The notes beneath the pieces are model-generated. The model searched no databases, had not been told where the DNA came from, and saw only the letters and a list, made by a program, of their open reading frames with translations. The position numbers were made by a program, and so were the translations under genes. Positions 1-64,000 of a stretch of 64,000 nucleotides of DNA are shown one piece after another (the stretch's first letter is position 1; every line of letters starts with the position of its first letter). Source of the stretch: Donghicola eburneus (GTDB taxonomy: Bacteria > Pseudomonadota > Alphaproteobacteria > Rhodobacterales > Rhodobacteraceae); NCBI RefSeq assembly GCF_900115865.1, contig NZ_FOXY01000001.1:124001-188000 (forward strand), given 5' to 3'.

Positions 1-2
1 GG

Positions 3-566
3 GTGGAACGGATCATCCGGTTCGGCTTTGAACAGGCGATGATGCGCCGCAAGCATCTGACATCGGTCACAAAATCCAACGCGCAGAAATTCTCGATGGT
101 GTTCTGGGACGAGGTGACGCGCGAGGTTGCCGCCGATTGCCCCGAAGTCACCGTCAGCCACATGCATATCGACGCTATGGCCGCCAAGATGGTGATGGCC
201 CCGCAGGATCTGGACGTGATCGTCGCCTCGAACCTCTTTGGTGATATTCTGACCGATCTTGGGGCGGCCATTCAGGGCGGGCTAGGGTTTGCGGCCTCGG
301 CCAATATCAGCCCCGATCGCGCGCTGCCGTCCATGTTCGAACCTGTCCACGGCTCGGCCCCCGATATCGCGGGGCAGGACATCGCGAACCCGATCGCGGC
401 GATCTGGTCGGGGGCGATGATGCTGGACCATCTGGGTCAGACCGAAGCCTCAGCCGCTGTTCTGAAAGCGATTGAGGCCGCCACGGGACAGGGCATCGGC
501 ATCCGTCCGGGCCTGAACTCTACATCCGAAATCACAGCGGCGATCCTGTCCGCGCTGGAGGCTTGA
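3..566 (+). CDS. Tartrate/isopropylmalate-type dehydrogenase, C-terminal part
   Basis: The 5' end lies outside the window, so only about 187 C-terminal residues of a protein usually near 355 are present. The remaining part belongs to the isocitrate/isopropylmalate dehydrogenase family of NAD-linked beta-decarboxylating dehydrogenases. The helix with DAMAAKMVM followed by NLFGDILTDLGA carries the metal-binding aspartates, and the later segment PVHGSAPDIAGQ is the cofactor-binding loop. The wording of these blocks is closest to tartrate dehydrogenase/decarboxylase and D-malate dehydrogenase (TtuC/DmlA type) rather than LeuB. It ends 3 bases before the succinate-semialdehyde dehydrogenase start, so the two are probably one operon. 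The exact substrate cannot be fixed from this fragment. Confidence 0.75.
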   Translation: MERIIRFGFEQAMMRRKHLTSVTKSNAQKFSMVFWDEVTREVAADCPEVTVSHMHIDAMAAKMVMAPQDLDVIVASNLFGDILTDLGAAIQGGLGFAASANISPDRALPSMFEPVHGSAPDIAGQDIANPIAAIWSGAMMLDHLGQTEASAAVLKAIEAATGQGIGIRPGLNSTSEITAAILSALEA

Positions 567-569
567 GCC

Positions 570-2006
570 ATGCAGTTGAACGATCCCGATCTTTTCCGTC
601 AGGCCGCGTTGATCAACGGTGACTGGATTGCCCGCGATGATATGCCGGTGATCAACCCCGCCACCGCCGCGCCCATGGGCCATATGCCGGACTGCACGGC
701 CGATGAAACGACCGAAGCCATCGCCGCCGCCGAAGAGGCGATGGTCGCGTGGAAGGCCAAGACCCATCTGGAACGCGCGGACCTGCTCATGGCGTGGTAC
801 GATCTGATGCTGGAACACGCCGACGATCTGGCGATGATCCTGACCTGCGAACAGGGTAAACCGCTGGCCGAGGCCAAGGGCGAGATCCTGTACGGCGCAT
901 CCTTCGTCCGCTGGTTCGCCGAAGAGGGGCGCCGCATCAACGGACACATCATCCCGTCGCCTGTCGCGGGCAAGAAGATTTTCGCGATGAAAGAGCCCGT
1001 GGGTGTCTGCGCGATCATCACCCCTTGGAATTTTCCGAACGCCATGATCACCCGCAAGGTCGCGCCGGGCCTCGCGGCGGGCTGCACCATGGTGATCAAG
1101 CCGTCGGACTTCACGCCCTATTCGGCGCTGGCCTTGGGTGTCTTGGCCGAGCGGGCGGGCATCCCCAAGGGCGTCCTGAACATCCTGACGGGCCGCCCCG
1201 AAGTCATCGGCGCGACCCTGACTTCCAGCCCCGTGGTGCGCAAACTGTCCTTTACCGGTTCGACCCGCGTGGGGGCTCTGCTGGCGGAACAATGCGCGCC
1301 GACCCTGAAAAAGATGTCGCTGGAATTGGGCGGCAACGCGCCGTTCATCGTGTTCAACGACGCCGATCTGGACGCCGCAGTCGAGGGCGCCATGGCCTCG
1401 AAGTTCCGCAATGGGGGGCAGACCTGCGTCTGCGCCAACCGAATTCTGGTGCAGTCGGGCATTCATGATGCGTTCGTTGCGGCTCTGGCGGCCAAGGTGG
1501 ATGCGTTGAAAGTCGCTGCAGGCACCGAAGAGGGCGCGATGATCGGCCCGATGATCAACGCCGCCGCCATCGACAAGATCGATGCGCATGTGGCCGATGC
1601 CATGTCAAAAGGCGCGACCAAAGCCACCGCCGAGCGCGACTTGGCCGAAGGGTTCGCGGACCCTGTGGTGCTGGTGGGCGCGACTACCGACATGCGCTTG
1701 GCGTCCGAGGAAACCTTTGGCCCCGTTGCGCCGATCTTCAAGTTCGAGACCGAGGAAGAGGCGCTGGCCATCGCAAACGGCACGCCGTTCGGCCTCGCTG
1801 CGTATTTCTATACCACAGACATGGCGCGCGCGTTCCGCGTGGGCGAGGCGTTGCAGGCGGGCCTTGTGGGCCTGAACACCGGCGCGGTCAGCCATGCCGA
1901 GGCCCCGTTCGGGGGCGTCAAATCCTCGGGCCTGGGCCGCGAGGGCGCGCAGGAGGGGATTGAGGAATACCTAGAAACCAAAGCCTTCCACTTTGGTGGG
2001 CTCTGA
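570..2006 (+). CDS. gabD: NAD(P)-dependent succinate-semialdehyde dehydrogenase
   Basis: The 478-residue protein is a full-length aldehyde dehydrogenase. Visible landmarks are the cofactor-binding ITPWNFPNAMITRK, the glycine loop FTGSTRVG, the catalytic glutamate in LELGGNAPFIVF and the nucleophilic cysteine in NGGQTCVCANR. The paired cysteines in the last motif and the overall wording match the GabD/succinate-semialdehyde branch, which oxidises the semialdehyde to succinate in 4-aminobutyrate breakdown. The start ATG follows the upstream gene by 3 bases with a GAGGCTTGAGCC leader. No aminotransferase partner is in view, so other semialdehydes (for example glutarate semialdehyde) remain possible. 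Confidence 0.8.
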   Translation: MQLNDPDLFRQAALINGDWIARDDMPVINPATAAPMGHMPDCTADETTEAIAAAEEAMVAWKAKTHLERADLLMAWYDLMLEHADDLAMILTCEQGKPLAEAKGEILYGASFVRWFAEEGRRINGHIIPSPVAGKKIFAMKEPVGVCAIITPWNFPNAMITRKVAPGLAAGCTMVIKPSDFTPYSALALGVLAERAGIPKGVLNILTGRPEVIGATLTSSPVVRKLSFTGSTRVGALLAEQCAPTLKKMSLELGGNAPFIVFNDADLDAAVEGAMASKFRNGGQTCVCANRILVQSGIHDAFVAALAAKVDALKVAAGTEEGAMIGPMINAAAIDKIDAHVADAMSKGATKATAERDLAEGFADPVVLVGATTDMRLASEETFGPVAPIFKFETEEEALAIANGTPFGLAAYFYTTDMARAFRVGEALQAGLVGLNTGAVSHAEAPFGGVKSSGLGREGAQEGIEEYLETKAFHFGGL

Positions 2007-2020
2007 TCCGCGTAAAGCAA

Positions 2021-2054
2021 TAAAAAGGGCCGCCAGAATGATCCGGCGGCCCCA
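2021..2054 (-). terminator. Rho-independent terminator of the aau operon
   Basis: An 8-bp GC stem (2027-2034 GGGCCGCC, 2045-2052 GGCGGCCC) is followed on the minus strand by TTTTTATT. It lies between convergent genes, so the stem may also stop transcripts coming from gabD. Confidence 0.8.
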
Positions 2055-2075
2055 ATGCGTTCTGATGTGAGTGGT

Positions 2076-2504
2076 TTATGGCCAAGGGTAATCGACGATG
2101 CTGATCCCTTTTGTCTCTAGTTCTTGGACCACCGCGCGGCGGGCGACGACGATATCGGTCATCGGCAAGGCGCGGCGGCGGGTGACCTCTTGGGTGGTGA
2201 AGTCGGGGGCCTCGGTGGTGTCAAAGGTCGCAATGACATAGTTCATGACCGACGCGATTTCGCTGTCCGACAGGGACGAGGCGATCACGCCGGGAACGTG
2301 CATCATGTAGTCACGGCCCGCCTCGGTGTTGGCGATATGGCCGACCGAGCCGGGGAATGGGGGGACGCCGCCCTCTGCGGTGCCCATGCCTTCGATCCCG
2401 TGGCAGCCTGTGCAGCGCAGGATGTAGTTGCCGCGCGCCGACATCTCGGCGGTGGCAGGGCTGGCTGTCAGGGCGATCAGCCCAAGGGCAAAGAGTCGTT
2501 TCAT
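2076..2504 (-). CDS. Small periplasmic monohaem cytochrome c (second of pair)
   Basis: This 142-residue protein has a signal peptide of about 19 residues (MKRLFALGLIALTASPATA) and a single haem site CTGCH at residues 31-35, with Met residues downstream that could be the sixth ligand. It is the last gene of the amine dehydrogenase operon, 18 bases after another small cytochrome c. In TTQ dehydrogenase systems electrons leave through a periplasmic carrier, often a cupredoxin (amicyanin, azurin). No cupredoxin gene is visible here, so these cytochromes are the likely electron acceptors or relays. That role is inferred from position only. Confidence 0.8.
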   Translation of the reverse strand: MKRLFALGLIALTASPATAEMSARGNYILRCTGCHGIEGMGTAEGGVPPFPGSVGHIANTEAGRDYMMHVPGVIASSLSDSEIASVMNYVIATFDTTEAPDFTTQEVTRRRALPMTDIVVARRAVVQELETKGISIVDYPWP

Positions 2505-2522
2505 CGGTGCGGCTCCTTTCGG

Positions 2523-2972
2523 TTATTCAGCCGGACGCGCCGCCATCAGGGCGGCATTGTCCGGCAATTCCGCGCGTACGGCGGCGACGCTTTCGACAGT
2601 GGCGTCGGCTTCGGTTTCCCCGAGTTCACCCGCGACATATGTTGCGATGGCGGCCAGCTCAGCGTCCTCGATCTGGGGCAGAGGCGGCATGCGCAGGCCC
2701 GCATACATCTGGCCATCCACGGTCATAGTCCCGTGCAATCCGGCGATGACTACGGCGGCCACATAATCAGTCGGCGCGTCCATGGCCTGCCAGAAGGCAG
2801 GGCGGTTCAACGGTGGCGCAAAGCCAGGGTTTCCGGTGCCGCCCTCGGCGTGGCAGACCGCGCAGTTGTCGTTAAATAGGGTCGTTCCGTCGATCTCTTG
2901 GGCTTGCGCAGGGAGGCTGGCGCCAAGGATCAGGCAGCCCGCGACACGGGCTGCAAAATAGTTCAGATGCAT
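2523..2972 (-). CDS. Small periplasmic monohaem cytochrome c (first of pair)
   Basis: The protein has 149 residues when started at the ATG at 2972. That start is preferred because GGAG sits just upstream across the stop codon of aauA and a signal peptide follows at once; an in-frame ATG at 2993 would add seven residues. The haem motif is CAVCH (residues 37-41) and a later RMPPLP segment offers a methionine ligand, as in class I cytochromes c. It is translationally coupled to aauA and probably takes electrons from the TTQ enzyme. Confidence 0.8.
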   Translation of the reverse strand: MHLNYFAARVAGCLILGASLPAQAQEIDGTTLFNDNCAVCHAEGGTGNPGFAPPLNRPAFWQAMDAPTDYVAAVVIAGLHGTMTVDGQMYAGLRMPPLPQIEDAELAAIATYVAGELGETEADATVESVAAVRAELPDNAALMAARPAE

Positions 2973-2976
2973 CGGG

Positions 2977-3501
2977 TTACTCCGCAAGGCCAACCACGAC
3001 CGACACGGTGCAGTGGTAGCCCTTGTCGGTGTTCGCCATGCACCAGTTGATGTCGTTATACAGGCCCATGCGGTAGCCGGGGCGCTCGCCTTCGGAGGTG
3101 TAGCAGAAGGTTGCCGAATTCACGGTCGGCTTGCCACAGCAGTCGTTGTAGCTGACCAGATAGTCCTTGCCATCATCAGGGTTCGAGCAGGTGCCGACCC
3201 AAGATACGGCCGAGACGGTCGACCCCGGAGGGCACGAGGTCAGCGAGCCGCCAGAAGCCGAGCACAGGTTGCCATCCAACGCGCAGTGGCGCCAGTAGCT
3301 GCACTCGTCCTCGGGCAGGGCTCCGGCGGCAGAGGCACGGCGGTCGAAGGGCAGGATCGGGGTCGCGACGGCGGCACCCAGCACCGACACACCTGCGCGG
3401 GCCAGAAAACTGCGGCGGCCGAATTCGCGGGCACTTGCGCGGGTGCGGGTCTCGACCACTTTGTCGAGCTTGGAGAAGAGACGGTCAAACAGACTGTTCA
3501 T
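2977..3501 (-). CDS. aauA: Aromatic amine dehydrogenase small (TTQ) subunit
   Basis: The light subunit carries the tryptophan tryptophylquinone cofactor. The 174-residue precursor has a long Tat-type leader with RRSFLARAG at residues 29-37, as is usual for this family. The two cofactor tryptophans are readable: W101 in SWVGTC (the one that is hydroxylated) and W153 in NWCMAN. CSYWRHC at 67-73, CPPGS and DCCGK follow the family order. The wording is closer to aromatic amine dehydrogenase than to methylamine dehydrogenase. The mature part has ten cysteines instead of twelve: the positions equivalent to Cys38 and Cys86 of the methylamine enzyme, which form one disulfide there, are both lost (CSASGG and the stretch before FCYTS). 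TTQ formation needs a MauG-type enzyme, which is not in this operon but is encoded at 15545. Confidence 0.88.
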   Translation of the reverse strand: MNSLFDRLFSKLDKVVETRTRASAREFGRRSFLARAGVSVLGAAVATPILPFDRRASAAGALPEDECSYWRHCALDGNLCSASGGSLTSCPPGSTVSAVSWVGTCSNPDDGKDYLVSYNDCCGKPTVNSATFCYTSEGERPGYRMGLYNDINWCMANTDKGYHCTVSVVVGLAE

Positions 3502-3534
3502 GTTGGTTTCCTTTGTCAGAAAATTCGGGATGGA

Positions 3535-4122
3535 TCAGGCCGGCAGGGCAGCGGCGGCCTGAACCGAGGCGATGCCGGTTTCCGAGGCGGTAAAGAGGCT
3601 TTCGAGCTGTTCGCGGCTGTTCACGAGACCTTTGGCGCGGACTTTGCCATCGGGGCCGATCAGCACGGCAAAGGGCAGCTTGGCGACCTTGAAGGTCATC
3701 CCCAGCTCGGAACTGAGCGCGTAGGGGAAGCTTTGCAGGTTCTCGGATTCGATCAGGCGGCGGTGGATGGCCTCGCGGCCATCCGAGGCCAGAACGACGT
3801 CCAGCCAGCGGCCTTCGTCATCGCGGATAGAGCGCAGGGCGGGCAGCAGGGCCTTGCAGATCGGGCAGGTGGTGGACAAGAAGAACACCAGTTGCGCGCG
3901 TCCCTCTGGGCCGCCAAGGGGCAGTTCCGCGCCGTTCAAGTTGGGCAGGGTCAGGGCGGGTACCCGTACGCCGATGTCGGGGCCAGAGTCGCTGATCATC
4001 GCGCCCACGGGGGACACACGCTCGTACAAAATGCCGATCTGGCGGGCGAGGGCAAAGATCACCGCAATCTGCACCAGAACCGCAATCCACAGGGCGATGT
4101 TCGAAAAGATAAGAAGTTCCAT
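3535..4122 (-). CDS. aauD: Thioredoxin-like disulfide protein for amine dehydrogenase maturation
   Basis: The 195-residue protein has one N-terminal membrane anchor (residues about 4-25) and a periplasmic thioredoxin-like domain. Its redox motif is CPIC at 86-89 in STTCPICKALLPA. It matches MauD/AauD, which are required together with MauE/AauE for correct disulfide formation in the cysteine-rich small subunit. It lies between aauE and aauA in the canonical B-E-D-A order. The small subunit it would serve here has one disulfide fewer than usual. Confidence 0.85.
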   Translation of the reverse strand: MELLIFSNIALWIAVLVQIAVIFALARQIGILYERVSPVGAMISDSGPDIGVRVPALTLPNLNGAELPLGGPEGRAQLVFFLSTTCPICKALLPALRSIRDDEGRWLDVVLASDGREAIHRRLIESENLQSFPYALSSELGMTFKVAKLPFAVLIGPDGKVRAKGLVNSREQLESLFTASETGIASVQAAAALPA

Positions 4123-4149
4123 GAAATTATCCTTGTGTCTTACGTCAAG

Positions 4150-4677
4150 TCACGGGGTCTGGCGGATGTTGGGCAGGTGCGAGGCCAGCTTTTCCACGAC
4201 CGAGTAGATCGCGAAAAAGGTCAGCCCCGTGGCAATCGCCACAGCCGCGCCTGCCGGCCCCACGGTGCCCGAAGGCAGCAGCGCGACGGACAGGGCGATC
4301 AGCGCCAGCACAGCGTTCCGGCCCAGAGTCAGCCCCGACACGATCTGGGGCGCACCCCCGCAGCCGCAGTCGATCCGGTCGCGGCCCGCTCGCAGGGCCA
4401 GCGTCATCAGGACGCCGTACCCTGCGAACAGCCCCGCAGCGGCCAGAGCCGCGCCCTCCCGCGTGAGGGGCAGCAGCAACCCCAACACGATCAGCGGCTC
4501 GATGACGGCGAGAAACCGGACAATTGCGGGTGTTATGGTGTCAGGGACCAGCCCGTAGCCTTGGGCAAAGCCGACCGTTTCGGGATAGTTCTGCCATTTG
4601 TGCAGGGCTGCCCGCACCAGCACTGCGGTCAGGAAACAGACCGCCGCTGCCGAGGTATATGAACCCAGATCTGCCAT
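4150..4677 (-). CDS. aauE: Membrane protein MauE/AauE (disulfide relay for TTQ subunit)
   Basis: The 175-residue protein has four predicted membrane helices and belongs to the MauE family (DoxX-like fold), which supports folding and export of the small subunit with MauD. Two cysteines sit in DCGCGGAPQ around residues 102-104, a likely redox pair. It starts 2 bases after the stop of aauB, so translation is probably coupled. Confidence 0.83.
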   Translation of the reverse strand: MADLGSYTSAAAVCFLTAVLVRAALHKWQNYPETVGFAQGYGLVPDTITPAIVRFLAVIEPLIVLGLLLPLTREGAALAAAGLFAGYGVLMTLALRAGRDRIDCGCGGAPQIVSGLTLGRNAVLALIALSVALLPSGTVGPAGAAVAIATGLTFFAIYSVVEKLASHLPNIRQTP

Positions 4678-4679
4678 GC

Positions 4680-5819
4680 TTATTGATCCAGCTTGATCAG
4701 GGTCGGGAAGCCGGCCAGACCTTCGAATTCACCTGCCATCTCAAAGGTGACTTCGTCGCCAAGGGTCACGTCATACTTGACCAGAGCGCCTTCTTCGCTG
4801 GCGGCAAAGATGATCGGGGCTTCGGTCTGGGTGACGGCTAGGCCATTCTCGTGGTGCGCGTGCCCACGGCCGACCACGGTTTTCGAGGTCATGTTGACGG
4901 CCCAGATTTCTTCGGCTGCGTTCTTGTGGCTGCCGTCATACTTGCCCGAATGCATCAGGACGAACGCGGTGTCAGAGGGCGCGTGATAGGCGATCAGCTC
5001 CGACCCGCTGGGGGCCCAACCGCCAAGAGTGCCTTCGGTGATCGAGAATTTGTCCAGCAGCACAGCGGATTCGCCGCTGTCATCAACCACATAGAGATTG
5101 CCGGTGAACGAGACGAACACCAGATTTTCGCCGACGCGGGTCGGGTTGCTGAAAAGTGCATCGTCATCGACGTCAAAGATCTTCTCGGAGCTTGCGGGCT
5201 CGGAATATGTGCCGTCCGCCTCGAAAGTGAAGGATTTCAGAGTGCCGTCGCCGCAGATGGTGCTAAACTTCATGCCCTCGGTCGCGGGAATGGCCAGCCA
5301 GCAGCCGGGGATCGGGATTTCGGCAATTTGCTCACCCGCCGCCAGATCGACCAGCGACAAAGAGGTCGCGGGGGTCGCGTTCTGGGCCAGCAGGTAGTCT
5401 TCGCCGCTGACAAAGGTCAGCAAGCCGGGCTGGCTTTCGACCTGTGCCATCTTGTTGGACACTTCGATCTCGCGCTTCAGCTTCAGGGTCTGGACGTCCC
5501 ACTCCTGCACAACCGCGGTCAGATCGCCGAAGGTGTAGCGCTCCATGTAAACCGAGGAGGTGAACAGGGTGTCGCCCGCCGCGTTCAGGGTCATCTGGCC
5601 CACGGTGCCGGGGCCGACGTTGCCCTTCATTGTCAGTTCGTCCGAGCCCACCACGTAGACAGAACTGGGACCGGCCCAAGCCTGATCCATGACGAACACG
5701 TTGTGGCCCGGATCGATGGTTTCTTTGACGGTCAGGGTTTCGGGCTCGATGGCCTCTTGCGCAACGGCGGGCGCAGCCAGAGCCATCAAGGCCAGAGCCA
5801 TGGCGGTACTGTATTTCAT
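4680..5819 (-). CDS. aauB: Aromatic amine dehydrogenase large (beta-propeller) subunit
   Basis: The first gene of the operon encodes a 379-residue periplasmic beta-propeller subunit with an N-terminal signal peptide ending near AVAQ. The segments IPGCWLAIP, STICGDGTL and a later GSHKNAAEEIW match what I recall of the large subunit of aromatic amine dehydrogenase (GCWSVIP, MTICGDG, AAEIW) better than that of methylamine dehydrogenase (PDCYHIFP). This is the main reason for the aau rather than mau call. The enzyme oxidises primary amines such as phenylethylamines to aldehydes in the periplasm. The true substrate range is not deducible. Confidence 0.85.
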   Translation of the reverse strand: MKYSTAMALALMALAAPAVAQEAIEPETLTVKETIDPGHNVFVMDQAWAGPSSVYVVGSDELTMKGNVGPGTVGQMTLNAAGDTLFTSSVYMERYTFGDLTAVVQEWDVQTLKLKREIEVSNKMAQVESQPGLLTFVSGEDYLLAQNATPATSLSLVDLAAGEQIAEIPIPGCWLAIPATEGMKFSTICGDGTLKSFTFEADGTYSEPASSEKIFDVDDDALFSNPTRVGENLVFVSFTGNLYVVDDSGESAVLLDKFSITEGTLGGWAPSGSELIAYHAPSDTAFVLMHSGKYDGSHKNAAEEIWAVNMTSKTVVGRGHAHHENGLAVTQTEAPIIFAASEEGALVKYDVTLGDEVTFEMAGEFEGLAGFPTLIKLDQ

Positions 5820-6029
5820 TCTTGGTCTCCTGTCGGTGAGTTCCCGATCAGGCTATGCCGCAGGTGCAGCACCGGACTATCCACGTTCCCCCATTAAATT
5901 TGCGCAAAAATCGAGCACTCTGCGAAAACTGTTCGTGCGGTAGAATGTAACGCTTTGACAAAAGGCGTCTTGCAGGCGCAGCAATAGAAAGAAGAATAAG
6001 ACCACTCCCCTTGTTTTCAGGATATTTAC
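5820..6029. promoter_or_regulatory. Divergent promoter region between aauB and the AraC gene
   Basis: This 210-base gap serves both the aau operon (left) and the regulator (right). It contains a 10-bp palindrome TTTGCGCAAA (5899-5908) and a TTGACA box at 5955-5960 on the plus strand. No convincing complete promoter or direct-repeat AraC site could be fixed by eye. Confidence 0.45.
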
Positions 6030-6953
6030 ATGGTTCCCGACCAAGTCTTGTGTCGCGCGCCGTCCGATCCGCAGATTTCAGAGCATAAATTTTCAAGCTT
6101 TGTGGATCAGGAAAAGGCGCTCCCAAAATTTGATCAAATTTATCGTCAACTGACCCCCGGTTGCTTTGAGGGATTCGTGAAATCCGTTGATTACGGCACG
6201 CTGACGCTGACCCACGAAGCGATGAATCAGGGACTGGAACAGCAGGTGTCAGTGAACGATGGCACGGTCGCGATCGGCTTTGTCATGGGGGCAGGGCACA
6301 TGTACGACCTGTTCAAGAACGAGGTATTCAACGGACAGGTCGCTGTTTTGCCCGGCGGGCACGAACATGTCAGCTACGTGGCTGAAAAGACAGAGTTTGT
6401 GATCGCGTCGATTGCGCGAGAAGAGGTGCCGGACGACATGCTGACGGGCCGGACCTTGCCGTCCGAGGTTGCCAAGCCCGTAGGGGCATGGATTAGAGGT
6501 TTGATCGGCATGGCGGGCAGTGCGAGCGAGGCCAAGGGCCTGACGACGATGCTACCGGAGCTAGTGATGGACCGCTTGTCGCTGCTGTTCGGCTATCCAG
6601 AGGCGCGGGTTTTGCGCAATAATCACCACGACGTGGTCGTGCTGAAGCGGATCCTTGAGGCCTGCGAAGAGCTTCCAGCCGAGGAAATGACCGTCTCGCG
6701 GTTGTCGAAACACCTCAACATGTCGCGGACGGATTTGCGGACTGCTTGCCAGACGACAACCGGATTTCGTCTGGACGAGATGCTAACGTCGCGCCGCCTG
6801 AGCGATGTGTACCGCATCCTGCGCGAAGGTGAATTTGGTCAGGTCAACGTTACCCAAGCCGCGCTGGATCATGGGTTTACGCACTTTGGGCGGTTCTCTG
6901 CCGCCTATCGCCAGATGTTCGGCGAAAGGCCATCCGAGACCCTGCGCGCCTGA
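6030..6953 (+). CDS. AraC-family transcriptional regulator
   Basis: The 307-residue protein ends in a typical AraC double helix-turn-helix (about residues 215-307), with HLNMSRTDLRTAC as first recognition segment and a second ending in FGRFSAAYRQMFGERPSETL. The N-terminal domain is a sensor of the cupin-like type with no ligand motif I recognise. It is divergent from aauB, so it is the natural candidate activator of aromatic amine oxidation. This differs from mau clusters, where the known regulator MauR is LysR-type. Confidence 0.85.
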   Translation: MVPDQVLCRAPSDPQISEHKFSSFVDQEKALPKFDQIYRQLTPGCFEGFVKSVDYGTLTLTHEAMNQGLEQQVSVNDGTVAIGFVMGAGHMYDLFKNEVFNGQVAVLPGGHEHVSYVAEKTEFVIASIAREEVPDDMLTGRTLPSEVAKPVGAWIRGLIGMAGSASEAKGLTTMLPELVMDRLSLLFGYPEARVLRNNHHDVVVLKRILEACEELPAEEMTVSRLSKHLNMSRTDLRTACQTTTGFRLDEMLTSRRLSDVYRILREGEFGQVNVTQAALDHGFTHFGRFSAAYRQMFGERPSETLRA

Positions 6954-6987
6954 GCGTTGACGCCGAATGACCCATGAAATCTGCTGA

Positions 6988-7008
6988 TTTCCGACGATAC
7001 CTCGGAAA
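6988..7008 (+). terminator. Possible terminator hairpin after the AraC gene
   Basis: A perfect inverted repeat TTTCCGA-N7-TCGGAAA lies 35 bases after the stop codon and is followed by TAATTTT. The stem is short and only half GC, so termination is uncertain; it could equally be an operator. Confidence 0.4.
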
Positions 7009-7173
7009 TAATTTTGCTAGCGCACGCGCCCTTTGGACGCAGCGCTCTGGCTTGATTTACGCTCAGAAAGAGAGCGCGCCAGATACCGTGAAGGGGCGGG
7101 ATCTGTAAGCATCGCATTCAGTGCTCGATGCGACCGGCGCTTGAAGGCGCGCTACATAGCTCCCGCACTCTGT

Positions 7174-7216
7174 CAACGTTTTCATGACGTTGTGCGTCAA
7201 TTTTCACGCGTGAAAA
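7174..7216. promoter_or_regulatory. Clustered palindromes upstream of the desaturase
   Basis: Three overlapping symmetric elements are packed into 43 bases. They are CAACG (7174) paired with CGTTG (7188-7192), TGACG-N5-CGTCA (7185-7199), and a perfect 16-base palindrome TTTTCACGCGTGAAAA (7201-7216). They lie about 250 bases upstream of the desaturase gene. The last looks like a homodimer operator; the regulator is unknown. Confidence 0.45.
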
Positions 7217-7462
7217 GTCCGTCTTGCCACTAAAATGCGCCACGGACTGGTTGATCCTAGGCGGCAGCGGCCCTGTCCAAGTGGCCCCTACGTCACCCAT
7301 TGCGGGCACAAACTTTGGCGAGCGCATTCGCATAGATTGACTGTCAAAGGGCGGGCTCATCTGCAATTCTTCTTTCTCGATAGGTGTGTTTTGTGTAAAT
7401 CGGCGCACGGCTTGTTCGTTTTTGCGAATGGAGCCCCATTAAAAAAGTGAACGAGCCGGACA

Positions 7463-8503
7463 ATGAACGCAGAGAAAACCGAAGCAGTGATCCGCACCGA
7501 GCGGGAATGGGTGCGGGTGCTTGCCAAGTATCGTGATCCCGTACTGTCCCGTAGCATCACCGAAATCGCCGTCACTCTGGGGCCGCTTCTGGCGCTTTGG
7601 GGTGTGGGCATTTGGCTGTCGAGTGTTTTGCCGATCCTGGCACTACCCGTCGCGGCGGTTGCAGGCCTGTTTCTGGTCCGCGCGTTCATTCTGCAGCACG
7701 ACTGCGGGCACGGCTCATTGCTGCCCAATCGCAAGGCGCAGGACATGCTGGGCCGCATGATGGGCATTCTGACCGTCACCCCCTATGCAGTATGGCGTCA
7801 AACTCACGCGGTGCACCACTCGGCTGCGGGCCATCTGGACAAGCGCGGCATGGGAGACGTGACCACCCTGACCACCGAGGAATACCGCGCGCGCGGCTTC
7901 TGGGGGCGTCTGGGCTATCGCGCGTACCGTCATCCTCTGTTCCTGTTCGGCTTGGCGCCTGCGCTGTTGTTCCTGTTCCAGAACCGCATCCCGCTGGGTC
8001 TGATGAACGAGCGTCGCTACTGGACCAGCGCAATGGGCACCAATCTGGCGATCCTTGGTCTGCTGGCGGTGTTCTGGCTGATCGGCGGCTGGTCCGCGAT
8101 CCTGCTGGTATGGCTGCCTTCTGTGGTCGTGGGCGCGACTGTGGGCGTGTGGCTGTTCTACATCCAGCACCAGTTCGAAGAGACCTGCTGGGATGACAGC
8201 ACCGATTGGGATTTGCACCACGCGGCTCTGCACGGCAGCTCGCATTACATCATGCCCGGTTGGATGGCGTGGATGGTGGGCTATATCGGCATCCACCACG
8301 TGCACCACCTGTACAGCCGTATTCCGTTCTACCGTCTGCCTGAAGTTCTGCGCGACTACCCCGCGCTGGGAGAGGCGCAGCAGCTGACCATTGGCGAAAG
8401 CTTCGCCTGCGCACGCCGTCACCTGTGGGACGTGAAAACCCGTCGCCTGCTGACCTTCCGCGAATATGCGGCGCTTCTGCGCAATGAAATGGCTGTTGCC
8501 TGA
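7463..8503 (+). CDS. Membrane fatty acid desaturase family protein
   Basis: The 346-residue integral membrane protein has the three histidine boxes of the desaturase/hydroxylase superfamily: HDCGH (residues 79-83), HAVHH (115-119) and HHVHH near residue 280. These bind the di-iron centre. Hydrophobic segments around 35-75 and 175-225 fit the usual topology. It resembles bacterial acyl-lipid (omega-6/delta-12-like) desaturases, but carotenoid or alkane-modifying relatives cannot be excluded. It stands alone with its own upstream region and converges with the RTX-propeller gene, whose stop is only 9 bases away. Confidence 0.8.
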   Translation: MNAEKTEAVIRTEREWVRVLAKYRDPVLSRSITEIAVTLGPLLALWGVGIWLSSVLPILALPVAAVAGLFLVRAFILQHDCGHGSLLPNRKAQDMLGRMMGILTVTPYAVWRQTHAVHHSAAGHLDKRGMGDVTTLTTEEYRARGFWGRLGYRAYRHPLFLFGLAPALLFLFQNRIPLGLMNERRYWTSAMGTNLAILGLLAVFWLIGGWSAILLVWLPSVVVGATVGVWLFYIQHQFEETCWDDSTDWDLHHAALHGSSHYIMPGWMAWMVGYIGIHHVHHLYSRIPFYRLPEVLRDYPALGEAQQLTIGESFACARRHLWDVKTRRLLTFREYAALLRNEMAVA

Positions 8504-8522
8504 GCCGCGGCTCAGAGCAACA
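8494..8522. terminator. Hairpin spanning both stop codons of convergent genes
   Basis: A perfect 16-base palindrome CTGAGCCGCGGCTCAG (8500-8515) is extended by TGTTGC (8494-8499) and GCAACA (8517-8522), with one unpaired base. It covers the stop codons of the desaturase (8501-8503) and of the gene on the other strand (8512-8514). There is no T-run, so it may protect 3' ends or halt transcription from both sides rather than act as a classical terminator. Confidence 0.5.
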
Positions 8523-11064
8523 GGTCACCTTCGGTCAATACATTGATCCGCGTGACGAGCACCGAGAAATCTGCTTGCCCGTCACCTGTCACATCCGCAC
8601 TCAGCAGCATGTGACGTCCCGTATCCTCGGCCCAGACAGAGTAGGCAGCGGCGCTGTCCGACCACTTCAGAGCCTGCGATCCGGCCTTGTTCTCGTTTCC
8701 ATCAATAGCTGACAGGTCGATCAGGTCCTCGCCTGCGTTGAACTGATAGAGCTTGTCCCGCTCGCGCGCTCGCGGCCCGCTGTCCTCGGTGTCGGTAAAG
8801 ACAAAGGTGTCGACGTCGCTATCTCGCCCCGCATAGAGCCGATCCTGACCTTCGCCGCCGGTGATGGTATCTGCCCCAGCGTTGCCCTTTATCGTATTGT
8901 CTTGGTCAGAGCCCGTCAGGCTGTCGTCGCCGCGCCCTGCGATCACATTCTCGATCGAAATGAATCGGTCTTGCCCTTGGCCGGTGTTCTGGAACCGGAT
9001 GCTCGACAGATCAATGGTCAGGTCGTCGTCGCCTTTGAAGAGGGCGGTGTCCTCTCCGATCCCGCCGGCCAGAATATCTTTGCCATCGCCGCCGATCAGG
9101 GTGTCGTCGCCCTCCAGCCCCAACAAAGTGTCCCCGCCACGTTTGCCGATCAGCCTGTCGCCCCCAGCGGTTCCATCCAGATCATCTGCCCCACGTGTGC
9201 CGCGCAGGGTTTCTCCATCACTGTTCAAAGCCGCCTCGTTTTCCCAGATGGTGATGCCGCGCTCGGACGGGTCGGACATGTCGCGCCCCAGAACCACAAA
9301 GTACCCATCGTTCTCGGTCAGGAAAGACCACTGAGCTTGTTCGCCGCCATCGCGGGTGGTGTCTGAGGCGTCCTCGTATCCGGTTTCGGTCGCGCCGGTC
9401 AGGTCGCTGACCGTGATCCCGCCGCGGTCCGCCTGATAGAGCCATTGCTCGTCCGCGCTAAACTGCACCGTCCCATAGCGCCCCGAATTGCCGATCAGAT
9501 CGCCCGTTTCCGCGTCATAAATCCCGCCAGAGGAATCCGCCACATAGGCTCCATCGGGGGAAAACACCGCGTCCATCCACGCCTCTTTGCGCCAGAGTAC
9601 ATCTCCGGTGTCGAGGTCGATGACGGACACTTCCTTGGACTTGGTGCCCACGGCCACCTTGGTCCCGTCGGGCGAGATGTCGAGCCCGTTCACAAAGGGC
9701 CAGCCGCCGATCTCGGCCTTCCAAATCAGATCACCGGTCGCGGTGTCCAACTTGTACAGATAGTTGTCTCCTGCGCCGACCAGCACGGACTCGCCATCCT
9801 CGCAAAAGACGATCTTGCGCACCTGTCCCTGAACCAAGGTGCTGTCCCAGATCATGTTGCCTTTGCGAACGTTGTACATGGACAGATTGCCGAAACTGCC
9901 GCCCGACAAGAGCCGCGTCCCTGAGGCGTTCATCCCGATCTCTAGGCCTTCGATCGCGCGGTTGCCGGTCTGGCCATAGCTTTCCCGCCAGATTTCGCTG
10001 CCATCGGTGCCGTCCAGCACAACCAGATCGCCTGTATAGCCGCTGGGGCCTGTGTGCGGTGTGGTCAGATAGGCCACGAACGCGCCGTCTTCGGACATGG
10101 CGCCGCCCCACGCCTCCCATCCGGTGTCGTGGGTCCACAAGACATCACCGTCAAAGGTCATTTTGACTAGCGTGCTGTTTTCCTTGTGATCGGCACGTTC
10201 TTCATCCGTCGATCCGGCCCAATTCTCCTGTCCGGGGATGGCGACAAACGTCCCCTCCATTTCAGAGGCGGCCCCGCGCCAAAATCCGGTGTCCGTGTCC
10301 ATCGCGGTGCCCACCGTGAACACATCCGGCGTTGCGTCCGTCTCCAACAGCGTTTCGCGGATACGCTCGTCCAGATCGGCGCCGGTGTAGACCGCGCTCT
10401 CGATCTCTTCGCCAGAGACGCGCACGAACCAATCGTCCCGCTCGGGAACATCGACAGAAAACCGCAGCTTGCCGTCATTGATCGTGCTCTCGACGCTGTA
10501 CCACTGGCCATATTCTGTGCCCACCTCGACCATCACACGGTCGATCCCCGCGGGCAGCGTAAATGTCCCCGACAGGTTCTGATCGCCAGAGGGCAGGGCG
10601 GCTCCGTCCGTGTTCACAAAGGTGATCGGGACCGTCAGCGACATTGTCACGTCAGCGTCTTGCAGTAGTGACAGATCGCGCCAAGCATCCTGAGTTTTGC
10701 TGATGTAGAAGGTAAAGCTGTAGGTGGCGGTCTCGCCGACCTCTGGCGGGGTGTTGCCAAACCGTGTCTCGTAGACGCCGCTGAGCCAGTTCTGAACAAT
10801 CAGGCTCTCGCCCGCGTCCAGCGTGATTAATCCGCCGTTGGGAAAGGTGGCAAAGCCTCCCGAATCCACAGGCAGGGGCCAGCCTTCTAATCCGTTGCCC
10901 TCTTCGTCCTGCACGGCGACTTGGTAGTAGAGCGTCGGGGTCGTGTCGGAGGAAGTATTCGTCAGTAGAAGTTGAGCATTCCGGTGGACCCCGTCGAGCA
11001 CTGCATCAAACTCGTCTTGTGATAGATAGCTGAGGGTCAGCCCGTTCCAGTGCGTTGTCGTCAT
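8512..11064 (-). CDS. Large beta-propeller protein with C-terminal RTX calcium repeats
   Basis: The 850-residue protein is started at the ATG at 11064, which follows GAGGAAGCAGGGG; an in-frame ATG at 11181 would add 39 poorly structured residues. Residues 1-260 form an all-beta region of unknown type. The middle (about 270-600) repeats phrases such as DGDVLWTHDTG, TGDLIWKAEIGG and TGDVLWRKEAW, typical of PQQ/WD40-like propeller blades. From about 625 come nonapeptide RTX repeats (GGDTLLGLEGDDTLIGG and similar), which bind calcium and are typical of proteins exported by type I secretion. There is no N-terminal signal peptide, which agrees with a C-terminal export signal. No ABC exporter genes are adjacent, and no enzymatic motif is evident. 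Confidence 0.7.
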   Translation of the reverse strand: MTTTHWNGLTLSYLSQDEFDAVLDGVHRNAQLLLTNTSSDTTPTLYYQVAVQDEEGNGLEGWPLPVDSGGFATFPNGGLITLDAGESLIVQNWLSGVYETRFGNTPPEVGETATYSFTFYISKTQDAWRDLSLLQDADVTMSLTVPITFVNTDGAALPSGDQNLSGTFTLPAGIDRVMVEVGTEYGQWYSVESTINDGKLRFSVDVPERDDWFVRVSGEEIESAVYTGADLDERIRETLLETDATPDVFTVGTAMDTDTGFWRGAASEMEGTFVAIPGQENWAGSTDEERADHKENSTLVKMTFDGDVLWTHDTGWEAWGGAMSEDGAFVAYLTTPHTGPSGYTGDLVVLDGTDGSEIWRESYGQTGNRAIEGLEIGMNASGTRLLSGGSFGNLSMYNVRKGNMIWDSTLVQGQVRKIVFCEDGESVLVGAGDNYLYKLDTATGDLIWKAEIGGWPFVNGLDISPDGTKVAVGTKSKEVSVIDLDTGDVLWRKEAWMDAVFSPDGAYVADSSGGIYDAETGDLIGNSGRYGTVQFSADEQWLYQADRGGITVSDLTGATETGYEDASDTTRDGGEQAQWSFLTENDGYFVVLGRDMSDPSERGITIWENEAALNSDGETLRGTRGADDLDGTAGGDRLIGKRGGDTLLGLEGDDTLIGGDGKDILAGGIGEDTALFKGDDDLTIDLSSIRFQNTGQGQDRFISIENVIAGRGDDSLTGSDQDNTIKGNAGADTITGGEGQDRLYAGRDSDVDTFVFTDTEDSGPRARERDKLYQFNAGEDLIDLSAIDGNENKAGSQALKWSDSAAAYSVWAEDTGRHMLLSADVTGDGQADFSVLVTRINVLTEGDLLL

Positions 11065-11321
11065 CCCCTGCTTCCTCTGACCTATTGAACAATCCTGACG
11101 AGAGTTTACGCTTCGCTCCCCACTGCGAAAGATATCAAACGGAGTGGGTCGGTGACCCATTTTGGCCCCCAAGGTCGGCACAAACGGGCCACGTGACGGC
11201 AGGGAAGCGTTTGGTCCTACTTTACAAATCCCGCGGATCGCGCAGTTTGATCATGAGAAGTCATTCCATACCGCAGCCGTTCTGTGCCATAGCAGCACAA
11301 TTCCAAAGGGCAGGAGCACAC

Positions 11322-13874
11322 GTGTCGGGTCAAACTCTTCAGGTTCTGCGCAGGGCGTTTCCGATCCTGCTGGGGGCTGTGCTGTTTGCTATGGGCATTT
11401 ACGCGCTGCTCCATTTGCTGCGTGATGTGGACTCCGGCGCGATCCTGGCCCAGATCAAATCAACTCCGTGGACGGCGCTTTGGGGGGCCATCGGCGGCAC
11501 GTTTGTCGCCTATGTCGCGCTGGCCTTTTATGACGTTTACGCCCTGCGTTATATCGGGAAATCCTTGTCCGGCGGGATCGTCGCCCTTGGCGGTTTTCTG
11601 GGATACGCCTTTGGCAATACGATTGGTGTCAGTGTCGTGTCGGGCGGTGCAGTCCGCTACCGGATCTATTCTGCCTATGGTTTGAATGCGTTCGAGGTTG
11701 CGGCTATCTCGGGTTACATCGGGCTTGCGCTTGGGACGGGGCTCACACTGGTCGGATTGGCTGCGTTGGCGGTCCATCCCCACGCCGTGATCGGCTATCT
11801 GCCATATGGTCCTATGACTGTGCGTGTCGTCGCGGGCGGTCTCTTTGCTGTGTCCGTTGCGTTGATTGTCTGGATGTCCTTTGCCGACAGGCGGTTGACT
11901 GTGATGGGCTATCAGCTGCGCATGCCGCCGCCGCGCGATTTGGGCGGGCAGGTGATCGTAGTGCTCCTCGATATTGCCAGCGCCTCGTTTGCCTTGTGGA
12001 TCCTGCTGCCTGCGGGCAAGCCGGATTTCGCAACCTTTGTCGCGATTTATTCGACGGCCATGATGGTCGGCGTCCTAAGCCACGTGCCCGGCGGGGTGGG
12101 GGTGTTCGAAACGGTTGTGATCGGCACGCTGCCCGCCGACGTTCCTGTGGGGGATGCCGCCGCCGCGCTACTGCTGTTCCGCTTGATCTACTATCTCGTC
12201 CCCTTTGCAATTGGCTTTTTGATTGTCGCCTTGAACGAAGCGCGCGTGGCTGGCGGCTGGGTGGGCCGCTTGCTGTCCCGCCTGCCAGCGCCGATGCAGC
12301 CCGCGCTGTCGACCTTGCACGGGCTCGTGCCGTCGCTGACGGGGTTGGTGGCCTTTGGATACGGGATTTATCTGCTCGCGATTACCATGATCCCGTCCGT
12401 GCGGACCGACGCAATGGCCGAAGGCGATCTGATCTCCACACTGCTCCGCGAGGGCGGCACGCTCGCTTCTGCCGTGGCAGGGGTTACGCTCCTGATCATC
12501 GCGCACGGCCTCGCGCGGCGGGTGTCTTCGGCCTATTGGCTGGCGATTGTGACACTCTTGGGCGGCGCTGCGGGGGCGCTGCTGGACGGTGGCAACTGGC
12601 CAAGTGCGCTCGTCCTCTCGCTTGGCGTCTTGGCGCTGTTGCCCCTGCACAAGTCCTTTGACCGCCACGGCCCGCTGACCCAAGGCGTCTTTGGCCCGCG
12701 TTGGTTCCTGATGATGACGGCGGTGGTCTGTGCCACGGCGGCTTTTGCCTACTATGTGAACCGCACGGTGCCCTATACCACCGATCTCTGGGTCGAATTT
12801 GCGCCGGATTCTGACACGCCTCGGGCGCTGCGATCTGGGCTGGCGGCGTCGGCAATGCTGCTTTTCTTCTGTTTGTTCTTGGCTTTGCGCCCCACACAGC
12901 AGCGCAGCGGCTCGGCACCAGACCCGATGGCCCGCGCGGCCGCCATCTTGCAGCAGACCCAAGATCCCGCAGGCTGGCTGGCCCTGACCGGAGACAAAAA
13001 GCTGCTCTTTTCCGAGCAGAACGATGCCTTTTTGATGTATGCGGTGTATCGCGGGCGCTGGGTGGCCTTTGGTGATCCGATTGGCAACCCAGAGCGGTTT
13101 GCAAGCCTTGGGGCGCAGTTCATTGATCAGGCGGCGCGGGCCAATGCCCGACCAGTGCTGTATGGCGTCAGTCAGGCGCATTTGCCGATCTGGACCGATC
13201 TGGGCTTTGGTATGAACCGGATCGGGGACGAGGCCATCGTGAACCTGAAGGGTCGCGGCACAACACCCCCGACTGACCTGACCTTCGAGGTCCTGCATCC
13301 GCCGCACAACCACGTTTTCACAGAGCTCAAAGAGGTGTCTGATGCGTGGCTTCACGGTGCCTCTGGGCAGGACAAAAAATTCTCGGTCGGGCTGTTCGCA
13401 CCCGAGTATTTGTCGAATTTCGAGATTGCGGTGCTGCGCCGCGCAGGCCAGATCGTGGCGTTTGCCAACCTGCTGCCGGCCAATAACGGCCAGACCCAAG
13501 GCGTCGATTTGCTGCGATATCGCCCCGAAGAAGGGGCAGAGATCATCGGCACCCTGCTGTCACATTCTATGGCCTATGCAGCCGAGACGGGCGCGCAGTA
13601 TTTCAGTTTGGGCATCGCGCCGCTTGCAGGTCTGTCGGACAAAACAGTGGGCCGGACATGGAACCAGTTTGGCCGCTTGATCTATCGTCACGGCGGCGCG
13701 TTCGACAGTTTCGAAGCGTTGCGCACTTTCAAGCAGTGGTTCGACCCCGAATGGCACCCGCGCTATGTCGCGCTGCCACCAAACGTCTCGCCTTTGGTGA
13801 TCATGAGCGACATGGCATCCTTGGTGTCCGGGTTGCCTCGGCGTCAGCGGTTGCGCCAATCAAAGACCTCGTGA
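11322..13874 (+). CDS. mprF: MprF/LpiA-type phosphatidylglycerol lysyltransferase and flippase
   Basis: The protein is about 850 residues, the normal length for the family, when started at the GTG at 11322. AGGAG stands 5 bases before that start. ATG codons further upstream (11253) lack this signal. The N-terminal two thirds is multi-spanning (flippase and synthase membrane domains, with GYAFGNTIGVSVVSGGAVRYR and HVPGGVGVFE). The cytosolic C-terminal part is the DUF2156/GNAT-like aminoacyl-lipid transferase (from about 540, with GDKKLLFSE and WVAFGDPIG). It would transfer lysine from Lys-tRNA to phosphatidylglycerol, which changes surface charge and resistance to cationic peptides or acid. 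No lipase partner (atvA) is adjacent. Confidence 0.82.
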   Translation: MSGQTLQVLRRAFPILLGAVLFAMGIYALLHLLRDVDSGAILAQIKSTPWTALWGAIGGTFVAYVALAFYDVYALRYIGKSLSGGIVALGGFLGYAFGNTIGVSVVSGGAVRYRIYSAYGLNAFEVAAISGYIGLALGTGLTLVGLAALAVHPHAVIGYLPYGPMTVRVVAGGLFAVSVALIVWMSFADRRLTVMGYQLRMPPPRDLGGQVIVVLLDIASASFALWILLPAGKPDFATFVAIYSTAMMVGVLSHVPGGVGVFETVVIGTLPADVPVGDAAAALLLFRLIYYLVPFAIGFLIVALNEARVAGGWVGRLLSRLPAPMQPALSTLHGLVPSLTGLVAFGYGIYLLAITMIPSVRTDAMAEGDLISTLLREGGTLASAVAGVTLLIIAHGLARRVSSAYWLAIVTLLGGAAGALLDGGNWPSALVLSLGVLALLPLHKSFDRHGPLTQGVFGPRWFLMMTAVVCATAAFAYYVNRTVPYTTDLWVEFAPDSDTPRALRSGLAASAMLLFFCLFLALRPTQQRSGSAPDPMARAAAILQQTQDPAGWLALTGDKKLLFSEQNDAFLMYAVYRGRWVAFGDPIGNPERFASLGAQFIDQAARANARPVLYGVSQAHLPIWTDLGFGMNRIGDEAIVNLKGRGTTPPTDLTFEVLHPPHNHVFTELKEVSDAWLHGASGQDKKFSVGLFAPEYLSNFEIAVLRRAGQIVAFANLLPANNGQTQGVDLLRYRPEEGAEIIGTLLSHSMAYAAETGAQYFSLGIAPLAGLSDKTVGRTWNQFGRLIYRHGGAFDSFEALRTFKQWFDPEWHPRYVALPPNVSPLVIMSDMASLVSGLPRRQRLRQSKTS

Positions 13875-14117
13875 TCTGATTCCCGCAGGGGATCGTTGTC
13901 CTATTCTTTCAAAATGATCGCGTTTGGCGCACCGCTCCCAAGCGGCTCGAAACACCTGATATCCCCCGAATGATATAGGAAAATTCCACGAAATCGGGCC
14001 CTAAACTTCAGGTCTATATCCGTTCTTGACGTAAAATCTAACATTCCGACGATTATCAACCTGCCTGTTTTTCGGTCATCTTTGGGTCAATCTCAGACGC
14101 ACTAACGGAGCACGACG

Positions 14118-15407
14118 ATGTCCTCGAACGACCTGTACAGCTTTACCTTCGACAACACTGGCGCCATCACAGCCGTATTCGAAGTCTCTCATAATGGCAC
14201 ACTTGAGGCTGAGGGGATCGATTGGGACGAGACCTACAGCCTGCTTGATGGCTATGTGGTCAAGACCGAAACCGAAAACGGCCAGACCGAGTACGAAATC
14301 TACGAAGAGGACGCGACTACCGGCTACTGGCGCGAGATCGCAGAAGGCTACGGCACCGTCGACAGCACCACATTGGCGCAGATCGTGGCGGCCGGCACGA
14401 CGTCTTCCAGTTCTGACGACGACGATGGCTCTGACGACGACCACGACGGGTCGGGCGACGATCACGGTGGCCTTTCGGGTGATTTGTACAGCTTTGTGCT
14501 GGATGCAACAGGCACGTCTGTGACTGCAGTTTACGAGGTCGAAGACGACGGCTCCCTTGAGCAGGAAACCATCGACGCAAACGAAACCTATACCGTTTCG
14601 GGCGACTACGTGGTCGAGGTTGAGACCTATTCCTATGGGACCGAATGGAGTGTCTATCAGCTAGATGCCACCACTGGCTATTACGCCGAGGTTGCAGAAG
14701 GCGAGGGCACACCTGACCTGACCGACATTGACGCTCTTGTCGCGGCCTACGTGCCTGGTTCCTACACGCGCTACCACGACGACGACAGCTATGACGGGTC
14801 GGACGACCGCGACGACTTTGAGGGCAACTCGGACGACAACCGTTTCGTCGGAAACGGCGGCCACGACCGGATGCGCGGCAATGGCGGCAACGATGACATG
14901 GACGGTGGCCGTGGCAAAGACCGTCTCTTTGGCGGTGCGGGCGACGACACGATCTCTGGTGGAGAGGGCCGCGACATGATCAAAGGCGGCGCGGGCAATG
15001 ACAGCCTTGCGGGCGAGGCTGGCAATGACCGCCTGTTCGGCAACGGTGGAAATGACACGCTGGACGGCGGCGATGGCAAAGACCGCCTGAAGGGCGGCGC
15101 CGGCAATGACGTCTTGGATGGCGGTGCGGATAACGACCGTCTGTTCGGGAACGCGGGCGATGACACTCTGACCGGCGGTGCGGGCGAAGATCGCTTTATC
15201 TTCAAAGACGCCGATGGCGCTGACACCATTTCGGACTTCGAGATCGGCGTGGACCTGATCAAGATCGATACGGAACTGGAAGAGACTTTCGCGGATATCA
15301 CGATCACAGACAGCGGTGCGGATGCGCTCGTGACCTACTCGGGGGGCAGCATCACGCTAACCGACGTTGATGCCACTCTGCTGACGGCGGACAGCTTCGA
15401 CTTCTGA
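14118..15407 (+). CDS. RTX protein with two duplicated N-terminal domains
   Basis: The acidic protein has 429 residues and starts after CGGAG at a good distance. Residues 1-90 and 119-215 are two copies of one domain: both open with DLYSF and run through VYEV/VFEV, a GSLE/GTLE turn, an ETY block, a DYVV/GYVV strand and DATTGY. An Asp/Ser/Gly linker ([19 protein letters not shown]) separates them. From about 230 there are some ten GGxGxD-type nonapeptides, a calcium-dependent RTX roll, then a short C-terminal tail usual for type I secretion. No signal peptide is seen. The duplicated domain is one I do not recognise; function unknown, probably extracellular. Confidence 0.75.
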
Positions 15408-15431
15408 TCGGGCCGCGATCCTGAAATCCAA

Positions 15432-15462
15432 AAGAGGCTCCTTCGGGGGCCTCTTGCGTTTT
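15432..15462 (+). terminator. Rho-independent terminator after the RTX gene
   Basis: A 10-bp stem (15432-15441 with 15446-15455, one G-T pair) is closed by a stable TTCG tetraloop and followed by GCGTTTTG. It separates the RTX gene from the MauG-like gene. Confidence 0.82.
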
Positions 15463-15544
15463 GTCGCATGGGGGTGCATGCCTCGGGCACTGTACCTTAT
15501 TGAAAGACTCGGCAACTCAGCTGGCGCAGTTCAGGAGCGTACCC

Positions 15545-16681
15545 ATGGTTCAAATTCGAAACGGTTTTCTGGCCTGCGTTCTGTCGGGGATGGCTGCGCT
15601 ACCCGTCGGGGCGGCTGGGCCCTTGGATACGGTCGAGGCGCTGGGAGAATCTCTGTTCTTTGACACCAACCTCTCTGCGAACCGGACACAGGCTTGCGCG
15701 ACCTGCCACGATCCCGAGAGCGGGTTCGCCGATCCGCGCGGAATGGCATCCATCGGGGATGATGGGGCGTCATTCGGGGACCGCAACGCCCCCACGCTGA
15801 CCTATGCCGCCCTGACGCCAGAGTTCGGGCGCAACAAGGATGGACGCTGGCATGGTGGCCAATTCTGGGAGGGACGCGCCGCGCGGCTCGAGGATCAGGC
15901 GGGCGGACCGCCCCTGAACCCGATCGAGATGGGGATGCCGGACAAAGCGTCTGTGGTGGACCGCCTGAAAGAGAACGAAAGCTACGTTGCGGCCTTTGGA
16001 TCGCTGTACGGCGAAGGGACGCTGGATGATGCCGACGCTGGCTTTGCAGCCATGACCGCTGCACTCGCCGCATTCGAACGCACGGGCCAGTTTCAGACGT
16101 TTGACAGCAAGTACGACCGCTACCTGCGCGGCGATGCAAAGCTGACATCCGAAGAGTTGTTGGGCGAGACGCTGTTCTTTTCCCAGCAGTTCACCAACTG
16201 CAACATGTGCCATCAGCTCAATGAACGGCCTGGGGCAGAGGGCGAGACCTTTACCAACTACCAGTTCTTTAACATTGGCGTTCCGCGGAATCCTGACCTT
16301 CGGGCGCTGAACGGGATCGGGATGGATGTCTTGGACGCGGGCTTGGGCGCGCACCCCAAACTGAAGGAAGACGGCCACCGCGGGAAGTTCAAAGTACCCA
16401 CTCTGCGCAATGTCGCTGTGACGGCTCCTTACATGCACAACGGAGTGTTCGAGGACCTGCGCACGGTCGTTCTGTTTTACAATAAATACAACTCTGTGTC
16501 CGAAGCCCGTCAGATCAACACAGAGACCGGAGAGCCATTTGGCCCGCCGCCCGTGCCGGAAACGTTGGCCGAGGTGGAGTTGACCGAAGGACCGGCTCTT
16601 AAGGATCGCGAGATCGACGCGATTGTTGCGTTCCTCAAAACTTTGACCGACGCGCGGTACGAGCATTTGCTGGCCGACTAG
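15545..16681 (+). CDS. MauG-like dihaem cytochrome c peroxidase family protein
   Basis: The 378-residue periplasmic protein is started at the ATG at 15545 (AGGAG seven bases before, then a signal peptide ending near VGAA). It has two haem sites, CATCH (51-55) and CNMCH (219-223), and the bridging tryptophan in FWEGRA (W108). At the place where bacterial cytochrome c peroxidases have the methionine ligand it reads VVLFYNKY, offering Y312. After removing about 20 leader residues, these positions (His35, Trp88, His203, Tyr292) fall close to the MauG residues His35, Trp93, His205 and Tyr294. MauG completes TTQ in amine dehydrogenases, so this enzyme probably matures AauA, 12 kb away. A simple peroxidase is the alternative. 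Confidence 0.7.
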   Translation: MVQIRNGFLACVLSGMAALPVGAAGPLDTVEALGESLFFDTNLSANRTQACATCHDPESGFADPRGMASIGDDGASFGDRNAPTLTYAALTPEFGRNKDGRWHGGQFWEGRAARLEDQAGGPPLNPIEMGMPDKASVVDRLKENESYVAAFGSLYGEGTLDDADAGFAAMTAALAAFERTGQFQTFDSKYDRYLRGDAKLTSEELLGETLFFSQQFTNCNMCHQLNERPGAEGETFTNYQFFNIGVPRNPDLRALNGIGMDVLDAGLGAHPKLKEDGHRGKFKVPTLRNVAVTAPYMHNGVFEDLRTVVLFYNKYNSVSEARQINTETGEPFGPPPVPETLAEVELTEGPALKDREIDAIVAFLKTLTDARYEHLLAD

Positions 16682-16690
16682 GCGCAGCGC

Positions 16691-17368
16691 TTACGCATTT
16701 AGCGCGGCGATGTCGTCTGCATGCAGCGTGATGGCTTCGAGGCCTTTGGGCGTGACGATGTAGCGCCCGCGTTCAGGCCGCTCAAACCAGCCATAGTGAT
16801 CGGCCCGCAGGATTTTGCCCGCTGTCGTCACCCCTGTGGCGCGGGCGATCTCGGCGGGTGGGCAAGGGTCTTTGCCGGCCATGTAGACCAGACAGCGCAA
16901 GGCATCCTGCCGATACGCTGTCATGCGTTTGGTGCCCGTTGTGCCGCCCTTGTTCGGGTCGCCCACGCGGCGCTCGAATTCGCGCAGCAGACGGCCAAGC
17001 CGCTTGGTGTTTTTGCGCGGCGTATAATCCTCGGGGTCCAAATGAGCGGTGACGCTGCATTTTTTCACGTCGACGGCCAGCAGCCCCAGCCCTAAACGGC
17101 GGCACAGACGCGTGATGTCTTTGTATCGTAGTTTCCACCCGCGATCGCTGGACACAGGCACTGCCAGATATACCGTGTCGCTCACAGTCTGACGCTCGAC
17201 CCCCTGAAAGATCAGAGCGAGCGAAAAAGTCGTTTTCAGCTCCACGATCACAGGCGGCTCTTCGCCGCGCACGGCCATGACATCGCAGGCTCCGATCTCG
17301 GCTTTGACGGTGTAGCCTTGGCCTTCGAGATAGTTTTTGACAGGTTCATAAAGGTCGGCTTCGCGCAT
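16691..17368 (-). CDS. DUF2161 family protein, predicted PD-(D/E)XK nuclease-like
   Basis: The protein is about 225 residues, started at the ATG at 17368 where the family sequence begins (MREADLYEPVKNYLEGQG). The order E..D...V..E.K, seen as GACDVMAVRGEEPPVIVELKT, is the catalytic pattern of the restriction-endonuclease-like fold: Asp, Glu and Lys are all present. A winged-helix-like C-terminal part (AEIARATGVTTAGKILR) follows. DUF2161 proteins are widespread in Rhodobacterales and of unknown function. It is convergent with the MauG-like gene, 9 bases apart. Confidence 0.65.
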   Translation of the reverse strand: MREADLYEPVKNYLEGQGYTVKAEIGACDVMAVRGEEPPVIVELKTTFSLALIFQGVERQTVSDTVYLAVPVSSDRGWKLRYKDITRLCRRLGLGLLAVDVKKCSVTAHLDPEDYTPRKNTKRLGRLLREFERRVGDPNKGGTTGTKRMTAYRQDALRCLVYMAGKDPCPPAEIARATGVTTAGKILRADHYGWFERPERGRYIVTPKGLEAITLHADDIAALNA

Positions 17369-17482
17369 GGGGCCGAGGTAACAGCGCATCTGCAGGATCG
17401 TCAACGTCGCACGCAAAAGACACTGAGCGGACGCGCCGGCCTGTGATACCCTGGGGTTGTATATTGCCAGAGGGAAAGCGCG

Positions 17483-18634
17483 ATGCGCGTTACGCAGGTA
17501 CTGATCGGCACGACCAAAGGGGCTTTCTTGTTGCATGGGTCGGTGGACCCCGATGGATGGACCGTCTCGGGCCCACATTGCGATGGGTGGCCCATTCATC
17601 ATGTCATTGGCGATCCTGAAACAGGGCATCTGTGGGCGGGGGGCGGCGGCGATTGGTCCGGCGCTGGTGTCTGGCGTTCGACCGATGGGGGCCAGACATG
17701 GACGCTGGCAAGGCTGACCAAAGGCATGATGGATGACTGGGCCGAAAATGACCCTGATTTCGCGCAGATGGTCGGCTGGACTTCCGAGCCGACGCCCTTT
17801 GGCGAGGAATTTTCGCAAGTCTGGTCCATGGCGGTCGCGCACGGCGTTGTCTATGCGGGAACGAAGCCTGCGGGACTGTTGGCCAGCCATGATGGCGGTG
17901 TCACTTGGCAGAAGGTGTCAGGGCTGACCGATCACCCATCACGTCCCGATTGGAATGGTGGCGCTTCGGGGCTCATTTTGCACAGCATCGTCCCAAGCCC
18001 GGACGACCCCCGGAAAATGTGGGTGGGCATCTCTGCCGCTGGGGTCTTTGCTACCGAAGATGGCGGCGCGACATGGGAGCGGCGCAACCGGTTGGCCAAT
18101 GCAGCGGCCTGCACCCATCACCACCATCCCGCGGCTCCTAAGGATGGTGAAACAGGCCACTGTGTGCACAACATTGCTCATGGTGCGGGGCAGGGGGACC
18201 TGCTGTACCAACAGAACCACCACGGTGTCTGGCGCTCTGTTGATGGTGGCCGCAGTTGGGAGGATGTGACCGATGGCTTGCCCTCGACCTTTGGCTTTCC
18301 GATTGGGGCGCATCCCCGCGATCCGCAGACGGCATGGACGATCCCCTTGAACGGTGACACGCAGGGTCGGTTCCCGCCTAACGCTGCCGCTGCTGTGTGG
18401 CGCACGCGCGATGGTGGGCAAAGCTGGCACGCCATGCGCCAAGGACTTCCACAAACCGCCTGCTTTTTTACGGTGCTGCGGCAGGCCATGGCGGTGGATC
18501 CTGCCAGTCCGGCAGGGGTGTATTTCGGCACCAACAGCGGATCGGTCTTTGCCAGCTTTGACGAAGGGGACAACTGGCACGAGATAGCCCGCCACCTGCC
18601 CACCATTCAATCTGTCGAGGTGCTGGGGCCCTAG
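17483..18634 (+). CDS. BNR/YVTN-repeat beta-propeller protein
   Basis: The 383-residue protein repeats the Asp-box pattern SxDGGxTW (STDGGQTWT, HDGGVTWQ, EDGGATWE, VDGGRSWE, RDGGQSWH), about one per propeller blade. Such folds occur in sialidases and photosystem assembly factors. There is no signal peptide, so it is likely cytoplasmic, and no sialidase arginine triad is apparent. The start ATG follows AGAGGGAAAG. Its TAG stop overlaps that of the GST gene on the other strand (CTAG palindrome at 18631-18634). Function unknown. Confidence 0.7.
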   Translation: MRVTQVLIGTTKGAFLLHGSVDPDGWTVSGPHCDGWPIHHVIGDPETGHLWAGGGGDWSGAGVWRSTDGGQTWTLARLTKGMMDDWAENDPDFAQMVGWTSEPTPFGEEFSQVWSMAVAHGVVYAGTKPAGLLASHDGGVTWQKVSGLTDHPSRPDWNGGASGLILHSIVPSPDDPRKMWVGISAAGVFATEDGGATWERRNRLANAAACTHHHHPAAPKDGETGHCVHNIAHGAGQGDLLYQQNHHGVWRSVDGGRSWEDVTDGLPSTFGFPIGAHPRDPQTAWTIPLNGDTQGRFPPNAAAAVWRTRDGGQSWHAMRQGLPQTACFFTVLRQAMAVDPASPAGVYFGTNSGSVFASFDEGDNWHEIARHLPTIQSVEVLGP

Positions 18635-19227
18635 GCTGGGGCCATCTCTTCTGCGACGACCTGCGCAACCGAGGGGCGTTCACTGCAGCGCGCCACCCAG
18701 TCGCGAATGCGGGCATTGTCGGGCACCATATGCGGCATCCATTGGAACGGGCTGGCGCATAGCAAATCCGCCGCAGAATAGTGCTTACCAAGCAGATACG
18801 GTCCCTTCTGAAGCGCACGGTCGAGGCTGGCGATGACATCGTCAAAACTGCCATAGGCCCTGATCAACTCAGGCGTGGCCTGATCCAGCATAGTCATGAT
18901 GAAAACCGGCTCCATCACCCCTTGGTAATAGGACAGCCAAGCGAGATAGGCTCCGCGTCCCGGTTCGCCGACCTTTGGCGCCAGTCCGGCGTCGGGGTAT
19001 TTGTCCGTCAAGTACAGCACGATGGCTCCGCGTTCGCGCAAATGTTCGGCGCCGTCGACCAGATAGGGCACGCGGCCTTCGGGGTGGGGGTTCTTGGGAT
19101 CGGGCCCCCCCGATCCATCGGGGCGCCGGACGGTGACGGTCTGCACGTCGATCGTCGGGTCCAACTCGCGTACAAGTGCCAGAATGGACGAAGAGCGCGA
19201 CATCGGGGCGTGGTAGAGCGTGGTCAT
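18631..19227 (-). CDS. Glutathione S-transferase family protein
   Basis: The 198-residue protein is started at the ATG at 19227 (AAAGGACA upstream). The thioredoxin-like N-terminal domain starts MTTLYHAPMSRSSSIL, has the cis-proline in GRVPYLV and the glutathione-binding ERGAIVLYL. An alpha-helical C-terminal domain follows with the structural N-cap GKHYSAADLL. It is divergently paired with a YafY-type regulator gene 74 bases away, which suggests that the regulator controls it. Substrate not predictable. Confidence 0.8.
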   Translation of the reverse strand: MTTLYHAPMSRSSSILALVRELDPTIDVQTVTVRRPDGSGGPDPKNPHPEGRVPYLVDGAEHLRERGAIVLYLTDKYPDAGLAPKVGEPGRGAYLAWLSYYQGVMEPVFIMTMLDQATPELIRAYGSFDDVIASLDRALQKGPYLLGKHYSAADLLCASPFQWMPHMVPDNARIRDWVARCSERPSVAQVVAEEMAPA

Positions 19228-19301
19228 GGGATTGTGTCCTTTCGGTTGTAATAGGACTCTTCTAATCTGGCCCTGCTGACAATTCCTGTCAGGAGGATGC
19301 C

Positions 19302-20003
19302 ATGGCCCGTACAGATCGTTTGATGCGTTTGATGGATGCGCTGCGCCGCACACGCGGGCCTGTCACTGCACAGCAATTGGCTCAGGAAACGGGTGTTTCT
19401 AACCGCCAACTCTATCGTGATATTGCCACGCTGCGCGCAGGCGGTGCACTGATCGACGGCGAGGCGGGCTTGGGCTACACGCTGACCGAAGACAGCGCTT
19501 TGCCGCCTCAAAGCTTTAGCCGGCTCGAGATTGAGGCACTGGTGCTGGCGCTGTCTGGGTTGGACCAACTGGCCGATCCGGCGCTGACGCGGGCGGGGCA
19601 GGACGCGATGGCACGTATCATTGCCACTCTGCCCGACCGTCAGGCGCGGCAGGCCATGAATACCGCCTTGCGCAGCTTTCGCCGCCCTGATGACCGCCCG
19701 CCCGTGACTATCGACATGACCCTGCTGCGCGAGGCGATCTGGGAAGAGCACAGCGTCACCTTTCACTACACCGACCTGAAGGGGCGCGGCACCGATCGCG
19801 AAGTCTGGCCGCTGGCGCTGTCCTATGGCGAGGGCCATCTGATGCTACTGGGGCATTGCCGGACCCGTATGGATTTTAGGCTGTTTCACGTCCCCAAGAT
19901 GCAAGATTTGGCGACAGGCACCGAAAGCTTTCGCCCGAGGCGCGTCGCACTTGTCCGCGAATTTGCGCAGACACGGGGTAAACTGCCAGAAGTTCGAAGC
20001 TGA
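19302..20003 (+). CDS. YafY-type HTH and WYL-domain transcriptional regulator
   Basis: The 233-residue protein has an N-terminal DeoR/HTH_11 helix-turn-helix (LAQETGVSNRQLYRDIATLR, about residues 25-44). A WYL sensor domain lies in the second half (from about 140, EHSVTFHYTDLKGRGTDREVWPLAL). The start ATG follows CAGGAGGATGCC. Members often regulate the gene next to them, here the divergent glutathione S-transferase. Confidence 0.8.
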   Translation: MARTDRLMRLMDALRRTRGPVTAQQLAQETGVSNRQLYRDIATLRAGGALIDGEAGLGYTLTEDSALPPQSFSRLEIEALVLALSGLDQLADPALTRAGQDAMARIIATLPDRQARQAMNTALRSFRRPDDRPPVTIDMTLLREAIWEEHSVTFHYTDLKGRGTDREVWPLALSYGEGHLMLLGHCRTRMDFRLFHVPKMQDLATGTESFRPRRVALVREFAQTRGKLPEVRS

Positions 20004-20107
20004 TCACATCCGTGTGTCCCAACGCTCGCAGGCTCGTACCTCGCGGCCCGCAGGCGTAAGCGTTTGGGCGTGGGCCCCGTCTGGTCTGCTCTGTTGGGGT
20101 GCCGCAG

Positions 20108-21547
20108 ATGCACTTTGTCATATTCATCAACGGCGCCGTGCTCATCTTCTTTGGTGGGGCGATGGGGCTGGATGCGATCCTTTTTCAATCGACAAACCGG
20201 ATCTTCTTGCTGGGTGGCCTTCTGACAGCCTTTGCGGGCAGCATGCTGACCCTCGCGGCTCGCCAATCGCAGGTGCAGATGGCGCGGCTGGATGCCTTTG
20301 TCATGACGTCGTCTGTGTGGATGACAGCGGCTGTCGCAGGCGGAGTGCCCCTATTCCTGTGGGGTATGACCCCAGCAGACGCATTCTTTGAGGCGATGTC
20401 GGGGATCACCACCACAGGCTCTACCGTGATGAGCGGGCTCGATAAGACACCCCGTGGGATTATCTTCTGGAGGGCCATGCTTCAGGCGGTCGGAGGCGTC
20501 GGCTTTGTCGTAACTGCGATTGCGGTTATGCCGGTGCTCAAGGTTGGTGGCATGCAGCTGTTTCGCACCGAAAGCTCTGACAAAGGTGACAAGGAGATGC
20601 GAAACGCGGCCATGTTCGCGGCGGCCACGTTGCGGGTTTATCTGGCGCTGATCACGCTTTGCGCTCTGTTATATCTGGCGGGGGGCATGTCGCTTTTCGA
20701 TGCGATCACCCATGCGATGACCACGCTGTCGACGGGGGGATACTCTGGCTATGACGCGTCTTTCGGTCATTTTCAGAGCCCATTTCTGCAGTGGACCTGC
20801 ACCGGATTTATGTTGCTCGGGGCGTTGCCTTTTGCGTGGTATATCCGCGTGGTGAACCGGCGCGTGTTCCGCAACGATCAGGTCAGTGCAATGCTCTGGT
20901 GTTTGGCGATTGTCATCCTGCTCCTGACGGCGCGGTTGATCGCGACCTCCCACCATGCCCCGCTCGAGGCGCTGCGGCTTGTGGCCTTCAACGTCGTTTC
21001 TGTGGTGACAACGACGGGTTACGCAACAGCGGACTATACGGGGTGGGGGCCGCTCTTTGTTACGGCGTTTTTCTTCCTGACCGCAGTCGGTGGGTGTACC
21101 GGATCGACCGCCGGAGGGGGCAAAGCGATGCGCTGGCTGCTGGCTTGGCGCGCCGTGGTGGCCAAGGTCACGAACCTACAGTCCAAGCACCGCGTCACCC
21201 GCATTAAGTTTCAGGGGCAAGCCGTTGAAGAAGATGTGTTAAATGGCGTTGTTGTCTTCTTGGTGTTCTATTTTGCGACGTTCCTTATGTTGACCATCGT
21301 ACTGGCGTTGTTGGGACTGGATTTGGAGACTGCAACAAGCGGCGCCCTGACCGCTTTGGCGAATGTGGGGCCCGGGGTTGGGTCCCTCATCGGACCGGCT
21401 GGAAACTTCGCCGCGCTTAGTGATGCGGTGAAGACTGTTCTTGCGTTCGGAATGTATCTGGGACGGCTGGAGATGCTGACGGTTCTGGTCTTGTTCACTC
21501 CAGTGTTCTGGCGTGAATACGGGCTGCACTTGCGCCCGCCTCGCTGA
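20108..21547 (+). CDS. trkH: TrkH-family potassium uptake membrane subunit
   Basis: The multi-spanning protein is about 479 residues. Each of the four pore loops shows the selectivity-filter pattern with a key glycine: TTTGSTVMSG, TLSTGGYSGYD, TTTGYATADY and ALANVGPGVG. These belong to the TrkH/KtrB superfamily of K+ transporters. ATG 20108 is preferred over the GTG at 20099 because GGGGT lies 7 bases before it. The cytosolic partner TrkA is not in the window. Confidence 0.8.
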   Translation: MHFVIFINGAVLIFFGGAMGLDAILFQSTNRIFLLGGLLTAFAGSMLTLAARQSQVQMARLDAFVMTSSVWMTAAVAGGVPLFLWGMTPADAFFEAMSGITTTGSTVMSGLDKTPRGIIFWRAMLQAVGGVGFVVTAIAVMPVLKVGGMQLFRTESSDKGDKEMRNAAMFAAATLRVYLALITLCALLYLAGGMSLFDAITHAMTTLSTGGYSGYDASFGHFQSPFLQWTCTGFMLLGALPFAWYIRVVNRRVFRNDQVSAMLWCLAIVILLLTARLIATSHHAPLEALRLVAFNVVSVVTTTGYATADYTGWGPLFVTAFFFLTAVGGCTGSTAGGGKAMRWLLAWRAVVAKVTNLQSKHRVTRIKFQGQAVEEDVLNGVVVFLVFYFATFLMLTIVLALLGLDLETATSGALTALANVGPGVGSLIGPAGNFAALSDAVKTVLAFGMYLGRLEMLTVLVLFTPVFWREYGLHLRPPR

Positions 21548-21657
21548 CACGGCGCGTAGGTTTCCATTTACAGACCAAGAGCCGCGGGCGTATCCTGTGC
21601 GCGACTGTTGCATCCCGTGCGGCAGTCAAGGTGCAAGCCCGTCGGCGAAGCAATGCG

Positions 21658-22031
21658 GGAGGAGAGGATCAATGACACCAACCGGATGGCGCAGCTTGTC
21701 AACATTGCGTCAATATCGGGATTGCGCGCATCAACCTTGCGCGCGGCCTGTGCCACATCCAAAGCTGCCGTAATACCGCTTATAAAACAGCAGGCCGTAG
21801 AGCTTGGCGAATATGGCACCTGCGCCAACGCCGCTGACTGGCGCGCATGCGCACCAAATTGTCGGTCGGATCCCAAGCGCGCATCGAAGCCATGTCGCTA
21901 AACCGCTCGGGGCAAAGCGCTGGAGCACCGAGGTCATCGTCTTTCTCTGCTCGGATCGTGCCAGTGACGGAATTGCGCAAATGGATGGCCGCTGGCGAGG
22001 GGGTTGGACAGCACCAGCGGCTGCCACCTAA
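21658..22031 (+). pseudogene. Decayed short-chain dehydrogenase/reductase remnant
   Basis: Three reading frames together give the second half of an SDR. The first frame holds LVNIASISGL and then ATSKAAVIPLIKQQAVELGEYG (the Tyr-x-x-x-Lys site has Cys in place of Tyr, CATSK). A second frame from about 21847 gives RTKLSVGSQARIEAM. A third gives EVIVFLCSDRASDGIAQMDG then WRGGW, the usual SDR C-terminus. Two frameshifts, loss of the catalytic Tyr and absence of the N-terminal Rossmann half show a non-functional relic. It fills most of the 548-base gap between trkH and the DMT transporter; nothing else is visible there. Confidence 0.8.
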
Positions 22032-22095
22032 ATGCCGCTAAAGATACAGGGCGTGGCCGTCCGGCCGCGTTTGAACTCATTTTACATAGGTCTCT

Positions 22096-22980
22096 ATGAC
22101 ACAGATTTCCGCGCGCTCGAATGTCAAAGGGATCGCTCTTATGACGCTCGGGATGTTTAGCTTCGGCTCTGCTGATACGATCGCCAAATTCATGACGGGC
22201 GGATACCACCCCATGCAGATCGCAGGCATACGGCAATCCGGCCTGCTGATCGGTGTCCTGCTTTTTGTGCTGCTCACGCGCACCAATCCGCTGCGTACCA
22301 AGAAACCAAAGCTGCAAGTGTTTCGCGGGCTTTGCGCGACCGTGTCGGGCGTGCTGTTCGTCGTTGGTCTGCGGTACATCCCCTTGACCGACGCCAGTTC
22401 GATCGCCTTTGTCGCGCCGTTCTTTGTGACGATCCTAGGGGCTGTCTTTTTGGGGGAATACGTCGGTGTGCGCCGAATTGTGGCGATCACGATGGGATTT
22501 GTCGGCACTTTGGTGATTATCCGGCCGGGCTTTGACAGTTTTCATCCAGCCTACCTCATCGTCGTATTCTCTGCCTTCCTGTTTGCCACGCGGCAGGTGG
22601 TGTCGCGCTCTTTGGCTGGGGTAGACTCCACTGTGACCACGGTTGCCTTTACTGCGATTACCAGCGTGTGCCTCTTGGCGGTGGTGCAGCCCTTTGTGTG
22701 GAAGCCTGTCGCCCAAGAAGACATCCTGCTTTTCGCCATCTATGCGGCGTGCAGCGGATTTGGCGAGCTTTTGGTGATCAAGGCGCTCGAGATTTCCCAA
22801 GCTGTGGTTGTGGCGCCCTTGCAGTACACCATGATTTTTTGGACGACGGGCTATGGCTACCTGATCTTTGGCAACCTGCCGGATATGTTCACGGTCATCG
22901 GCGCTGGCATCATTGTCGCCTCGGGGCTTTATACTTTGCTGCGCACCAAAGCGCGGGTGCCGCGTGTTGGACCGTTCTAA
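22096..22980 (+). CDS. EamA/DMT-family membrane transporter
   Basis: The 294-residue protein has ten predicted helices in two EamA repeats (residues about 10-140 and 150-285). Typical phrases are LRYIPLTDASSIAFVAPFFVTIL and EISQAVVVAPLQYTMIFW. Such drug/metabolite transporters export amino acids, nucleosides or other small molecules; the substrate cannot be read from sequence. It stands alone, after the SDR relic. Confidence 0.8.
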   Translation: MTQISARSNVKGIALMTLGMFSFGSADTIAKFMTGGYHPMQIAGIRQSGLLIGVLLFVLLTRTNPLRTKKPKLQVFRGLCATVSGVLFVVGLRYIPLTDASSIAFVAPFFVTILGAVFLGEYVGVRRIVAITMGFVGTLVIIRPGFDSFHPAYLIVVFSAFLFATRQVVSRSLAGVDSTVTTVAFTAITSVCLLAVVQPFVWKPVAQEDILLFAIYAACSGFGELLVIKALEISQAVVVAPLQYTMIFWTTGYGYLIFGNLPDMFTVIGAGIIVASGLYTLLRTKARVPRVGPF

Positions 22981-22988
22981 ACTGAAAG

Positions 22989-23017
22989 CCTTGGTCGCCA
23001 TTGTTCAGCGACCAAGG
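22989..23017. terminator. Hairpin between convergent DMT and DUF808 genes
   Basis: A perfect 10-bp stem CCTTGGTCGC / GCGACCAAGG (22989-22998, 23008-23017) with a 9-base loop. There is no strong T-run on the plus side; the minus side continues CTTTCAGTTT. Probably a bidirectional stop. Confidence 0.6.
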
Positions 23018-23035
23018 TAGTCGAGCGGGAAACGA

Positions 23036-23989
23036 TCAGTGGGCTTTCTTGCCGAGCAGACCCATGACAAAGCCGACCAGCGGGATCAAAACCGCGCCGA
23101 CCGCCAAGCCGATCAAACCGTCAAGGAAAGCCGTCACGAACCATTCCAACGCACCTTGGAACTGCACGACCATCTGCGAGAGGTTGACCGCAATGTGGTG
23201 GATGAAATCATAGGGGCCGTGGACGCCCAACTCGTGCAGACTGTGGACCAGAATAGAACCGCCCACCCAGATCATCGCTGCAGTGCCGACAACGATCAGA
23301 ACGTGCATCAAGATGGGCATGGCGCGAACGATGAACCGGCCCACAGCGCGCGTTGCACCAAGCCGACCGTTCTTTGCCAACGACAGACCGACATCGTCCG
23401 CTTTGACGATCAGTGCCACGGCGCCGTAGACGACGATCGTGATCAGCAGCCCGGCGACGGCCAGTACGGCTGCCTTCATGATCAGGCTTTCCTCGGCTGG
23501 GACCGCAGACAGCACGATGGTCATGATCTCGGCCGATAGAATGAAATCCGTCTGGATTGCGCCTTTGACCTTGTCGTCTTCCATGGTCTTGCCGGCGGCC
23601 TTTTCCTTGATCGCGTCGGCTTGATCATGGTGCTTGGGGCTGATGGCGTGCCAGACTTTCTCTGTGCCCTCATACGCCAGATAGCAGCCGCCAATCATTA
23701 GCAGGGGGTAGACGAGCCACGGGGCAAAGATCGACAGCAGAAGCGCCGCAGGCAGCAAAAGCACCAGCTTGTTAAAGAGCGAACCCTTGGTGATTTTCCA
23801 GACGATGGGCAATTCGCGCTCTGGCTTGAAACCGTGCACGTATTTGGGGGTCACTGCGGCGTCGTCGATCACCGCACCTGCTGTCTTGGTCGAGGCTTTG
23901 ACAGCCTGTCCCACCACGTCATCCACCGAGGCAGAGGCCACTTTGGCAATAGCTGCCACGTCATCCAGTAGGGCGATCAATCCGCTCAT
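23036..23989 (-). CDS. DUF808 (YedI-like) inner membrane protein
   Basis: The 317-residue protein matches the DUF808 family from its first residues (MSGLIALLDDVAAIAKVASASVDD). It has about seven membrane segments and the family block KGSLFNKLVLLLPAALLLS. E. coli YedI is the reference; the family has no established function. The gene is monocistronic, convergent with the DMT transporter. Confidence 0.85.
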   Translation of the reverse strand: MSGLIALLDDVAAIAKVASASVDDVVGQAVKASTKTAGAVIDDAAVTPKYVHGFKPERELPIVWKITKGSLFNKLVLLLPAALLLSIFAPWLVYPLLMIGGCYLAYEGTEKVWHAISPKHHDQADAIKEKAAGKTMEDDKVKGAIQTDFILSAEIMTIVLSAVPAEESLIMKAAVLAVAGLLITIVVYGAVALIVKADDVGLSLAKNGRLGATRAVGRFIVRAMPILMHVLIVVGTAAMIWVGGSILVHSLHELGVHGPYDFIHHIAVNLSQMVVQFQGALEWFVTAFLDGLIGLAVGAVLIPLVGFVMGLLGKKAH

Positions 23990-24048
23990 GAGGTTCTTCG
24001 AAGTCCTAAATCGTTATCTCTGGTGTATAGCCGAGCCGTCCGCAGCGG

Positions 24049-25038
24049 TCACGCCACCAGATTTGTCTGCGTCATGCTTTGCGCGTTCCGGCGCAGATAG
24101 CGGTGGGCCAGGGCGAGCTTGGTTTTGACCTGATCGGTTAGAATAAATGGATAGAGATCAGGAAGATCCAGCGCGCGGTTCACGTGGTTGATCGCGAGGG
24201 TCGCGTCTACCGCCATGCGGATGAGTGTGTCGGTATCACCAGAGGCATAGGCGTCAAACCCACTGTCAGGCCCGCCTTGGACATGGATGCCAGCCGCTTG
24301 GGCGCTGTCCAACAGATCGACCAGGTGCAAGAGATGCGCCGTGGTTTCAGCCCAGTCCTCGTGCGGGTGAGAGGTCGCGTAGCTGGTGATATGGGTTTGC
24401 CCTGCGGGGGCGGGGTTCTCGTAGTGGACTTTCAGTGCTTCGCCGTAGTCGGCGCGTTCGTCACCGAACAGATCGCGGAACTCGGTCAGGAACTGCTGAT
24501 CTTCGGACAGGCGCAGGAACAGGAAGTGCGCCATCTCGTGGCGCATGTGGCCGACCATGGTTCGGTACAGCTCGCCTAAAGCTGCGCGGCGGCGGGCCAG
24601 AATGACAGGGCTTGCCTCGGTGACGTTGATGGTGATCTCGCCATCCGCGTGGCCCATGATCACGTTTTCTTTGCCCTCTGTCGTCTTTTCGCCAAGCAAT
24701 TGGAAGACGGGCCGAGCGCCAGAGTCGGAGGCATCGAACCAACCCCAGCGGCCCAAATTCGCCAGCATCCAGCGTTTGGCGGCCTCGGTCTGGGCCCACA
24801 GACTGACATTTTTCGGCAGTTCAATGTCCGGCACGGTCTCGGTCATCGCGCAGGATCGGCAGAATTTCCCATCAGTCGCAGCCCAGTTGCAGTTGATCTG
24901 TTCGCGGTTTGCACAGACCGGCGCGTTGGTGGTCATCACCTGCGCTTCGGGGTCAAACACGAGCGTCTGCCCACAGGTGCAGGCGAGATTGTCGAAATAG
25001 ACGCGGCGGGAGCAGGCGGGGCAGTGGAAAATTTGCAT
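24049..25038 (-). CDS. Putative zinc-binding metallopeptidase with zinc ribbons
   Basis: The protein is about 329 residues, started at the ATG at 25038 where a zinc-ribbon begins (FHCPACSRRVYF, then ACTCGQ). More cysteine pairs follow (APVCANREQINCNW and FCRSCAM). The catalytic motif HEMAH (HExxH) is preceded by VGHMR, and a later Glu in HEDWAETTAHL can be the third ligand. This is the layout of the family annotated as putative zinc-binding metallo-peptidase. Substrate unknown. No signal peptide, so probably cytosolic. Confidence 0.75.
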   Translation of the reverse strand: MQIFHCPACSRRVYFDNLACTCGQTLVFDPEAQVMTTNAPVCANREQINCNWAATDGKFCRSCAMTETVPDIELPKNVSLWAQTEAAKRWMLANLGRWGWFDASDSGARPVFQLLGEKTTEGKENVIMGHADGEITINVTEASPVILARRRAALGELYRTMVGHMRHEMAHFLFLRLSEDQQFLTEFRDLFGDERADYGEALKVHYENPAPAGQTHITSYATSHPHEDWAETTAHLLHLVDLLDSAQAAGIHVQGGPDSGFDAYASGDTDTLIRMAVDATLAINHVNRALDLPDLYPFILTDQVKTKLALAHRYLRRNAQSMTQTNLVA

Positions 25039-25132
25039 GTCAAAACTCAGGGAGAGAAGGTGTATCCGGCTCAACCTATAGCAGGTCGCTCTGGTTCCGC
25101 ATGCCCTTAGTTTTCGACAAGAGGATGAAGTC

Positions 25133-25161
25133 AGCCGGCGCATCGCAAAAATGCGCCGGCT
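25133..25161 (-). terminator. Terminator-like hairpin at the end of the pyrimidine operon
   Basis: A perfect 11-bp stem (25133-25143 AGCCGGCGCAT, 25151-25161) with a 7-base loop lies 8 bases beyond the stop codon of the substrate-binding protein gene. The T-run is weak, but stem stability and position support termination. Confidence 0.7.
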
Positions 25162-25168
25162 GTGTCGA

Positions 25169-26152
25169 TTAGTTCAGCGCTTTGTCGGTGATCGCGTGGG
25201 TCCACGCGCCTTCGGGCTCTTTGGTGATCACGGGGTCAGAACCGCCGCCCATCAGAGTCTCGACGGTGCGGGTGTAATCCGCCTCGTCCAGAGCGCCGTT
25301 CGAACCTGCGGTCAGCTTCGCCACTTCGCCCATCATGCGGACCTGATGGCTTAGGGTCTGCGCGCCGGTTTCATCGTATTCCAGCACGATTTCGGCGGCC
25401 GCTTCGGGGTTCTCTTCGGCCCATTTCCAGCCCTTCATCGAGGCGGCCACGAAGCGCACCATCTTGTCCTCGAACGCGGGGTCGCCAAGGTTCTCTTCCA
25501 GAACGTACAGGCCGTCTTCCAGTGTCGCGACGCCCTCGTCCTCGTACTTGAAGGTGATCAGGTCATCCTCGGAGATGCCCGCATCGATGACCTGCCAGTA
25601 TTCGTTATAGGTCATGGTCGAGATACACGCCGCCTGACCCTGCAGCAGAGGATCGACGTTGAAGCCTTGCTTCAGGACTTCGACGCCCTCTTCGCCGCCA
25701 TCGGTCGGGATCTCCAGCTTCGACATCCACGACAGGAATGGGTACTCGTTGCCAAAGAACCAGACGCCAAGTGTCTTGCCGGGGAAATCCTCGGGCGAGG
25801 CGACGCCGTTCTCTTTCAGACAGGTCAGCATCATGCCCGACGATTTGAAGGGCTGCGCGATGTTCACGATCGGCGCGCCGTTTTCGCGGGCCGCGAGAGC
25901 TGAGGGCATCCAGTCCACCATCACGTCCGCGCCGCCACCCAGCAGCACCTGAACGGGGGCAATGTCGGGGCCGCCCGCTTTGATTTCGACGTCCAGATCG
26001 GCCTCTTCGTAGTAGCCGTTTTCCAGCGCCACGTAGTAGCCTGCGAACTGCGCCTGCGTGACCCACTTCAGTTGCAGGGTGACATCATCGGCGGCAAACG
26101 CGCCGGTGGCCATCGCGGCCAGAGATACAGCACTGGTCAGTAGAGTTTTCAT
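25169..26152 (-). CDS. ABC transporter substrate-binding protein, NMT1/ThiY type
   Basis: The 327-residue periplasmic protein has a signal peptide (ending AFAAD). The start, VTLQLKWVTQAQFAGYYVALENGYYEEADLDVEI in outline, is diagnostic for the NMT1/THI5-like family that binds pyrimidine-type ligands such as thiamine precursors or riboflavin-related compounds. As the last gene of an operon for reductive pyrimidine breakdown it most likely captures uracil, thymine, dihydropyrimidine or a related ureide. That ligand is inferred from context. The start follows GGAGGTTGTTCAC. Confidence 0.8.
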   Translation of the reverse strand: MKTLLTSAVSLAAMATGAFAADDVTLQLKWVTQAQFAGYYVALENGYYEEADLDVEIKAGGPDIAPVQVLLGGGADVMVDWMPSALAARENGAPIVNIAQPFKSSGMMLTCLKENGVASPEDFPGKTLGVWFFGNEYPFLSWMSKLEIPTDGGEEGVEVLKQGFNVDPLLQGQAACISTMTYNEYWQVIDAGISEDDLITFKYEDEGVATLEDGLYVLEENLGDPAFEDKMVRFVAASMKGWKWAEENPEAAAEIVLEYDETGAQTLSHQVRMMGEVAKLTAGSNGALDEADYTRTVETLMGGGSDPVITKEPEGAWTHAITDKALN

Positions 26153-26203
26153 GTGAACAACCTCCGAGTTGTGGTGCCGGATTTCCGGCTTTTTGTGACG
26201 GGA

Positions 26204-27031
26204 TTACCCGCGTTGGGACGGGTGCCAGAAAGTCACCCGTTGTTCGATGTAGGACACGAGCCCATAGAGCGCGGAACCTGCAATCGCAGCTACCGTGATT
26301 TCGGCCCAGACCATGTCCAGATTCAAGCGCCCGACCTCGGTCGAGATGCGAAAGCCCATGCCCTTGATCGGAGAGCCGAAAAACTCGGCAACAATGGCTC
26401 CGATCAGCGCCAGGGTGGTCGCGATTTTCAGACCGTTAAAGATGAACGGCATGGCGGTGGGGATGCGCAGCTTGGCCAGCGTCTGGACGTAGGACGCATT
26501 GTAGGTCCGCATCAAATCGCGCTGCATGTTATCGCTGGCTTGCAGGCCTGCAACGGTGTTCACCAGCATGGGGAAGAACACCATGATCACAACGACGGCG
26601 GCTTTGGACTGCCAGTCGAAGCCGAACCACATCACAAGGATCGGTGCGACGCCCACGATGGGCAGGGCGGCGACGAAGTTCCCGATGGGCAGCAGGCCCC
26701 GCTGCAGAAACGGCGAGCGGTCGATGATGATCGCAGTAACGAACGCCGCGCCGCAGCCGATGATATAGCCACTGAACGCGCCCTTGATGATGGTCTGGAC
26801 GAAATCCTCCCACAGGGTCGGGATTTCGCTGGCAAAGGTCAGCGCGATGTCCGTGGGCGGGGGTAGGATCACGGGGCTGACCCCGAATAGGCGCACGGTC
26901 AGCTCCCACAGCAGCAGAAGGGTGATGCCGAACAGGATCGGCACGAACCACGCGGTTTTGGTGCTGCGGGCAAGGCGGGTGTTCAGCCACCACAGGCCGA
27001 TCCACACCAAAAGGATAATCGCGATCTTCAT
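26204..27031 (-). CDS. ABC transporter permease (pyrimidine operon, second)
   Basis: The protein is 275 residues, started at the ATG at 27031, which overlaps the stop of the preceding permease gene as ATGA. It has about six helices and the BPD_transp_1 EAA loop (MRTYNASYVQTLAKLRIPTAMPF in outline). It resembles RibX/ThiX/SsuC permeases and works with the second permease, the ATPase and the NMT1-type binding protein. Confidence 0.82.
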   Translation of the reverse strand: MKIAIILLVWIGLWWLNTRLARSTKTAWFVPILFGITLLLLWELTVRLFGVSPVILPPPTDIALTFASEIPTLWEDFVQTIIKGAFSGYIIGCGAAFVTAIIIDRSPFLQRGLLPIGNFVAALPIVGVAPILVMWFGFDWQSKAAVVVIMVFFPMLVNTVAGLQASDNMQRDLMRTYNASYVQTLAKLRIPTAMPFIFNGLKIATTLALIGAIVAEFFGSPIKGMGFRISTEVGRLNLDMVWAEITVAAIAGSALYGLVSYIEQRVTFWHPSQRG

Positions 27032-27891
27032 GCGGCCATCCCCATTTTGCGCAGGGTGATCTTTTCGATCACGCCGACGATGATGACGAGGCTCGCCGCC
27101 AGTAGGGCGGCCGCAAACAGCGCCGACCATATCTGCACGGTTTGCCCGTAATACGACCCACTCAACAGACGCGCGCCAAGACCACGGGTCGCCCCAGAGG
27201 GCAGCTCGGCCACGATGGTGCCAACCAAGGATGCCGCCACACCCACTTTGAGCGAAGCAAACAGATAGGGCATCGAAGAGGGCAGGCGCAGTTTCCAGAA
27301 AGTCTGGTTGTCCGAGGCGCTATAGGTCCGCATCAGGTCCAGCTGCATGGCATCGGGCGCACGTAGGCCTTTGACCATGCCGACCGCGACGGGGAAAAAG
27401 CTGAGGTAGGCGGCGATGATGGACTTCGGGATCAGCCCCGAGATGCCCATACTGTTCAGAACCACAATGATCATGGGCGCAATGGCAAGGATCGGGATGG
27501 TTTGGGACGCAATTGCCCAAGGCATCACCCCCAGCTCCATCGCGCGGTTATGGGTGATGCCGATGGCCAGCAGAATGCCCGCCGTGGTGCCAATCGCGAA
27601 GCCCAGCAGGGTCGCGGACAGGGTGACCCAGCCGTGGAACACCAGACTACGTTTCGACGTGATCTTTTTCTGGGCCGTGGTGGCCCAGAGTTCTGCGGCC
27701 ACCTGATGGGGCGCGGGCAGGACGGGGCGCTCTTGGTTCAGGGTGTCGCGGACAACTTCGCTGAAGGTGACCTCGGTGCCCGCACGGTTCGCTTGGGCAT
27801 AGGTCCAAGCTGCGTTCATCTTGATCGCGGCGGCATACCAGACTGCCACGATGACCAAGAGCACGGTCAGGATGGGCAGGATATTCCTCAT
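27028..27891 (-). CDS. ABC transporter permease (pyrimidine operon, first)
   Basis: This 287-residue permease has an unusually long N-terminal periplasmic segment after the first helix (about residues 22-75). It has the EAA-type loop MRTYSASDNQTFWKLRLPSSMP. It overlaps the ATPase gene before it and the permease gene after it by 4 bases each (ATGA), so the three are tightly coupled. It probably forms a heterodimeric channel with the following permease. Confidence 0.82.
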   Translation of the reverse strand: MRNILPILTVLLVIVAVWYAAAIKMNAAWTYAQANRAGTEVTFSEVVRDTLNQERPVLPAPHQVAAELWATTAQKKITSKRSLVFHGWVTLSATLLGFAIGTTAGILLAIGITHNRAMELGVMPWAIASQTIPILAIAPMIIVVLNSMGISGLIPKSIIAAYLSFFPVAVGMVKGLRAPDAMQLDLMRTYSASDNQTFWKLRLPSSMPYLFASLKVGVAASLVGTIVAELPSGATRGLGARLLSGSYYGQTVQIWSALFAAALLAASLVIIVGVIEKITLRKMGMAA

Positions 27892-28664
27892 GTGTTGTGC
27901 CCCTCGCGCAGACCTTCGCGGACGCGGTGGGCGATCTCGATGAATTCGGGCGTATCGCGGATTTCGAGGGGGCGCTCACGGGGCAAGGGGCTCTCGATCA
28001 CGTCGGTGATACGGCCGGGGCGGGGGGACATGACCACGATCTTGGTGGACAGATACACCGCTTCGGGGATCGAGTGGGTGACGAAACAGATCGTCTTGCC
28101 GGTACGGTCCCACAGCTTTAGAAGTTCCTCGTTCAGCTTGTCGCGGACGATTTCATCCAGCGCGCCAAAGGGTTCGTCCATCAGCAGGATATCCGCGTCA
28201 AACGCCAAGGCCCGCGCGATCGAGGCGCGCTGCTGCATCCCGCCAGACAGCTGCCACGGGAATTTCTTGCCGAAACCGGACAGGTCCACCAGATCGAGCA
28301 CGCGCTTAACCCGTTCGTCCATCTCGGCCTTGGGGTAGCCCATGATTTCCAAAGGCAGCTTGATGTTCTTCTCAATCGTGCGCCACGGATAGAGCCCTGC
28401 GGCCTGAAACACATAGCCGTACGACCGCGCCTTGCGCGCCTCGTCCGGCGACAGCCCGTTGACGGTCAGCGATCCGCCTGTAGGTGTTTCCAGTGCTGCA
28501 ATACAGCGCAGCAGAGTGGTCTTGCCGCAACCTGACGGGCCGATAAAGGACACGAAGTCTCCTTTGTCGATCTGCAGGTTCACGTCTTTGAGGGCGTGGA
28601 CGGGTGCGTCTTTGGTCTGGAAGGTCAGGTCGACCCCCGACGCATCAATCACTGGCTTTTTCAT
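27888..28664 (-). CDS. ABC transporter ATP-binding protein (pyrimidine operon)
   Basis: The 258-residue ATPase shows Walker A GPSGCGKTTLL, the signature LSGGMQQRASIARAL, Walker B ILLMDEPFGALD and the H-loop VTHSIPEA. It belongs to the TauB/SsuB/ThiZ-like group that pairs with NMT1-type binding proteins. It follows dihydropyrimidinase by 60 bases on the minus strand and overlaps the next permease gene. Confidence 0.87.
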   Translation of the reverse strand: MKKPVIDASGVDLTFQTKDAPVHALKDVNLQIDKGDFVSFIGPSGCGKTTLLRCIAALETPTGGSLTVNGLSPDEARKARSYGYVFQAAGLYPWRTIEKNIKLPLEIMGYPKAEMDERVKRVLDLVDLSGFGKKFPWQLSGGMQQRASIARALAFDADILLMDEPFGALDEIVRDKLNEELLKLWDRTGKTICFVTHSIPEAVYLSTKIVVMSPRPGRITDVIESPLPRERPLEIRDTPEFIEIAHRVREGLREGHNT

Positions 28665-28724
28665 AAGGTCTTCTTTGCTGGCAATTTTATTGGGGGCAGG
28701 CGCGGGGCCCGCCCCAAACGGGCT

Positions 28725-30176
28725 TTATACGCCAGTGGCCGGAATGCCGCTACGCTCGACGGGGCGGGGCGCGGTCAGTTCCTTCCACTTGGACAGGGCT
28801 TTGTTGACGGTCGCATTGGGATCGCGTGCAACGAATTCACCATGCCCTTCTTTCGCTTTCAAGTCGCCCTTGTCGACAGCAACATAACCGCGGGTCAGCA
28901 CGTAACGAGGCAGGGCCGAGACCTCGACGCCTTCGAACACGTTGTAATCAATGGCAGAAGCCTGTTTGTCCGCGCTGATAGTTTTCTTCATCGAAGGATC
29001 CATGACCACGATATCTGCGTCCGATCCCACCAGAATAGCGCCCTTCTTTGGGTAACAATTCAGGATTTTCGCGATGTTGGTCGAGGTGACGGCCACAAAT
29101 TCGTTCATCGTGATGCGGCCGGTGTCCACGCCATACGTCCAAAGCACGGGCAGACGGTCTTCGAGCCCGCCTGTGCCGTTCGGGATCTTCGAGAAATCGC
29201 CCACGCCGTAGCGTTTCTGATCCGTGGTAAAGGCGCAGTGGTCGGTTGCCACACAGGACAGAGTGCCCGACGCCAGACCGGCCCAAAGGCTGTCCTGATG
29301 CTGTTTGTTGCGGAAGGGCGGCGACATCACGCGGCGGGCGGCGTGGTCCCAGTCTTCGTTGAAGTACTCGCTTTCATCCAGAACAAGGTGCTGGATCAGC
29401 GGCTCGCCCCAAACGCGCTTGCCCTGCATCTTCGCGCGGCGAATGGCCTCGTGCGCCTCTTCGCAAGAGGTGTGGACCACATAGAGCGGCGCCCCCGCCA
29501 TATCCGCGATCATAATGGCGCGGTTGGTGGCCTCGCCTTCGACTTGCGTGGGGCGCGAGTAGGCGTGTCCCTCGGGGCCTGTGTTGCCCTCGGCCAGCAG
29601 CTTGGCGGTCAGCTCGGCAACCACATCGCCATTTTCCGCATGGACGAGCGGTGTCGCCCCCAGCTCCGCGCAGCGGCTGAAGCTGGCGTAAAGCTCGTCA
29701 TCGTTGACCATCAGCGCACCTTTGTAGGCGAGGAAGTGCTTGAAGGTGTTGATGCCCTTTTCGGTGACGGCCTTCATTTCGTCAAAGACCTGTTCGCTCC
29801 ACCATGTGATCGCCATGTGGTAGCTGTAATCACAAGAGGCCTGCGCCGACTTGTTGTCCCAGACTTGCAATGCGTCCAGCAGGCTCTGACCGGGAGAGGG
29901 CAGGGCGAAATCGACAACCATCGTGGTGCCGCCCGCCAGTGCAGCACGGGTGCCGCTGGCGAAGTCGTCCGCCGAATAGGTGCCCATGAACGGCATCTCT
30001 AGGTGGGTGTGGGGGTCGATCCCGCCGGGCATGACATAGCAGCCGGCTGCGTCCAGAACCTCGTCCCCGCTCAGTTCGGGGCCAATCTCGATGATCTTGC
30101 CCCCGTCGATTTTCACATCTGCCTTGTAGGTCAGATCGGCGGTGACAACGGTGCCGCCCTTGATGACTGTGGTCAT
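28725..30176 (-). CDS. hydA: Dihydropyrimidinase
   Basis: The protein is 483 residues, started at the ATG at 30176. The cyclic-amidohydrolase metal site is visible: DPHTHLEMPF for the first two His, the lysine to be carboxylated in KHFLAYKGA, later His in VHAENGD and VVHTSCEEAHEAI, and the Asp in CVATDHCAF. It opens dihydrouracil and dihydrothymine to N-carbamoyl-beta-amino acids, the second step of reductive pyrimidine catabolism. The neighbours encode step one (preTA) and step three, which favours this over hydantoinase use. Confidence 0.88.
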   Translation of the reverse strand: MTTVIKGGTVVTADLTYKADVKIDGGKIIEIGPELSGDEVLDAAGCYVMPGGIDPHTHLEMPFMGTYSADDFASGTRAALAGGTTMVVDFALPSPGQSLLDALQVWDNKSAQASCDYSYHMAITWWSEQVFDEMKAVTEKGINTFKHFLAYKGALMVNDDELYASFSRCAELGATPLVHAENGDVVAELTAKLLAEGNTGPEGHAYSRPTQVEGEATNRAIMIADMAGAPLYVVHTSCEEAHEAIRRAKMQGKRVWGEPLIQHLVLDESEYFNEDWDHAARRVMSPPFRNKQHQDSLWAGLASGTLSCVATDHCAFTTDQKRYGVGDFSKIPNGTGGLEDRLPVLWTYGVDTGRITMNEFVAVTSTNIAKILNCYPKKGAILVGSDADIVVMDPSMKKTISADKQASAIDYNVFEGVEVSALPRYVLTRGYVAVDKGDLKAKEGHGEFVARDPNATVNKALSKWKELTAPRPVERSGIPATGV

Positions 30177-30240
30177 TGGTATCTCCCTGTTCTGGATTGG
30201 GCGCGGGCAGACCTGTCCGCACCCATCCAGTGCAGAGAGA

Positions 30241-30636
30241 TCAGCCCAATTCGCCGGTAACGTATTGGGCGCGACCAAAGCCAAAGCTCCAGTCGGCCTG
30301 AGTGTTCTCGAAGATCGAGATCATAAGGTCTTTCGGATCGAGCCCGCAGACATCTTGCAGCTTGGCCGCGAGCTTGTCGAAAAAGGCCAGCTTGGCCTCT
30401 TGCGAACGGGGCGAGGTAAAGACCTGCACCAGAATTTGCTCGGACGGGTCCCGTTCGAAGCCAAGTCCCGTGTCCTCTAGGATCATCTGATCGGGCTTGT
30501 GCTCTGTCACGATCTGGTAGCGGTCGCGCTGAGGGACCCCAAAGACGTCGACCACCACCTCGTGTGCCGCATCCAGCAGGGTGCGGGTGGCTTCGGGTGT
30601 GCGGCCTTCTTGAACATAAAAGCGGATAAGAGGCAT
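30241..30636 (-). CDS. Tautomerase-family protein
   Basis: The protein is 131 residues, started at the ATG at 30636 after AAAGGAGCGATC. With this start the sequence begins MPLIRFYVQEGR, so the catalytic Pro lies at position 2, exposed after Met removal, as in 4-oxalocrotonate tautomerase relatives. At 131 residues it is a double-length member like MSAD/cis-CaaD types. It sits between the ureidopropionase and dihydropyrimidinase genes, which suggests a role on a pyrimidine-derived intermediate or a side substrate. I know of no assigned reaction for it in this pathway. Confidence 0.75.
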   Translation of the reverse strand: MPLIRFYVQEGRTPEATRTLLDAAHEVVVDVFGVPQRDRYQIVTEHKPDQMILEDTGLGFERDPSEQILVQVFTSPRSQEAKLAFFDKLAAKLQDVCGLDPKDLMISIFENTQADWSFGFGRAQYVTGELG

Positions 30637-30787
30637 GATCGCTCCTTTCGGTCGAAAACTGGTCACTGTGCGCCGCGCGGGTTTGATGCGCGGCGCTTCC
30701 TGACCAGAGATAAGACTTCGGGGCTCTCATAAAACGCTCAATGTTGCAGTGTGGTCTTGCAGAATTTCCTGTACGAGTTGGGGTATC

Positions 30788-32038
30788 TCACTCTTGGATT
30801 TGCGCAGTTTCCAGTGCGGCGTGCAGCAAGACGTCGGTTCCGGCGGCCGCCCATTCCGGGCTGATCTCTTCGGCCTCGTTGTGGGACAGGCCGTCCACGC
30901 AGGGGCACATGATCATCGCGGTCGGGGCGACATCGTTGATCCAGCAGGCGTCGTGACCCGCACCGGACACGATGTCCATGTGCGAATACCCCAGCGTTTC
31001 TGCCGCGTTACGGATCGACGTGACCAACCCTTCGTCAAAGGCGGGCGGGTCGAACTGACCGACCACCTCGGTCTCTAGGCCGACGCCAATCTCTTCGCAC
31101 AGCTTCGGCGCCTTCTCGTAGAACTCATCAAGCATCGCGTCGATGATCTCTGGCAGGTGCGAGCGCAGATCGACGGTAAAAACCACCTTGCCTGGGATGA
31201 TGTTGCGCGAGTTCGGGTAAACGTCGATATGCCCGATCGCACCAACGGCGTTGGGCTGGTGCTTCATGGCGATCTCGTGCACCAACTCGGTGATGCGCGC
31301 CAATCCGCGCCCTGCATTCTTGCGCATGGGCATGGGGGTGGAGCCTGTGTGGCTTTCTTTGCCCGTCACGGTGCACTGGACCCAGCGAAGGCCCTGACCG
31401 TGGGTAACAACGCCGATATCCTTGCCCTCAGCCTCCAGAATGGGGCCCTGTTCGATATGCAGCTCCAGCATGGCGTGCATCTTGCGAGCGCCAACGGGCT
31501 CGTCGCCCTTCCAACCAATACGCTCCAGCTCGTCGCCAAAGCGTTTGCCCTTGGCGTCCACGCGGTCATAGGCCCAGTCCTGCGTGTGAATGCCTGCGAA
31601 AACGCCAGACGCCAGCATAGCAGGGGCAAAGCGTGTGCCTTCTTCGTTCGACCAGTTGGCGATGACGATCGGGTGCTTGGTCTTGATGTCCAGATCGTTC
31701 ATGGTCCGGACCGCCTCTAGCGCGCCCAAAACCCCCAGAACGCCGTCATACTTCCCGCCCGTGGGCTGGGTATCCAAGTGGCTGCCCATATAGACGGGCA
31801 GAGCGTCGGGATCGGTGCCCTCGCGGGTCATGAACATGTTGCCCATGGTGTCCACGCCCATGGTCATGCCCTCGGCCTCGCACCACTTCTGGAAAAGGGC
31901 GCGGCCCTCGGCATCCTCGTCAGTGAGGGTCTGGCGGTTGTTGCCCCCCGCAATTCCGGGGCCGATTTTGGCCATCTCCATCAGGCTGTCCCACAGCCGT
32001 TCTTTGTTGATCTTCAGGTTCTCTCCGGCGGCAACCAT
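30788..32038 (-). CDS. N-carbamoyl-beta-alanine amidohydrolase (beta-ureidopropionase type)
   Basis: The protein is 416 residues, started at the ATG at 32038 (AAAGGATACC upstream). It is an M20-type Zn hydrolase: GSHLDTQPTGGKYDGVLG gives the first His and bridging Asp, SNEEGTRF the catalytic and metal Glu, HIEQGPILE and DGLSHNEAE further ligands. It hydrolyses N-carbamoyl-beta-alanine and its methyl analogue to the beta-amino acid, CO2 and ammonia. As first gene of the operon it lies 95 bases from a perfect RutR-type operator. Relatives include allantoate and L-carbamoylase enzymes; the pathway context decides. Confidence 0.85.
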   Translation of the reverse strand: MVAAGENLKINKERLWDSLMEMAKIGPGIAGGNNRQTLTDEDAEGRALFQKWCEAEGMTMGVDTMGNMFMTREGTDPDALPVYMGSHLDTQPTGGKYDGVLGVLGALEAVRTMNDLDIKTKHPIVIANWSNEEGTRFAPAMLASGVFAGIHTQDWAYDRVDAKGKRFGDELERIGWKGDEPVGARKMHAMLELHIEQGPILEAEGKDIGVVTHGQGLRWVQCTVTGKESHTGSTPMPMRKNAGRGLARITELVHEIAMKHQPNAVGAIGHIDVYPNSRNIIPGKVVFTVDLRSHLPEIIDAMLDEFYEKAPKLCEEIGVGLETEVVGQFDPPAFDEGLVTSIRNAAETLGYSHMDIVSGAGHDACWINDVAPTAMIMCPCVDGLSHNEAEEISPEWAAAGTDVLLHAALETAQIQE

Positions 32039-32277
32039 CGGTGGTATCCTTTTCGTTCTGTCGGCAGTCCCGTGTGGGGGCGGGAGGGGCGCCCAATGCG
32101 GCGCCCTGCGTCTGCCCTTAGTGGAATGGCGTCTTGACCATCTGGTCAAACCTTTTCGCAAAACCTACGCAAAAACATCGCGGAAGGGGTGGGGCGTAGG
32201 CCGGACGGCTCGGGTGTTTGCGTAAAAAATAGGCAAATGGAAAACCTGTATCCGGCCCGTTGAATTGCCCTGCAGCG
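32039..32277. promoter_or_regulatory. Promoter region of the ureidopropionase operon
   Basis: This 239-base gap between preA and the hydrolase gene holds the RutR-like box at 32134-32149 (separate entry) and a GC-rich segment with GGGCGCC/GGCGCCC repeats near 32085-32105. No gene is seen. Confidence 0.6.
32134..32149. promoter_or_regulatory. RutR-type operator, perfect match
   Basis: TTGACCATCTGGTCAA is a perfect 7-2-7 inverted repeat identical to the E. coli RutR consensus TTGACCANNTGGTCAA. RutR is a TetR-family repressor released by uracil and thymine. It lies upstream of the ureidopropionase-dihydropyrimidinase-ABC operon, so uracil induction is a direct prediction. Confidence 0.8.
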
Positions 32278-33582
32278 TCACTCGGCCGCTGTGGCGGATG
32301 GATTGTTTGGGTGCGTGGTCCAGTTGGCATAGTCGCCCGACACAATCTTGCCCGTGCGTTCATCCACAGCGCCTGCGGGCAGAGTCTCCATCGTGATGCA
32401 GTTTTCGACGGGGCAAACGTTGACGCACAGATTGCAGGCCACGCATTCGTCGTCTTGCACCTCGAACACGCGGTCCTCGGACATGGTGATGGCTTGGTGG
32501 CTGGTGTCTTCGCACGCGGCATAACAGCGGCCACACTTGATGCAGTCGTCTTGGCTGATCCGCGCCTTGGTCACGTGGTTCAGGTTCAGGTACTGCCAGT
32601 CCGTGACGTTCGGAACTGCCGACCCGATAAAGTCCGAGGTGCTGGTGTATCCCTTTTCGTCCATCCACTGGGACAGTCCGCTGATCATCTCCTGCACGAC
32701 CTTGAAGCCATACGTCATCGCTGCCGTACAAACCTGTACGTTGCCAGCGCCCAAGACCATGAACTCGGCCGCGTCGCGCCACGTGGTCACGCCGCCAATG
32801 CCACTGATCGGAAGGTCACGTGTCTCTGGATTGCGCGCGATCTCTGCCACCATGTTCAGGGCAATCGGCTTGACCGCTGGGCCGCACATGCCGCCATGGG
32901 TGCCCTTGCCGTCAATGGTGGGTTCTGGCGCCATGCTGTCCAAGTCGACAGAGGTGATTGAATTGATCGTGTTGATCAGGGACACCGCGTCCGCGCCGCC
33001 TCGTTTCGCTGCCTCGGCAGGGTAGAGCACATTGGTGATGTTCGGCGTCAGCTTCACGATCACCGGCAGGTCAGTGGCCTCTTTGCACCATCGGGCGACC
33101 ATTTCGATGTATTCAGGCACCTGACCGACGGCAGAGCCCATCCCGCGCTCGGCCATCCCATGCGGGCAGCCAAAGTTAAGTTCGAACCCGTCACAGCCGG
33201 TCTCTGCTATGCGCGGCAGGATCTCTTTCCACGCGGCCTCTTCGCAAGGCACCATGACAGAGGCAATGAGCGCACGGTCGGGGTAGTCCTTTTTCACACG
33301 GGTCATTTCCTCGAGGTTCACCTCGAGCGGTCGGTCGGTGATCAGTTCCAGATTGTTCAGGGCAAGCAGTCGGCGATCCGCCCCATGGATCGCACCATAT
33401 CGGGGACCGTTTACATTAACCACGGGCGGGCCTTCCATCCCGAGGGTCTTCCAGACCACGCCACCCCAGCCTGCTTCAAAGGCACGTCGGACGTTGTACT
33501 CTTTGTCTGTGGGCGGGGCAGAGGCCAGCCAGAACGGATTGGGTGAGGAAATGCCAAGGAAATTTGTCGTAAGATCGGCCAT
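32278..33582 (-). CDS. preA: NAD-dependent dihydropyrimidine dehydrogenase, PreA subunit
   Basis: The protein is 434 residues, started at the ATG at 33582, whose A is shared with the TAA of preT (TAATG). The N-terminal part is an FMN barrel like dihydroorotate dehydrogenase (FELNFGCPHGM with the catalytic region, VKLTPNITN, ISGIGGVTTWRDAAEF). The C-terminal end has two 4Fe-4S motifs, CIKCGRCYAAC and CVACNLCVNVCPVENC. With PreT it reduces uracil and thymine to 5,6-dihydro forms, step one of the pathway. Confidence 0.9.
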   Translation of the reverse strand: MADLTTNFLGISSPNPFWLASAPPTDKEYNVRRAFEAGWGGVVWKTLGMEGPPVVNVNGPRYGAIHGADRRLLALNNLELITDRPLEVNLEEMTRVKKDYPDRALIASVMVPCEEAAWKEILPRIAETGCDGFELNFGCPHGMAERGMGSAVGQVPEYIEMVARWCKEATDLPVIVKLTPNITNVLYPAEAAKRGGADAVSLINTINSITSVDLDSMAPEPTIDGKGTHGGMCGPAVKPIALNMVAEIARNPETRDLPISGIGGVTTWRDAAEFMVLGAGNVQVCTAAMTYGFKVVQEMISGLSQWMDEKGYTSTSDFIGSAVPNVTDWQYLNLNHVTKARISQDDCIKCGRCYAACEDTSHQAITMSEDRVFEVQDDECVACNLCVNVCPVENCITMETLPAGAVDERTGKIVSGDYANWTTHPNNPSATAAE

Positions 33583-34919
33583 TATTTGCCTCCCATCAGA
33601 ACGGTGTGGATGTTCATGGCAGCGTCGCGCCCTTCGGCAACGGCCGTAACGGTCAGGTCGTCTCCGCCGCTTGCACAGTCTCCGCCTGCCCACACACCGG
33701 GGGCCGAGGTGTGTCCGGCCGCATCAACCTTGATCTTGCCTTTCTCGAACTCCAAACCTCGGGGGGCAGCACTCAGGGTCTGTCCTATCGCGCGGAACAG
33801 CTGATCGGCGGGCAGGGTAAAGGTGTCGTCGGTCAGGACTAGCTTGCCCTCCACACTCTCTGTGTAGGCCAACGTGACACCGGTCAGGCTGCCATTTCCA
33901 GTCACCCCGATAGGCACGACGTTGTAAAGAATGCGCACGCCTTTGCTGGCTGCGAGCTTTTGTTCGAACGCCGAAGCGGCCATAGCCTCTTTGCCGCGGC
34001 GATAGGCAATGGTGACCTCCTCGGCGCCCAAGAGCTTGGCTTGAACGGCGGCATCCACGGCAGTCATGCCGCCGCCGATGACGACCACGCGGCGTCCTAT
34101 GGGCATCTTGCTTAGGTCGCTGGACTGGCGCAATTCGGCAATGAAATCCACGGCATCCGCGACGCCCACTTTGGCGTCGTCCAGTCCCAAGGCATTCACC
34201 GCCCCCAGACCCATCCCTAAAAAGACCGCATCATAATCCTCTTGCAGGCCTTCGAGCGAAATGTGCTGACCCAGCTTTGCCTCATGACGAATTTCGATCC
34301 CGCCAATCTGCAGCAGCCAGTCGACTTCCTTTTGCGCAAAGTTTTCAACGGATTTGTAGCTGGCGATCCCGTATTCGTTCAGGCCGCCAGACTTGGGGCG
34401 GGCCTCGTAGACCACAACCTGATGCCCCAGCATCGCGAGCCGGTGCGCACAGGCCAATCCTGCGGGTCCTGCTCCGACAACAGCAACTGTGCGACCTGTC
34501 GGTTCGGCGCGGTCAAAGGGGTGGATACCCTTGGCCATCACCGTATCGGTCGCGTAGCGCTGCAAGCGGCCAATCTCGACCGGTTGGCCCTCGGCTGTTT
34601 CGCGTACGCAGGCCTCTTCGCACAGGGTTTCAGTGGGGCAAACACGGGCGCACATCCCGCCAAGAATGTTCTGCTCGAAAATGGTCTTTGCGGCGGCGTC
34701 CTGTGTCCCCGTCGCGATCTGCCGGATGAACAGCGGAATATCGATGCTGGTCGGGCAGGCGGTCATGCATGGTGCGTCATGACAGAAGTAGCAGCGATCC
34801 GCCGCCACATGGGCCTCGTGCGGATCGAGCGGGGCGTGCAAGTCACAGAAGTTTTCCTGGAGCACCGGGTCTGGCAGCCGGCCGGCCACGATCCCGTTTT
34901 CTCTGGGGCTGGTTGTCAT
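33582..34919 (-). CDS. preT: NAD-dependent dihydropyrimidine dehydrogenase, PreT subunit
   Basis: The protein is 445 residues, started at the ATG at 34919 after GAGGAAAGA. The N-terminal alpha-helical domain carries two 4Fe-4S sites (CYFCHDAPCMTACP and CARVCPTETLCEEAC). It is followed by an FAD motif VAVVGAGPAGLACAHRLA and an NAD motif VVVIGGGMTAVDAA. It resembles the N-terminal half of mammalian DPD and the GltD small chain, and passes electrons from NADH to PreA. Two RutR-like boxes lie just upstream. Confidence 0.9.
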   Translation of the reverse strand: MTTSPRENGIVAGRLPDPVLQENFCDLHAPLDPHEAHVAADRCYFCHDAPCMTACPTSIDIPLFIRQIATGTQDAAAKTIFEQNILGGMCARVCPTETLCEEACVRETAEGQPVEIGRLQRYATDTVMAKGIHPFDRAEPTGRTVAVVGAGPAGLACAHRLAMLGHQVVVYEARPKSGGLNEYGIASYKSVENFAQKEVDWLLQIGGIEIRHEAKLGQHISLEGLQEDYDAVFLGMGLGAVNALGLDDAKVGVADAVDFIAELRQSSDLSKMPIGRRVVVIGGGMTAVDAAVQAKLLGAEEVTIAYRRGKEAMAASAFEQKLAASKGVRILYNVVPIGVTGNGSLTGVTLAYTESVEGKLVLTDDTFTLPADQLFRAIGQTLSAAPRGLEFEKGKIKVDAAGHTSAPGVWAGGDCASGGDDLTVTAVAEGRDAAMNIHTVLMGGK

Positions 34920-34963
34920 TCTTTCCTCGTCTGTCGGTCTTTTGATCCGATACAACGAGAAAT

Positions 34964-35003
34964 TTTACCACTTGGTCAAATAATATTTTGACCGAATGGT
35001 AAG
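34964..35003. promoter_or_regulatory. Two tandem RutR-like operators upstream of preT
   Basis: Box 1 (34964-34979) is TTTACCA-CT-TGGTCAA, one mismatch from TTGACCANNTGGTCAA. Box 2 (34988-35003) is TTGACCG-AA-TGGTAAG, three mismatches. Their centres are 24 bases apart. The first lies 45 bases from the preT start codon, a repressor position. Confidence 0.7.
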
Positions 35004-35094
35004 ATAAATGCGGCGCCGCACAGATTTTCAGCGTGCAGCGCGAGCTTTCTTCTGGCGCAAGGACTACGGTGAGCGTCGCCAATACAAACGGCAA

Positions 35095-35114
35095 GAGGGG
35101 GCAAACGCCCCCTC
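35095..35114 (-). terminator. Hairpin downstream of gbcB
   Basis: A perfect 8-bp stem GAGGGGGC-AAAC-GCCCCCTC, followed on the minus strand by TTGCCGTTTG. It lies 35 bases after the gbcB stop and separates that operon from the preT promoter. Confidence 0.65.
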
Positions 35115-35149
35115 GAATTCCTTCAGATCATCCAGACTGGTGTTGAAGC

Positions 35150-36211
35150 TTAGGCTTCGATCTCCACCGTTCCGATTGGATGTGAACAGCAGGCCAGAAT
35201 GTAGCCCTCTGCGATGTCCTCTTCAGTGATGCCGCCGTTGTGGACCATGTGCACATCGCCAGAGACCTTCTTGGTCTTGCAGGTGCCACACACGCCAAAG
35301 CTACAGCCCGATGGAATGTTGTGCCCCGCCTGACGGGCGACGGCCAGCACGGTGTCTGTCTCTTGGCATTTGACGCGCTCGCCGGATCCGACAAAGACGA
35401 TTTCGGACTTCGCGTCCTCTTCGGGGACGGCGTCCTCGGGGACATCCTCGACCTCGGGCAGAGGCGCATGGAAGCTCTCTTGGAAATAGCGCGACATGTC
35501 GAAGCCCAGACCGGCCAATGCCTCGCGAACAGAGGTCATGAAGGCTTCTGGGCCACAGCAATACACGTCCCGTTCCAGATAGTCGGGGGCCATCAGACCC
35601 AACATCAGCTGGTTGAAGCGGCCTTGGTAGCCGGTCCAAGGGCGATAACGGTCCGATCCGGACACAACCCATTTCAGGTCGATGCCGTTGGCACGGCTGG
35701 CCATGTGCTCTAGCCGCTCGCGGAAGATGATGTCCGACGGGCGGCGCGCGCAGTTTACAAAGACGATGTCAGGGTCGCGCCCCAAGTCGTACAGATAGGT
35801 CGTCATTGACATCATCGGAGTGATGCCTGTGCCCGCCGAGATGAACAGCAGCTTGCCGTCCGGCTTGCCCGCGTTGGTAAATGTTCCGCCGGGGCCGGTC
35901 GCTTTGACCTGTGTGCCCACGGTCAGATTGTCCAGCATCCAGCGGGTGCCGATGGAGTTGTCCTGCGCTTTGACCGTGACCGTGATCGACATGGGGCGCG
36001 AGGGCGAAGACGAGATGGTGTAAGTCCGATAGAGCGGCCCCCCCGGTACCGGCAGTTCCAAGGTCAGGAACTGGCCCGGATCAAAGCGGAACAGTGCGCC
36101 CGAGGGTGCTTGGAAGCAGAACGTGACCACATCGCGGGTCTCGGCCAAGACCGAGACGCACTCAAGGGGCTCTTTATCCGTCCAGAATGTCGGTTTGTCG
36201 GGAAGGGCCAT
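35150..36211 (-). CDS. gbcB: Glycine betaine demethylase reductase component
   Basis: The 353-residue flavin and ferredoxin reductase has an FAD-binding barrel with YRTYTISSSPS, an NAD domain with SAGTGITPMMSM and VNCARRPSDIIF, and a C-terminal plant-type 2Fe-2S domain with CSFGVCGTC and a fourth Cys in YILACC. It is the electron donor to the Rieske oxygenase encoded directly before it (3-base gap; GGAG overlaps the oxygenase stop). The pair matches GbcAB, which removes a methyl group from glycine betaine as formaldehyde. Related pairs act on stachydrine or carnitine. Confidence 0.82.
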   Translation of the reverse strand: MALPDKPTFWTDKEPLECVSVLAETRDVVTFCFQAPSGALFRFDPGQFLTLELPVPGGPLYRTYTISSSPSRPMSITVTVKAQDNSIGTRWMLDNLTVGTQVKATGPGGTFTNAGKPDGKLLFISAGTGITPMMSMTTYLYDLGRDPDIVFVNCARRPSDIIFRERLEHMASRANGIDLKWVVSGSDRYRPWTGYQGRFNQLMLGLMAPDYLERDVYCCGPEAFMTSVREALAGLGFDMSRYFQESFHAPLPEVEDVPEDAVPEEDAKSEIVFVGSGERVKCQETDTVLAVARQAGHNIPSGCSFGVCGTCKTKKVSGDVHMVHNGGITEEDIAEGYILACCSHPIGTVEIEA

Positions 36212-36214
36212 AGA

Positions 36215-38528
<2,314 letters not shown>

Positions 38529-38792
38529 GTTTGCGGCTCGAAAGCCCTAGAAAATAAAGGTGAAAAGGCGATTTTGCAGCGCAGCAAAGTGCCAGAGACA
38601 TCAAACATAATAAGACTTTAGCCCTATCGCCGAGAGTCGAGCCGGTACGTCATGTGGTATAGGTTTGGCATCCCTTTGCCGTGGGGCTACTACGCGGGCA
38701 TTTGTAAGCAGTTTATTGTCGCTGAAACTGTGGCAGCAGGGCCTGTATTCATGGGGGATACAGCAGGGCGCCACCTTTTATCAGGGACTGCC

Positions 38793-40484
38793 ATGCGCTT
38801 CACTTTAAAGTCTAAACTCATCCTAACCTTCGGGGCGGTGTTCGCGATGTCTGCGGGTTCTTTGACGCTCGCTCTGAATGACTTTCAACGCGTGAACACG
38901 TCTTTCAGTCACATCATGGAAGATCAGGAAGTCGATATTCGCGCCATCAGTGTCATCGCAGAGGCCGAAATCGGAATCCGCGCCAAAGTAGGTGAAGCCC
39001 TGGTTGGCTTGGACGGCACTGGCGAAGAGCGCATCATCGCTCTGCAAAACGAGATCACAGCCCTGTCCGATACGATGGTTTTGAACCTAGAGGAATTGGC
39101 TGCAGACGCTGATGCCGAAGAGGCCGAGCTGTACCGCGATCTGATGACTGCGCACGACGCTGCCATGGTGGTGAACAACGCCACCATCGGGTACGAGCTT
39201 CAGGGCGACGGCATGGCGAATATCAATTTCCACAACGCGGCCAAATCGGCGACTGATGACGTTGTTGAGATCACCGAAGAGATCCGTGGTCACCTGCTGG
39301 ATCACATGGAAGAGGCCGTTGCTGCGTCGCAAGCGCTGTATGAACGTGCCCGCCTTCTGCTTGTCTCTGTCGGCATTGCCAGCATTCTGGTCGGCACGAT
39401 CTGCGCCTTCTTCATTATCACATCGCTCACCCGCGGTCTGCGCAAAGCTGTTGCCCAAGCACGGAGTGTGTCCGAAGGCGATCTTCGTGCGATTGCGACC
39501 TTCAAGCGCAACGACGAAGTGGGTGATGTGCTGCACGCACAGAATGACATGGTCCTGAAGCTGCGGAGCACTGTGGGCAACGTTGCCTCTGCCGCTCGCA
39601 ACGTGGCGGCTGGTGCGAACCAGATGGCTTCGACTTCGGAATCGCTGGCGACCGACTCCACCACTCAGGCAGCTTCGACCGAGCGTGTGTCGAGCGCGGT
39701 CGAGCAGATGTCTGGCAATATTGCCAGCACCTCGGAAAACGCGAGCCTGACCGAAGAGATTGCTGTGAAGTCGGCGAACGACGCAGCGGAATCCGGCAAA
39801 GTGGTCGGGGATGCGGTCAAAGCGATGCGCGCCATTGCAGAGCGTATCAACGTGGTGCAGGAAATCGCCCGTCAGACCGACCTGTTGGCTCTGAACGCAG
39901 CGGTTGAAGCGGCCCGCGCTGGTGAACATGGTCGCGGTTTTGCGGTTGTGGCCTCTGAGGTGCGCAAGCTGGCCGAGAACAGCCAGAAGGCGGCCTCGGA
40001 AATTTCTGCTCTGTCGGCCAACACCGTCCAGTCCGCTGCTGCGGCAGGCAAAATGCTCGAGGATCTGGTGCCTGACATTGGCCGGACGTCGGAGCTGGTG
40101 ACCCAGATTTCTCAGGCTTCGCGTGAACTGGCGAACGGGTCGCAGAACATCTCAGGCTCTGTGCAGGAACTGGACCGCATCACCCAGTCGACCAGCTCGG
40201 CCTCCGAGGAGATGTCCTCGGCTGCGACCGAACTCTCCAGTCAGGCAGAGCAGCTTGCCGATACCATCTCGTTCTTCCGCACAGGCGAAGACGATGAAAT
40301 CTCGGAAGGTGCCGCATGGATGCGCGCCAGTGACAAGGTGGCCGATGTCGCGCCGGTTGCTGACGTCCCCGCACCGACACTGACCCACGAGACCCACGCG
40401 GATGCAGATTTCGTTGCGGATGACGGCACCGTGCACAAACCCGAAGGCAAAAAGAAAGAAACCTTCGAATTCAATCTCGGCTGA
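38793..40484 (+). CDS. Methyl-accepting chemotaxis protein
   Basis: The protein is 563 residues, started at the ATG at 38793, from which the first membrane helix begins correctly. Layout: TM1 (about 8-28), a helical periplasmic sensor of about 160 residues rich in Ala/Glu, TM2 (about 190-212), HAMP, and a signalling domain. The signalling domain has the hairpin tip [27 protein letters not shown] in outline, the conserved kinase and CheW-binding site. The C-terminal tail has no obvious CheR-tethering pentapeptide. The sensed ligand is unknown. Confidence 0.87.
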
Positions 40485-40520
40485 TCCCGACCCCCACTTT
40501 ATCGGGAGCAGTCAAGACAA

Positions 40521-40560
40521 GGCAGCGCAGGACCCCCATCCTGCGCTGCCTTTTTATTTT
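40521..40560 (+). terminator. Strong rho-independent terminator after the chemoreceptor
   Basis: A perfect 12-bp stem (40521-40532, 40539-40550) with a CCCCCA loop, then TTTTTATTTT. It sits between the convergent chemoreceptor and formate dehydrogenase genes. Confidence 0.92.
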
Positions 40561-40577
40561 CAGAATGTCGGCGCGGG

Positions 40578-43346
40578 TTAGAGCGCCGATACCTTGACCG
40601 CTGCGAACTTGAACTCCGGGATTTTACCATAGGGATCAAGCGCAGGGTTGGTCAGCACGTTGGCCGCAGCTTCCACATAGGCAAAGGGCACAAACACCAT
40701 GTCAGGCGACACCGCACGGTCCTCTCGGGCCAGCAGGGTGATGCTGCCACGGCGGGTTTCCAGCTTGACCTTGTCACCGACCTGAACCCCCAGCTTGCGC
40801 AGGGTGGACGGGTGGAGCGAGCAGTTCGCCTCTGGCTCGATCGCGTCTAGAACGGTGCTGCGGCGGGTCATCGAGCCTGTGTGCCAATGCTCTAGCTGGC
40901 GGCCCGTGGTCATGATCATCGGGTAGTCGGCATCGGGGGCCTCGTCCGGCGGGATCACGTCGGCAGGCGTAAACTTCGCCCGTCCGCCCGCCCGCGGGAA
41001 TTCGTCGCCAAACACAATCGCCTGACCGGGGTCTTCGGGCGACAGGGACGGGTAGGTGACGGCATTCTCGCCTTCCAGACGATCCCACGTGATGTTGTCG
41101 AGGCTGGGCATCCCCTCTTTCATCTCGGCAAAGACCTGACTGGGGTGGGTGTAGGTCCAGTCGAGCCCCAGCTTCTGCGCCAAGGCCACGGTGATCGCCC
41201 AATCCTCGCGCGCCTCACCCGGAGGCGTCGCAGCCGCGCGGCCCATCTGAACCTGACGGTTGGTGTTCGTGACCGTGCCGTTCTTTTCGTAGAACGCTGC
41301 AGCGGGCAGGACCACATCCGCATAGTTCGCCGTTTCCGTCAGGAAGATGTCTTGAACGACCAGACACTCCAGCTTGGCCAGCGCCTCGCGGGCGTGGGTC
41401 ACGTCGGGATCGGACATGGCGGGGTTTTCCCCCAGCACATACATGCCCTTAATCTCGCCCGCGTGGACGCCATCAAGGATTTCGGTGACGGTCAGACCCT
41501 TTTGGTTACTGAAGTCATCGGTTCCCCAGATTTTATTGAAATGGCCGCGAATTTTGTCGTCGGTCACGTCCTGATAGTCGGGCAGGAACATGGGGATCAG
41601 GCCCGCATCGGACGCGCCCTGAACGTTGTTCTGACCGCGCAGGGGGTGCAGACCAGCGCCCGGTTTGCCCACGTTGCCGGTCATAAGCGCCAGCGAAATC
41701 AGGCAGCGCGAGTTGTCCGTGCCGTGGATGTGCTGCGACACGCCCATGCCCCAGAAGATCATACCTGCCTCGGCCGATGCAAAATCACGGGCCACGGTAC
41801 GGATGGTCTGGGCATCAATGCCGCAGATCTCGGCCATCTTCTCGGGGGCAAAGCCAGCAAGGTGCTGCTTCTCAGCCTCCCAGTTTTCGGTGTGCTGGTC
41901 GATGTAGGACTGGTCGTACAGACCTTCTTCGACGATCACGCACATGATCGCATTCAGCAGGGCCACGTCGGTGCCGGGGCGGAACTGGACCATATGCTCG
42001 GCGTGGCGCTTCATGGCGGTGCCGCGCGGGTCCATGATGATCAGCTTGCCGCCGCGCTTGGCGAACTGCTTGAAGTAGGTCGCAGCCACAGGGTGGTTTT
42101 CGCTGGGGTTGGCCCCGATGACGATCGCCACATCCGCATTCTCGATCTCGTTAAAGGTCGCGGTCACAGCGCCGCTGCCCACGTTCTCCATCAGCGCGGC
42201 CACGGAACTGGCGTGGCACAGACGCGTGCAGTGGTCCACATTGTTGTGGCCAAAGCCCTGACGGATCAGCTTCTGGAACAGATAGGCCTCTTCGTTGGTG
42301 CACTTGGCACTGCCGAACCCGGCGACGCTTGGGCCGCCGTAGCTGTCACGCAGACCGCCAAGGCCGTTCGCAGCCGCATCCAGCGCCTCTTCCCACGTGG
42401 CCTCGCGGAAGTGCGTAAAGGGGTTCGCAGGGTCCACCGCCATCTCTTTGGGCGCGTTTTCCAAACGGATCAGCGGCTTGGTCAAGCGGTGGGGGTGGTG
42501 GATGTAGTCGTAGCCAAAGCGGCCCTTCACACACAGGCGGCCTTCGTTGGCGGGGCCGTTGATGCCCTCGACATACTTTACCTTGCCGTCCTTGAGCTTC
42601 AGGCTGACCTGACAGCCGACCCCGCAGAAAGGGCAGACGGACTGCACTTCGTTGTCGTAATCGGTGCTATCGCCCTGCTGGTCCGCGTCGAGAACGGTCG
42701 AGGGCATGAGCGCGCCCGTTGGGCAGGCCTGCACGCATTCACCGCAGGCCACACAGGAACTGGCGCCCATATCGTCGTCCAGATCGAACACGGGAAAGGC
42801 GTCGTGCCCACGGCCGCCCATGCCGATCACATCGTTCACCTGCACTTCGCGGCAGGCCCGCACGCAGAGACCGCACTGGATGCAGGCATCAAGGTTGACG
42901 CGCATGGCCACATGGCTGTCATCAAGCAGGGGGATGCGGTCCACATCCAGTGTCGGAAAACGGCTCTCGGTCACGCCTTGTGCGTCAGCCATGTCCCACA
43001 GGTGGCTGCCCGCGTCATGGGCGGCCTCGCGCTCTGGCTGGTCGGCCAGCAGCAGTTCCATCACCATAGCGCGGGATTTGACCGCGCGCTCGCTCTCGGT
43101 CTTAACCGTCATGCCGTTCGACGGGTTTCGGCAGCAGGACGCAGCCAAGGTCCGCTCGCCATCAATCTCGACCACACAAGCGCGGCAGTTGCCGTCGGGG
43201 CGGTAGCCGGTCTGGGGCTTGTGGCACAGGTGCGGGATGGTTTTGCCGTGGCGCTGCGCGACCTCCCAGATGGTTTCGCCATCCACGGCGGTGACTTGTT
43301 CGCCGTCGAGGGTAAAGGTGACCTGTTCGATGTTGTTGCCGTCCAT
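40578..43346 (-). CDS. fdsA: NAD-dependent formate dehydrogenase alpha subunit (Mo/W)
   Basis: The protein is 922 residues, started at the ATG at 43346 after GGAGGTGTGATC. Domains: 2Fe-2S with C41, C54, C57, C71; two 4Fe-4S motifs (155-165 and 198-208); then the molybdopterin part with CPFCGVGC (238-245) plus C272 for another 4Fe-4S. C377 in TRLCHASS is at the metal-ligand position of the R. capsulatus Cys386 ligand and of selenocysteine in E. coli FdhF. No leader, so cytosolic. The NuoG-like His-Cys3 motif is not visible between the 2Fe-2S and first 4Fe-4S domains. Together with the fused partner it resembles Methylobacterium FDH1, a tungsten enzyme, and oxidises formate to CO2 with NAD. Confidence 0.9.
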   Translation of the reverse strand: MDGNNIEQVTFTLDGEQVTAVDGETIWEVAQRHGKTIPHLCHKPQTGYRPDGNCRACVVEIDGERTLAASCCRNPSNGMTVKTESERAVKSRAMVMELLLADQPEREAAHDAGSHLWDMADAQGVTESRFPTLDVDRIPLLDDSHVAMRVNLDACIQCGLCVRACREVQVNDVIGMGGRGHDAFPVFDLDDDMGASSCVACGECVQACPTGALMPSTVLDADQQGDSTDYDNEVQSVCPFCGVGCQVSLKLKDGKVKYVEGINGPANEGRLCVKGRFGYDYIHHPHRLTKPLIRLENAPKEMAVDPANPFTHFREATWEEALDAAANGLGGLRDSYGGPSVAGFGSAKCTNEEAYLFQKLIRQGFGHNNVDHCTRLCHASSVAALMENVGSGAVTATFNEIENADVAIVIGANPSENHPVAATYFKQFAKRGGKLIIMDPRGTAMKRHAEHMVQFRPGTDVALLNAIMCVIVEEGLYDQSYIDQHTENWEAEKQHLAGFAPEKMAEICGIDAQTIRTVARDFASAEAGMIFWGMGVSQHIHGTDNSRCLISLALMTGNVGKPGAGLHPLRGQNNVQGASDAGLIPMFLPDYQDVTDDKIRGHFNKIWGTDDFSNQKGLTVTEILDGVHAGEIKGMYVLGENPAMSDPDVTHAREALAKLECLVVQDIFLTETANYADVVLPAAAFYEKNGTVTNTNRQVQMGRAAATPPGEAREDWAITVALAQKLGLDWTYTHPSQVFAEMKEGMPSLDNITWDRLEGENAVTYPSLSPEDPGQAIVFGDEFPRAGGRAKFTPADVIPPDEAPDADYPMIMTTGRQLEHWHTGSMTRRSTVLDAIEPEANCSLHPSTLRKLGVQVGDKVKLETRRGSITLLAREDRAVSPDMVFVPFAYVEAAANVLTNPALDPYGKIPEFKFAAVKVSAL

Positions 43347-43348
43347 GA

Positions 43349-45040
43349 TCACACCTCCTCGCTGAAATGTTGCATCACTAGCTTGATGGGGTTGGGGGCC
43401 GCTTGGCCGAGGCCGCAGATCGACGCGTCGGTCATGACCTCGCACAGATCGGTCAGAAGTTCGCGGTCCCATGTGTCGGCCTGCATCAGCTTCACGGCCT
43501 TTTCGCAGCCAACGCGGCAGGGGGTGCACTGGCCGCAGCTTTCGGATTCAAAGAACCGGAGCATGTTCAGGGCGGCATCGCGAGCGCTGTCCTGATCCGA
43601 CAGAACGACCACAGCGGCGGACCCGATAAAGGTGCCGTGGGGTTGCAGCGTGTCAAAGTCGAGCGGCACGTCGTTCATATGCGCGGGCAGCAGACCCGAA
43701 GAAGGGCCACCGGGCTGGTAGGCTTTGAAGGTGTGCCCCTCGGCCATGCCACCAGCGGCGGCGATGATGTCTAGAATGGTCGAGCCGGCGGGCAGCAGGT
43801 AGACGCCCGGATTTGCGACGCGGCCAGAGACTGAGTAGTTCCGCAGGCCGGTGCGTTCGTTGTGGACCACGGTGTTCATGACCTCGGGACCTTCGCGGCA
43901 GATCATGGCCACCCAGTGCAGGGTTTCGACGTTATGCACCAGCGTTGGGCGGTCAAAGATTCCGACCTGCGCCACGTACGGCGGACGCAGGCGGGGAATG
44001 CCGCGCTTACCTTCGATGCTCTCGATCATCGCGCTTTCTTCGCCACAGATATAGGCGCCTGCGCCGCGGCGCAGGTCGATATAGCCAGCCTCTACGATGC
44101 CAGCCTCTTCCAGCGCGGCGATCTCTTTGCGCAGCAGCTTCAGCACGGAGGGGTATTCGTCGCGCATGTAGATAAAGCATTTATCCGCCTCGACGGCCCA
44201 CGCGGCGATCAGCATCCCCTCAAGAAAGACATGCGGCTCGCGCTCCAGATGGTAGCGGTCTTTGAAAGTGCCAGGCTCGCCTTCGTCCCCGTTCACAGCC
44301 AGATAACGGGGGCCTGCTTCGGCACGGACAAAGCCCCATTTTTTGCCGGACGGAAAGCCAGCACCGCCTAGGCCGCGCAGACCGGCGGACAGCAGCATGT
44401 CCTGTACCTGTTCCCAATCGCCGCCATCGCGGTACTGGGCCAGCTTGTCGTAGCCACCCCGGGCTTGGTAGGCGGTCAGGTCTTCGTATTCAGGCATGAT
44501 GGGATGGAAGTCGCCGCCAGCGATGACGTCTTCGATCAGGGCAGGGGTGGCATTGTCCACATGGCGGTGGCCCAGTTCGACAACCGGTGCGGTGTCACAG
44601 CGGCCCATACAAGGTGCGCGCAGCACGCGGACCTTGGCGGGGTCCATGCCGGACTCCAGCGCGGTGATCAGAGCCTCTGATCCGGCCAGTTCGCAGGACA
44701 AGGAGTCGCACACGCGGATGGTCAAATCTGGGGGCGGGGTTTCGCCCTCTTTGACCAGATCGAAGTGCGCATAGAAGCTGGCCACCTCCCAAACCTCGGC
44801 CATGGACAGGCGCATCTCCTCGGCCAATGCGCGCAGATGGGGCGCGGACAGGTGGCCATAGCGATCCTGAATCAGGTGTAGATGCTCGATCAGCAGGTCA
44901 CGGCGGCGGGGGCGGTCCCCCAAGAGATCCTTGACCTCGGTCCATGCTTGTTCATCCAGCGGACGCCCCTTGGTGTGGGCGCGTCCCTTCTTGCCGCTGC
45001 GGCCTGACGTCCACGGGACGTCTTTGTGATCCAGAGCCAT
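43349..45040 (-). CDS. NAD-dependent formate dehydrogenase fused gamma-beta subunit
   Basis: The 563-residue protein joins an N-terminal NuoE-like 2Fe-2S domain (about 25-170, cysteines in VCDSLSCELAG and APCMGRCD) to a NuoF-like domain. The NuoF-like domain has FMN/NADH motifs RGLGGAGFPSGKKW and NGDEGEPGTFKDR, the segment RRGAGAYICGEESA, and the 4Fe-4S motif SCGQCTPCRVGC. In R. capsulatus and Cupriavidus these are separate FdsG and FdsB; the fusion is the form seen in Methylobacterium FDH1. It carries electrons from the alpha subunit to NAD. It is first of the two-gene operon, with only 2 bases before the alpha gene. Confidence 0.9.
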   Translation of the reverse strand: MALDHKDVPWTSGRSGKKGRAHTKGRPLDEQAWTEVKDLLGDRPRRRDLLIEHLHLIQDRYGHLSAPHLRALAEEMRLSMAEVWEVASFYAHFDLVKEGETPPPDLTIRVCDSLSCELAGSEALITALESGMDPAKVRVLRAPCMGRCDTAPVVELGHRHVDNATPALIEDVIAGGDFHPIMPEYEDLTAYQARGGYDKLAQYRDGGDWEQVQDMLLSAGLRGLGGAGFPSGKKWGFVRAEAGPRYLAVNGDEGEPGTFKDRYHLEREPHVFLEGMLIAAWAVEADKCFIYMRDEYPSVLKLLRKEIAALEEAGIVEAGYIDLRRGAGAYICGEESAMIESIEGKRGIPRLRPPYVAQVGIFDRPTLVHNVETLHWVAMICREGPEVMNTVVHNERTGLRNYSVSGRVANPGVYLLPAGSTILDIIAAAGGMAEGHTFKAYQPGGPSSGLLPAHMNDVPLDFDTLQPHGTFIGSAAVVVLSDQDSARDAALNMLRFFESESCGQCTPCRVGCEKAVKLMQADTWDRELLTDLCEVMTDASICGLGQAAPNPIKLVMQHFSEEV

Positions 45041-45144
45041 CTAATTTGCCTTCCCGAAGCCGGTGGGTTTCCGACGCAAGTGCCCACAAATGGGGGCAGA
45101 AAATCAACTCACAATTTATTTGGAGTTTGCATGCGCACACTATC

Positions 45145-45160
45145 ATATCGGCGGCGATAT
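45145..45160. promoter_or_regulatory. Inverted repeat in the FDH/TusA divergent promoter
   Basis: ATATCG-GCGG-CGATAT is a perfect 6-4-6 repeat, 105 bases before the formate dehydrogenase start and 42 bases before the TusA-like start. It differs from the GGACA-N3-TGTCC element of the tup and periplasmic FDH promoters. The regulator is unknown. Confidence 0.45.
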
Positions 45161-45201
45161 AAAGATGGACACCGACATAAGTGGGCCCTAAATCGACACT
45201 C

Positions 45202-45429
45202 ATGGAATGGAACGAAGAAATTGATGCGATCGGACTTTTGTGCCCGCTGCCTGTTTTGAAGGCACGCAAGCGCCTAAAGGGCATGGAGTCTGGTCAGGTT
45301 CTGCGTCTGGTTGCAACTGATCCGGCGGCCGTAATTGACGTACCGCATTTCTGTTTCGAGAGCGGGAATGAACTGATCAGCCAGTCGGACGAGGGCGAGA
45401 GCCAGATCTACCTGATCCGCAAGGCCTAA
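45202..45429 (+). CDS. TusA-like sulfur-carrier protein
   Basis: The 75-residue protein has the TusA fold signature near its N-terminus, IGLLCPLPVLKARKRL, with the active Cys of CPxP. The ATG at 45202 is preferred over an upstream GTG. TusA relatives carry persulfide sulfur for tRNA thiolation and molybdenum cofactor enzymes. Its place divergent from a formate dehydrogenase, with fdhD and mob genes close by, suggests sulfur supply to the Mo/W cofactor, an inference. Its stop overlaps the convergent DUF429-MoeA stop by 4 bases. Confidence 0.8.
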   Translation: MEWNEEIDAIGLLCPLPVLKARKRLKGMESGQVLRLVATDPAAVIDVPHFCFESGNELISQSDEGESQIYLIRKA

Positions 45430-47507
45430 CGCAGGCCGAGCATCGCATAGGGAATGTATCTGACCGGCGTGCCGTGGGTGATTTCTGCGGCCTCATCGGG
45501 CAGTTCCACCAGCCCGTCGGCCCATGACAGGCCGCTGATCCGGCCTGACCCTTCGGACTTGAACGCCTCTGCCTTGCCTTGGTCGTTCAGCCGCGCTCGC
45601 AGGTATTCTCGGCGGCCTGCTTTCTTGTGCTTTTCAAAAGCCGCGGGGACGGTAAAGCCCACAGGCTCTGCCCATCCGCTGCCCGCCATCAGGGATAGGG
45701 CGGGGCGGGCAAAGACCAGCGCACAGACCAGCGCCGCCACGGGGTTCCCGGGCAAGCCAAACACGGGGGTGCCGTCCCACATCGCCAGCGCCAAGGGGCG
45801 ACCCGGTTTCAGGGCAATGCGCCAGCTGGATAGGGTGCCCTTGGTCCGTAGCAGATGCGAGACGTGATCCTCATCCCCTGCAGAGGCGCCGCCAGAGGTC
45901 AGGATGACATCGACGTTCGCTCTGTCCAGAGTGCGTTCGATCAGTTTTGGGTCGTCCTCGCAGTGGCCCAGATCGACGGGGGCGTACCCCCATCCGTTCA
46001 GCAGGCTGAGAAGCATCGGGCGATTTGCGTCGAAAATCTGGTGGGGCAGGGCGTCCATATCGGGGCGGGCGATAAGCTCGTCTCCCGTGGACAGAACACC
46101 GACACGAAGAGGCTCATAGACCTGCACATCGGCGATCCCGAGCGCGGACAGCAGCGCGATATCCGGTGCGCGTAGAACATGGCCCGCACGGATGGCGGTT
46201 TGGCCCGATTCCACATCCTCGCCCGCTTTTCGCGTGTTGGCGCGGGGCTTGACCGGCCCGTCAAAGATCACAGAGGCCCCGTCGAGGGCGCAGTCTTCCT
46301 CCAGCACCACCGTGTCTACGCCATCGGGCAGGATTGCGCCCGTCAGGATGCGAACTGCTGCGCCATGGGGCACAGCGCCATCGAAGGGTTGACCGGCGGC
46401 AGCGCGGCCCTGAAGCAGCGGCAATTTTTGCGGGCCATCGCTCGTGGCCTCGTGCGCGAACCCGTAACCGTCCACGGCGGAATTTGGACGGGGCGGGTTG
46501 GATCTGCGAGCCACAGCATCAGCGGCCAGAATGCAGCCCTGTGCCTTGTGGCTGTTGATTGTCTCGACGCCCTTTATCGGATGGAGCGCCTGTTTCAGCT
46601 TGTCCAAGGCGGCGTCGACGGGCACCCAGTTCACCCCTTGGGGCATGGCGAAACAGTCGTTCCGTAGGCGGGGCGGCAGGATGGCAGAGGGCTCCGCCGC
46701 ACGCAGGGCGAGTTCGTGGTTCAGGCCAAGGATATGGCCCTCTTTGGTCGGCTCCACATCGAACAAAGGGGGCAGCGTTCCGCCCGCATTCAGCACCCAC
46801 AAGGCTTGCGCCAGTAGTTCGACCTGAGCCTGATCGAGCACCATATCAGGATGTCGGGACAGGTGCGCGCGGACCTCAGCGCTTAGGATCGAAGGGTAGA
46901 CCTCGGCGATGGTCACGCGGCTGATCGGGTCAAACGGCCAGACGGTCGCGCCCTGTTCGCGCAAGCGGTAGACCATGGGCATTCCGGTCAAGGATTGCGC
47001 CCCGACCGCGCCCGCACCAGCCAGTTGCCAGCAGGATTTCGGGTTTAGTCCATTGGCTTGCGCAACCTCTTCGCAGGCGCGCCATTCGGGCAGAGCGCTG
47101 GCGGGCTTGGTGCGCGGCAAATGCGGTGTGTCTGCCTTTGCTCCATTGCCCCAAAAGGGACCGTCGCCCTCGAGACGTTGGTTCAGTTCGGCCGCCACGT
47201 GCCGGTAATTAGACAGGTTTTTCGCCGTGTCCGTGTGGTTGGTCGCAAGATGGCGCCATAGTCCGGCAGCATCCACCCCCAGCCGTTCCAAAGCCGCAGC
47301 AGGAAATGACAGCGAAAAATCCACGCCGATCAGCAGACGGTCGCCCTCGGCCAGTAGCGCGCTTAGGCGCTCTTCAGCCTGCATCCGCGTGGGGATGTTC
47401 TCGGACCGCACGCCAGAGCCATCCGCAATCGCCAGCCAGATACTGTCCTTGCCGGTTTTCGGCGTTCCGGCGGCGGACCAGTCCAAAATGGCGATGCGGT
47501 CAAACAT
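45426..47507 (-). CDS. DUF429-like domain fused to molybdopterin molybdenumtransferase MoeA
   Basis: This is one uninterrupted 693-residue reading frame. Residues 1-280 form a DUF429/RNase H-like domain (AILDWSA with D9, GVDFSLSFP with D63, AEVYPS with E202 as possible acidic site). Residues about 283-693 are a complete MoeA: the S-A-V-D-G-Y-G block in PPRPNSAVDGYGF, LSTGDELIARP, TSGGASAGDEDHV, ALKPGRPLA and FGLPGNPVA are the canonical blocks. MoeA inserts molybdate (or tungstate) into adenylated molybdopterin. It is the last gene of fdhD-mobA-mobB-moeA, 2 bases after mobB, so the MoeA part is likely active. What the N-terminal domain adds is unknown. Confidence 0.82.
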   Translation of the reverse strand: MFDRIAILDWSAAGTPKTGKDSIWLAIADGSGVRSENIPTRMQAEERLSALLAEGDRLLIGVDFSLSFPAAALERLGVDAAGLWRHLATNHTDTAKNLSNYRHVAAELNQRLEGDGPFWGNGAKADTPHLPRTKPASALPEWRACEEVAQANGLNPKSCWQLAGAGAVGAQSLTGMPMVYRLREQGATVWPFDPISRVTIAEVYPSILSAEVRAHLSRHPDMVLDQAQVELLAQALWVLNAGGTLPPLFDVEPTKEGHILGLNHELALRAAEPSAILPPRLRNDCFAMPQGVNWVPVDAALDKLKQALHPIKGVETINSHKAQGCILAADAVARRSNPPRPNSAVDGYGFAHEATSDGPQKLPLLQGRAAAGQPFDGAVPHGAAVRILTGAILPDGVDTVVLEEDCALDGASVIFDGPVKPRANTRKAGEDVESGQTAIRAGHVLRAPDIALLSALGIADVQVYEPLRVGVLSTGDELIARPDMDALPHQIFDANRPMLLSLLNGWGYAPVDLGHCEDDPKLIERTLDRANVDVILTSGGASAGDEDHVSHLLRTKGTLSSWRIALKPGRPLALAMWDGTPVFGLPGNPVAALVCALVFARPALSLMAGSGWAEPVGFTVPAAFEKHKKAGRREYLRARLNDQGKAEAFKSEGSGRISGLSWADGLVELPDEAAEITHGTPVRYIPYAMLGLR

Positions 47508-47509
47508 GG

Positions 47510-48001
47510 TTACAGCCCTGTTTCAGCGGCGATAAAGTCGGCGATTGCCGCGGTGTCGTTCAGGTCGAACTGGGGCTTGTCGATGTCCAAGGGTGTGTCG
47601 GTCGCAATCGCGCGGATCGTCGTGCTGTCGGTCGCAAGCGGCGCGCGGCCCGTTTCGGCGCGCACGCACTCGACCTTTGGGTGGGCGTCGCGTTTGAAGC
47701 CTTCGATCAGGATCAGGTCCACGGGGGACATGCGCGCCAAGAGCTCGTGGAGGGGCGGCTCGCCCTCGTCCCGCAGCTCGTGCATCAGGGCCCAGCGGTT
47801 AGGCGAGGCGAGCATGACTTCGGTCGCGCCGGCCTCTCGGTGGCGGAAACTGTCGCGGCCCGGTTGGTCCACATCAGTGGTGTGATGGGCGTGCTTGATG
47901 GTCGAGACACGGTACCCTCGGGCGGTGAATTCGGCCACGAGACGCTCCATCAATCCGGTTTTTCCAGAATTCTTCCAACCGGTTACGCCGTAAACTTTCA
48001 C
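47510..48001 (-). CDS. mobB: Molybdopterin-guanine dinucleotide biosynthesis protein MobB
   Basis: The 163-residue P-loop GTPase has Walker A GWKNSGKTGLME, the family block STIKHAHH with DQPGRDSFRHREAGA, and LILIEGFKRDAHPKVE. It assists MobA in attaching GMP to molybdopterin. The start is GTG at 48001, overlapping the mobA stop as GTGA. Confidence 0.88.
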   Translation of the reverse strand: MKVYGVTGWKNSGKTGLMERLVAEFTARGYRVSTIKHAHHTTDVDQPGRDSFRHREAGATEVMLASPNRWALMHELRDEGEPPLHELLARMSPVDLILIEGFKRDAHPKVECVRAETGRAPLATDSTTIRAIATDTPLDIDKPQFDLNDTAAIADFIAAETGL

Positions 48002-48606
48002 AAGGCCTCCAAGAGGCGTTCGGCCTCGGTAATGTCGTCGGGGGTGTTAACGTTGAAAAAGGGATCAACAGGATCGGTGTCAAAAATGGCAAGGCCCGCG
48101 TCGTGCTGATCGGTCCACATCACGATCTTGCGGAGCCCGTTTTGCAGGTCGTCGCGCAGGTCATCCCGCAGGGCCACAGGCCAGAGGCCAAAGGTCGGCT
48201 GACGCCAGATTTTCTCGCCTTCGCGGGTGGCGGCAAGGGCGAGGCCACTCGGGCCAGCGGCCTGCTGTAGGCGGTCCACCAGATCGGCGGGGAAAAAGGG
48301 CGTATCGGCGGCGGCGGTCACGATCGCCTCGTGTCCATTTGCAGCGGCCCAGTCAAGGCCCGCGAGAACGCCCGCCAAGGGACCGGGGTGGTCGGGCAAG
48401 GTATCAGGCAGCACAGGCAAGTCGTAGTCCGTAAACCGCGCGGGATCTCCGTTGGCGTTCAGGGCGATCGGGCCGGACTGAGGGCGCATACGGTCCAGCA
48501 CGTGGTCCAGCAGGGGCTTGCCGCCGATGGTGCGCAGACCCTTGTCGCCGCCGCCCATACGGGTCGCTTTGCCGCCAGCAAGGATCACTGCGGGGGGCTT
48601 AGTCAT
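47998..48606 (-). CDS. mobA: Molybdenum cofactor guanylyltransferase MobA
   Basis: The protein is 202 residues, started at the ATG at 48606, overlapping the end of fdhD by 8 bases. The nucleotidyltransferase motif is VILAGGKATRMGGGDKGL, with PLAGVLAGLDWA and TAAADTPFFPADLV for the sugar-nucleotide fold and metal site. It makes the guanine dinucleotide form of the cofactor used by both formate dehydrogenases in this window. Confidence 0.9.
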   Translation of the reverse strand: MTKPPAVILAGGKATRMGGGDKGLRTIGGKPLLDHVLDRMRPQSGPIALNANGDPARFTDYDLPVLPDTLPDHPGPLAGVLAGLDWAAANGHEAIVTAAADTPFFPADLVDRLQQAAGPSGLALAATREGEKIWRQPTFGLWPVALRDDLRDDLQNGLRKIVMWTDQHDAGLAIFDTDPVDPFFNVNTPDDITEAERLLEAL

Positions 48607-49468
48607 GATCTGCTCCCTTGCGGCGGTGCTTGCGACCCTCGTCGCCCACGGCAGAGACATCGGCGTCGCGGATCAGGCGTTCCTCGCCCGATAGGCAGAC
48701 AAAGCGCTGACCCCGCATGCGGCCAATCACGGTCAGACCGACTTGGCGGGCGATTTCCACCCCCCACGCGGTGAAGCCAGAGCGCGACGCCAGCACCGGA
48801 ATGCCCATCATCGCAGTCTTGATCACCATTTCAGAGGTCAGGCGGCCCGTGGTGTACAGGATTTTGTCATCAGGCGAGACGCCGTGCTGGAACATGTAGC
48901 CCGAGATTTTGTCGACGGCGTTGTGTCGGCCCACATCCTCCATGTACACCAAGGGCTTGTCGCCGCAGCATAGGACTGTGCCGTGGATCGCGCCAGCCTC
49001 CAAATAGAGGGAGGGGGTGGTGTTGATCTCTTTGGCCAGTGAGTACAGCCAAGAGGTGCGGACAGGGGTTGCAGGCAGGGTCAGCCCCTCGAGCCCCTCC
49101 ATCATGTCACCGAACACAGTGCCCACGGCGCAGCCAGAAGTACGGGTCTTTTTCTTGACCTTCTCTTCGTAGCTGGTCTGGCGGGTGGTGCGGACCACGA
49201 CCGTTTCGATATCTTCTTCGTAGTCGATACCGGTGACCACGTCGTCGTCCCGCAGCATCCCTTGATTGCGCAGGAACCCCAGCGCCAAATATTCGGGGTA
49301 GTCCCCGATGGTCATGGCGGTGACGATTTCCTGACTGTTGAGATAGATGGTCAGGGGGCGTTCCTCGACGACCGAGACGTCGACCTCGGCCCCTGTGTGA
49401 TCGTGCCCCGTCACGCGCCGCGTGAGGCGCGGGTCCGATGGGTTCGGCAGTATGGGATCGTGGTCCAT
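48599..49468 (-). CDS. fdhD: Formate dehydrogenase sulfurtransferase FdhD
   Basis: The protein is 289 residues from the ATG at 49468, which matches how homologues begin; an ATG at 49519 would leave only 37 bases to the divergent gene. FdhD passes sulfur from IscS to the bis-molybdopterin cofactor. Family blocks are GFLRNQGM, EAGAIHGTVLCCGDKP, MEDVGRHNAVDK and TTGRLTSEMVIK. The usual mobile-loop CxxC (Cys121/Cys124 in E. coli) reads CAVG here: C113 is kept and the second cysteine is Gly116. First gene of the mobA-mobB-moeA operon. Confidence 0.88.
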   Translation of the reverse strand: MDHDPILPNPSDPRLTRRVTGHDHTGAEVDVSVVEERPLTIYLNSQEIVTAMTIGDYPEYLALGFLRNQGMLRDDDVVTGIDYEEDIETVVVRTTRQTSYEEKVKKKTRTSGCAVGTVFGDMMEGLEGLTLPATPVRTSWLYSLAKEINTTPSLYLEAGAIHGTVLCCGDKPLVYMEDVGRHNAVDKISGYMFQHGVSPDDKILYTTGRLTSEMVIKTAMMGIPVLASRSGFTAWGVEIARQVGLTVIGRMRGQRFVCLSGEERLIRDADVSAVGDEGRKHRRKGADHD

Positions 49469-49556
49469 TGGGCGAGGTTCCGCAGCAAGTGGTTGCTTTT
49501 TTTGATTTCGGGGCATCATTTATGCCGCACCGAGGTTTTGCAAGGGGGAGGTCTGC

Positions 49557-50060
49557 ATGCTGGGATATGTTGTCGGTCTGGGGCGCGGCGACGCGGATCG
49601 CTGTCTGGTCAAAGTGTCCGAGATGCTGCGCGAGGCAGGGGTCAGCATGGCTGGCGCGGTGCAGTTCAATATCGAGACCGATCCCGCCTACAAATGCCAG
49701 ATGGACCTTCATATTCTGACGGGTGCGGACGTTGTGCGGATTTCTCAGGACCTTGGGACCCTCTCGCAGGGGTGCCGTCTGGACCCCGAGGGGCTGGAGC
49801 GCGCAGTGGGCCTTGTGGCCAGTGCGCTAGAGGCTGACCCGCAGGTGATGATCCTGAATAAATTCGGAAAACAAGAGCTGGACGGCCGCGGATTTCGCCC
49901 CGTGATCGGAGAGGCTTTGGGTCGTGGTATCCCCGTCCTGACCGCTGTCGCTCCCGGCAATGTGGAGGGATTTCGCGCTTTTGCCGATGACTTCGGGCAG
50001 GAACTGCCCGCAGAGCCAGAGACGGTCATGGATTGGGTGCGGACCCAGATCGACGGCTAG
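49557..50060 (+). CDS. DUF2478 family protein linked to Mo/W transport
   Basis: The 167-residue protein is preceded by a strong AAGGGGGAGG. It resembles the DUF2478 family, found beside molybdate or tungstate transport and cofactor genes. The first residues LGYVVGLGRGDADRCL take the place of a P-loop seen in related NTPase-like proteins, but GxxGxGKT/S is absent, so nucleotide binding is doubtful. Function unknown. It stops directly before the tup operator. Confidence 0.65.
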   Translation: MLGYVVGLGRGDADRCLVKVSEMLREAGVSMAGAVQFNIETDPAYKCQMDLHILTGADVVRISQDLGTLSQGCRLDPEGLERAVGLVASALEADPQVMILNKFGKQELDGRGFRPVIGEALGRGIPVLTAVAPGNVEGFRAFADDFGQELPAEPETVMDWVRTQIDG

Positions 50061-50107
50061 GGTGGACAAATTGTCCACCTGATTTTCCAGAAACCCCAAT
50101 TTGTCCA
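50061..50107. promoter_or_regulatory. GGACA-N3-TGTCC operator upstream of tupB
   Basis: GGTGGACAAATTGTCCACC (50061-50079) is a perfect 9-1-9 inverted repeat with the core GGACA-AAT-TGTCC. A half-site AATTTGTCCA follows, with its TTGTCC (50101-50106) exactly 30 bases after the first one, about three helix turns. The same core occurs at 58556-58568 before the periplasmic formate dehydrogenase cluster. Confidence 0.7.
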
Positions 50108-50168
50108 TTTAGCGCGTTTTTGCGGGATGTTACCCCGTCCTGACCTAACAGACACGGTGTGACCCAAG

Positions 50169-50873
50169 ATGAATTCGATCGGAGATGGATTGTGGCAAGC
50201 GGCGCGACTCGTTGCGACGTTCGACCCTGATCTGGTCGAGATTACGGCGCTGTCCTTGCGCGTCTCGTTGGGCGCGACAGTCATTGCGTCTTTGATCGGG
50301 CTGCCGCTGGGGGCGTGGCTTGCGGTGAACCGCTTTCCCGCCCGCCGCTTTGTGATCGCGATCCTGAATGCGCTCATGGGACTGCCGCCAGTGGTGGTGG
50401 GTCTGATGGTCTACATGCTGTTCTCGCGCTCTGGGCCATTCGGTGTTCTGGGCCTGCTGTTCACGCCGACCGCGATGGTCATTGCGCAAGTCATTATCAT
50501 CACGCCTATTATTGCCTCTGTCGCGCACCAAGCGATCCGCGAGCTTTGGGCGGATTATCATGACTTGCTCATCTCGCTTCAGGCGACGCGGTTGCAGCGG
50601 ATCAAAACCCTGCTCTGGGACGGACGCCGCGCCTTGATGACCGCGTCATTGGCTGGCTTCGGTCGCGCCATCGGAGAGGTCGGGGCGATCATGATCGTCG
50701 GCGGCAACATCGACCATGCCACACGGGTCCTGACCACTGCCATCGCGTTGGAGACCGGCAAAGGGGAGTTCGACATGGCGCTGGCCTTGGGCTTTGTGCT
50801 GATCGGGCTCGCGATCCTTGTGAATTTGGGGCTGCACTTTATCAGCCGTACAGAACGGGGGGCACGTTGGTGA
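50169..50873 (+). CDS. tupB: Tungstate ABC transporter permease
   Basis: The 234-residue permease has about five to six helices and the EAA-type loop ISLQATRLQRIKTLLWDGRRALM in outline. GRAIGEVGAIMIVGGNIDHATRVLTTAI is the hallmark of TupB/WtpB-like permeases. Identification rests on the adjacent TupA-type binding protein. First of three coupled genes in the order B-C-A. Confidence 0.83.
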   Translation: MNSIGDGLWQAARLVATFDPDLVEITALSLRVSLGATVIASLIGLPLGAWLAVNRFPARRFVIAILNALMGLPPVVVGLMVYMLFSRSGPFGVLGLLFTPTAMVIAQVIIITPIIASVAHQAIRELWADYHDLLISLQATRLQRIKTLLWDGRRALMTASLAGFGRAIGEVGAIMIVGGNIDHATRVLTTAIALETGKGEFDMALALGFVLIGLAILVNLGLHFISRTERGARW

Positions 50874-51577
50874 GTGGCTGGGTGACCCTTACCGGCGTGT
50901 CTGTGCGCCGCCGTGGCCGGTCCATTCTGGGGCCGCTGGATGCCTCTCTGAACGGGGGCGGTCTGTCGATCCTGATGGGGCCGAACGGGGCGGGCAAGAC
51001 AACCTTGCTGCGCGCCCTGCATGGGCTGGAGCGTGTGAGCACCGGAGATATCCATTGGACCGATCCAAAGGACGCCGAGGGGCGAAACCAAGGTTTTGTG
51101 TTTCAGACGCCTGTGTTGATGCGCCGCTCTGTGCTGGACTGCATCGCGTACCCTTTGCAGCTCGATGGTGTGAAACGGGCAGAGGCCCGCGAACAGGCCC
51201 GCGCCCGTGCCAATGAAGTTGGGCTGAACGTCAATCTTGATCAGGCGGTGATGTTCTTGTCGGGCGGAGAGAAGCAAAAGATGGCCTTGGCCCGCGCGCT
51301 GATGCGCCGTCCGCGCATCCTGTTTCTGGACGAGCCCTGCGCGAATCTCGATGGCCGATCGGTCAAGGAAATCGAAGAAATCCTGCTGCGGATCAAAGAC
51401 GGCGGTACCCGCATTCTGATGTCCACTCACGATCTGGGGCAGGCACGGCGGCTCGCGGACAGTGTCCTGTTCCTGCATGCGGGCAAGTTGGTGGAACAAG
51501 CAATTGGGGACGACTTTTTTCGCGCCCCGCAAACGGCCGAGGCAAAGGCCTATCTTAAGGGAGAGATCCTACTATGA
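50870..51577 (+). CDS. tupC: Tungstate ABC transporter ATP-binding protein
   Basis: The protein is 235 residues with GTG start at 50870, overlapping the tupB stop as GTGA; TTG at 50867 is a less likely alternative. Walker A is GPNGAGKTTLLRAL, signature LSGGEKQKMALARAL, Walker B ILFLDEPCANLD, H-loop STHDLG. It drives tungstate import with TupB and TupA. It overlaps tupA by 4 bases. Confidence 0.85.
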   Translation: MSGWVTLTGVSVRRRGRSILGPLDASLNGGGLSILMGPNGAGKTTLLRALHGLERVSTGDIHWTDPKDAEGRNQGFVFQTPVLMRRSVLDCIAYPLQLDGVKRAEAREQARARANEVGLNVNLDQAVMFLSGGEKQKMALARALMRRPRILFLDEPCANLDGRSVKEIEEILLRIKDGGTRILMSTHDLGQARRLADSVLFLHAGKLVEQAIGDDFFRAPQTAEAKAYLKGEILL

Positions 51578-52377
51578 CATTCAAAACAGTCGTTTTGGGG
51601 GCGGTTGCCGCTCTGATGACCTCGACCGCCGCAATGGCCGAAGAGATGAAAATGGCGGTGACCACGTCCTTTGCGAACTCTGGTCTCGCGGATGTTCTGC
51701 TGCCCGAGATCAAAGAAGATACCGGCATCGAAGTGCAGCTCTTGATCGTTGGCACGGGTCAGGCGCTGGCTCTGGGCGCGGCGGGCGATGTGGATGCGGT
51801 ACTGGTCCACTCCAAAGCGGCCGAGGAAAAGTGGTTGGCTGCGGGCAATGGCACCCACCGCACAGAAATCATGTATAACGATTTTGTCTTTGTCGGCCCG
51901 CAGGCGGACCCTGCCGAAGCTGGCGCGGCAGAGGCTGCGACTGGCGCATTGCAAGCCATTGCAGGGGCAGAAGCCCCCTTTGTCAGCCGCGGCGATGACA
52001 GCGGCACCCACAAGATGGAGCTGCGTCTGTGGAAAGCCGCGGACGTGACGCCCGAGGGCGACTGGTACAAAGCGGTGGGGCAGGGCATGGGCGCGGCGCT
52101 GAACACTGCATCAGGCATGAACGCCTACATCATGTCGGACCGCGCCAGCTGGCTGAAATTTGCGAACAAGGGCGATCTGGGCATCGTCTTCGAGGGCGAT
52201 CCGGTGCTGTTCAATCAGTACGCCTATCTGCCTGTGAACCCCGAGAAGCACCCGCACGTGAAAACTGACCTCGTCAACCAACTTGAGGCATGGCTGCTGA
52301 GCGATGAAGCGGCAGAACTGATCAACGCCTACACCATCGAAGGCCAGCAGCTCTTCGTTTATAACGCTGGCGAGTGA
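51574..52377 (+). CDS. tupA: Tungstate-binding periplasmic protein
   Basis: The 267-residue protein has a signal peptide (to about AMAEE). TupA motifs are TTSFANSGLADVLLP (oxyanion-binding TTTS-like start), MYNDFVFVGP and SRGDDSGTHKME, which in TupA line the tungstate site. Strong TupA wording favours tungstate over molybdate. Two formate dehydrogenases, one resembling the tungsten FDH1 type, are close by, so it probably supplies their metal. A shortened, haem-bearing relative is encoded at 55671. Confidence 0.87.
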   Translation: MTFKTVVLGAVAALMTSTAAMAEEMKMAVTTSFANSGLADVLLPEIKEDTGIEVQLLIVGTGQALALGAAGDVDAVLVHSKAAEEKWLAAGNGTHRTEIMYNDFVFVGPQADPAEAGAAEAATGALQAIAGAEAPFVSRGDDSGTHKMELRLWKAADVTPEGDWYKAVGQGMGAALNTASGMNAYIMSDRASWLKFANKGDLGIVFEGDPVLFNQYAYLPVNPEKHPHVKTDLVNQLEAWLLSDEAAELINAYTIEGQQLFVYNAGE

Positions 52378-52401
52378 TCTCTTATCAGGTCTGGAAAGGA
52401 T

Positions 52402-52430
52402 AGCAGCGCCTCAGTGGGCGCTGCTTTTTC
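52402..52430 (+). terminator. Rho-independent terminator of the tup operon
   Basis: Stem AGCAGCGCC (52402-52410) pairs with GGCGCTGCT (52417-52425) across a 6-base loop and is followed by TTTTC. Confidence 0.88.
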
Positions 52431-52438
52431 GTGTGAAG

Positions 52439-52975
52439 TTAGCTAGTCATCCGCTGCAACTGTCCGTCGCGTTGGATCAAATGGTGCCAGCCCACGGCCA
52501 TCGCGATGTGGCCCAGAACGATCAGCGCCAAAATCCAACCCAGCTCGCCATGCCACTCGGATGGCGCCTGCATCCAAGCAATCTCAGCCTCGCGGGGGGC
52601 AAAGATGGTCATGCCCAGATAGCTTAGGCCGCGGTCGCTGCCTGCTGCCGCCAGAATGCGCGTGCCGGGCACGACAATCATCAGGGCGTAAAGTGCTGCG
52701 TGTCCTGCCTGAGCCGCAGCGCCAAGGGCGCCGCTGTGCGCAGGACGGCGTTGTAGATTGATCAGCCCCCAGATGCCGCGCAAGAGCACCAGAACGAACA
52801 ATGTAATCCCAAGGTCGACGTGATAGCTCCACAGCGTTTCCCGAAGGGCGTTTTCGCGTGGCAAAGCCCAATGAGCTGCGGCAGAAGCGAATTGGGCCAA
52901 GAAAAGCAAGGCCATGCCCCAATGGAGGGCGCGCGAGATCAAGCCATATCGGCTGGGGGTGTCCTGAAGGGGCAT
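52439..52975 (-). CDS. Cytochrome b561-like membrane protein
   Basis: The protein is 178 residues, started at the ATG at 52975. It has four membrane helices with haem-ligating histidines in RALHWGM, WSYHVDLG, QAGHAALY and LGHIAMAVGWHHL. It belongs to the bacterial cytochrome b561 group that passes electrons between quinone and periplasmic partners. Lying among formate dehydrogenase accessory genes it could serve that chain, but it is transcribed on its own. Confidence 0.8.
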   Translation of the reverse strand: MPLQDTPSRYGLISRALHWGMALLFLAQFASAAAHWALPRENALRETLWSYHVDLGITLFVLVLLRGIWGLINLQRRPAHSGALGAAAQAGHAALYALMIVVPGTRILAAAGSDRGLSYLGMTIFAPREAEIAWMQAPSEWHGELGWILALIVLGHIAMAVGWHHLIQRDGQLQRMTS

Positions 52976-53122
52976 CTGTGCTCCGATCTGTTGTTCATTC
53001 AGATAAAGCAACAGTGCACACGCAGCATTTGTTCCGCAAAGCATTGTGCGAATGCGAACGGTACCGTGTTCGGCTGTGAGGAGGTGTGGTGAAATGAGCA
53101 GGCGAACTTGCCTGCGCCGCCG

Positions 53123-53620
53123 TTAGTGGCTGTGCCCGTGATCGTCATCCAAAGAGCCGTGGATCGCGAACTGCTCTAGCCCCGCATCACTGGGTTCAAT
53201 GAACCGGAACTCTTCGCGTACGCCCGCATCGGTCAGGGAGCGTGCCACCGTCAGAACGATATTCGGGCTGTGATCGGCGCAAAGCTCTGCCATCTGGGCC
53301 AGCTCTTCTTGGGCGACGGGCAAGGCGGCCTCGACGCTGGGGGCGTTATACACCTGCACGAAATGCTGGGCCAAAGATTGGCAAAGGGCGTCGTATTCGG
53401 ACGGCTCGATCTGGGTCACGGCGACAAAGGTGACACGGCCATACGTCTCGAGCCCCAACCAGCCGTTGGCAAAGGCTTGGCGGGCTTTGCCGACCAGATC
53501 GCCTTCGCCCCAGTTGGAGAACTCAAAGCCCCCCGAGATGCACCATTCTCCGGTACGGGCAGGCGAATGGAACACGTTGCGGTCGCTTTCATCAAAGTGG
53601 ATCGCGCGAGCGAGGTGCAT
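53123..53620 (-). CDS. DUF6505-like protein
   Basis: The 165-residue soluble protein starts LARAIHFDESDRNVF with GEWCISGGFEFSNW, as I recall for DUF6505. The C-terminus DDDHGHSH is His/Asp rich and could bind metal. It is the last gene of a four-gene minus-strand operon (DUF6494, Mrp, ligase-like, this), 1 base after the previous gene. The whole set recurs in my memory beside periplasmic formate dehydrogenase genes in Rhodobacterales. Function unknown. Confidence 0.6.
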   Translation of the reverse strand: MHLARAIHFDESDRNVFHSPARTGEWCISGGFEFSNWGEGDLVGKARQAFANGWLGLETYGRVTFVAVTQIEPSEYDALCQSLAQHFVQVYNAPSVEAALPVAQEELAQMAELCADHSPNIVLTVARSLTDAGVREEFRFIEPSDAGLEQFAIHGSLDDDHGHSH

Positions 53621-53621
53621 T

Positions 53622-54353
53622 TTAAACCCTTTCGGCCAGTGTGGTCAGGGGGATCAGGCGGGTGTCTTCGCCTGCTTTCAGGATCATCCCGAAGTTTTCA
53701 TCAACGCCAAGGAAACGACCGCCAATGCGTTCTCCGGGCAGGGTCACGGCGGTATCTTCGCCAAGTTGCCAGACCAGCCCGCGCCATTCGCGGTAGAGCG
53801 TGGCCAGACCGTTCGGGTGTTCAAGCTCGCCAAGCCAAAGGAGGGCGTGCTTGGACCATCCTTCGAGCAGGTCCATGGCATCAACCTCGCCAGCGCCTTC
53901 TTGGTCTAGCGCCGTCCAGTCCGGGGTTTCCCCAGGCTCAATCTCTGCCTTGTCAGGCAAGCGCAGTGTCAGTTCGAGCGAGACGATCATCCAGTCAGGA
54001 ATGTCGTCGGCATTGAGTGTGCTGGAATAAAGTCGCATGCCGCCTGCGTGCCCGCCATTCAGGCGGATGCCGCCCGCCCATTCCAGATGGACAGCGGTTT
54101 CCGGTGGGACCAACACGCCAAGAGCGTTCTGCAGACCCACGCCGCAAGCGACCAGCGCGGACGCGGCATGGGACAGGGGTGTTTCGGGGGCCAGCACCAG
54201 CGCGGCCCGCATTCGGTCATCTGTCAATGACCAAACCAAAAGGCCCGCATCAGTGCCGCGCTGCGCCTCGGCGCTGGCAATGGTCAGAGGGTTGGCCGGA
54301 CCTGCGGCCATCCCCTTGATCAGTGGCGGAAACTGAGGCGCGACGCGGATCAT
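53622..54353 (-). CDS. Biotin/lipoate ligase-like protein without catalytic motifs (DUF4444)
   Basis: The 243-residue protein keeps the biotin/lipoate ligase fold pattern in its first 130 residues and has a C-terminal DUF4444-like beta domain (RIGGRFLGVDENFGM). The catalytic signatures are changed: the ATP/biotinyl loop GRGRRG is replaced around RGTDAGLLVWS, and the lysine motif KWPND by EWAGG in EWAGGIRLNGGHAGG. Ligase activity therefore looks unlikely. It overlaps mrp by 4 bases. Role unknown, perhaps in binding a cofactor or a protein in formate dehydrogenase assembly. Confidence 0.65.
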   Translation of the reverse strand: MIRVAPQFPPLIKGMAAGPANPLTIASAEAQRGTDAGLLVWSLTDDRMRAALVLAPETPLSHAASALVACGVGLQNALGVLVPPETAVHLEWAGGIRLNGGHAGGMRLYSSTLNADDIPDWMIVSLELTLRLPDKAEIEPGETPDWTALDQEGAGEVDAMDLLEGWSKHALLWLGELEHPNGLATLYREWRGLVWQLGEDTAVTLPGERIGGRFLGVDENFGMILKAGEDTRLIPLTTLAERV

Positions 54354-55414
54354 GCGTTGCCGTCCGCAATCAGTTGCTTGGCAATTCCGCGGAAGACTTG
54401 GGCCTGCGGGCTGTCGGGCTGGCTGACCACAATCGGAGCGCCGCCATCAGAGGCCGTCCGGATGTCGAGATGAAGCGGCACTTCGGCCAGCAGGGGCACG
54501 CCCATCTTCTCGGCTTGCTTGGCAACGCCGCCATGACCAAAGATGTGCTCTTCGTGGCCGCAGTTCGAGCAGATGTGCGTGCTCATATTCTCGATCAAGC
54601 CATAGATCGGCACGTTCAGCTTGTTGAACATGTCGATCCCCTTGCGGGCGTCGAGCAGCGCAATGTCTTGCGGGGTCGAGACCACGATCGCGCCGTTCAG
54701 GTGCGTCTTCTGCGCGAGGGTCATTTGCACGTCACCAGTGCCCGGCGGTAGGTCCACGATCAGGACGTCCAAGGCGCCCCACTGCACTTGGAACAACATC
54801 TGCTGCAGTGCGCCCATCAGCATCGGACCACGCCAGACGACAGCTTCGTCCTCTTGAGTCATCAGACCCAGCGACATCATGGTGACGCCGTGGTTGCGCA
54901 GGGGCAGGATAGTTTTGTTGTCGGGCGAGGCCGGGCGGCCCGTGACCCCCAGCATCCGCGGCTGGCTGGGACCATAGACGTCGGCATCCAAGAGCCCGAC
55001 TTTGCGCCCTTCGGCGGCCAGAGCGGTGGCGATGTTGGCGGACACGGTGGATTTGCCCACGCCGCCCTTGCCCGAGGCTATGGCGATGATGCGCGCCACA
55101 CCGGGCACGGCTTCGGGACCTGCGGGCTTGGGACGGGCGGTGCCCTTGAGTTCTGGCGGCTTTGGCGCTGCCGAGTGGGCGGTCATTGCGACCGACACCT
55201 TGTCGATTCCCAGCGATTTCAGTTTGGCCTCGGCTTCGGCCCGAGCCTTTTCCATCGGGTCGGCTTTCGCAGGGTCAATTTCCATGACAAAGCGCACGCC
55301 GTTTTCGTCCACTGTCAGCGCGCGGACCAGACCTGCGGCCACAAGATCGTTGCCGGTGACCGGATCTTTGACGGTTTTCAGGGCGTTCAGAACGTCCTCG
55401 CGGGTCACGCTCAT
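54350..55414 (-). CDS. mrp: Mrp/ApbC iron-sulfur cluster carrier ATPase
   Basis: The 354-residue protein has an N-terminal DUF59/MIP18 domain (about 1-85), then a deviant Walker A ASGKGGVGKSTVSANIA, DADVYGPSQPRMLG, VDLPPGTGD and the metal-binding CSNCG with HIFGHGG. Such proteins bind and hand over 4Fe-4S clusters. Both formate dehydrogenases and the polyferredoxin in this region need many such clusters. It overlaps DUF6494 and the ligase-like gene by 4 bases each. Confidence 0.9.
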   Translation of the reverse strand: MSVTREDVLNALKTVKDPVTGNDLVAAGLVRALTVDENGVRFVMEIDPAKADPMEKARAEAEAKLKSLGIDKVSVAMTAHSAAPKPPELKGTARPKPAGPEAVPGVARIIAIASGKGGVGKSTVSANIATALAAEGRKVGLLDADVYGPSQPRMLGVTGRPASPDNKTILPLRNHGVTMMSLGLMTQEDEAVVWRGPMLMGALQQMLFQVQWGALDVLIVDLPPGTGDVQMTLAQKTHLNGAIVVSTPQDIALLDARKGIDMFNKLNVPIYGLIENMSTHICSNCGHEEHIFGHGGVAKQAEKMGVPLLAEVPLHLDIRTASDGGAPIVVSQPDSPQAQVFRGIAKQLIADGNA

Positions 55415-55608
55415 GCTTGCTTTCCTTTGATTTCGCCAGTGACAACGTGTTCAACACCCAGATCCTCGATGGTCATGACCACCTTGATCTGCCGTGCCTT
55501 TGACGGATCTACGCCCTCGGCGCGCAGGGCTTCTTCGATGGCCTGCTGCGAGGTCACACCGACCTGCTTGAGAAATTTGCGGATCGACATGTTAAGATCG
55601 TCATCCAT
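55411..55608 (-). CDS. DUF6494 small protein
   Basis: The 65-residue protein (MDDDLNMSIRKFLKQVGVTSQQ at its start) resembles the DUF6494 family. It is first in the minus-strand operon and overlaps mrp as ATGA, suggesting a joint role with the Fe-S carrier. No catalytic motif. Function unknown. Confidence 0.65.
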   Translation of the reverse strand: MDDDLNMSIRKFLKQVGVTSQQAIEEALRAEGVDPSKARQIKVVMTIEDLGVEHVVTGEIKGKQA

Positions 55609-55670
55609 TGGCGTCTCCTGTTCGTTTCAATTTCCGTTGACCCAAGGGCGCGGCGGTCCATACTTGGTCC

Positions 55671-56411
55671 ATGGAAAGGACCACTGGAATACTGGCTGGC
55701 CTGATGCTCGCGGCGCTGATGGTGCGCCCCGCCATGGCCCAAGAGGTGCGGACCTTTGGTTTGCAAGCCGACACGGCGCTGCAGACCTCGGGTTTGCTTG
55801 ACTATATCTTGCCGCGCTTTGCCCTCAAGACCGGAAGGCGCGTTGACCCCGACTTGGCTCCCGATGTGAGCTTGGGCGTAGGGCAGGGCGATCCGGTTTT
55901 TACGTACCAAGATGATGTTTACGGAGCGCAGGCCCTGAGCGAAAGCGACGCCGCGGCGCGTTTCTTGGACTGGCTGCGCTCTGACGTGGGCATCAAAACC
56001 GTACTGACCTATGCCGAACATAGCGGGGAGCCCTTCGCAGAGGTCAGCAAAGAGGTAGAGGCCGATGTGATCTATTTCGAAGGGGATGCGAATGCGGGCC
56101 ACGACGTTGCTGCGGCCCATTGCACGCGTTGCCACAAAGTGTCCCCCGAGGATCGGAGCACGATTGGCTCCACGCCGTCCTTCATGGCGCTCAAAGCGAT
56201 CCCCGATTGGGCGGATCGGTTTGCACAGTTCTACCTGCTGAACCCGCATCCGTCCTTTATCCAGATCGAGGATATGACCGCCCCCTTTGACCCGCGCAGG
56301 CCGCCGTCGCTCGTCCCGGTCGAGATTACCGTGGACGAGTTGAACGACCTGTTGGCCTATGTGCAGAGCGTCGCGCCTGCGGACCTTGGGGCAGAGGTGG
56401 CGCATCAGTGA
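55671..56411 (+). CDS. TupA-like fragments fused to a monohaem cytochrome c
   Basis: The 246-residue periplasmic protein has a signal peptide to about AMAQ. Residues 33-58 (DTALQTSGLLDYILPRF and on to TGRRVD) follow the N-terminus of TupA (TTSFANSGLADVLLP, then TGIEV). Residues 94-121 (FLDWLRSDVGIKTVLTY, then SGEPF) follow the TupA C-terminus (LEAWLLSDEAAELINAY, then EGQQLF). The roughly 150 residues between them in TupA are missing. The rest is a cytochrome c domain with CTRCH (151-155) and Met in IEDMTAPF. It could take electrons from the periplasmic formate dehydrogenase; whether any oxyanion binding remains is unclear. It converges with the polyferredoxin gene, overlapping by 7 bases. Confidence 0.7.
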   Translation: MERTTGILAGLMLAALMVRPAMAQEVRTFGLQADTALQTSGLLDYILPRFALKTGRRVDPDLAPDVSLGVGQGDPVFTYQDDVYGAQALSESDAAARFLDWLRSDVGIKTVLTYAEHSGEPFAEVSKEVEADVIYFEGDANAGHDVAAAHCTRCHKVSPEDRSTIGSTPSFMALKAIPDWADRFAQFYLLNPHPSFIQIEDMTAPFDPRRPPSLVPVEITVDELNDLLAYVQSVAPADLGAEVAHQ

Positions 56412-58354
56412 TCGCGGCGCTTGAGGTAGTCGTCAGTGGTGCGAACGCGTGGGCGCTCTGCCGAGGCAAAGGGATTTGACTCGTTGTGATACTGGGCCTG
56501 AATGCGGCAGGTGTCACACATCTGGATCAGACGACCCGCGCCATTGCCTTCGAACATGGAATGCTTGCCTTCGAGCTTTTGCATGATCTTTTCGACCGTG
56601 GATTTCACGCCAAAGGGCTTGTTGCACTCAATGCAGCAGAAGGGCTCTTCTTCGTTCAGGGTGACCAGCTTCATCGCCTCGTCCGAAGGATTGAAGCGCG
56701 GCTCTAGCGTGATCGCCTGCTCGGGGCAAATGGTAGCGCAGATGCCGCATTGCAGGCAGGCGTCCTCTTGGAAACGCAGCTCGGGTTTGTCAGGGTTGTC
56801 CACCAGTGCGCCCGAAGGGCAGAGCGAGACGCAGGACAGGCACAGGGTACACGCGTCCTTGTTCACGACGGTCGCGCCATAGGGCGCTCCGGCGGGCAAA
56901 GCGACCGGCGCGTCGTCGTCCAATAGGGATTTCGCGGCCACGCGCGCGACTTGGCGGCGGTCACCCATCATCAACTTTGGCGCGACATCGAGGGGCGTGA
57001 TTTCAGCATCATAGAGTGCACTGCTCAGGCCGTCCGGTGTTTCTGCATCAATCATAGAGAGACGATCATCGCCGCCCATGGCGTTCGCCAATGCGATCTC
57101 GCGCTCGATGGGGTCACGCTCGGTGCGGGGGCTTGGTAGGATCTGAACGCTCGCAAATCCGCTGACCAGCGCGGCCAGCATTTCTGCGTGTCCAAACTCG
57201 GCCAGCGCGGCAATCGAAAGGGGGATCACGTCAGCGGGCAGGCCACGGTCAAACCGCGCCGCGAGGCTGATCATCTCGGCCCCGTGGGTGTCGTCGTGGA
57301 CCAGTAGGCGGGGCGCTTTGCCGCCGGCCTTGGCATAGGTTTCGGCTAGCGTGCGGACGCGGGTCAGAATGTGGCTGACAGGCGGGGCGTCGTACTTGAT
57401 CGCTCCCGATGGGCACAGGGACGCACAGGCGCCGCATCCTGCGCAGACCATCGGGTCCACATCCACATGTTCGCCCGCGGGAAAGATTGCGCCGGTCGGA
57501 CAGATGTCCAAGCAGCGAGTACAGCCGGTTTGCTCGGCGCGGGAGTGGGCGCACAGATGGGGCTCTAGCGACAAGTAGAGTGTTTTTTCAAAGGTGCCCA
57601 CTAGATCGCGTGCCTGCGTGACGACCTCTGCCACCGCAGGTTGGCTGCCCGGATCAGCGCGCAGGTAGCCATCGCGTTTATGCGGCGCAGGGAAGAGCGA
57701 CGTTTGACCGCTAAGGTCGACGATCACATCGCACTGAGTCTCAGCACCGTCGCGCGGCGCCGTCAGAGCAAAGCCGCCGCGGCCCGATGGGTCGATCATC
57801 TGGAACTGATCAATCCGCAGCTTGAAGTCGCCAAAGCTGCCAGTCGCTTTGGCTAATTTGCCCCGTACAACTTCATAGGCGCGTGTTAGCGGCAGTTCCG
57901 CATCATCGGTCAGCAGAACAGTCACGGCCAAGGTCTCTGACAGCTTGTCCGCCGCAGGCAAGGCCACGGCGCCCGCGCCAATGATCAGGCACATGCCCTC
58001 TGACGTCACATCAATGGTCTTGGTTGCGGGGGCGGGCGCTAGCGCCTCTGCCACCAGCGCGGCCATTTTGGGGCTGGCGTCATTTTCATCATTCCAGCCC
58101 GCGCGGTCGCGAATGTCGACGAAAAGTGGCACCTCGGCTGACAATTCAGTTGCCAGTTCTTCGAACCTTTGGGCCTCTTGCTGACAGGCGATGATGGCAT
58201 TGCCGGACGAGATGGCCTTGGCCGCGCTTTCAGTCTCTTTGGTGCAGAGTGCCGTATGGATCTTAGAACATGTCAGGCCGGTCGCGCCTTCGATACGTGA
58301 CGGATCAATCTTCTGAGATCCTGAACAATCGCACAAAATCAGTTGCTTAGTCAT
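56405..58354 (-). CDS. Large multi-cluster ferredoxin of the formate dehydrogenase locus
   Basis: The protein is 649 residues from the ATG at 58354 (a second ATG at 58357 is possible; GGGGAGAGG upstream). Residues 1-110 contain several Cys (CDCSGSQK) and 118-135 a nucleotide-binding-like glycine pattern (LIIGAGAVALPAADKL). There are four 4Fe-4S motifs: 278-285 with CTRCLDIC, 304-314 CAGCGACASLC, 502-512 CTLCLSCVSLC and 533-543 CLQCGICATIC. Extra Cys pairs CCIEC (573-577) and CDTC (613-616) follow. No leader, so cytosolic. It diverges from the DUF3305-formate dehydrogenase operon and shares its operator region. Likely an electron carrier or adaptor for assembly. Confidence 0.75.
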   Translation of the reverse strand: MTKQLILCDCSGSQKIDPSRIEGATGLTCSKIHTALCTKETESAAKAISSGNAIIACQQEAQRFEELATELSAEVPLFVDIRDRAGWNDENDASPKMAALVAEALAPAPATKTIDVTSEGMCLIIGAGAVALPAADKLSETLAVTVLLTDDAELPLTRAYEVVRGKLAKATGSFGDFKLRIDQFQMIDPSGRGGFALTAPRDGAETQCDVIVDLSGQTSLFPAPHKRDGYLRADPGSQPAVAEVVTQARDLVGTFEKTLYLSLEPHLCAHSRAEQTGCTRCLDICPTGAIFPAGEHVDVDPMVCAGCGACASLCPSGAIKYDAPPVSHILTRVRTLAETYAKAGGKAPRLLVHDDTHGAEMISLAARFDRGLPADVIPLSIAALAEFGHAEMLAALVSGFASVQILPSPRTERDPIEREIALANAMGGDDRLSMIDAETPDGLSSALYDAEITPLDVAPKLMMGDRRQVARVAAKSLLDDDAPVALPAGAPYGATVVNKDACTLCLSCVSLCPSGALVDNPDKPELRFQEDACLQCGICATICPEQAITLEPRFNPSDEAMKLVTLNEEEPFCCIECNKPFGVKSTVEKIMQKLEGKHSMFEGNGAGRLIQMCDTCRIQAQYHNESNPFASAERPRVRTTDDYLKRRDH

Positions 58355-58701
58355 CATCCTCTCCCCGGGCTGATACTGGCTGGGTGGCGCGGCCTGTCGG
58401 CGCAGGGGGCAGCTAGGCATGTTTCCCCCGCAAACGTAAAGCGTGAAATGAAGTGATTCGCGCGGATTTCCACATCAAAATTCCCGACTAAAAAAGACGG
58501 AAAGGTAAATCTGGACAAATCGTCTAGGCTAAAATTTCGACCTTTTGGGAAAACTGGACATTTTGTCCCTAGCGCTATCTCGAAACTGAAAAGCGATGTG
58601 CCGAATGCGGTTTGGGTTGGACAGCACCGGACCAGCGAAGGCATCAAAGTAAGCAAGAGTGTGCGATGGTACACCGAGACGAAGGGGGGAACATATCCAC
58701 G
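58355..58701. other. Divergent control region of the periplasmic FDH cluster
   Basis: This gap of about 347 bases between the polyferredoxin gene and the DUF3305 gene has no credible gene of its own; possible earlier starts for DUF3305 at 58612 or 58666 would shorten it. It is AT-richer than its surroundings around 58430-58600 and carries the GGACA-N3-TGTCC element and a weaker copy (next entry). Confidence 0.6.
58512..58568. promoter_or_regulatory. GGACA-N3-TGTCC operators of the periplasmic FDH cluster
   Basis: The strong copy GGACA-TTT-TGTCC (58556-58568) is an exact 5-3-5 inverted repeat. A weaker copy, TGGACAAATCGTCTA (58512-58526), differs at two core positions and shares GGACAAAT with the tup operator. 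Their centres are 43 bases apart, about four helix turns. The location suits control of both divergent operons. Confidence 0.7.
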
Positions 58702-59265
58702 ATGGCACTGATCACTGACACCATGCCTGTCGGCCTGATCATTCGTAAGCAGCCCGGCGTTACGCGCTGGGTCAAGTGGATATGGCAGCCTGTTGGGCTG
58801 ATCCCTGGCGCTGGTGATGCGGAGTGGCGCGAGTTGCGCCGTGACGGCGATACTGTGGAGTATCATGCAGCGACCCTAAACCTGACCATTTATTCGTCCG
58901 ACACGGATGCGTACCGCGCGACCCTGAACTCGCGCACGCCAAGCCTTTATGTGGTAATGAGCGATGCGGCGGATCCGGTGAATGGATGCCCTTGGACCCC
59001 CAAGCTGATCACAGTGAACGCGTTCGAGGGTCAGGGGTACAACGAAAGCGGCGAAGGCTTGGTGGAACTGGTCCCGATGCCTGTGCCGATGATCGCATGG
59101 CTGCGCGATTTCATTGAAAAGCATCACGTCGAAGAAGAGTTCATCAAACGCCGCCGCGATAAAAAGCGGATTGATCTGGTTGAGGACGGCAAGGGCGATA
59201 TCCGCATCCGTCAGACCTCTGACGTGTTCCGTGCGCCTCGTAACTCGTCGGGGAGGGTGAACTGA
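58702..59265 (+). CDS. DUF3305 protein of the formate dehydrogenase cluster
   Basis: The 187-residue protein from the ATG at 58702 has the DUF3305 hallmark near its start (MPVGLIIRKQPGVTRWVKWIWQPVGLIPG in outline). An ATG at 58666 is a possible earlier start. DUF3305 and DUF3306 genes occur together in front of periplasmic formate dehydrogenase genes in many proteobacteria. The role is presumably in assembly or regulation, not established. Overlaps the next gene by one base. Confidence 0.75.
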   Translation: MALITDTMPVGLIIRKQPGVTRWVKWIWQPVGLIPGAGDAEWRELRRDGDTVEYHAATLNLTIYSSDTDAYRATLNSRTPSLYVVMSDAADPVNGCPWTPKLITVNAFEGQGYNESGEGLVELVPMPVPMIAWLRDFIEKHHVEEEFIKRRRDKKRIDLVEDGKGDIRIRQTSDVFRAPRNSSGRVN

Positions 59266-59888
59266 TGGCCCGTGATTTCTGGAGCCGCCGCCGCGCTGCC
59301 GTGCATGCCGAAGCTGAGGCCGAGGCGCTGGAGAGCCAGCGCCTGACGGAAGCGCAAGAGGCCGAAGAGCGCGCCAAGCGCGAAGCGGAAAAGACGGACG
59401 AAGAGTTGCTTGCTGAACTGGGTCTGCCAGATCCGGACAGCATGGAGCAGGGCGATGACTTCTCGGCATTCATGTCGAAGGCCGTCCCCCAGCGCTTGCG
59501 GACACGCGCGCTGCGCAAACTGTGGGTGTCGAACCCGCTGCTCGCCAATTTGGATGGCATGGTCGACTACGCGGACGACTTTCGCGACTCTGCCGTTGTG
59601 ATCCCTGACCTGAAGACCGCTTATCAGGTCGGCAAGGGCATGATGGCCCACGTTCAGAAGCTGGCTGCCGAGGCCGAAGCCTTGGCAGGTGCGCGTGAAA
59701 TGCCGGAAGAGGTCGCCAACACCGACGAGGCGCCTGTTGAAGAGACAGTTTCCGCGGATTCGTCTGAAAACGAGCAACCCGCAACACGTGCCGAGACGCC
59801 GGACACCACACCAGACGACACGCACGATGACGACGCGCAGCCGATGCCGCGGCGTCACATGCGCTTTGTTTTTGCCGATAGCCACTGA
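59265..59888 (+). CDS. DUF3306 protein of the formate dehydrogenase cluster
   Basis: The 207-residue protein begins MARDFWSRRRAAVHAE, followed by a charged coiled-coil-like stretch rich in Ala/Glu (15-50). The conserved core comes next (LRTRALRKLWVSNPLLANLDGMVDY in outline), and then a long acidic, low-complexity C-terminal tail. This matches DUF3306. Partner of DUF3305; function unknown. Confidence 0.75.
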   Translation: MARDFWSRRRAAVHAEAEAEALESQRLTEAQEAEERAKREAEKTDEELLAELGLPDPDSMEQGDDFSAFMSKAVPQRLRTRALRKLWVSNPLLANLDGMVDYADDFRDSAVVIPDLKTAYQVGKGMMAHVQKLAAEAEALAGAREMPEEVANTDEAPVEETVSADSSENEQPATRAETPDTTPDDTHDDDAQPMPRRHMRFVFADSH

Positions 59889-59896
59889 GGACGCTC

Positions 59897-60508
59897 ATGA
59901 CGCAGGCCGCTGTACAAACCCCGCAGATCACACCCGAGGATAAACTTCGGGCGGAACTGTATGACTTTCTCGCTGCATTGCTGGCGAACCCGCCGACCGA
60001 AGGGTTGCTGCGCAATACCGCGAAGCTGACCGGTGACGAGACCGATTTGGGGCAGGGTATCCAGACGCTGGCCACTCTGGCGGGCAAGACCAGTGCAAAG
60101 GCTGCAGAGCGCGAGTTCAACACCCTGTTTATCGGCATCGGTCGCGGCGAGCTCCTGCCCTATGCCAGCTACTACATGACCGGTTTCTTGAACGAAAAGC
60201 CGCTGGCCAGTCTGCGCCGCGATATGGCTGAACAGCAGATCCGCCGTGCACCCAACGTGTACGAACCCGAAGACAACATCGCCAGCCTGATGGAGATGAT
60301 GGCAGGCCTGATCGAGGGTCGCTTTGGCACGCCCGCTAGCATTGGCCAGCAGCAGACGTTCTTTAACCGCCACATCGCGCCATGGGCGTCGCCGTTCTTT
60401 GCGGACCTGGAAAAGGCTCAGAACTCGGTGCTCTACGCGCCGGTCGGGACCGTGGGCAAAGTGTTTATGCAAATTGAAACCGAGGCATTCCGGCTCGCCG
60501 GAAACTGA
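59897..60508 (+). CDS. TorD-family chaperone for formate dehydrogenase
   Basis: The 203-residue, all-helical protein has the TorD/DmsD family block in the middle (FNTLFIGIGRGELLPYASYYMTGFL in outline) and HIAPWASPFFADLE. Such chaperones bind the Tat leader of a molybdoenzyme and hold it until the cofactor is loaded. The client is almost certainly the Tat-exported alpha subunit encoded 356 bases downstream. Confidence 0.83.
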   Translation: MTQAAVQTPQITPEDKLRAELYDFLAALLANPPTEGLLRNTAKLTGDETDLGQGIQTLATLAGKTSAKAAEREFNTLFIGIGRGELLPYASYYMTGFLNEKPLASLRRDMAEQQIRRAPNVYEPEDNIASLMEMMAGLIEGRFGTPASIGQQQTFFNRHIAPWASPFFADLEKAQNSVLYAPVGTVGKVFMQIETEAFRLAGN

Positions 60509-60590
60509 GCTTCGAGACCATCGCTTCGGGCCATGTGGGCCCGCGGCATCATCTGGCCCCACGGGGCCGCGAAACAGGAGGACACCAACG

Positions 60591-60785
60591 ATGTCAGACA
60601 CGCGCAAGGACCAAGGGTCCAGCCGTCGAGAGTTTCTGAAACTGGCAGCGACCAGCGCGCCTGCTGCCGTGGCCGTCGTGGCAACGAGCGCAACCAGCGC
60701 AGAGGCCGCCACGGATGCCAAGCCCGCTTCGGGCATGAAAGATACGGCGCAGACTCGCGCTTACTATCAGACCGCCCGCTTCTAA
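60591..60785 (+). CDS. Small Tat-target protein of the formate dehydrogenase region
   Basis: The 64-residue protein starts at the ATG at 60591 after AGGAGGACACCAACG. It is mostly a Tat leader (SSRREFLKLAATSAP) with a short mature end (AQTRAYYQTARF). It matches the family described as a formate dehydrogenase region Tat target, found directly before fdh alpha genes. It may be a small subunit or escort; not established. Confidence 0.8.
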   Translation: MSDTRKDQGSSRREFLKLAATSAPAAVAVVATSATSAEAATDAKPASGMKDTAQTRAYYQTARF

Positions 60786-60863
60786 GGACGGTCCGGCTTT
60801 AGGATTGGAAAGACCTAGCACGAGCGACGGGCCATCGGCCCTAGCGAGCAAGGGGAGGCAAAA

Positions 60864-63758
60864 ATGCTAAGAAAAAAGACGAACGGAGTCGCCCGCTCTA
60901 CACAGCGCGCATCACTCCTGTCCGCAGCAGCGGAGAAATCCGTCGACCGCCGCGCATTCCTGCGTGGGTCCGGTCTGGCGATCGGCGGTCTGACCGCCTT
61001 GGGTGTCACCGGCGGCACTGTGACCAAAGCCGACGCGCAAGAAAGCGTGGCACGCGCGGTGGATACCGTGAAGTCCGTATGTACCCACTGCTCGGTCGGT
61101 TGTACCGTCGTGGCAGAAGTGGACAATGGCGTCTGGATCGGTCAGGAGCCCGGATACGACAGCCCGTTCAACCTTGGCTCGCACTGTGCCAAAGGCGCGG
61201 CTGTGCGAGAGCACGCCCACGGTGAACGCCGCCTGAAGTACCCCATGAAGAAGGTCAACGGTGAGTGGACCCGCATCTCTTGGGAGCAGGCGATCAACGA
61301 AATCGGCGACAAGATGATGTCGATCCGCGAAGAAAGCGGTCCCGACAGCGTCTACTGGCTGGGTTCGGCCAAGCACAACAACGAACAGGCCTACCTGTTC
61401 CGCAAGTTTGCGGCCTACTGGGGCACCAACAACGTCGACCACCAGGCACGTATCTGTCACTCGACCACCGTTGCGGGTGTTGCGAACACATGGGGCTACG
61501 GCGCCATGACCAACAGCTACAACGACATCCATAACTCCAAGGCGATCTTCATCATCGGCGGCAACCCTGCCGAGGCGCACCCCGTCTCGCTGTTGCACGT
61601 GCTGAAGGCCAAAGAGGAAAACAACGCACCCCTGATCGTCTGCGATCCGCGCTTCACTCGGACTGCGGCCCACGCGGACGAATATGTGCGTTTCCGTCCC
61701 GGCACTGACGTTGCGCTGGTCTGGGGCATCCTGTGGCACATCTTTGAAAACGGCTGGGAGGACAAAGAGTTCATCCGTACCCGCGTCTGGGGCATGGACC
61801 AGATCAAGGAAGAAGTCGCCAAGTGGAACCCCGAAGAGACAGAGCGTGTCACCGGAGCGCCCGGTGCGCAGCTGGAACGCGTGGCTCGCACGCTGGTCAA
61901 CAGCCGTCCCGGCACCGTGATCTGGTGCATGGGTGGCACCCAGCACACCAACGGTAACAACAACACCCGCGCCTACTGCATTCTGCAGCTTGCCCTTGGC
62001 AACATGGGCGTCTCGGGTGGCGGCACCAACATCTTCCGCGGCCACGACAACGTGCAGGGCGCGACCGACCTTGGCGTTCTGTCGCACACTCTGCCGGGCT
62101 ACTACGGCCTGTCTTCGGGCGCATGGGCGCACTGGGGCCGTGTCTGGGGCGAGGATATGGACTGGCTCAAGGGCCAATTCCAGTCCGAGACCGATGCCGA
62201 CGGCAAAGATGTCAACCTGATGGAGCGGACCGGTATTCCGGTGTCCCGCTGGATCGACGGTGTTCTCGAAGATGCCGAAAACATCGACCAGCCCGACAAC
62301 GTGCGTGCCATGGTTCTGTGGGGCCACGCGCCCAACTCGCAGACCCGTATGACCGAGATGAAAACGGCGATGGAAAAGCTCGACATGCTTGTCGTGATTG
62401 ATCCGTTCCCCACTGTTTCGGCCGTGCTGCATGACCGCACCGATGGTGTCTACCTGCTGCCCGCGACCACCCAGTTCGAAACCCGTGGCTCTGTGACCGC
62501 CTCGAACCGCTCGATCCAGTGGCGCGATCAGGTTGTGGACCCGCTGTTTGAATCGAAGCCCGACCACGTCATCATCGCGAAATTCGCGAACAAGTTCGGC
62601 TTTGCCGACCGCCTGTTCCGCAACATCGAGATGGAAGACGCGGAAACGCCCAACATCGAAAGCATCACCCGCGAGTTCAACGCAGGTATGTGGACTGTTG
62701 GCTACACCGGCCAGTCGCCCGAGCGCATCAAGCTGCACATGGCGAACCAGCACACCTTTGACAAAACGACGCTCAAGGCTGTTGGTGGACCCGCAGACGG
62801 GGATTACTACGGTATGCCGTGGCCCTGCTGGGGCACCCCCGAGATGAAGCATCCCGGCTCGCCCAACCTCTATGACATCAACAAGCCTGTGGCGGATGGC
62901 GGCTTGCCCTTCCGTGCGCGCTATGGTGTCGAGCGGAACGGCGACAATCTCTTGGCCGAAGGGGTGTCGAACCCCGGTGCGGACATTCAGGACGGTTATC
63001 CCGAGTTCACCATGCAGATGCTGATGGATCTGGGGTGGGATAGCGATCTGACAGACGAGGAGCGCGCGTCCATCGACGCTGTGGCTGGTCCGGGCACGAA
63101 CTGGAAGACCGACCTATCGGGTGGTATCCAGCGCGTCGCGATCAAGCATGGTTGTGCACCCTATGGGAACGCCAAGGCCCGTGCTGTGGTCTGGACCTTC
63201 CCGGATCCGGTGCCGCTCCACCGCGAGCCGCTCTACACCAACCGCCGCGATCTGGTCGAAGACTATCCGACCTACGAAGACCGCAAGCTGTACCGTCTGC
63301 CGACCATGTATGCGTCGATCCAGAAGAACGACTTCAGCAATGATTATCCGATCATTCTGACCTCGGGCCGACTGGTCGAATACGAAGGTGGCGGCGACGA
63401 GACACGTTCGAACCCGTGGCTGGCAGAACTTCAGCAGGAAATGTTTGTCGAAATGAACCCGCGCGATGCCAACAACCTTGGTGTACGGGACGGCAGCATG
63501 GTCTGGGTCGAAGGCCCCGAGGGCGGCAAGGTCAAGGTGAAAGCCATGATCACCGAACGTGTGGGCAATGGCGTGGCGTTCATGCCGTTCCACTTTGGCG
63601 GTCACTTCCAAGGACAGGATCTGCGGGACAAATATCCCGATGGTGCAGACCCCTATGTCTTGGGTGAATCGACCAACACGGCGCAGACCTATGGCTATGA
63701 CTCGGTGACCCTCATGCAGGAAACCAAAGCCACCCTCTGCAAGATCAGCGCAGCCTAA
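60864..63758 (+). CDS. fdhA: Periplasmic formate dehydrogenase alpha subunit (Mo/W, Cys type)
   Basis: The 964-residue catalytic subunit starts after GGGGAGG. Its Tat leader has DRRAFLRGSG around residue 29. A 4Fe-4S cluster is bound by C73, C76, C80 and C108. C198 in QARICHSTTVAG lies where E. coli FdnG has selenocysteine (QARVUHG), so this is a cysteine homologue, with no internal TGA needed. GGNPAEAHPVS and the C-terminal molybdopterin-binding domain complete the family pattern. It oxidises formate in the periplasm and passes electrons through the beta subunit to quinone or cytochromes. Metal may be W or Mo; the nearby tup operon favours W. Confidence 0.92.
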   Translation: MLRKKTNGVARSTQRASLLSAAAEKSVDRRAFLRGSGLAIGGLTALGVTGGTVTKADAQESVARAVDTVKSVCTHCSVGCTVVAEVDNGVWIGQEPGYDSPFNLGSHCAKGAAVREHAHGERRLKYPMKKVNGEWTRISWEQAINEIGDKMMSIREESGPDSVYWLGSAKHNNEQAYLFRKFAAYWGTNNVDHQARICHSTTVAGVANTWGYGAMTNSYNDIHNSKAIFIIGGNPAEAHPVSLLHVLKAKEENNAPLIVCDPRFTRTAAHADEYVRFRPGTDVALVWGILWHIFENGWEDKEFIRTRVWGMDQIKEEVAKWNPEETERVTGAPGAQLERVARTLVNSRPGTVIWCMGGTQHTNGNNNTRAYCILQLALGNMGVSGGGTNIFRGHDNVQGATDLGVLSHTLPGYYGLSSGAWAHWGRVWGEDMDWLKGQFQSETDADGKDVNLMERTGIPVSRWIDGVLEDAENIDQPDNVRAMVLWGHAPNSQTRMTEMKTAMEKLDMLVVIDPFPTVSAVLHDRTDGVYLLPATTQFETRGSVTASNRSIQWRDQVVDPLFESKPDHVIIAKFANKFGFADRLFRNIEMEDAETPNIESITREFNAGMWTVGYTGQSPERIKLHMANQHTFDKTTLKAVGGPADGDYYGMPWPCWGTPEMKHPGSPNLYDINKPVADGGLPFRARYGVERNGDNLLAEGVSNPGADIQDGYPEFTMQMLMDLGWDSDLTDEERASIDAVAGPGTNWKTDLSGGIQRVAIKHGCAPYGNAKARAVVWTFPDPVPLHREPLYTNRRDLVEDYPTYEDRKLYRLPTMYASIQKNDFSNDYPIILTSGRLVEYEGGGDETRSNPWLAELQQEMFVEMNPRDANNLGVRDGSMVWVEGPEGGKVKVKAMITERVGNGVAFMPFHFGGHFQGQDLRDKYPDGADPYVLGESTNTAQTYGYDSVTLMQETKATLCKISAA

Positions 63759-63770
63759 GGAGACAAGGAT

Positions 63771-64000
63771 ATGGCAAGAGCAAAATTTCTCTGCGACGCC
63801 GAGCGCTGCATCGAGTGTAACGCCTGCGTCACCGCCTGTAAGAACGAGCACGAAGTGCCGTGGGGCATCAACCGCCGCCGTGTGATCACCATCAACGACG
63901 GCAAACCCGGTGAGCGTTCGATCTCGGTCGCTTGTATGCACTGCTCGGACGCGCCCTGTATGGCCGTCTGTCCAACCGATTGCTTCTACCAGACCGAAGA
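63771..64000 (+). CDS. fdhB: Formate dehydrogenase iron-sulfur (beta) subunit, 5' part
   Basis: The first 76 residues are visible before the window ends. ATG at 63771 follows AAGGAGACAAGGAT. Two ferredoxin motifs are readable: CIECNACVTACKNE and CMHCSDAPCMAVCP, as in the four-cluster electron-transfer subunits of periplasmic formate dehydrogenases. It follows fdhA by 12 bases and is surely in the same operon. A cytochrome b gamma subunit would be expected beyond the window. Confidence 0.9.
   Translation, partial: MARAKFLCDAERCIECNACVTACKNEHEVPWGINRRRVITINDGKPGERSISVACMHCSDAPCMAVCPTDCFYQTE

Follow-up and report, generated by a model that had tools for sequence, protein, structure and literature searches.

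ModE and TunR exert metal-responsive control over molybdate or tungstate transporters, and the ModE operator is TATA-rich, unlike the palindrome GGACA-N3-TGTCC considered here. In Escherichia coli, genes for formate enzymes are controlled by FhlA, a formate-responsive activator of the NtrC superfamily that acts as a one-component cytoplasmic formate sensor and uses sigma-54. The NtrB-NtrC system of Rhodobacter capsulatus responds to a nitrogen signal through a soluble kinase, and its NtrC has tandem operators upstream of its targets, as we find here. The published passages on R. capsulatus NtrC describe a protein in which GAFTGA is missing (L1 loop deleted) and which is active with sigma-70 RNA polymerase. 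Formate recognition is described for chemoreceptors: residues R142, T145 and T158 of PacF are tied to formate, since changing them affects formate binding; binding of formate was observed for an sCache_3_3 chemoreceptor domain carrying the residues reported for this ligand; and in the formate chemoreceptor Atu0526 a change of the binding arginine raised affinity yet abolished the response, so that conserved residues need not mean tight binding. For the moeA1-mobB-tupBCA tungsten cluster of Methylorubrum extorquens, coordinated regulation has been proposed, no regulator or operator being named in the passages concerned. Searches limited to an open-access library brought up no described formate-sensing histidine kinase.

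Here we compare these systems with a locus in a 64,000-nucleotide stretch of Donghicola eburneus DNA (hereafter the window). The initial annotation had noticed GGACA-N3-TGTCC both before tupBCA and in the divergent control region of a formate dehydrogenase (fdh) operon, and had suggested that one regulator governs metal uptake and metalloenzyme jointly. Both copies are exact (50064-50076 and 58556-58568), and the former is the core of a perfect 9-1-9 palindrome at 50061-50079, which reads GGTGGACAA-A-TTGTCCACC. The second copies do lie at offsets of 30 bp (tup) and 43 bp (fdh), and their description as weaker holds at tup (7/10 match by our own count) and fails at fdh, where 58513-58525 is strong. 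The features of the window, with putative operators ranked by a position matrix, are as follows.

49557..50060, plus strand: DUF2478 gene (Pfam PF10649), directly before the tup operator
50064..50076, no strand: putative tup operator GGACAAATTGTCC, core of the 9-1-9 palindrome, upstream of tupBCA; matrix rank 1 in the window
50094..50106, no strand: second, weaker putative tup operator CCCCAATTTGTCC, 30 bp downstream of the tup site; matrix rank 7
50169..50873, plus strand: tupB, tungstate-type ABC permease (NCBIfam NF038017 passed; NF041773 TupB 177 of 320 bits, below the equivalog cut-off)
50867..51577, plus strand: tupC, ABC ATPase (ORF; named from position and the earlier note)
51574..52377, plus strand: tupA, periplasmic oxyanion-binding protein (best model TupA NCBIfam NF041772, 195 of 400 bits, below cut-off)
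56405..58351, minus strand: 4Fe-4S protein gene, on the other side of the operators from the fdh operon and transcribed divergently (Pfam Fer4 families; start codon chosen by us)
58513..58525, no strand: putative fdh operator R1 GGACAAATCGTCT, 43 bp before 58556, with R1 equivalents in relatives; matrix rank 3
58556..58568, no strand: putative fdh operator R2 GGACATTTTGTCC; matrix rank 2 in the window
58612..59265, plus strand: DUF3305 gene (PF11749), first of the fdh operon; true start may be further downstream
59265..59888, plus strand: DUF3306 gene (PF11748)
59897..60508, plus strand: TorD-type chaperone gene (ORF; same gene order annotated in Sagittula stellata E-37)
60864..63758, plus strand: fdhA, formate dehydrogenase catalytic subunit (best model TIGR01591 Fdh-alpha, 484 bits, cut-off 666)
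63771..64000, plus strand, cut by the window end: fdhB, in the fdh operon

Because TupA and TupB score below their equivalog cut-offs, tungstate rather than molybdate as the substrate is not certain; for fdhA, the syntenic Sagittula locus carries a formate dehydrogenase catalytic-subunit annotation. The training set of the matrix comprised fdh and transporter promoters from other genomes, with tup sites and the window's genus excluded; the matrix places the tup site first in the whole window, a ranking that is not fully independent, since the training sites were chosen by likeness to the consensus of the initial annotation. The conserved element before tupB is GGWCA-N3-TGWCC. The weaker tup copy CCCCAATTTGTCC resembles a form that the second fdh operator often takes in relatives, and the sister genome has CCTCAATTTGTCC at the same offset. 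Since no match in the window's fds operon (40578-45040) is among its 15 best matrix sites, the NAD-linked formate dehydrogenase here probably does not belong to the regulon.

The initial annotation had seen no regulator gene between the two sites, and this stands; a likely one lies downstream of the window. Beyond the window end, fdhB is followed on the same strand by fdhC, a small ORF, a response regulator and a sensor kinase (locus L154), the last two closing the fdh operon at a distance of 2-5 kb from the window.

65884..67260 in window numbering (C25:189884-191260), plus strand: response regulator, NtrC-type (PF00072, PF00158 and PF02954, all over cut-off)
about 67253..69253 in window numbering, plus strand: sensor histidine kinase, sCache_3_3 (PF17202 100 bits, PF17201 63 bits)

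The regulator of the window genome has a receiver, an AAA+ sigma-54 interaction domain and a Fis-type HTH_8. We consider it likely that GGACA-N3-TGTCC is the putative operator of a formate-responsive two-component system encoded at the end of the fdh operon. In the proposed working, periplasmic formate would bind the sCache_3_3 domain of the kinase, which would phosphorylate the NtrC-type regulator; with its Fis-type helix-turn-helix the regulator would bind two or three copies of the 13-bp palindrome, spaced in most relatives by about four turns of the helix, and switch on the fdh operon, the divergent FeS gene and tupBCA, so that formate would call up enzyme and metal together. A feedback loop would follow, since the fdh operon includes the regulator and kinase genes. 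We infer all four steps (signal binding, phosphorylation, operator binding and activation) from the comparison of genomes; the link between operator and two-component system is the best supported, formate as the signal the next and activation the least.

How the regulator might act is suggested by its sigma-54 contact loop. GAFTGA is deleted in the regulator of the window genome, G000 (LFG-DPNQPGSD-GLL), and the loop is deleted in all 17 host-family regulators shown, G000 included; the deletion is full in fdh-linked copies, and GAFPGA-like remnants occur in transporter-linked ones. Orthologs outside the host family keep the loop as GAFTGA, once as GAFTSA. A sigma-54-type box (9-11 of 12 matches) lies near the target gene for 13/13 loop-bearing regulators, as against 0/10 loop-less ones when the sequence after the last operator is taken, the limit of 9/12 having been set after the scores were seen and the boxes of G613, G359 and G554 having been scored in hand-chosen regions. 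Individual boxes vary: that of G359, whose regulator has GAFTGA, reaches 9/12 (shuffle p 0.22), that of M. extorquens CM4 9/12 (p 0.055-0.08), and that of G554 10/12 (p 0.012), where no operator was recognised by the matrix. Among loop-less systems, the best match in G194 is 7/12, and a 9/12 match in Leisingera (p 0.09) lies between the second and third operators and is not counted, because the tally takes the sequence after the last one. The tup and fdh promoters of the window have no -24/-12 box downstream of their operators (best match 7/12 each). RpoN is absent from 15/25 kinase-bearing host-family genomes tested, G000 itself having RpoN, and operators are spaced by about 22 bp in most loop-bearing as against about 42 bp in most loop-less systems. 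In the host lineage the regulator, lacking the loop and acting at promoters that lack the box, must work without sigma-54, and it probably uses sigma-70 RNA polymerase, as described for R. capsulatus NtrC. By a small margin we favour a broader reading in which an alphaproteobacterial formate-sensing two-component system ties both formate dehydrogenase and tungsten import to formate and, among orthologs of a single family, has changed from dependence on sigma-54 to independence of it. To the same, only slightly better than even, degree we hold that the palindrome and the DNA-reading helix would have been retained as the GAFTGA loop degenerated and the -24/-12 promoter was lost; two points lower the odds, the direction of change being unrooted and the Leisingera box lying between operators of a loop-less system. 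The regulator tree also included the distant paralog G554_2.

The same promoters bear on whether the regulator activates at all. It might instead repress, or both repress and activate, for example if R2 near the DUF3305 start blocked transcription until phosphorylation released it. R2 is often located 5-36 bp ahead of the DUF3305 start as inferred, and the passages on Caulobacter describe sigma-70 promoters repressible by loop-less NtrC proteins. Against this, loop-bearing orthologs occur at sigma-54-type promoters, which need activators, and downstream of the third operator, three transporter promoters have a TTGACA-like box (at 32, 32 and 53 bp), an activator-like layout; at the fdh and tup promoters of the window itself, no sigma-70 box is strong enough to be claimed. 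We regard repression as unlikely, though the most serious of the alternatives, and retain activation as the predicted mode.

With regard to the signal, the initial annotation had left a choice between tungstate and formate. The motif R-x2-T-x12-T is kept in 42/42 aligned kinase sensors, and its spacing equals the published PacF numbering R142/T145/T158 (compared by numbering). Compared with the PDB, the sensor has weak similarity (E about 0.001); entries 8py0 and 8py1 are what we take to be PacF-type formate domains. The targets elsewhere point the same way. Where a genome has the kinase but no DUF3305 match (5/5 cases), an OFA-family monocarboxylate transporter is preceded by three operators spaced at 42-43 bp; G002, which carries the system twice, has this arrangement at its second copy. 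The same operators occur in Shinella, Rhizobium, Methylorubrum and Azospirillum records. Three types of formate dehydrogenase recur among the targets: fdhABC, the fdnGHI of Azospirillum, and fds genes located behind the transporter. In Paracoccus aminovorans, a triplet of operators with 42-bp spacing is found about 0.4 kb upstream of formate-tetrahydrofolate ligase. No TupB was found in G114, a genome with formate dehydrogenase/OFA-type targets. Given the sCache_3_3 domain with PacF residues, the formate dehydrogenase and OFA targets elsewhere and the G114 result, formate appears better supported than tungstate as the signal.

Operator and system might be right and the signal another small carboxylate (lactate, oxalate or glyoxylate), with formate dehydrogenase induced in a broader response to carboxylates. 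Several monocarboxylates are substrates of OFA transporters, and the two OFA-type transporters tested pass the NCBIfam L-lactate transporter cut-off, not the oxalate/formate one. This alternative appears improbable to us, given the match of all 42 sensors to the PacF residues, the formate binding described for an sCache_3_3 chemoreceptor domain with such residues, and targets that recur as three formate dehydrogenase types and the P. aminovorans ligase; formate thus stays our candidate signal.

The link between operator and system was examined across genomes. In the discovery set, tandem operators precede the DUF3305 gene in 22/23 genomes with the kinase versus 2/36 without (59/60 DUF3305 genomes; G075 was left out, though its locus shows the operator pair), and in the held-out set in 21/24 versus 0/31 (55/57 genomes; G122, at a contig edge, and G131, with too little upstream sequence, were left out); as the genomes are related, Fisher values overstate this evidence. 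G098, one of the two kinase-negative exceptions, carries the regulator at a contig edge, which was found after it had been counted as kinase-negative. The held-out misses are G240, G250 and G194, the G194 kinase lying beside an ABC transporter, not an OFA one, and no operator pair was found by the kinase of G071. At tup, an operator is present in 14/16 genomes with the kinase versus 2/19 without (35 genomes), a count including the tupB-tupC gap, which was added only after such cases had been noticed; for the region upstream of tupB alone, the matrix score exceeds 10 in 10/17 versus 2/19 (p = 0.064 on full scores), this scoring covering 36/85 genomes with TupB. The regulator goes with the kinase: an ortholog is present in 17/17 kinase-bearing genomes tested (61-73% identity) and in 0/14 kinase-less ones (best 34-38%; none at the limit in G045). 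Both genes were also read in Paracoccus denitrificans; in Sagittula stellata E-37 the kinase and fdh were read, the stretch covered there not reaching the regulator. A contig scan using one kinase as query found two near copies, of which one is from Donghicola mangrovi, plus three weak matches. No conserved regulator was found in the tup neighbourhood when ORFs were clustered across 20 tup regions. It was genome G038 that pointed to the kinase: there the operator separates tupB from a divergently transcribed sensor-kinase gene.

Since the two-component genes sit in the regulated fdh operon, they would co-occur with its operator anyway, and a different, unlinked regulator, such as a tungstate or molybdate sensor, could bind the motif with these genes as passengers. 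When the comparison able to refute the link was run on the fdh operons (114 scored in both sets, 67 from kinase-less genomes), the tandem operator was missing in 65 of the 67, one of the two others being that of regulator-bearing G098. Moreover, operator and system also occur together at transporter operons that lack a DUF3305 match, as well as in other orders, and the regulator's helix-turn-helix is conserved along with it. We thus judge an unlinked regulator to be decidedly improbable; the idea of shared control gains support, the comparative evidence pointing to one two-component system.

In relatives, the fdh operators are 41 bp apart in 41/43 pairs (sought at 40-43 bp only), and pairs at 31-34 bp occur in 8/24 held-out genomes with the kinase versus 1/31 without; the window spacings of 43 bp (fdh) and 30 bp (tup) read as variants of the mostly 41-bp spacing. 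The motif itself is commoner than had been estimated: a chance rate of about once per million bases is too low, as the 4.43 Mb genome holds 13 perfect sites, versus 2 for a reversed control. Eleven of these lie within script-called ORFs, among them a third perfect window copy at 30965-30977 (amidohydrolase-like by reading of the ORF). Allowing at most one mismatch to GGACA-WWW-TGTCC gives 14 sites versus 7 for the control, 12 of them in ORFs (some doubtful calls). That the two window sites arose as palindromes by chance in AT-rich DNA between genes, as this abundance within genes might suggest, is extremely improbable, given that both are conserved in the sister genome and many other genera, that they are the only intergenic sites found in the genome by either search, and that the held-out association at fdh is as given above. 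Elsewhere in relatives, perfect AT-core matches form 29 loci, often within ORFs, which we did not treat as operators; L046, beside a GntR-type gene, and L056 are among these loci.

Formate dehydrogenases dependent on tungsten or molybdenum are in demand as catalysts of CO2 reduction, and how much enzyme is obtained depends on the supply of metal; if a single signal controlled metal uptake and enzyme genes, this would account for how cells balance them and offer a handle for production strains. Our reading proposes a formate-sensing histidine kinase and, if true, a natural record of an enhancer-binding protein turning into an ordinary regulator; with orthologs that have or lack the sigma-54 loop at matching promoters, the loss of sigma-54 dependence becomes directly testable. 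Compared with known systems, the window resembles the M. extorquens tungsten cluster in that moeA, mobB and tupBCA seem to lie together (moeA and mobB by ORF reading). Unlike ModE and TunR, the candidate regulator is NtrC-type, and unlike FhlA the system is two-component, with inferred periplasmic sensing and no sigma-54 contact loop in the host lineage. It shares Pfam ligand-domain families and the three formate-linked residues with PacF/McpF (Cache_3-Cache_2) and the sCache_3_3 gut chemoreceptor; chemoreceptors, however, steer motility, whereas here the domain is predicted to drive a histidine kinase and gene expression. There is also a likeness to R. capsulatus NtrB-NtrC: receiver, AAA+ domain, Fis-type helix-turn-helix and a deleted L1 loop occur in both. 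The present system differs in its membrane kinase with an sCache_3_3 sensor, in its probable formate regulon, and in having orthologs outside the host family that keep both the loop and sigma-54-type promoters.

Both GGACA-N3-TGTCC operators that the initial annotation had assigned to the tungstate-type importer genes tupBCA (tup) and to the formate dehydrogenase (fdh) operon are present in the window sequence where it had placed them. The sites and genes considered are:

50064-50076, tup operator
58513-58525 and 58556-58568, fdh operators
49563-49575 and 49607-49619, a pair of sites resembling the motif, spaced 44 bp, in the 5' end of a DUF2478 gene and near the divergent fdhD start
40578-45040, operon for an NAD-linked (fds-type) formate dehydrogenase, with none of the top-ranked operators

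A genome scan (59 contigs, 4.43 Mb) returned 13 perfect copies against 2 for the reversed control, and ORF calls around all 13 placed 11 within genes, the two intergenic copies being those at tup and fdh. With GGACA-WWW-TGTCC and one mismatch tolerated there were 14 sites (7 for the control), of which again only tup and fdh lay outside ORFs; within this pattern, these two may represent the entire regulon of the Donghicola genome. A matrix trained on operators of fdh and transporter genes in other genomes, with tup sites and the genus Donghicola left out, ranked tup 50064 first, fdh 58556 second, fdh 58513 third and a perfect coding copy at 30965 ninth in the 64-kb window, which is a partly independent test because the training sites were picked by likeness to the initial consensus. 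Site 49607 ranked fifth, and GGTCAAAGTGTCC is retained in a sister genome, probably that of Donghicola mangrovi; the two motif-like sites of the DUF2478 gene are possibly an extra operator for fdhD, or else reflect coding constraint. In some relatives fds genes come after an operator-bearing transporter, unlike the fds operon of the window, and genome G082 carries two perfect motifs 19 bp apart (L056:1501-1532), away from fdh and tup.

In relatives, the motif forms a tandem pair, with the 13-mers 41 bp apart in 41 of the 43 pairs (sought at 40-43 bp) that precede the DUF3305 gene, the first of the fdh operon, and 41-42 bp apart in the pairs found near tup. In G038, tupB and a sensor-kinase gene diverge from an operator between them, at a locus adjoining an NtrC-type regulator gene and fdhABC. 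Orthologs of this regulator and kinase close the Donghicola fdh operon (fdhA-fdhB-fdhC-small ORF-regulator-kinase, the last genes just beyond the window), and we propose that this two-component system binds the operator. Named records carrying the kinase include Sulfitobacter, Pseudosulfitobacter, Sagittula stellata E-37, Leisingera, Paracoccus denitrificans, Shinella, Methylorubrum extorquens CM4 and Azospirillum. In Sulfitobacter indolifex the kinase adjoins repABC on a plasmid (L280:3659-5626), regulator and fdh genes being absent from the stretch read, and in several Rhodobacteraceae genomes kinase and regulator lie apart.

Operator pair and system occur together. The first 120 Rhodobacteraceae genomes contained the kinase in 26 and the DUF3305 gene in 60, and among the 59 scored, the pair preceded the DUF3305 gene in 22/23 kinase-bearing versus 2/36 kinase-less genomes. 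One exception, G098, has the regulator at a contig edge, and the pair of the other, G001, is weak and overlaps the start codon. In previously unused genomes (numbers 120-255, script settings unchanged) the figures were 21/24 with and 0/31 without the kinase; other spacings mostly gave 0-2 pairs per class, apart from 31-34 bp (8/24 versus 1/31). Fisher values for co-occurrence are in the 1e-12 range and ignore the relatedness of the genomes. A regulator ortholog was found in 17/17 chosen kinase-bearing genomes and 0/14 chosen others, where the best matches were paralogs at 34-38% identity, or none.

The association at tup was scored in 36 genomes: the matrix gave more than 10 upstream of tupB in 10/17 with the system versus 2/19 without (rank test on the scores, p = 0.064). 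Four further genomes have an operator in the tupB-tupC gap; including this gap, which was added only after such cases had been seen, gives 14/16 versus 2/19. The window proteins (50169-52377) score 195/400 bits for TupA and 177/320 for TupB, both under the NCBIfam equivalog cut-offs, so specificity for tungstate is likely, not certain.

Putative targets of other kinds appear in further genomes. The five kinase-bearing genomes in which no DUF3305 gene was matched (G036, G114, G222, G238, G254) all have the system next to an OFA-family transporter and three operators, spaced 42-43 bp, as does G002 for a second copy; in G002, G036 and G254 fds-type formate dehydrogenase genes follow. G194 differs, with two operators and an ABC transporter beside its kinase, and no operator pair was found in the G071 kinase stretch. 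In Azospirillum ramasamyi the neighbors are fdhE, fdnGHI, fdhD and a molybdate-binding protein gene. The formate-tetrahydrofolate ligase gene of Paracoccus aminovorans has three operators at 42-bp intervals (L287:17690-17786) about 0.4 kb before it, and a second loop-less regulator nearby. Operator pairs also occur near a Peripla_BP_6-type ABC transporter in G359 and G194 (L300:17342-17376 and L279:6764-6818), whose substrate is perhaps formamide or another formate source.

The kinase sensor is a Pfam sCache_3_3 domain (100 bits in Donghicola), whose only PDB sequence relatives at the limits used are the chemoreceptor ligand domains 8py0 and 8py1 (E ~0.001). Changes to R142, T145 and T158 of the formate chemoreceptor PacF affected formate binding (PMC12501870). 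Formate was also bound by an sCache_3_3 chemoreceptor that has the residues reported for this ligand (PMC12415202). An R-x2-T-x12-T pattern with the PacF spacing is present in 42/42 sensors of this kinase family. A formate signal should be read from the kept arginine with caution, as in Atu0526 losing the arginine raised affinity yet abolished the response (PMC8698456). Both of the OFA-family transporters that were checked passed a model for lactate transporters, which we counted against formate.

Regulators outside the Rhodobacteraceae carry the sigma-54 contact loop GAFTGA (two Shinella, Rhizobium SL42, three Azospirillum, G592, G291, G520, G613, G359, G554), or GAFTSA in M. extorquens CM4. 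All 13 loop-bearing systems have a -24/-12 box with 9-11/12 matches, the weakest being CM4 (9/12, shuffle p 0.055-0.08) and G359 (9/12, p 0.22). Among the ten with matrix operators, the box starts 52-55 bp past the last operator in six (52, 52, 52, 53, 53, 55) and 43, 67, 68 and 75 bp past it in four; the matrix recognised no operator in G554. Ten loop-less systems gave 5-8/12 matches past the last operator, the shuffle level; one of the ten, Leisingera, has a 9/12 box between its operators (p 0.09). Deletion of the loop is seen in the aligned fdh-linked regulators and in 17 regulators displayed in a second comparison, transporter-linked family copies retain GAFPGA-like remnants (G036 excepted), and the helix that reads the DNA (SRKTIDRK) has hardly changed (G554 excepted). 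In the regulator tree, which settles neither number nor direction of loop changes, fdh-linked copies group together (support 100/99). RpoN is absent from 15/25 kinase-bearing family genomes tested and present in that of the window.

Rhodobacter capsulatus NtrC likewise lacks the loop, works with sigma-70 and requires phosphorylation (PMC10274813). From this parallel, together with loop loss, box absence and the RpoN pattern, we infer that the loop-less regulator would activate with sigma-70; repression instead of activation is a live alternative. Among the matches listed in the open-access literature, we found no description of a formate-sensing two-component system, or of an fdh/tungstate regulator, matching this one. 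The kinds of component, namely an NtrC-type regulator, a Cache sensor and formate control of formate dehydrogenase, are already known; what appears to be new is their combination, the connection to tungsten and the switch away from sigma-54.
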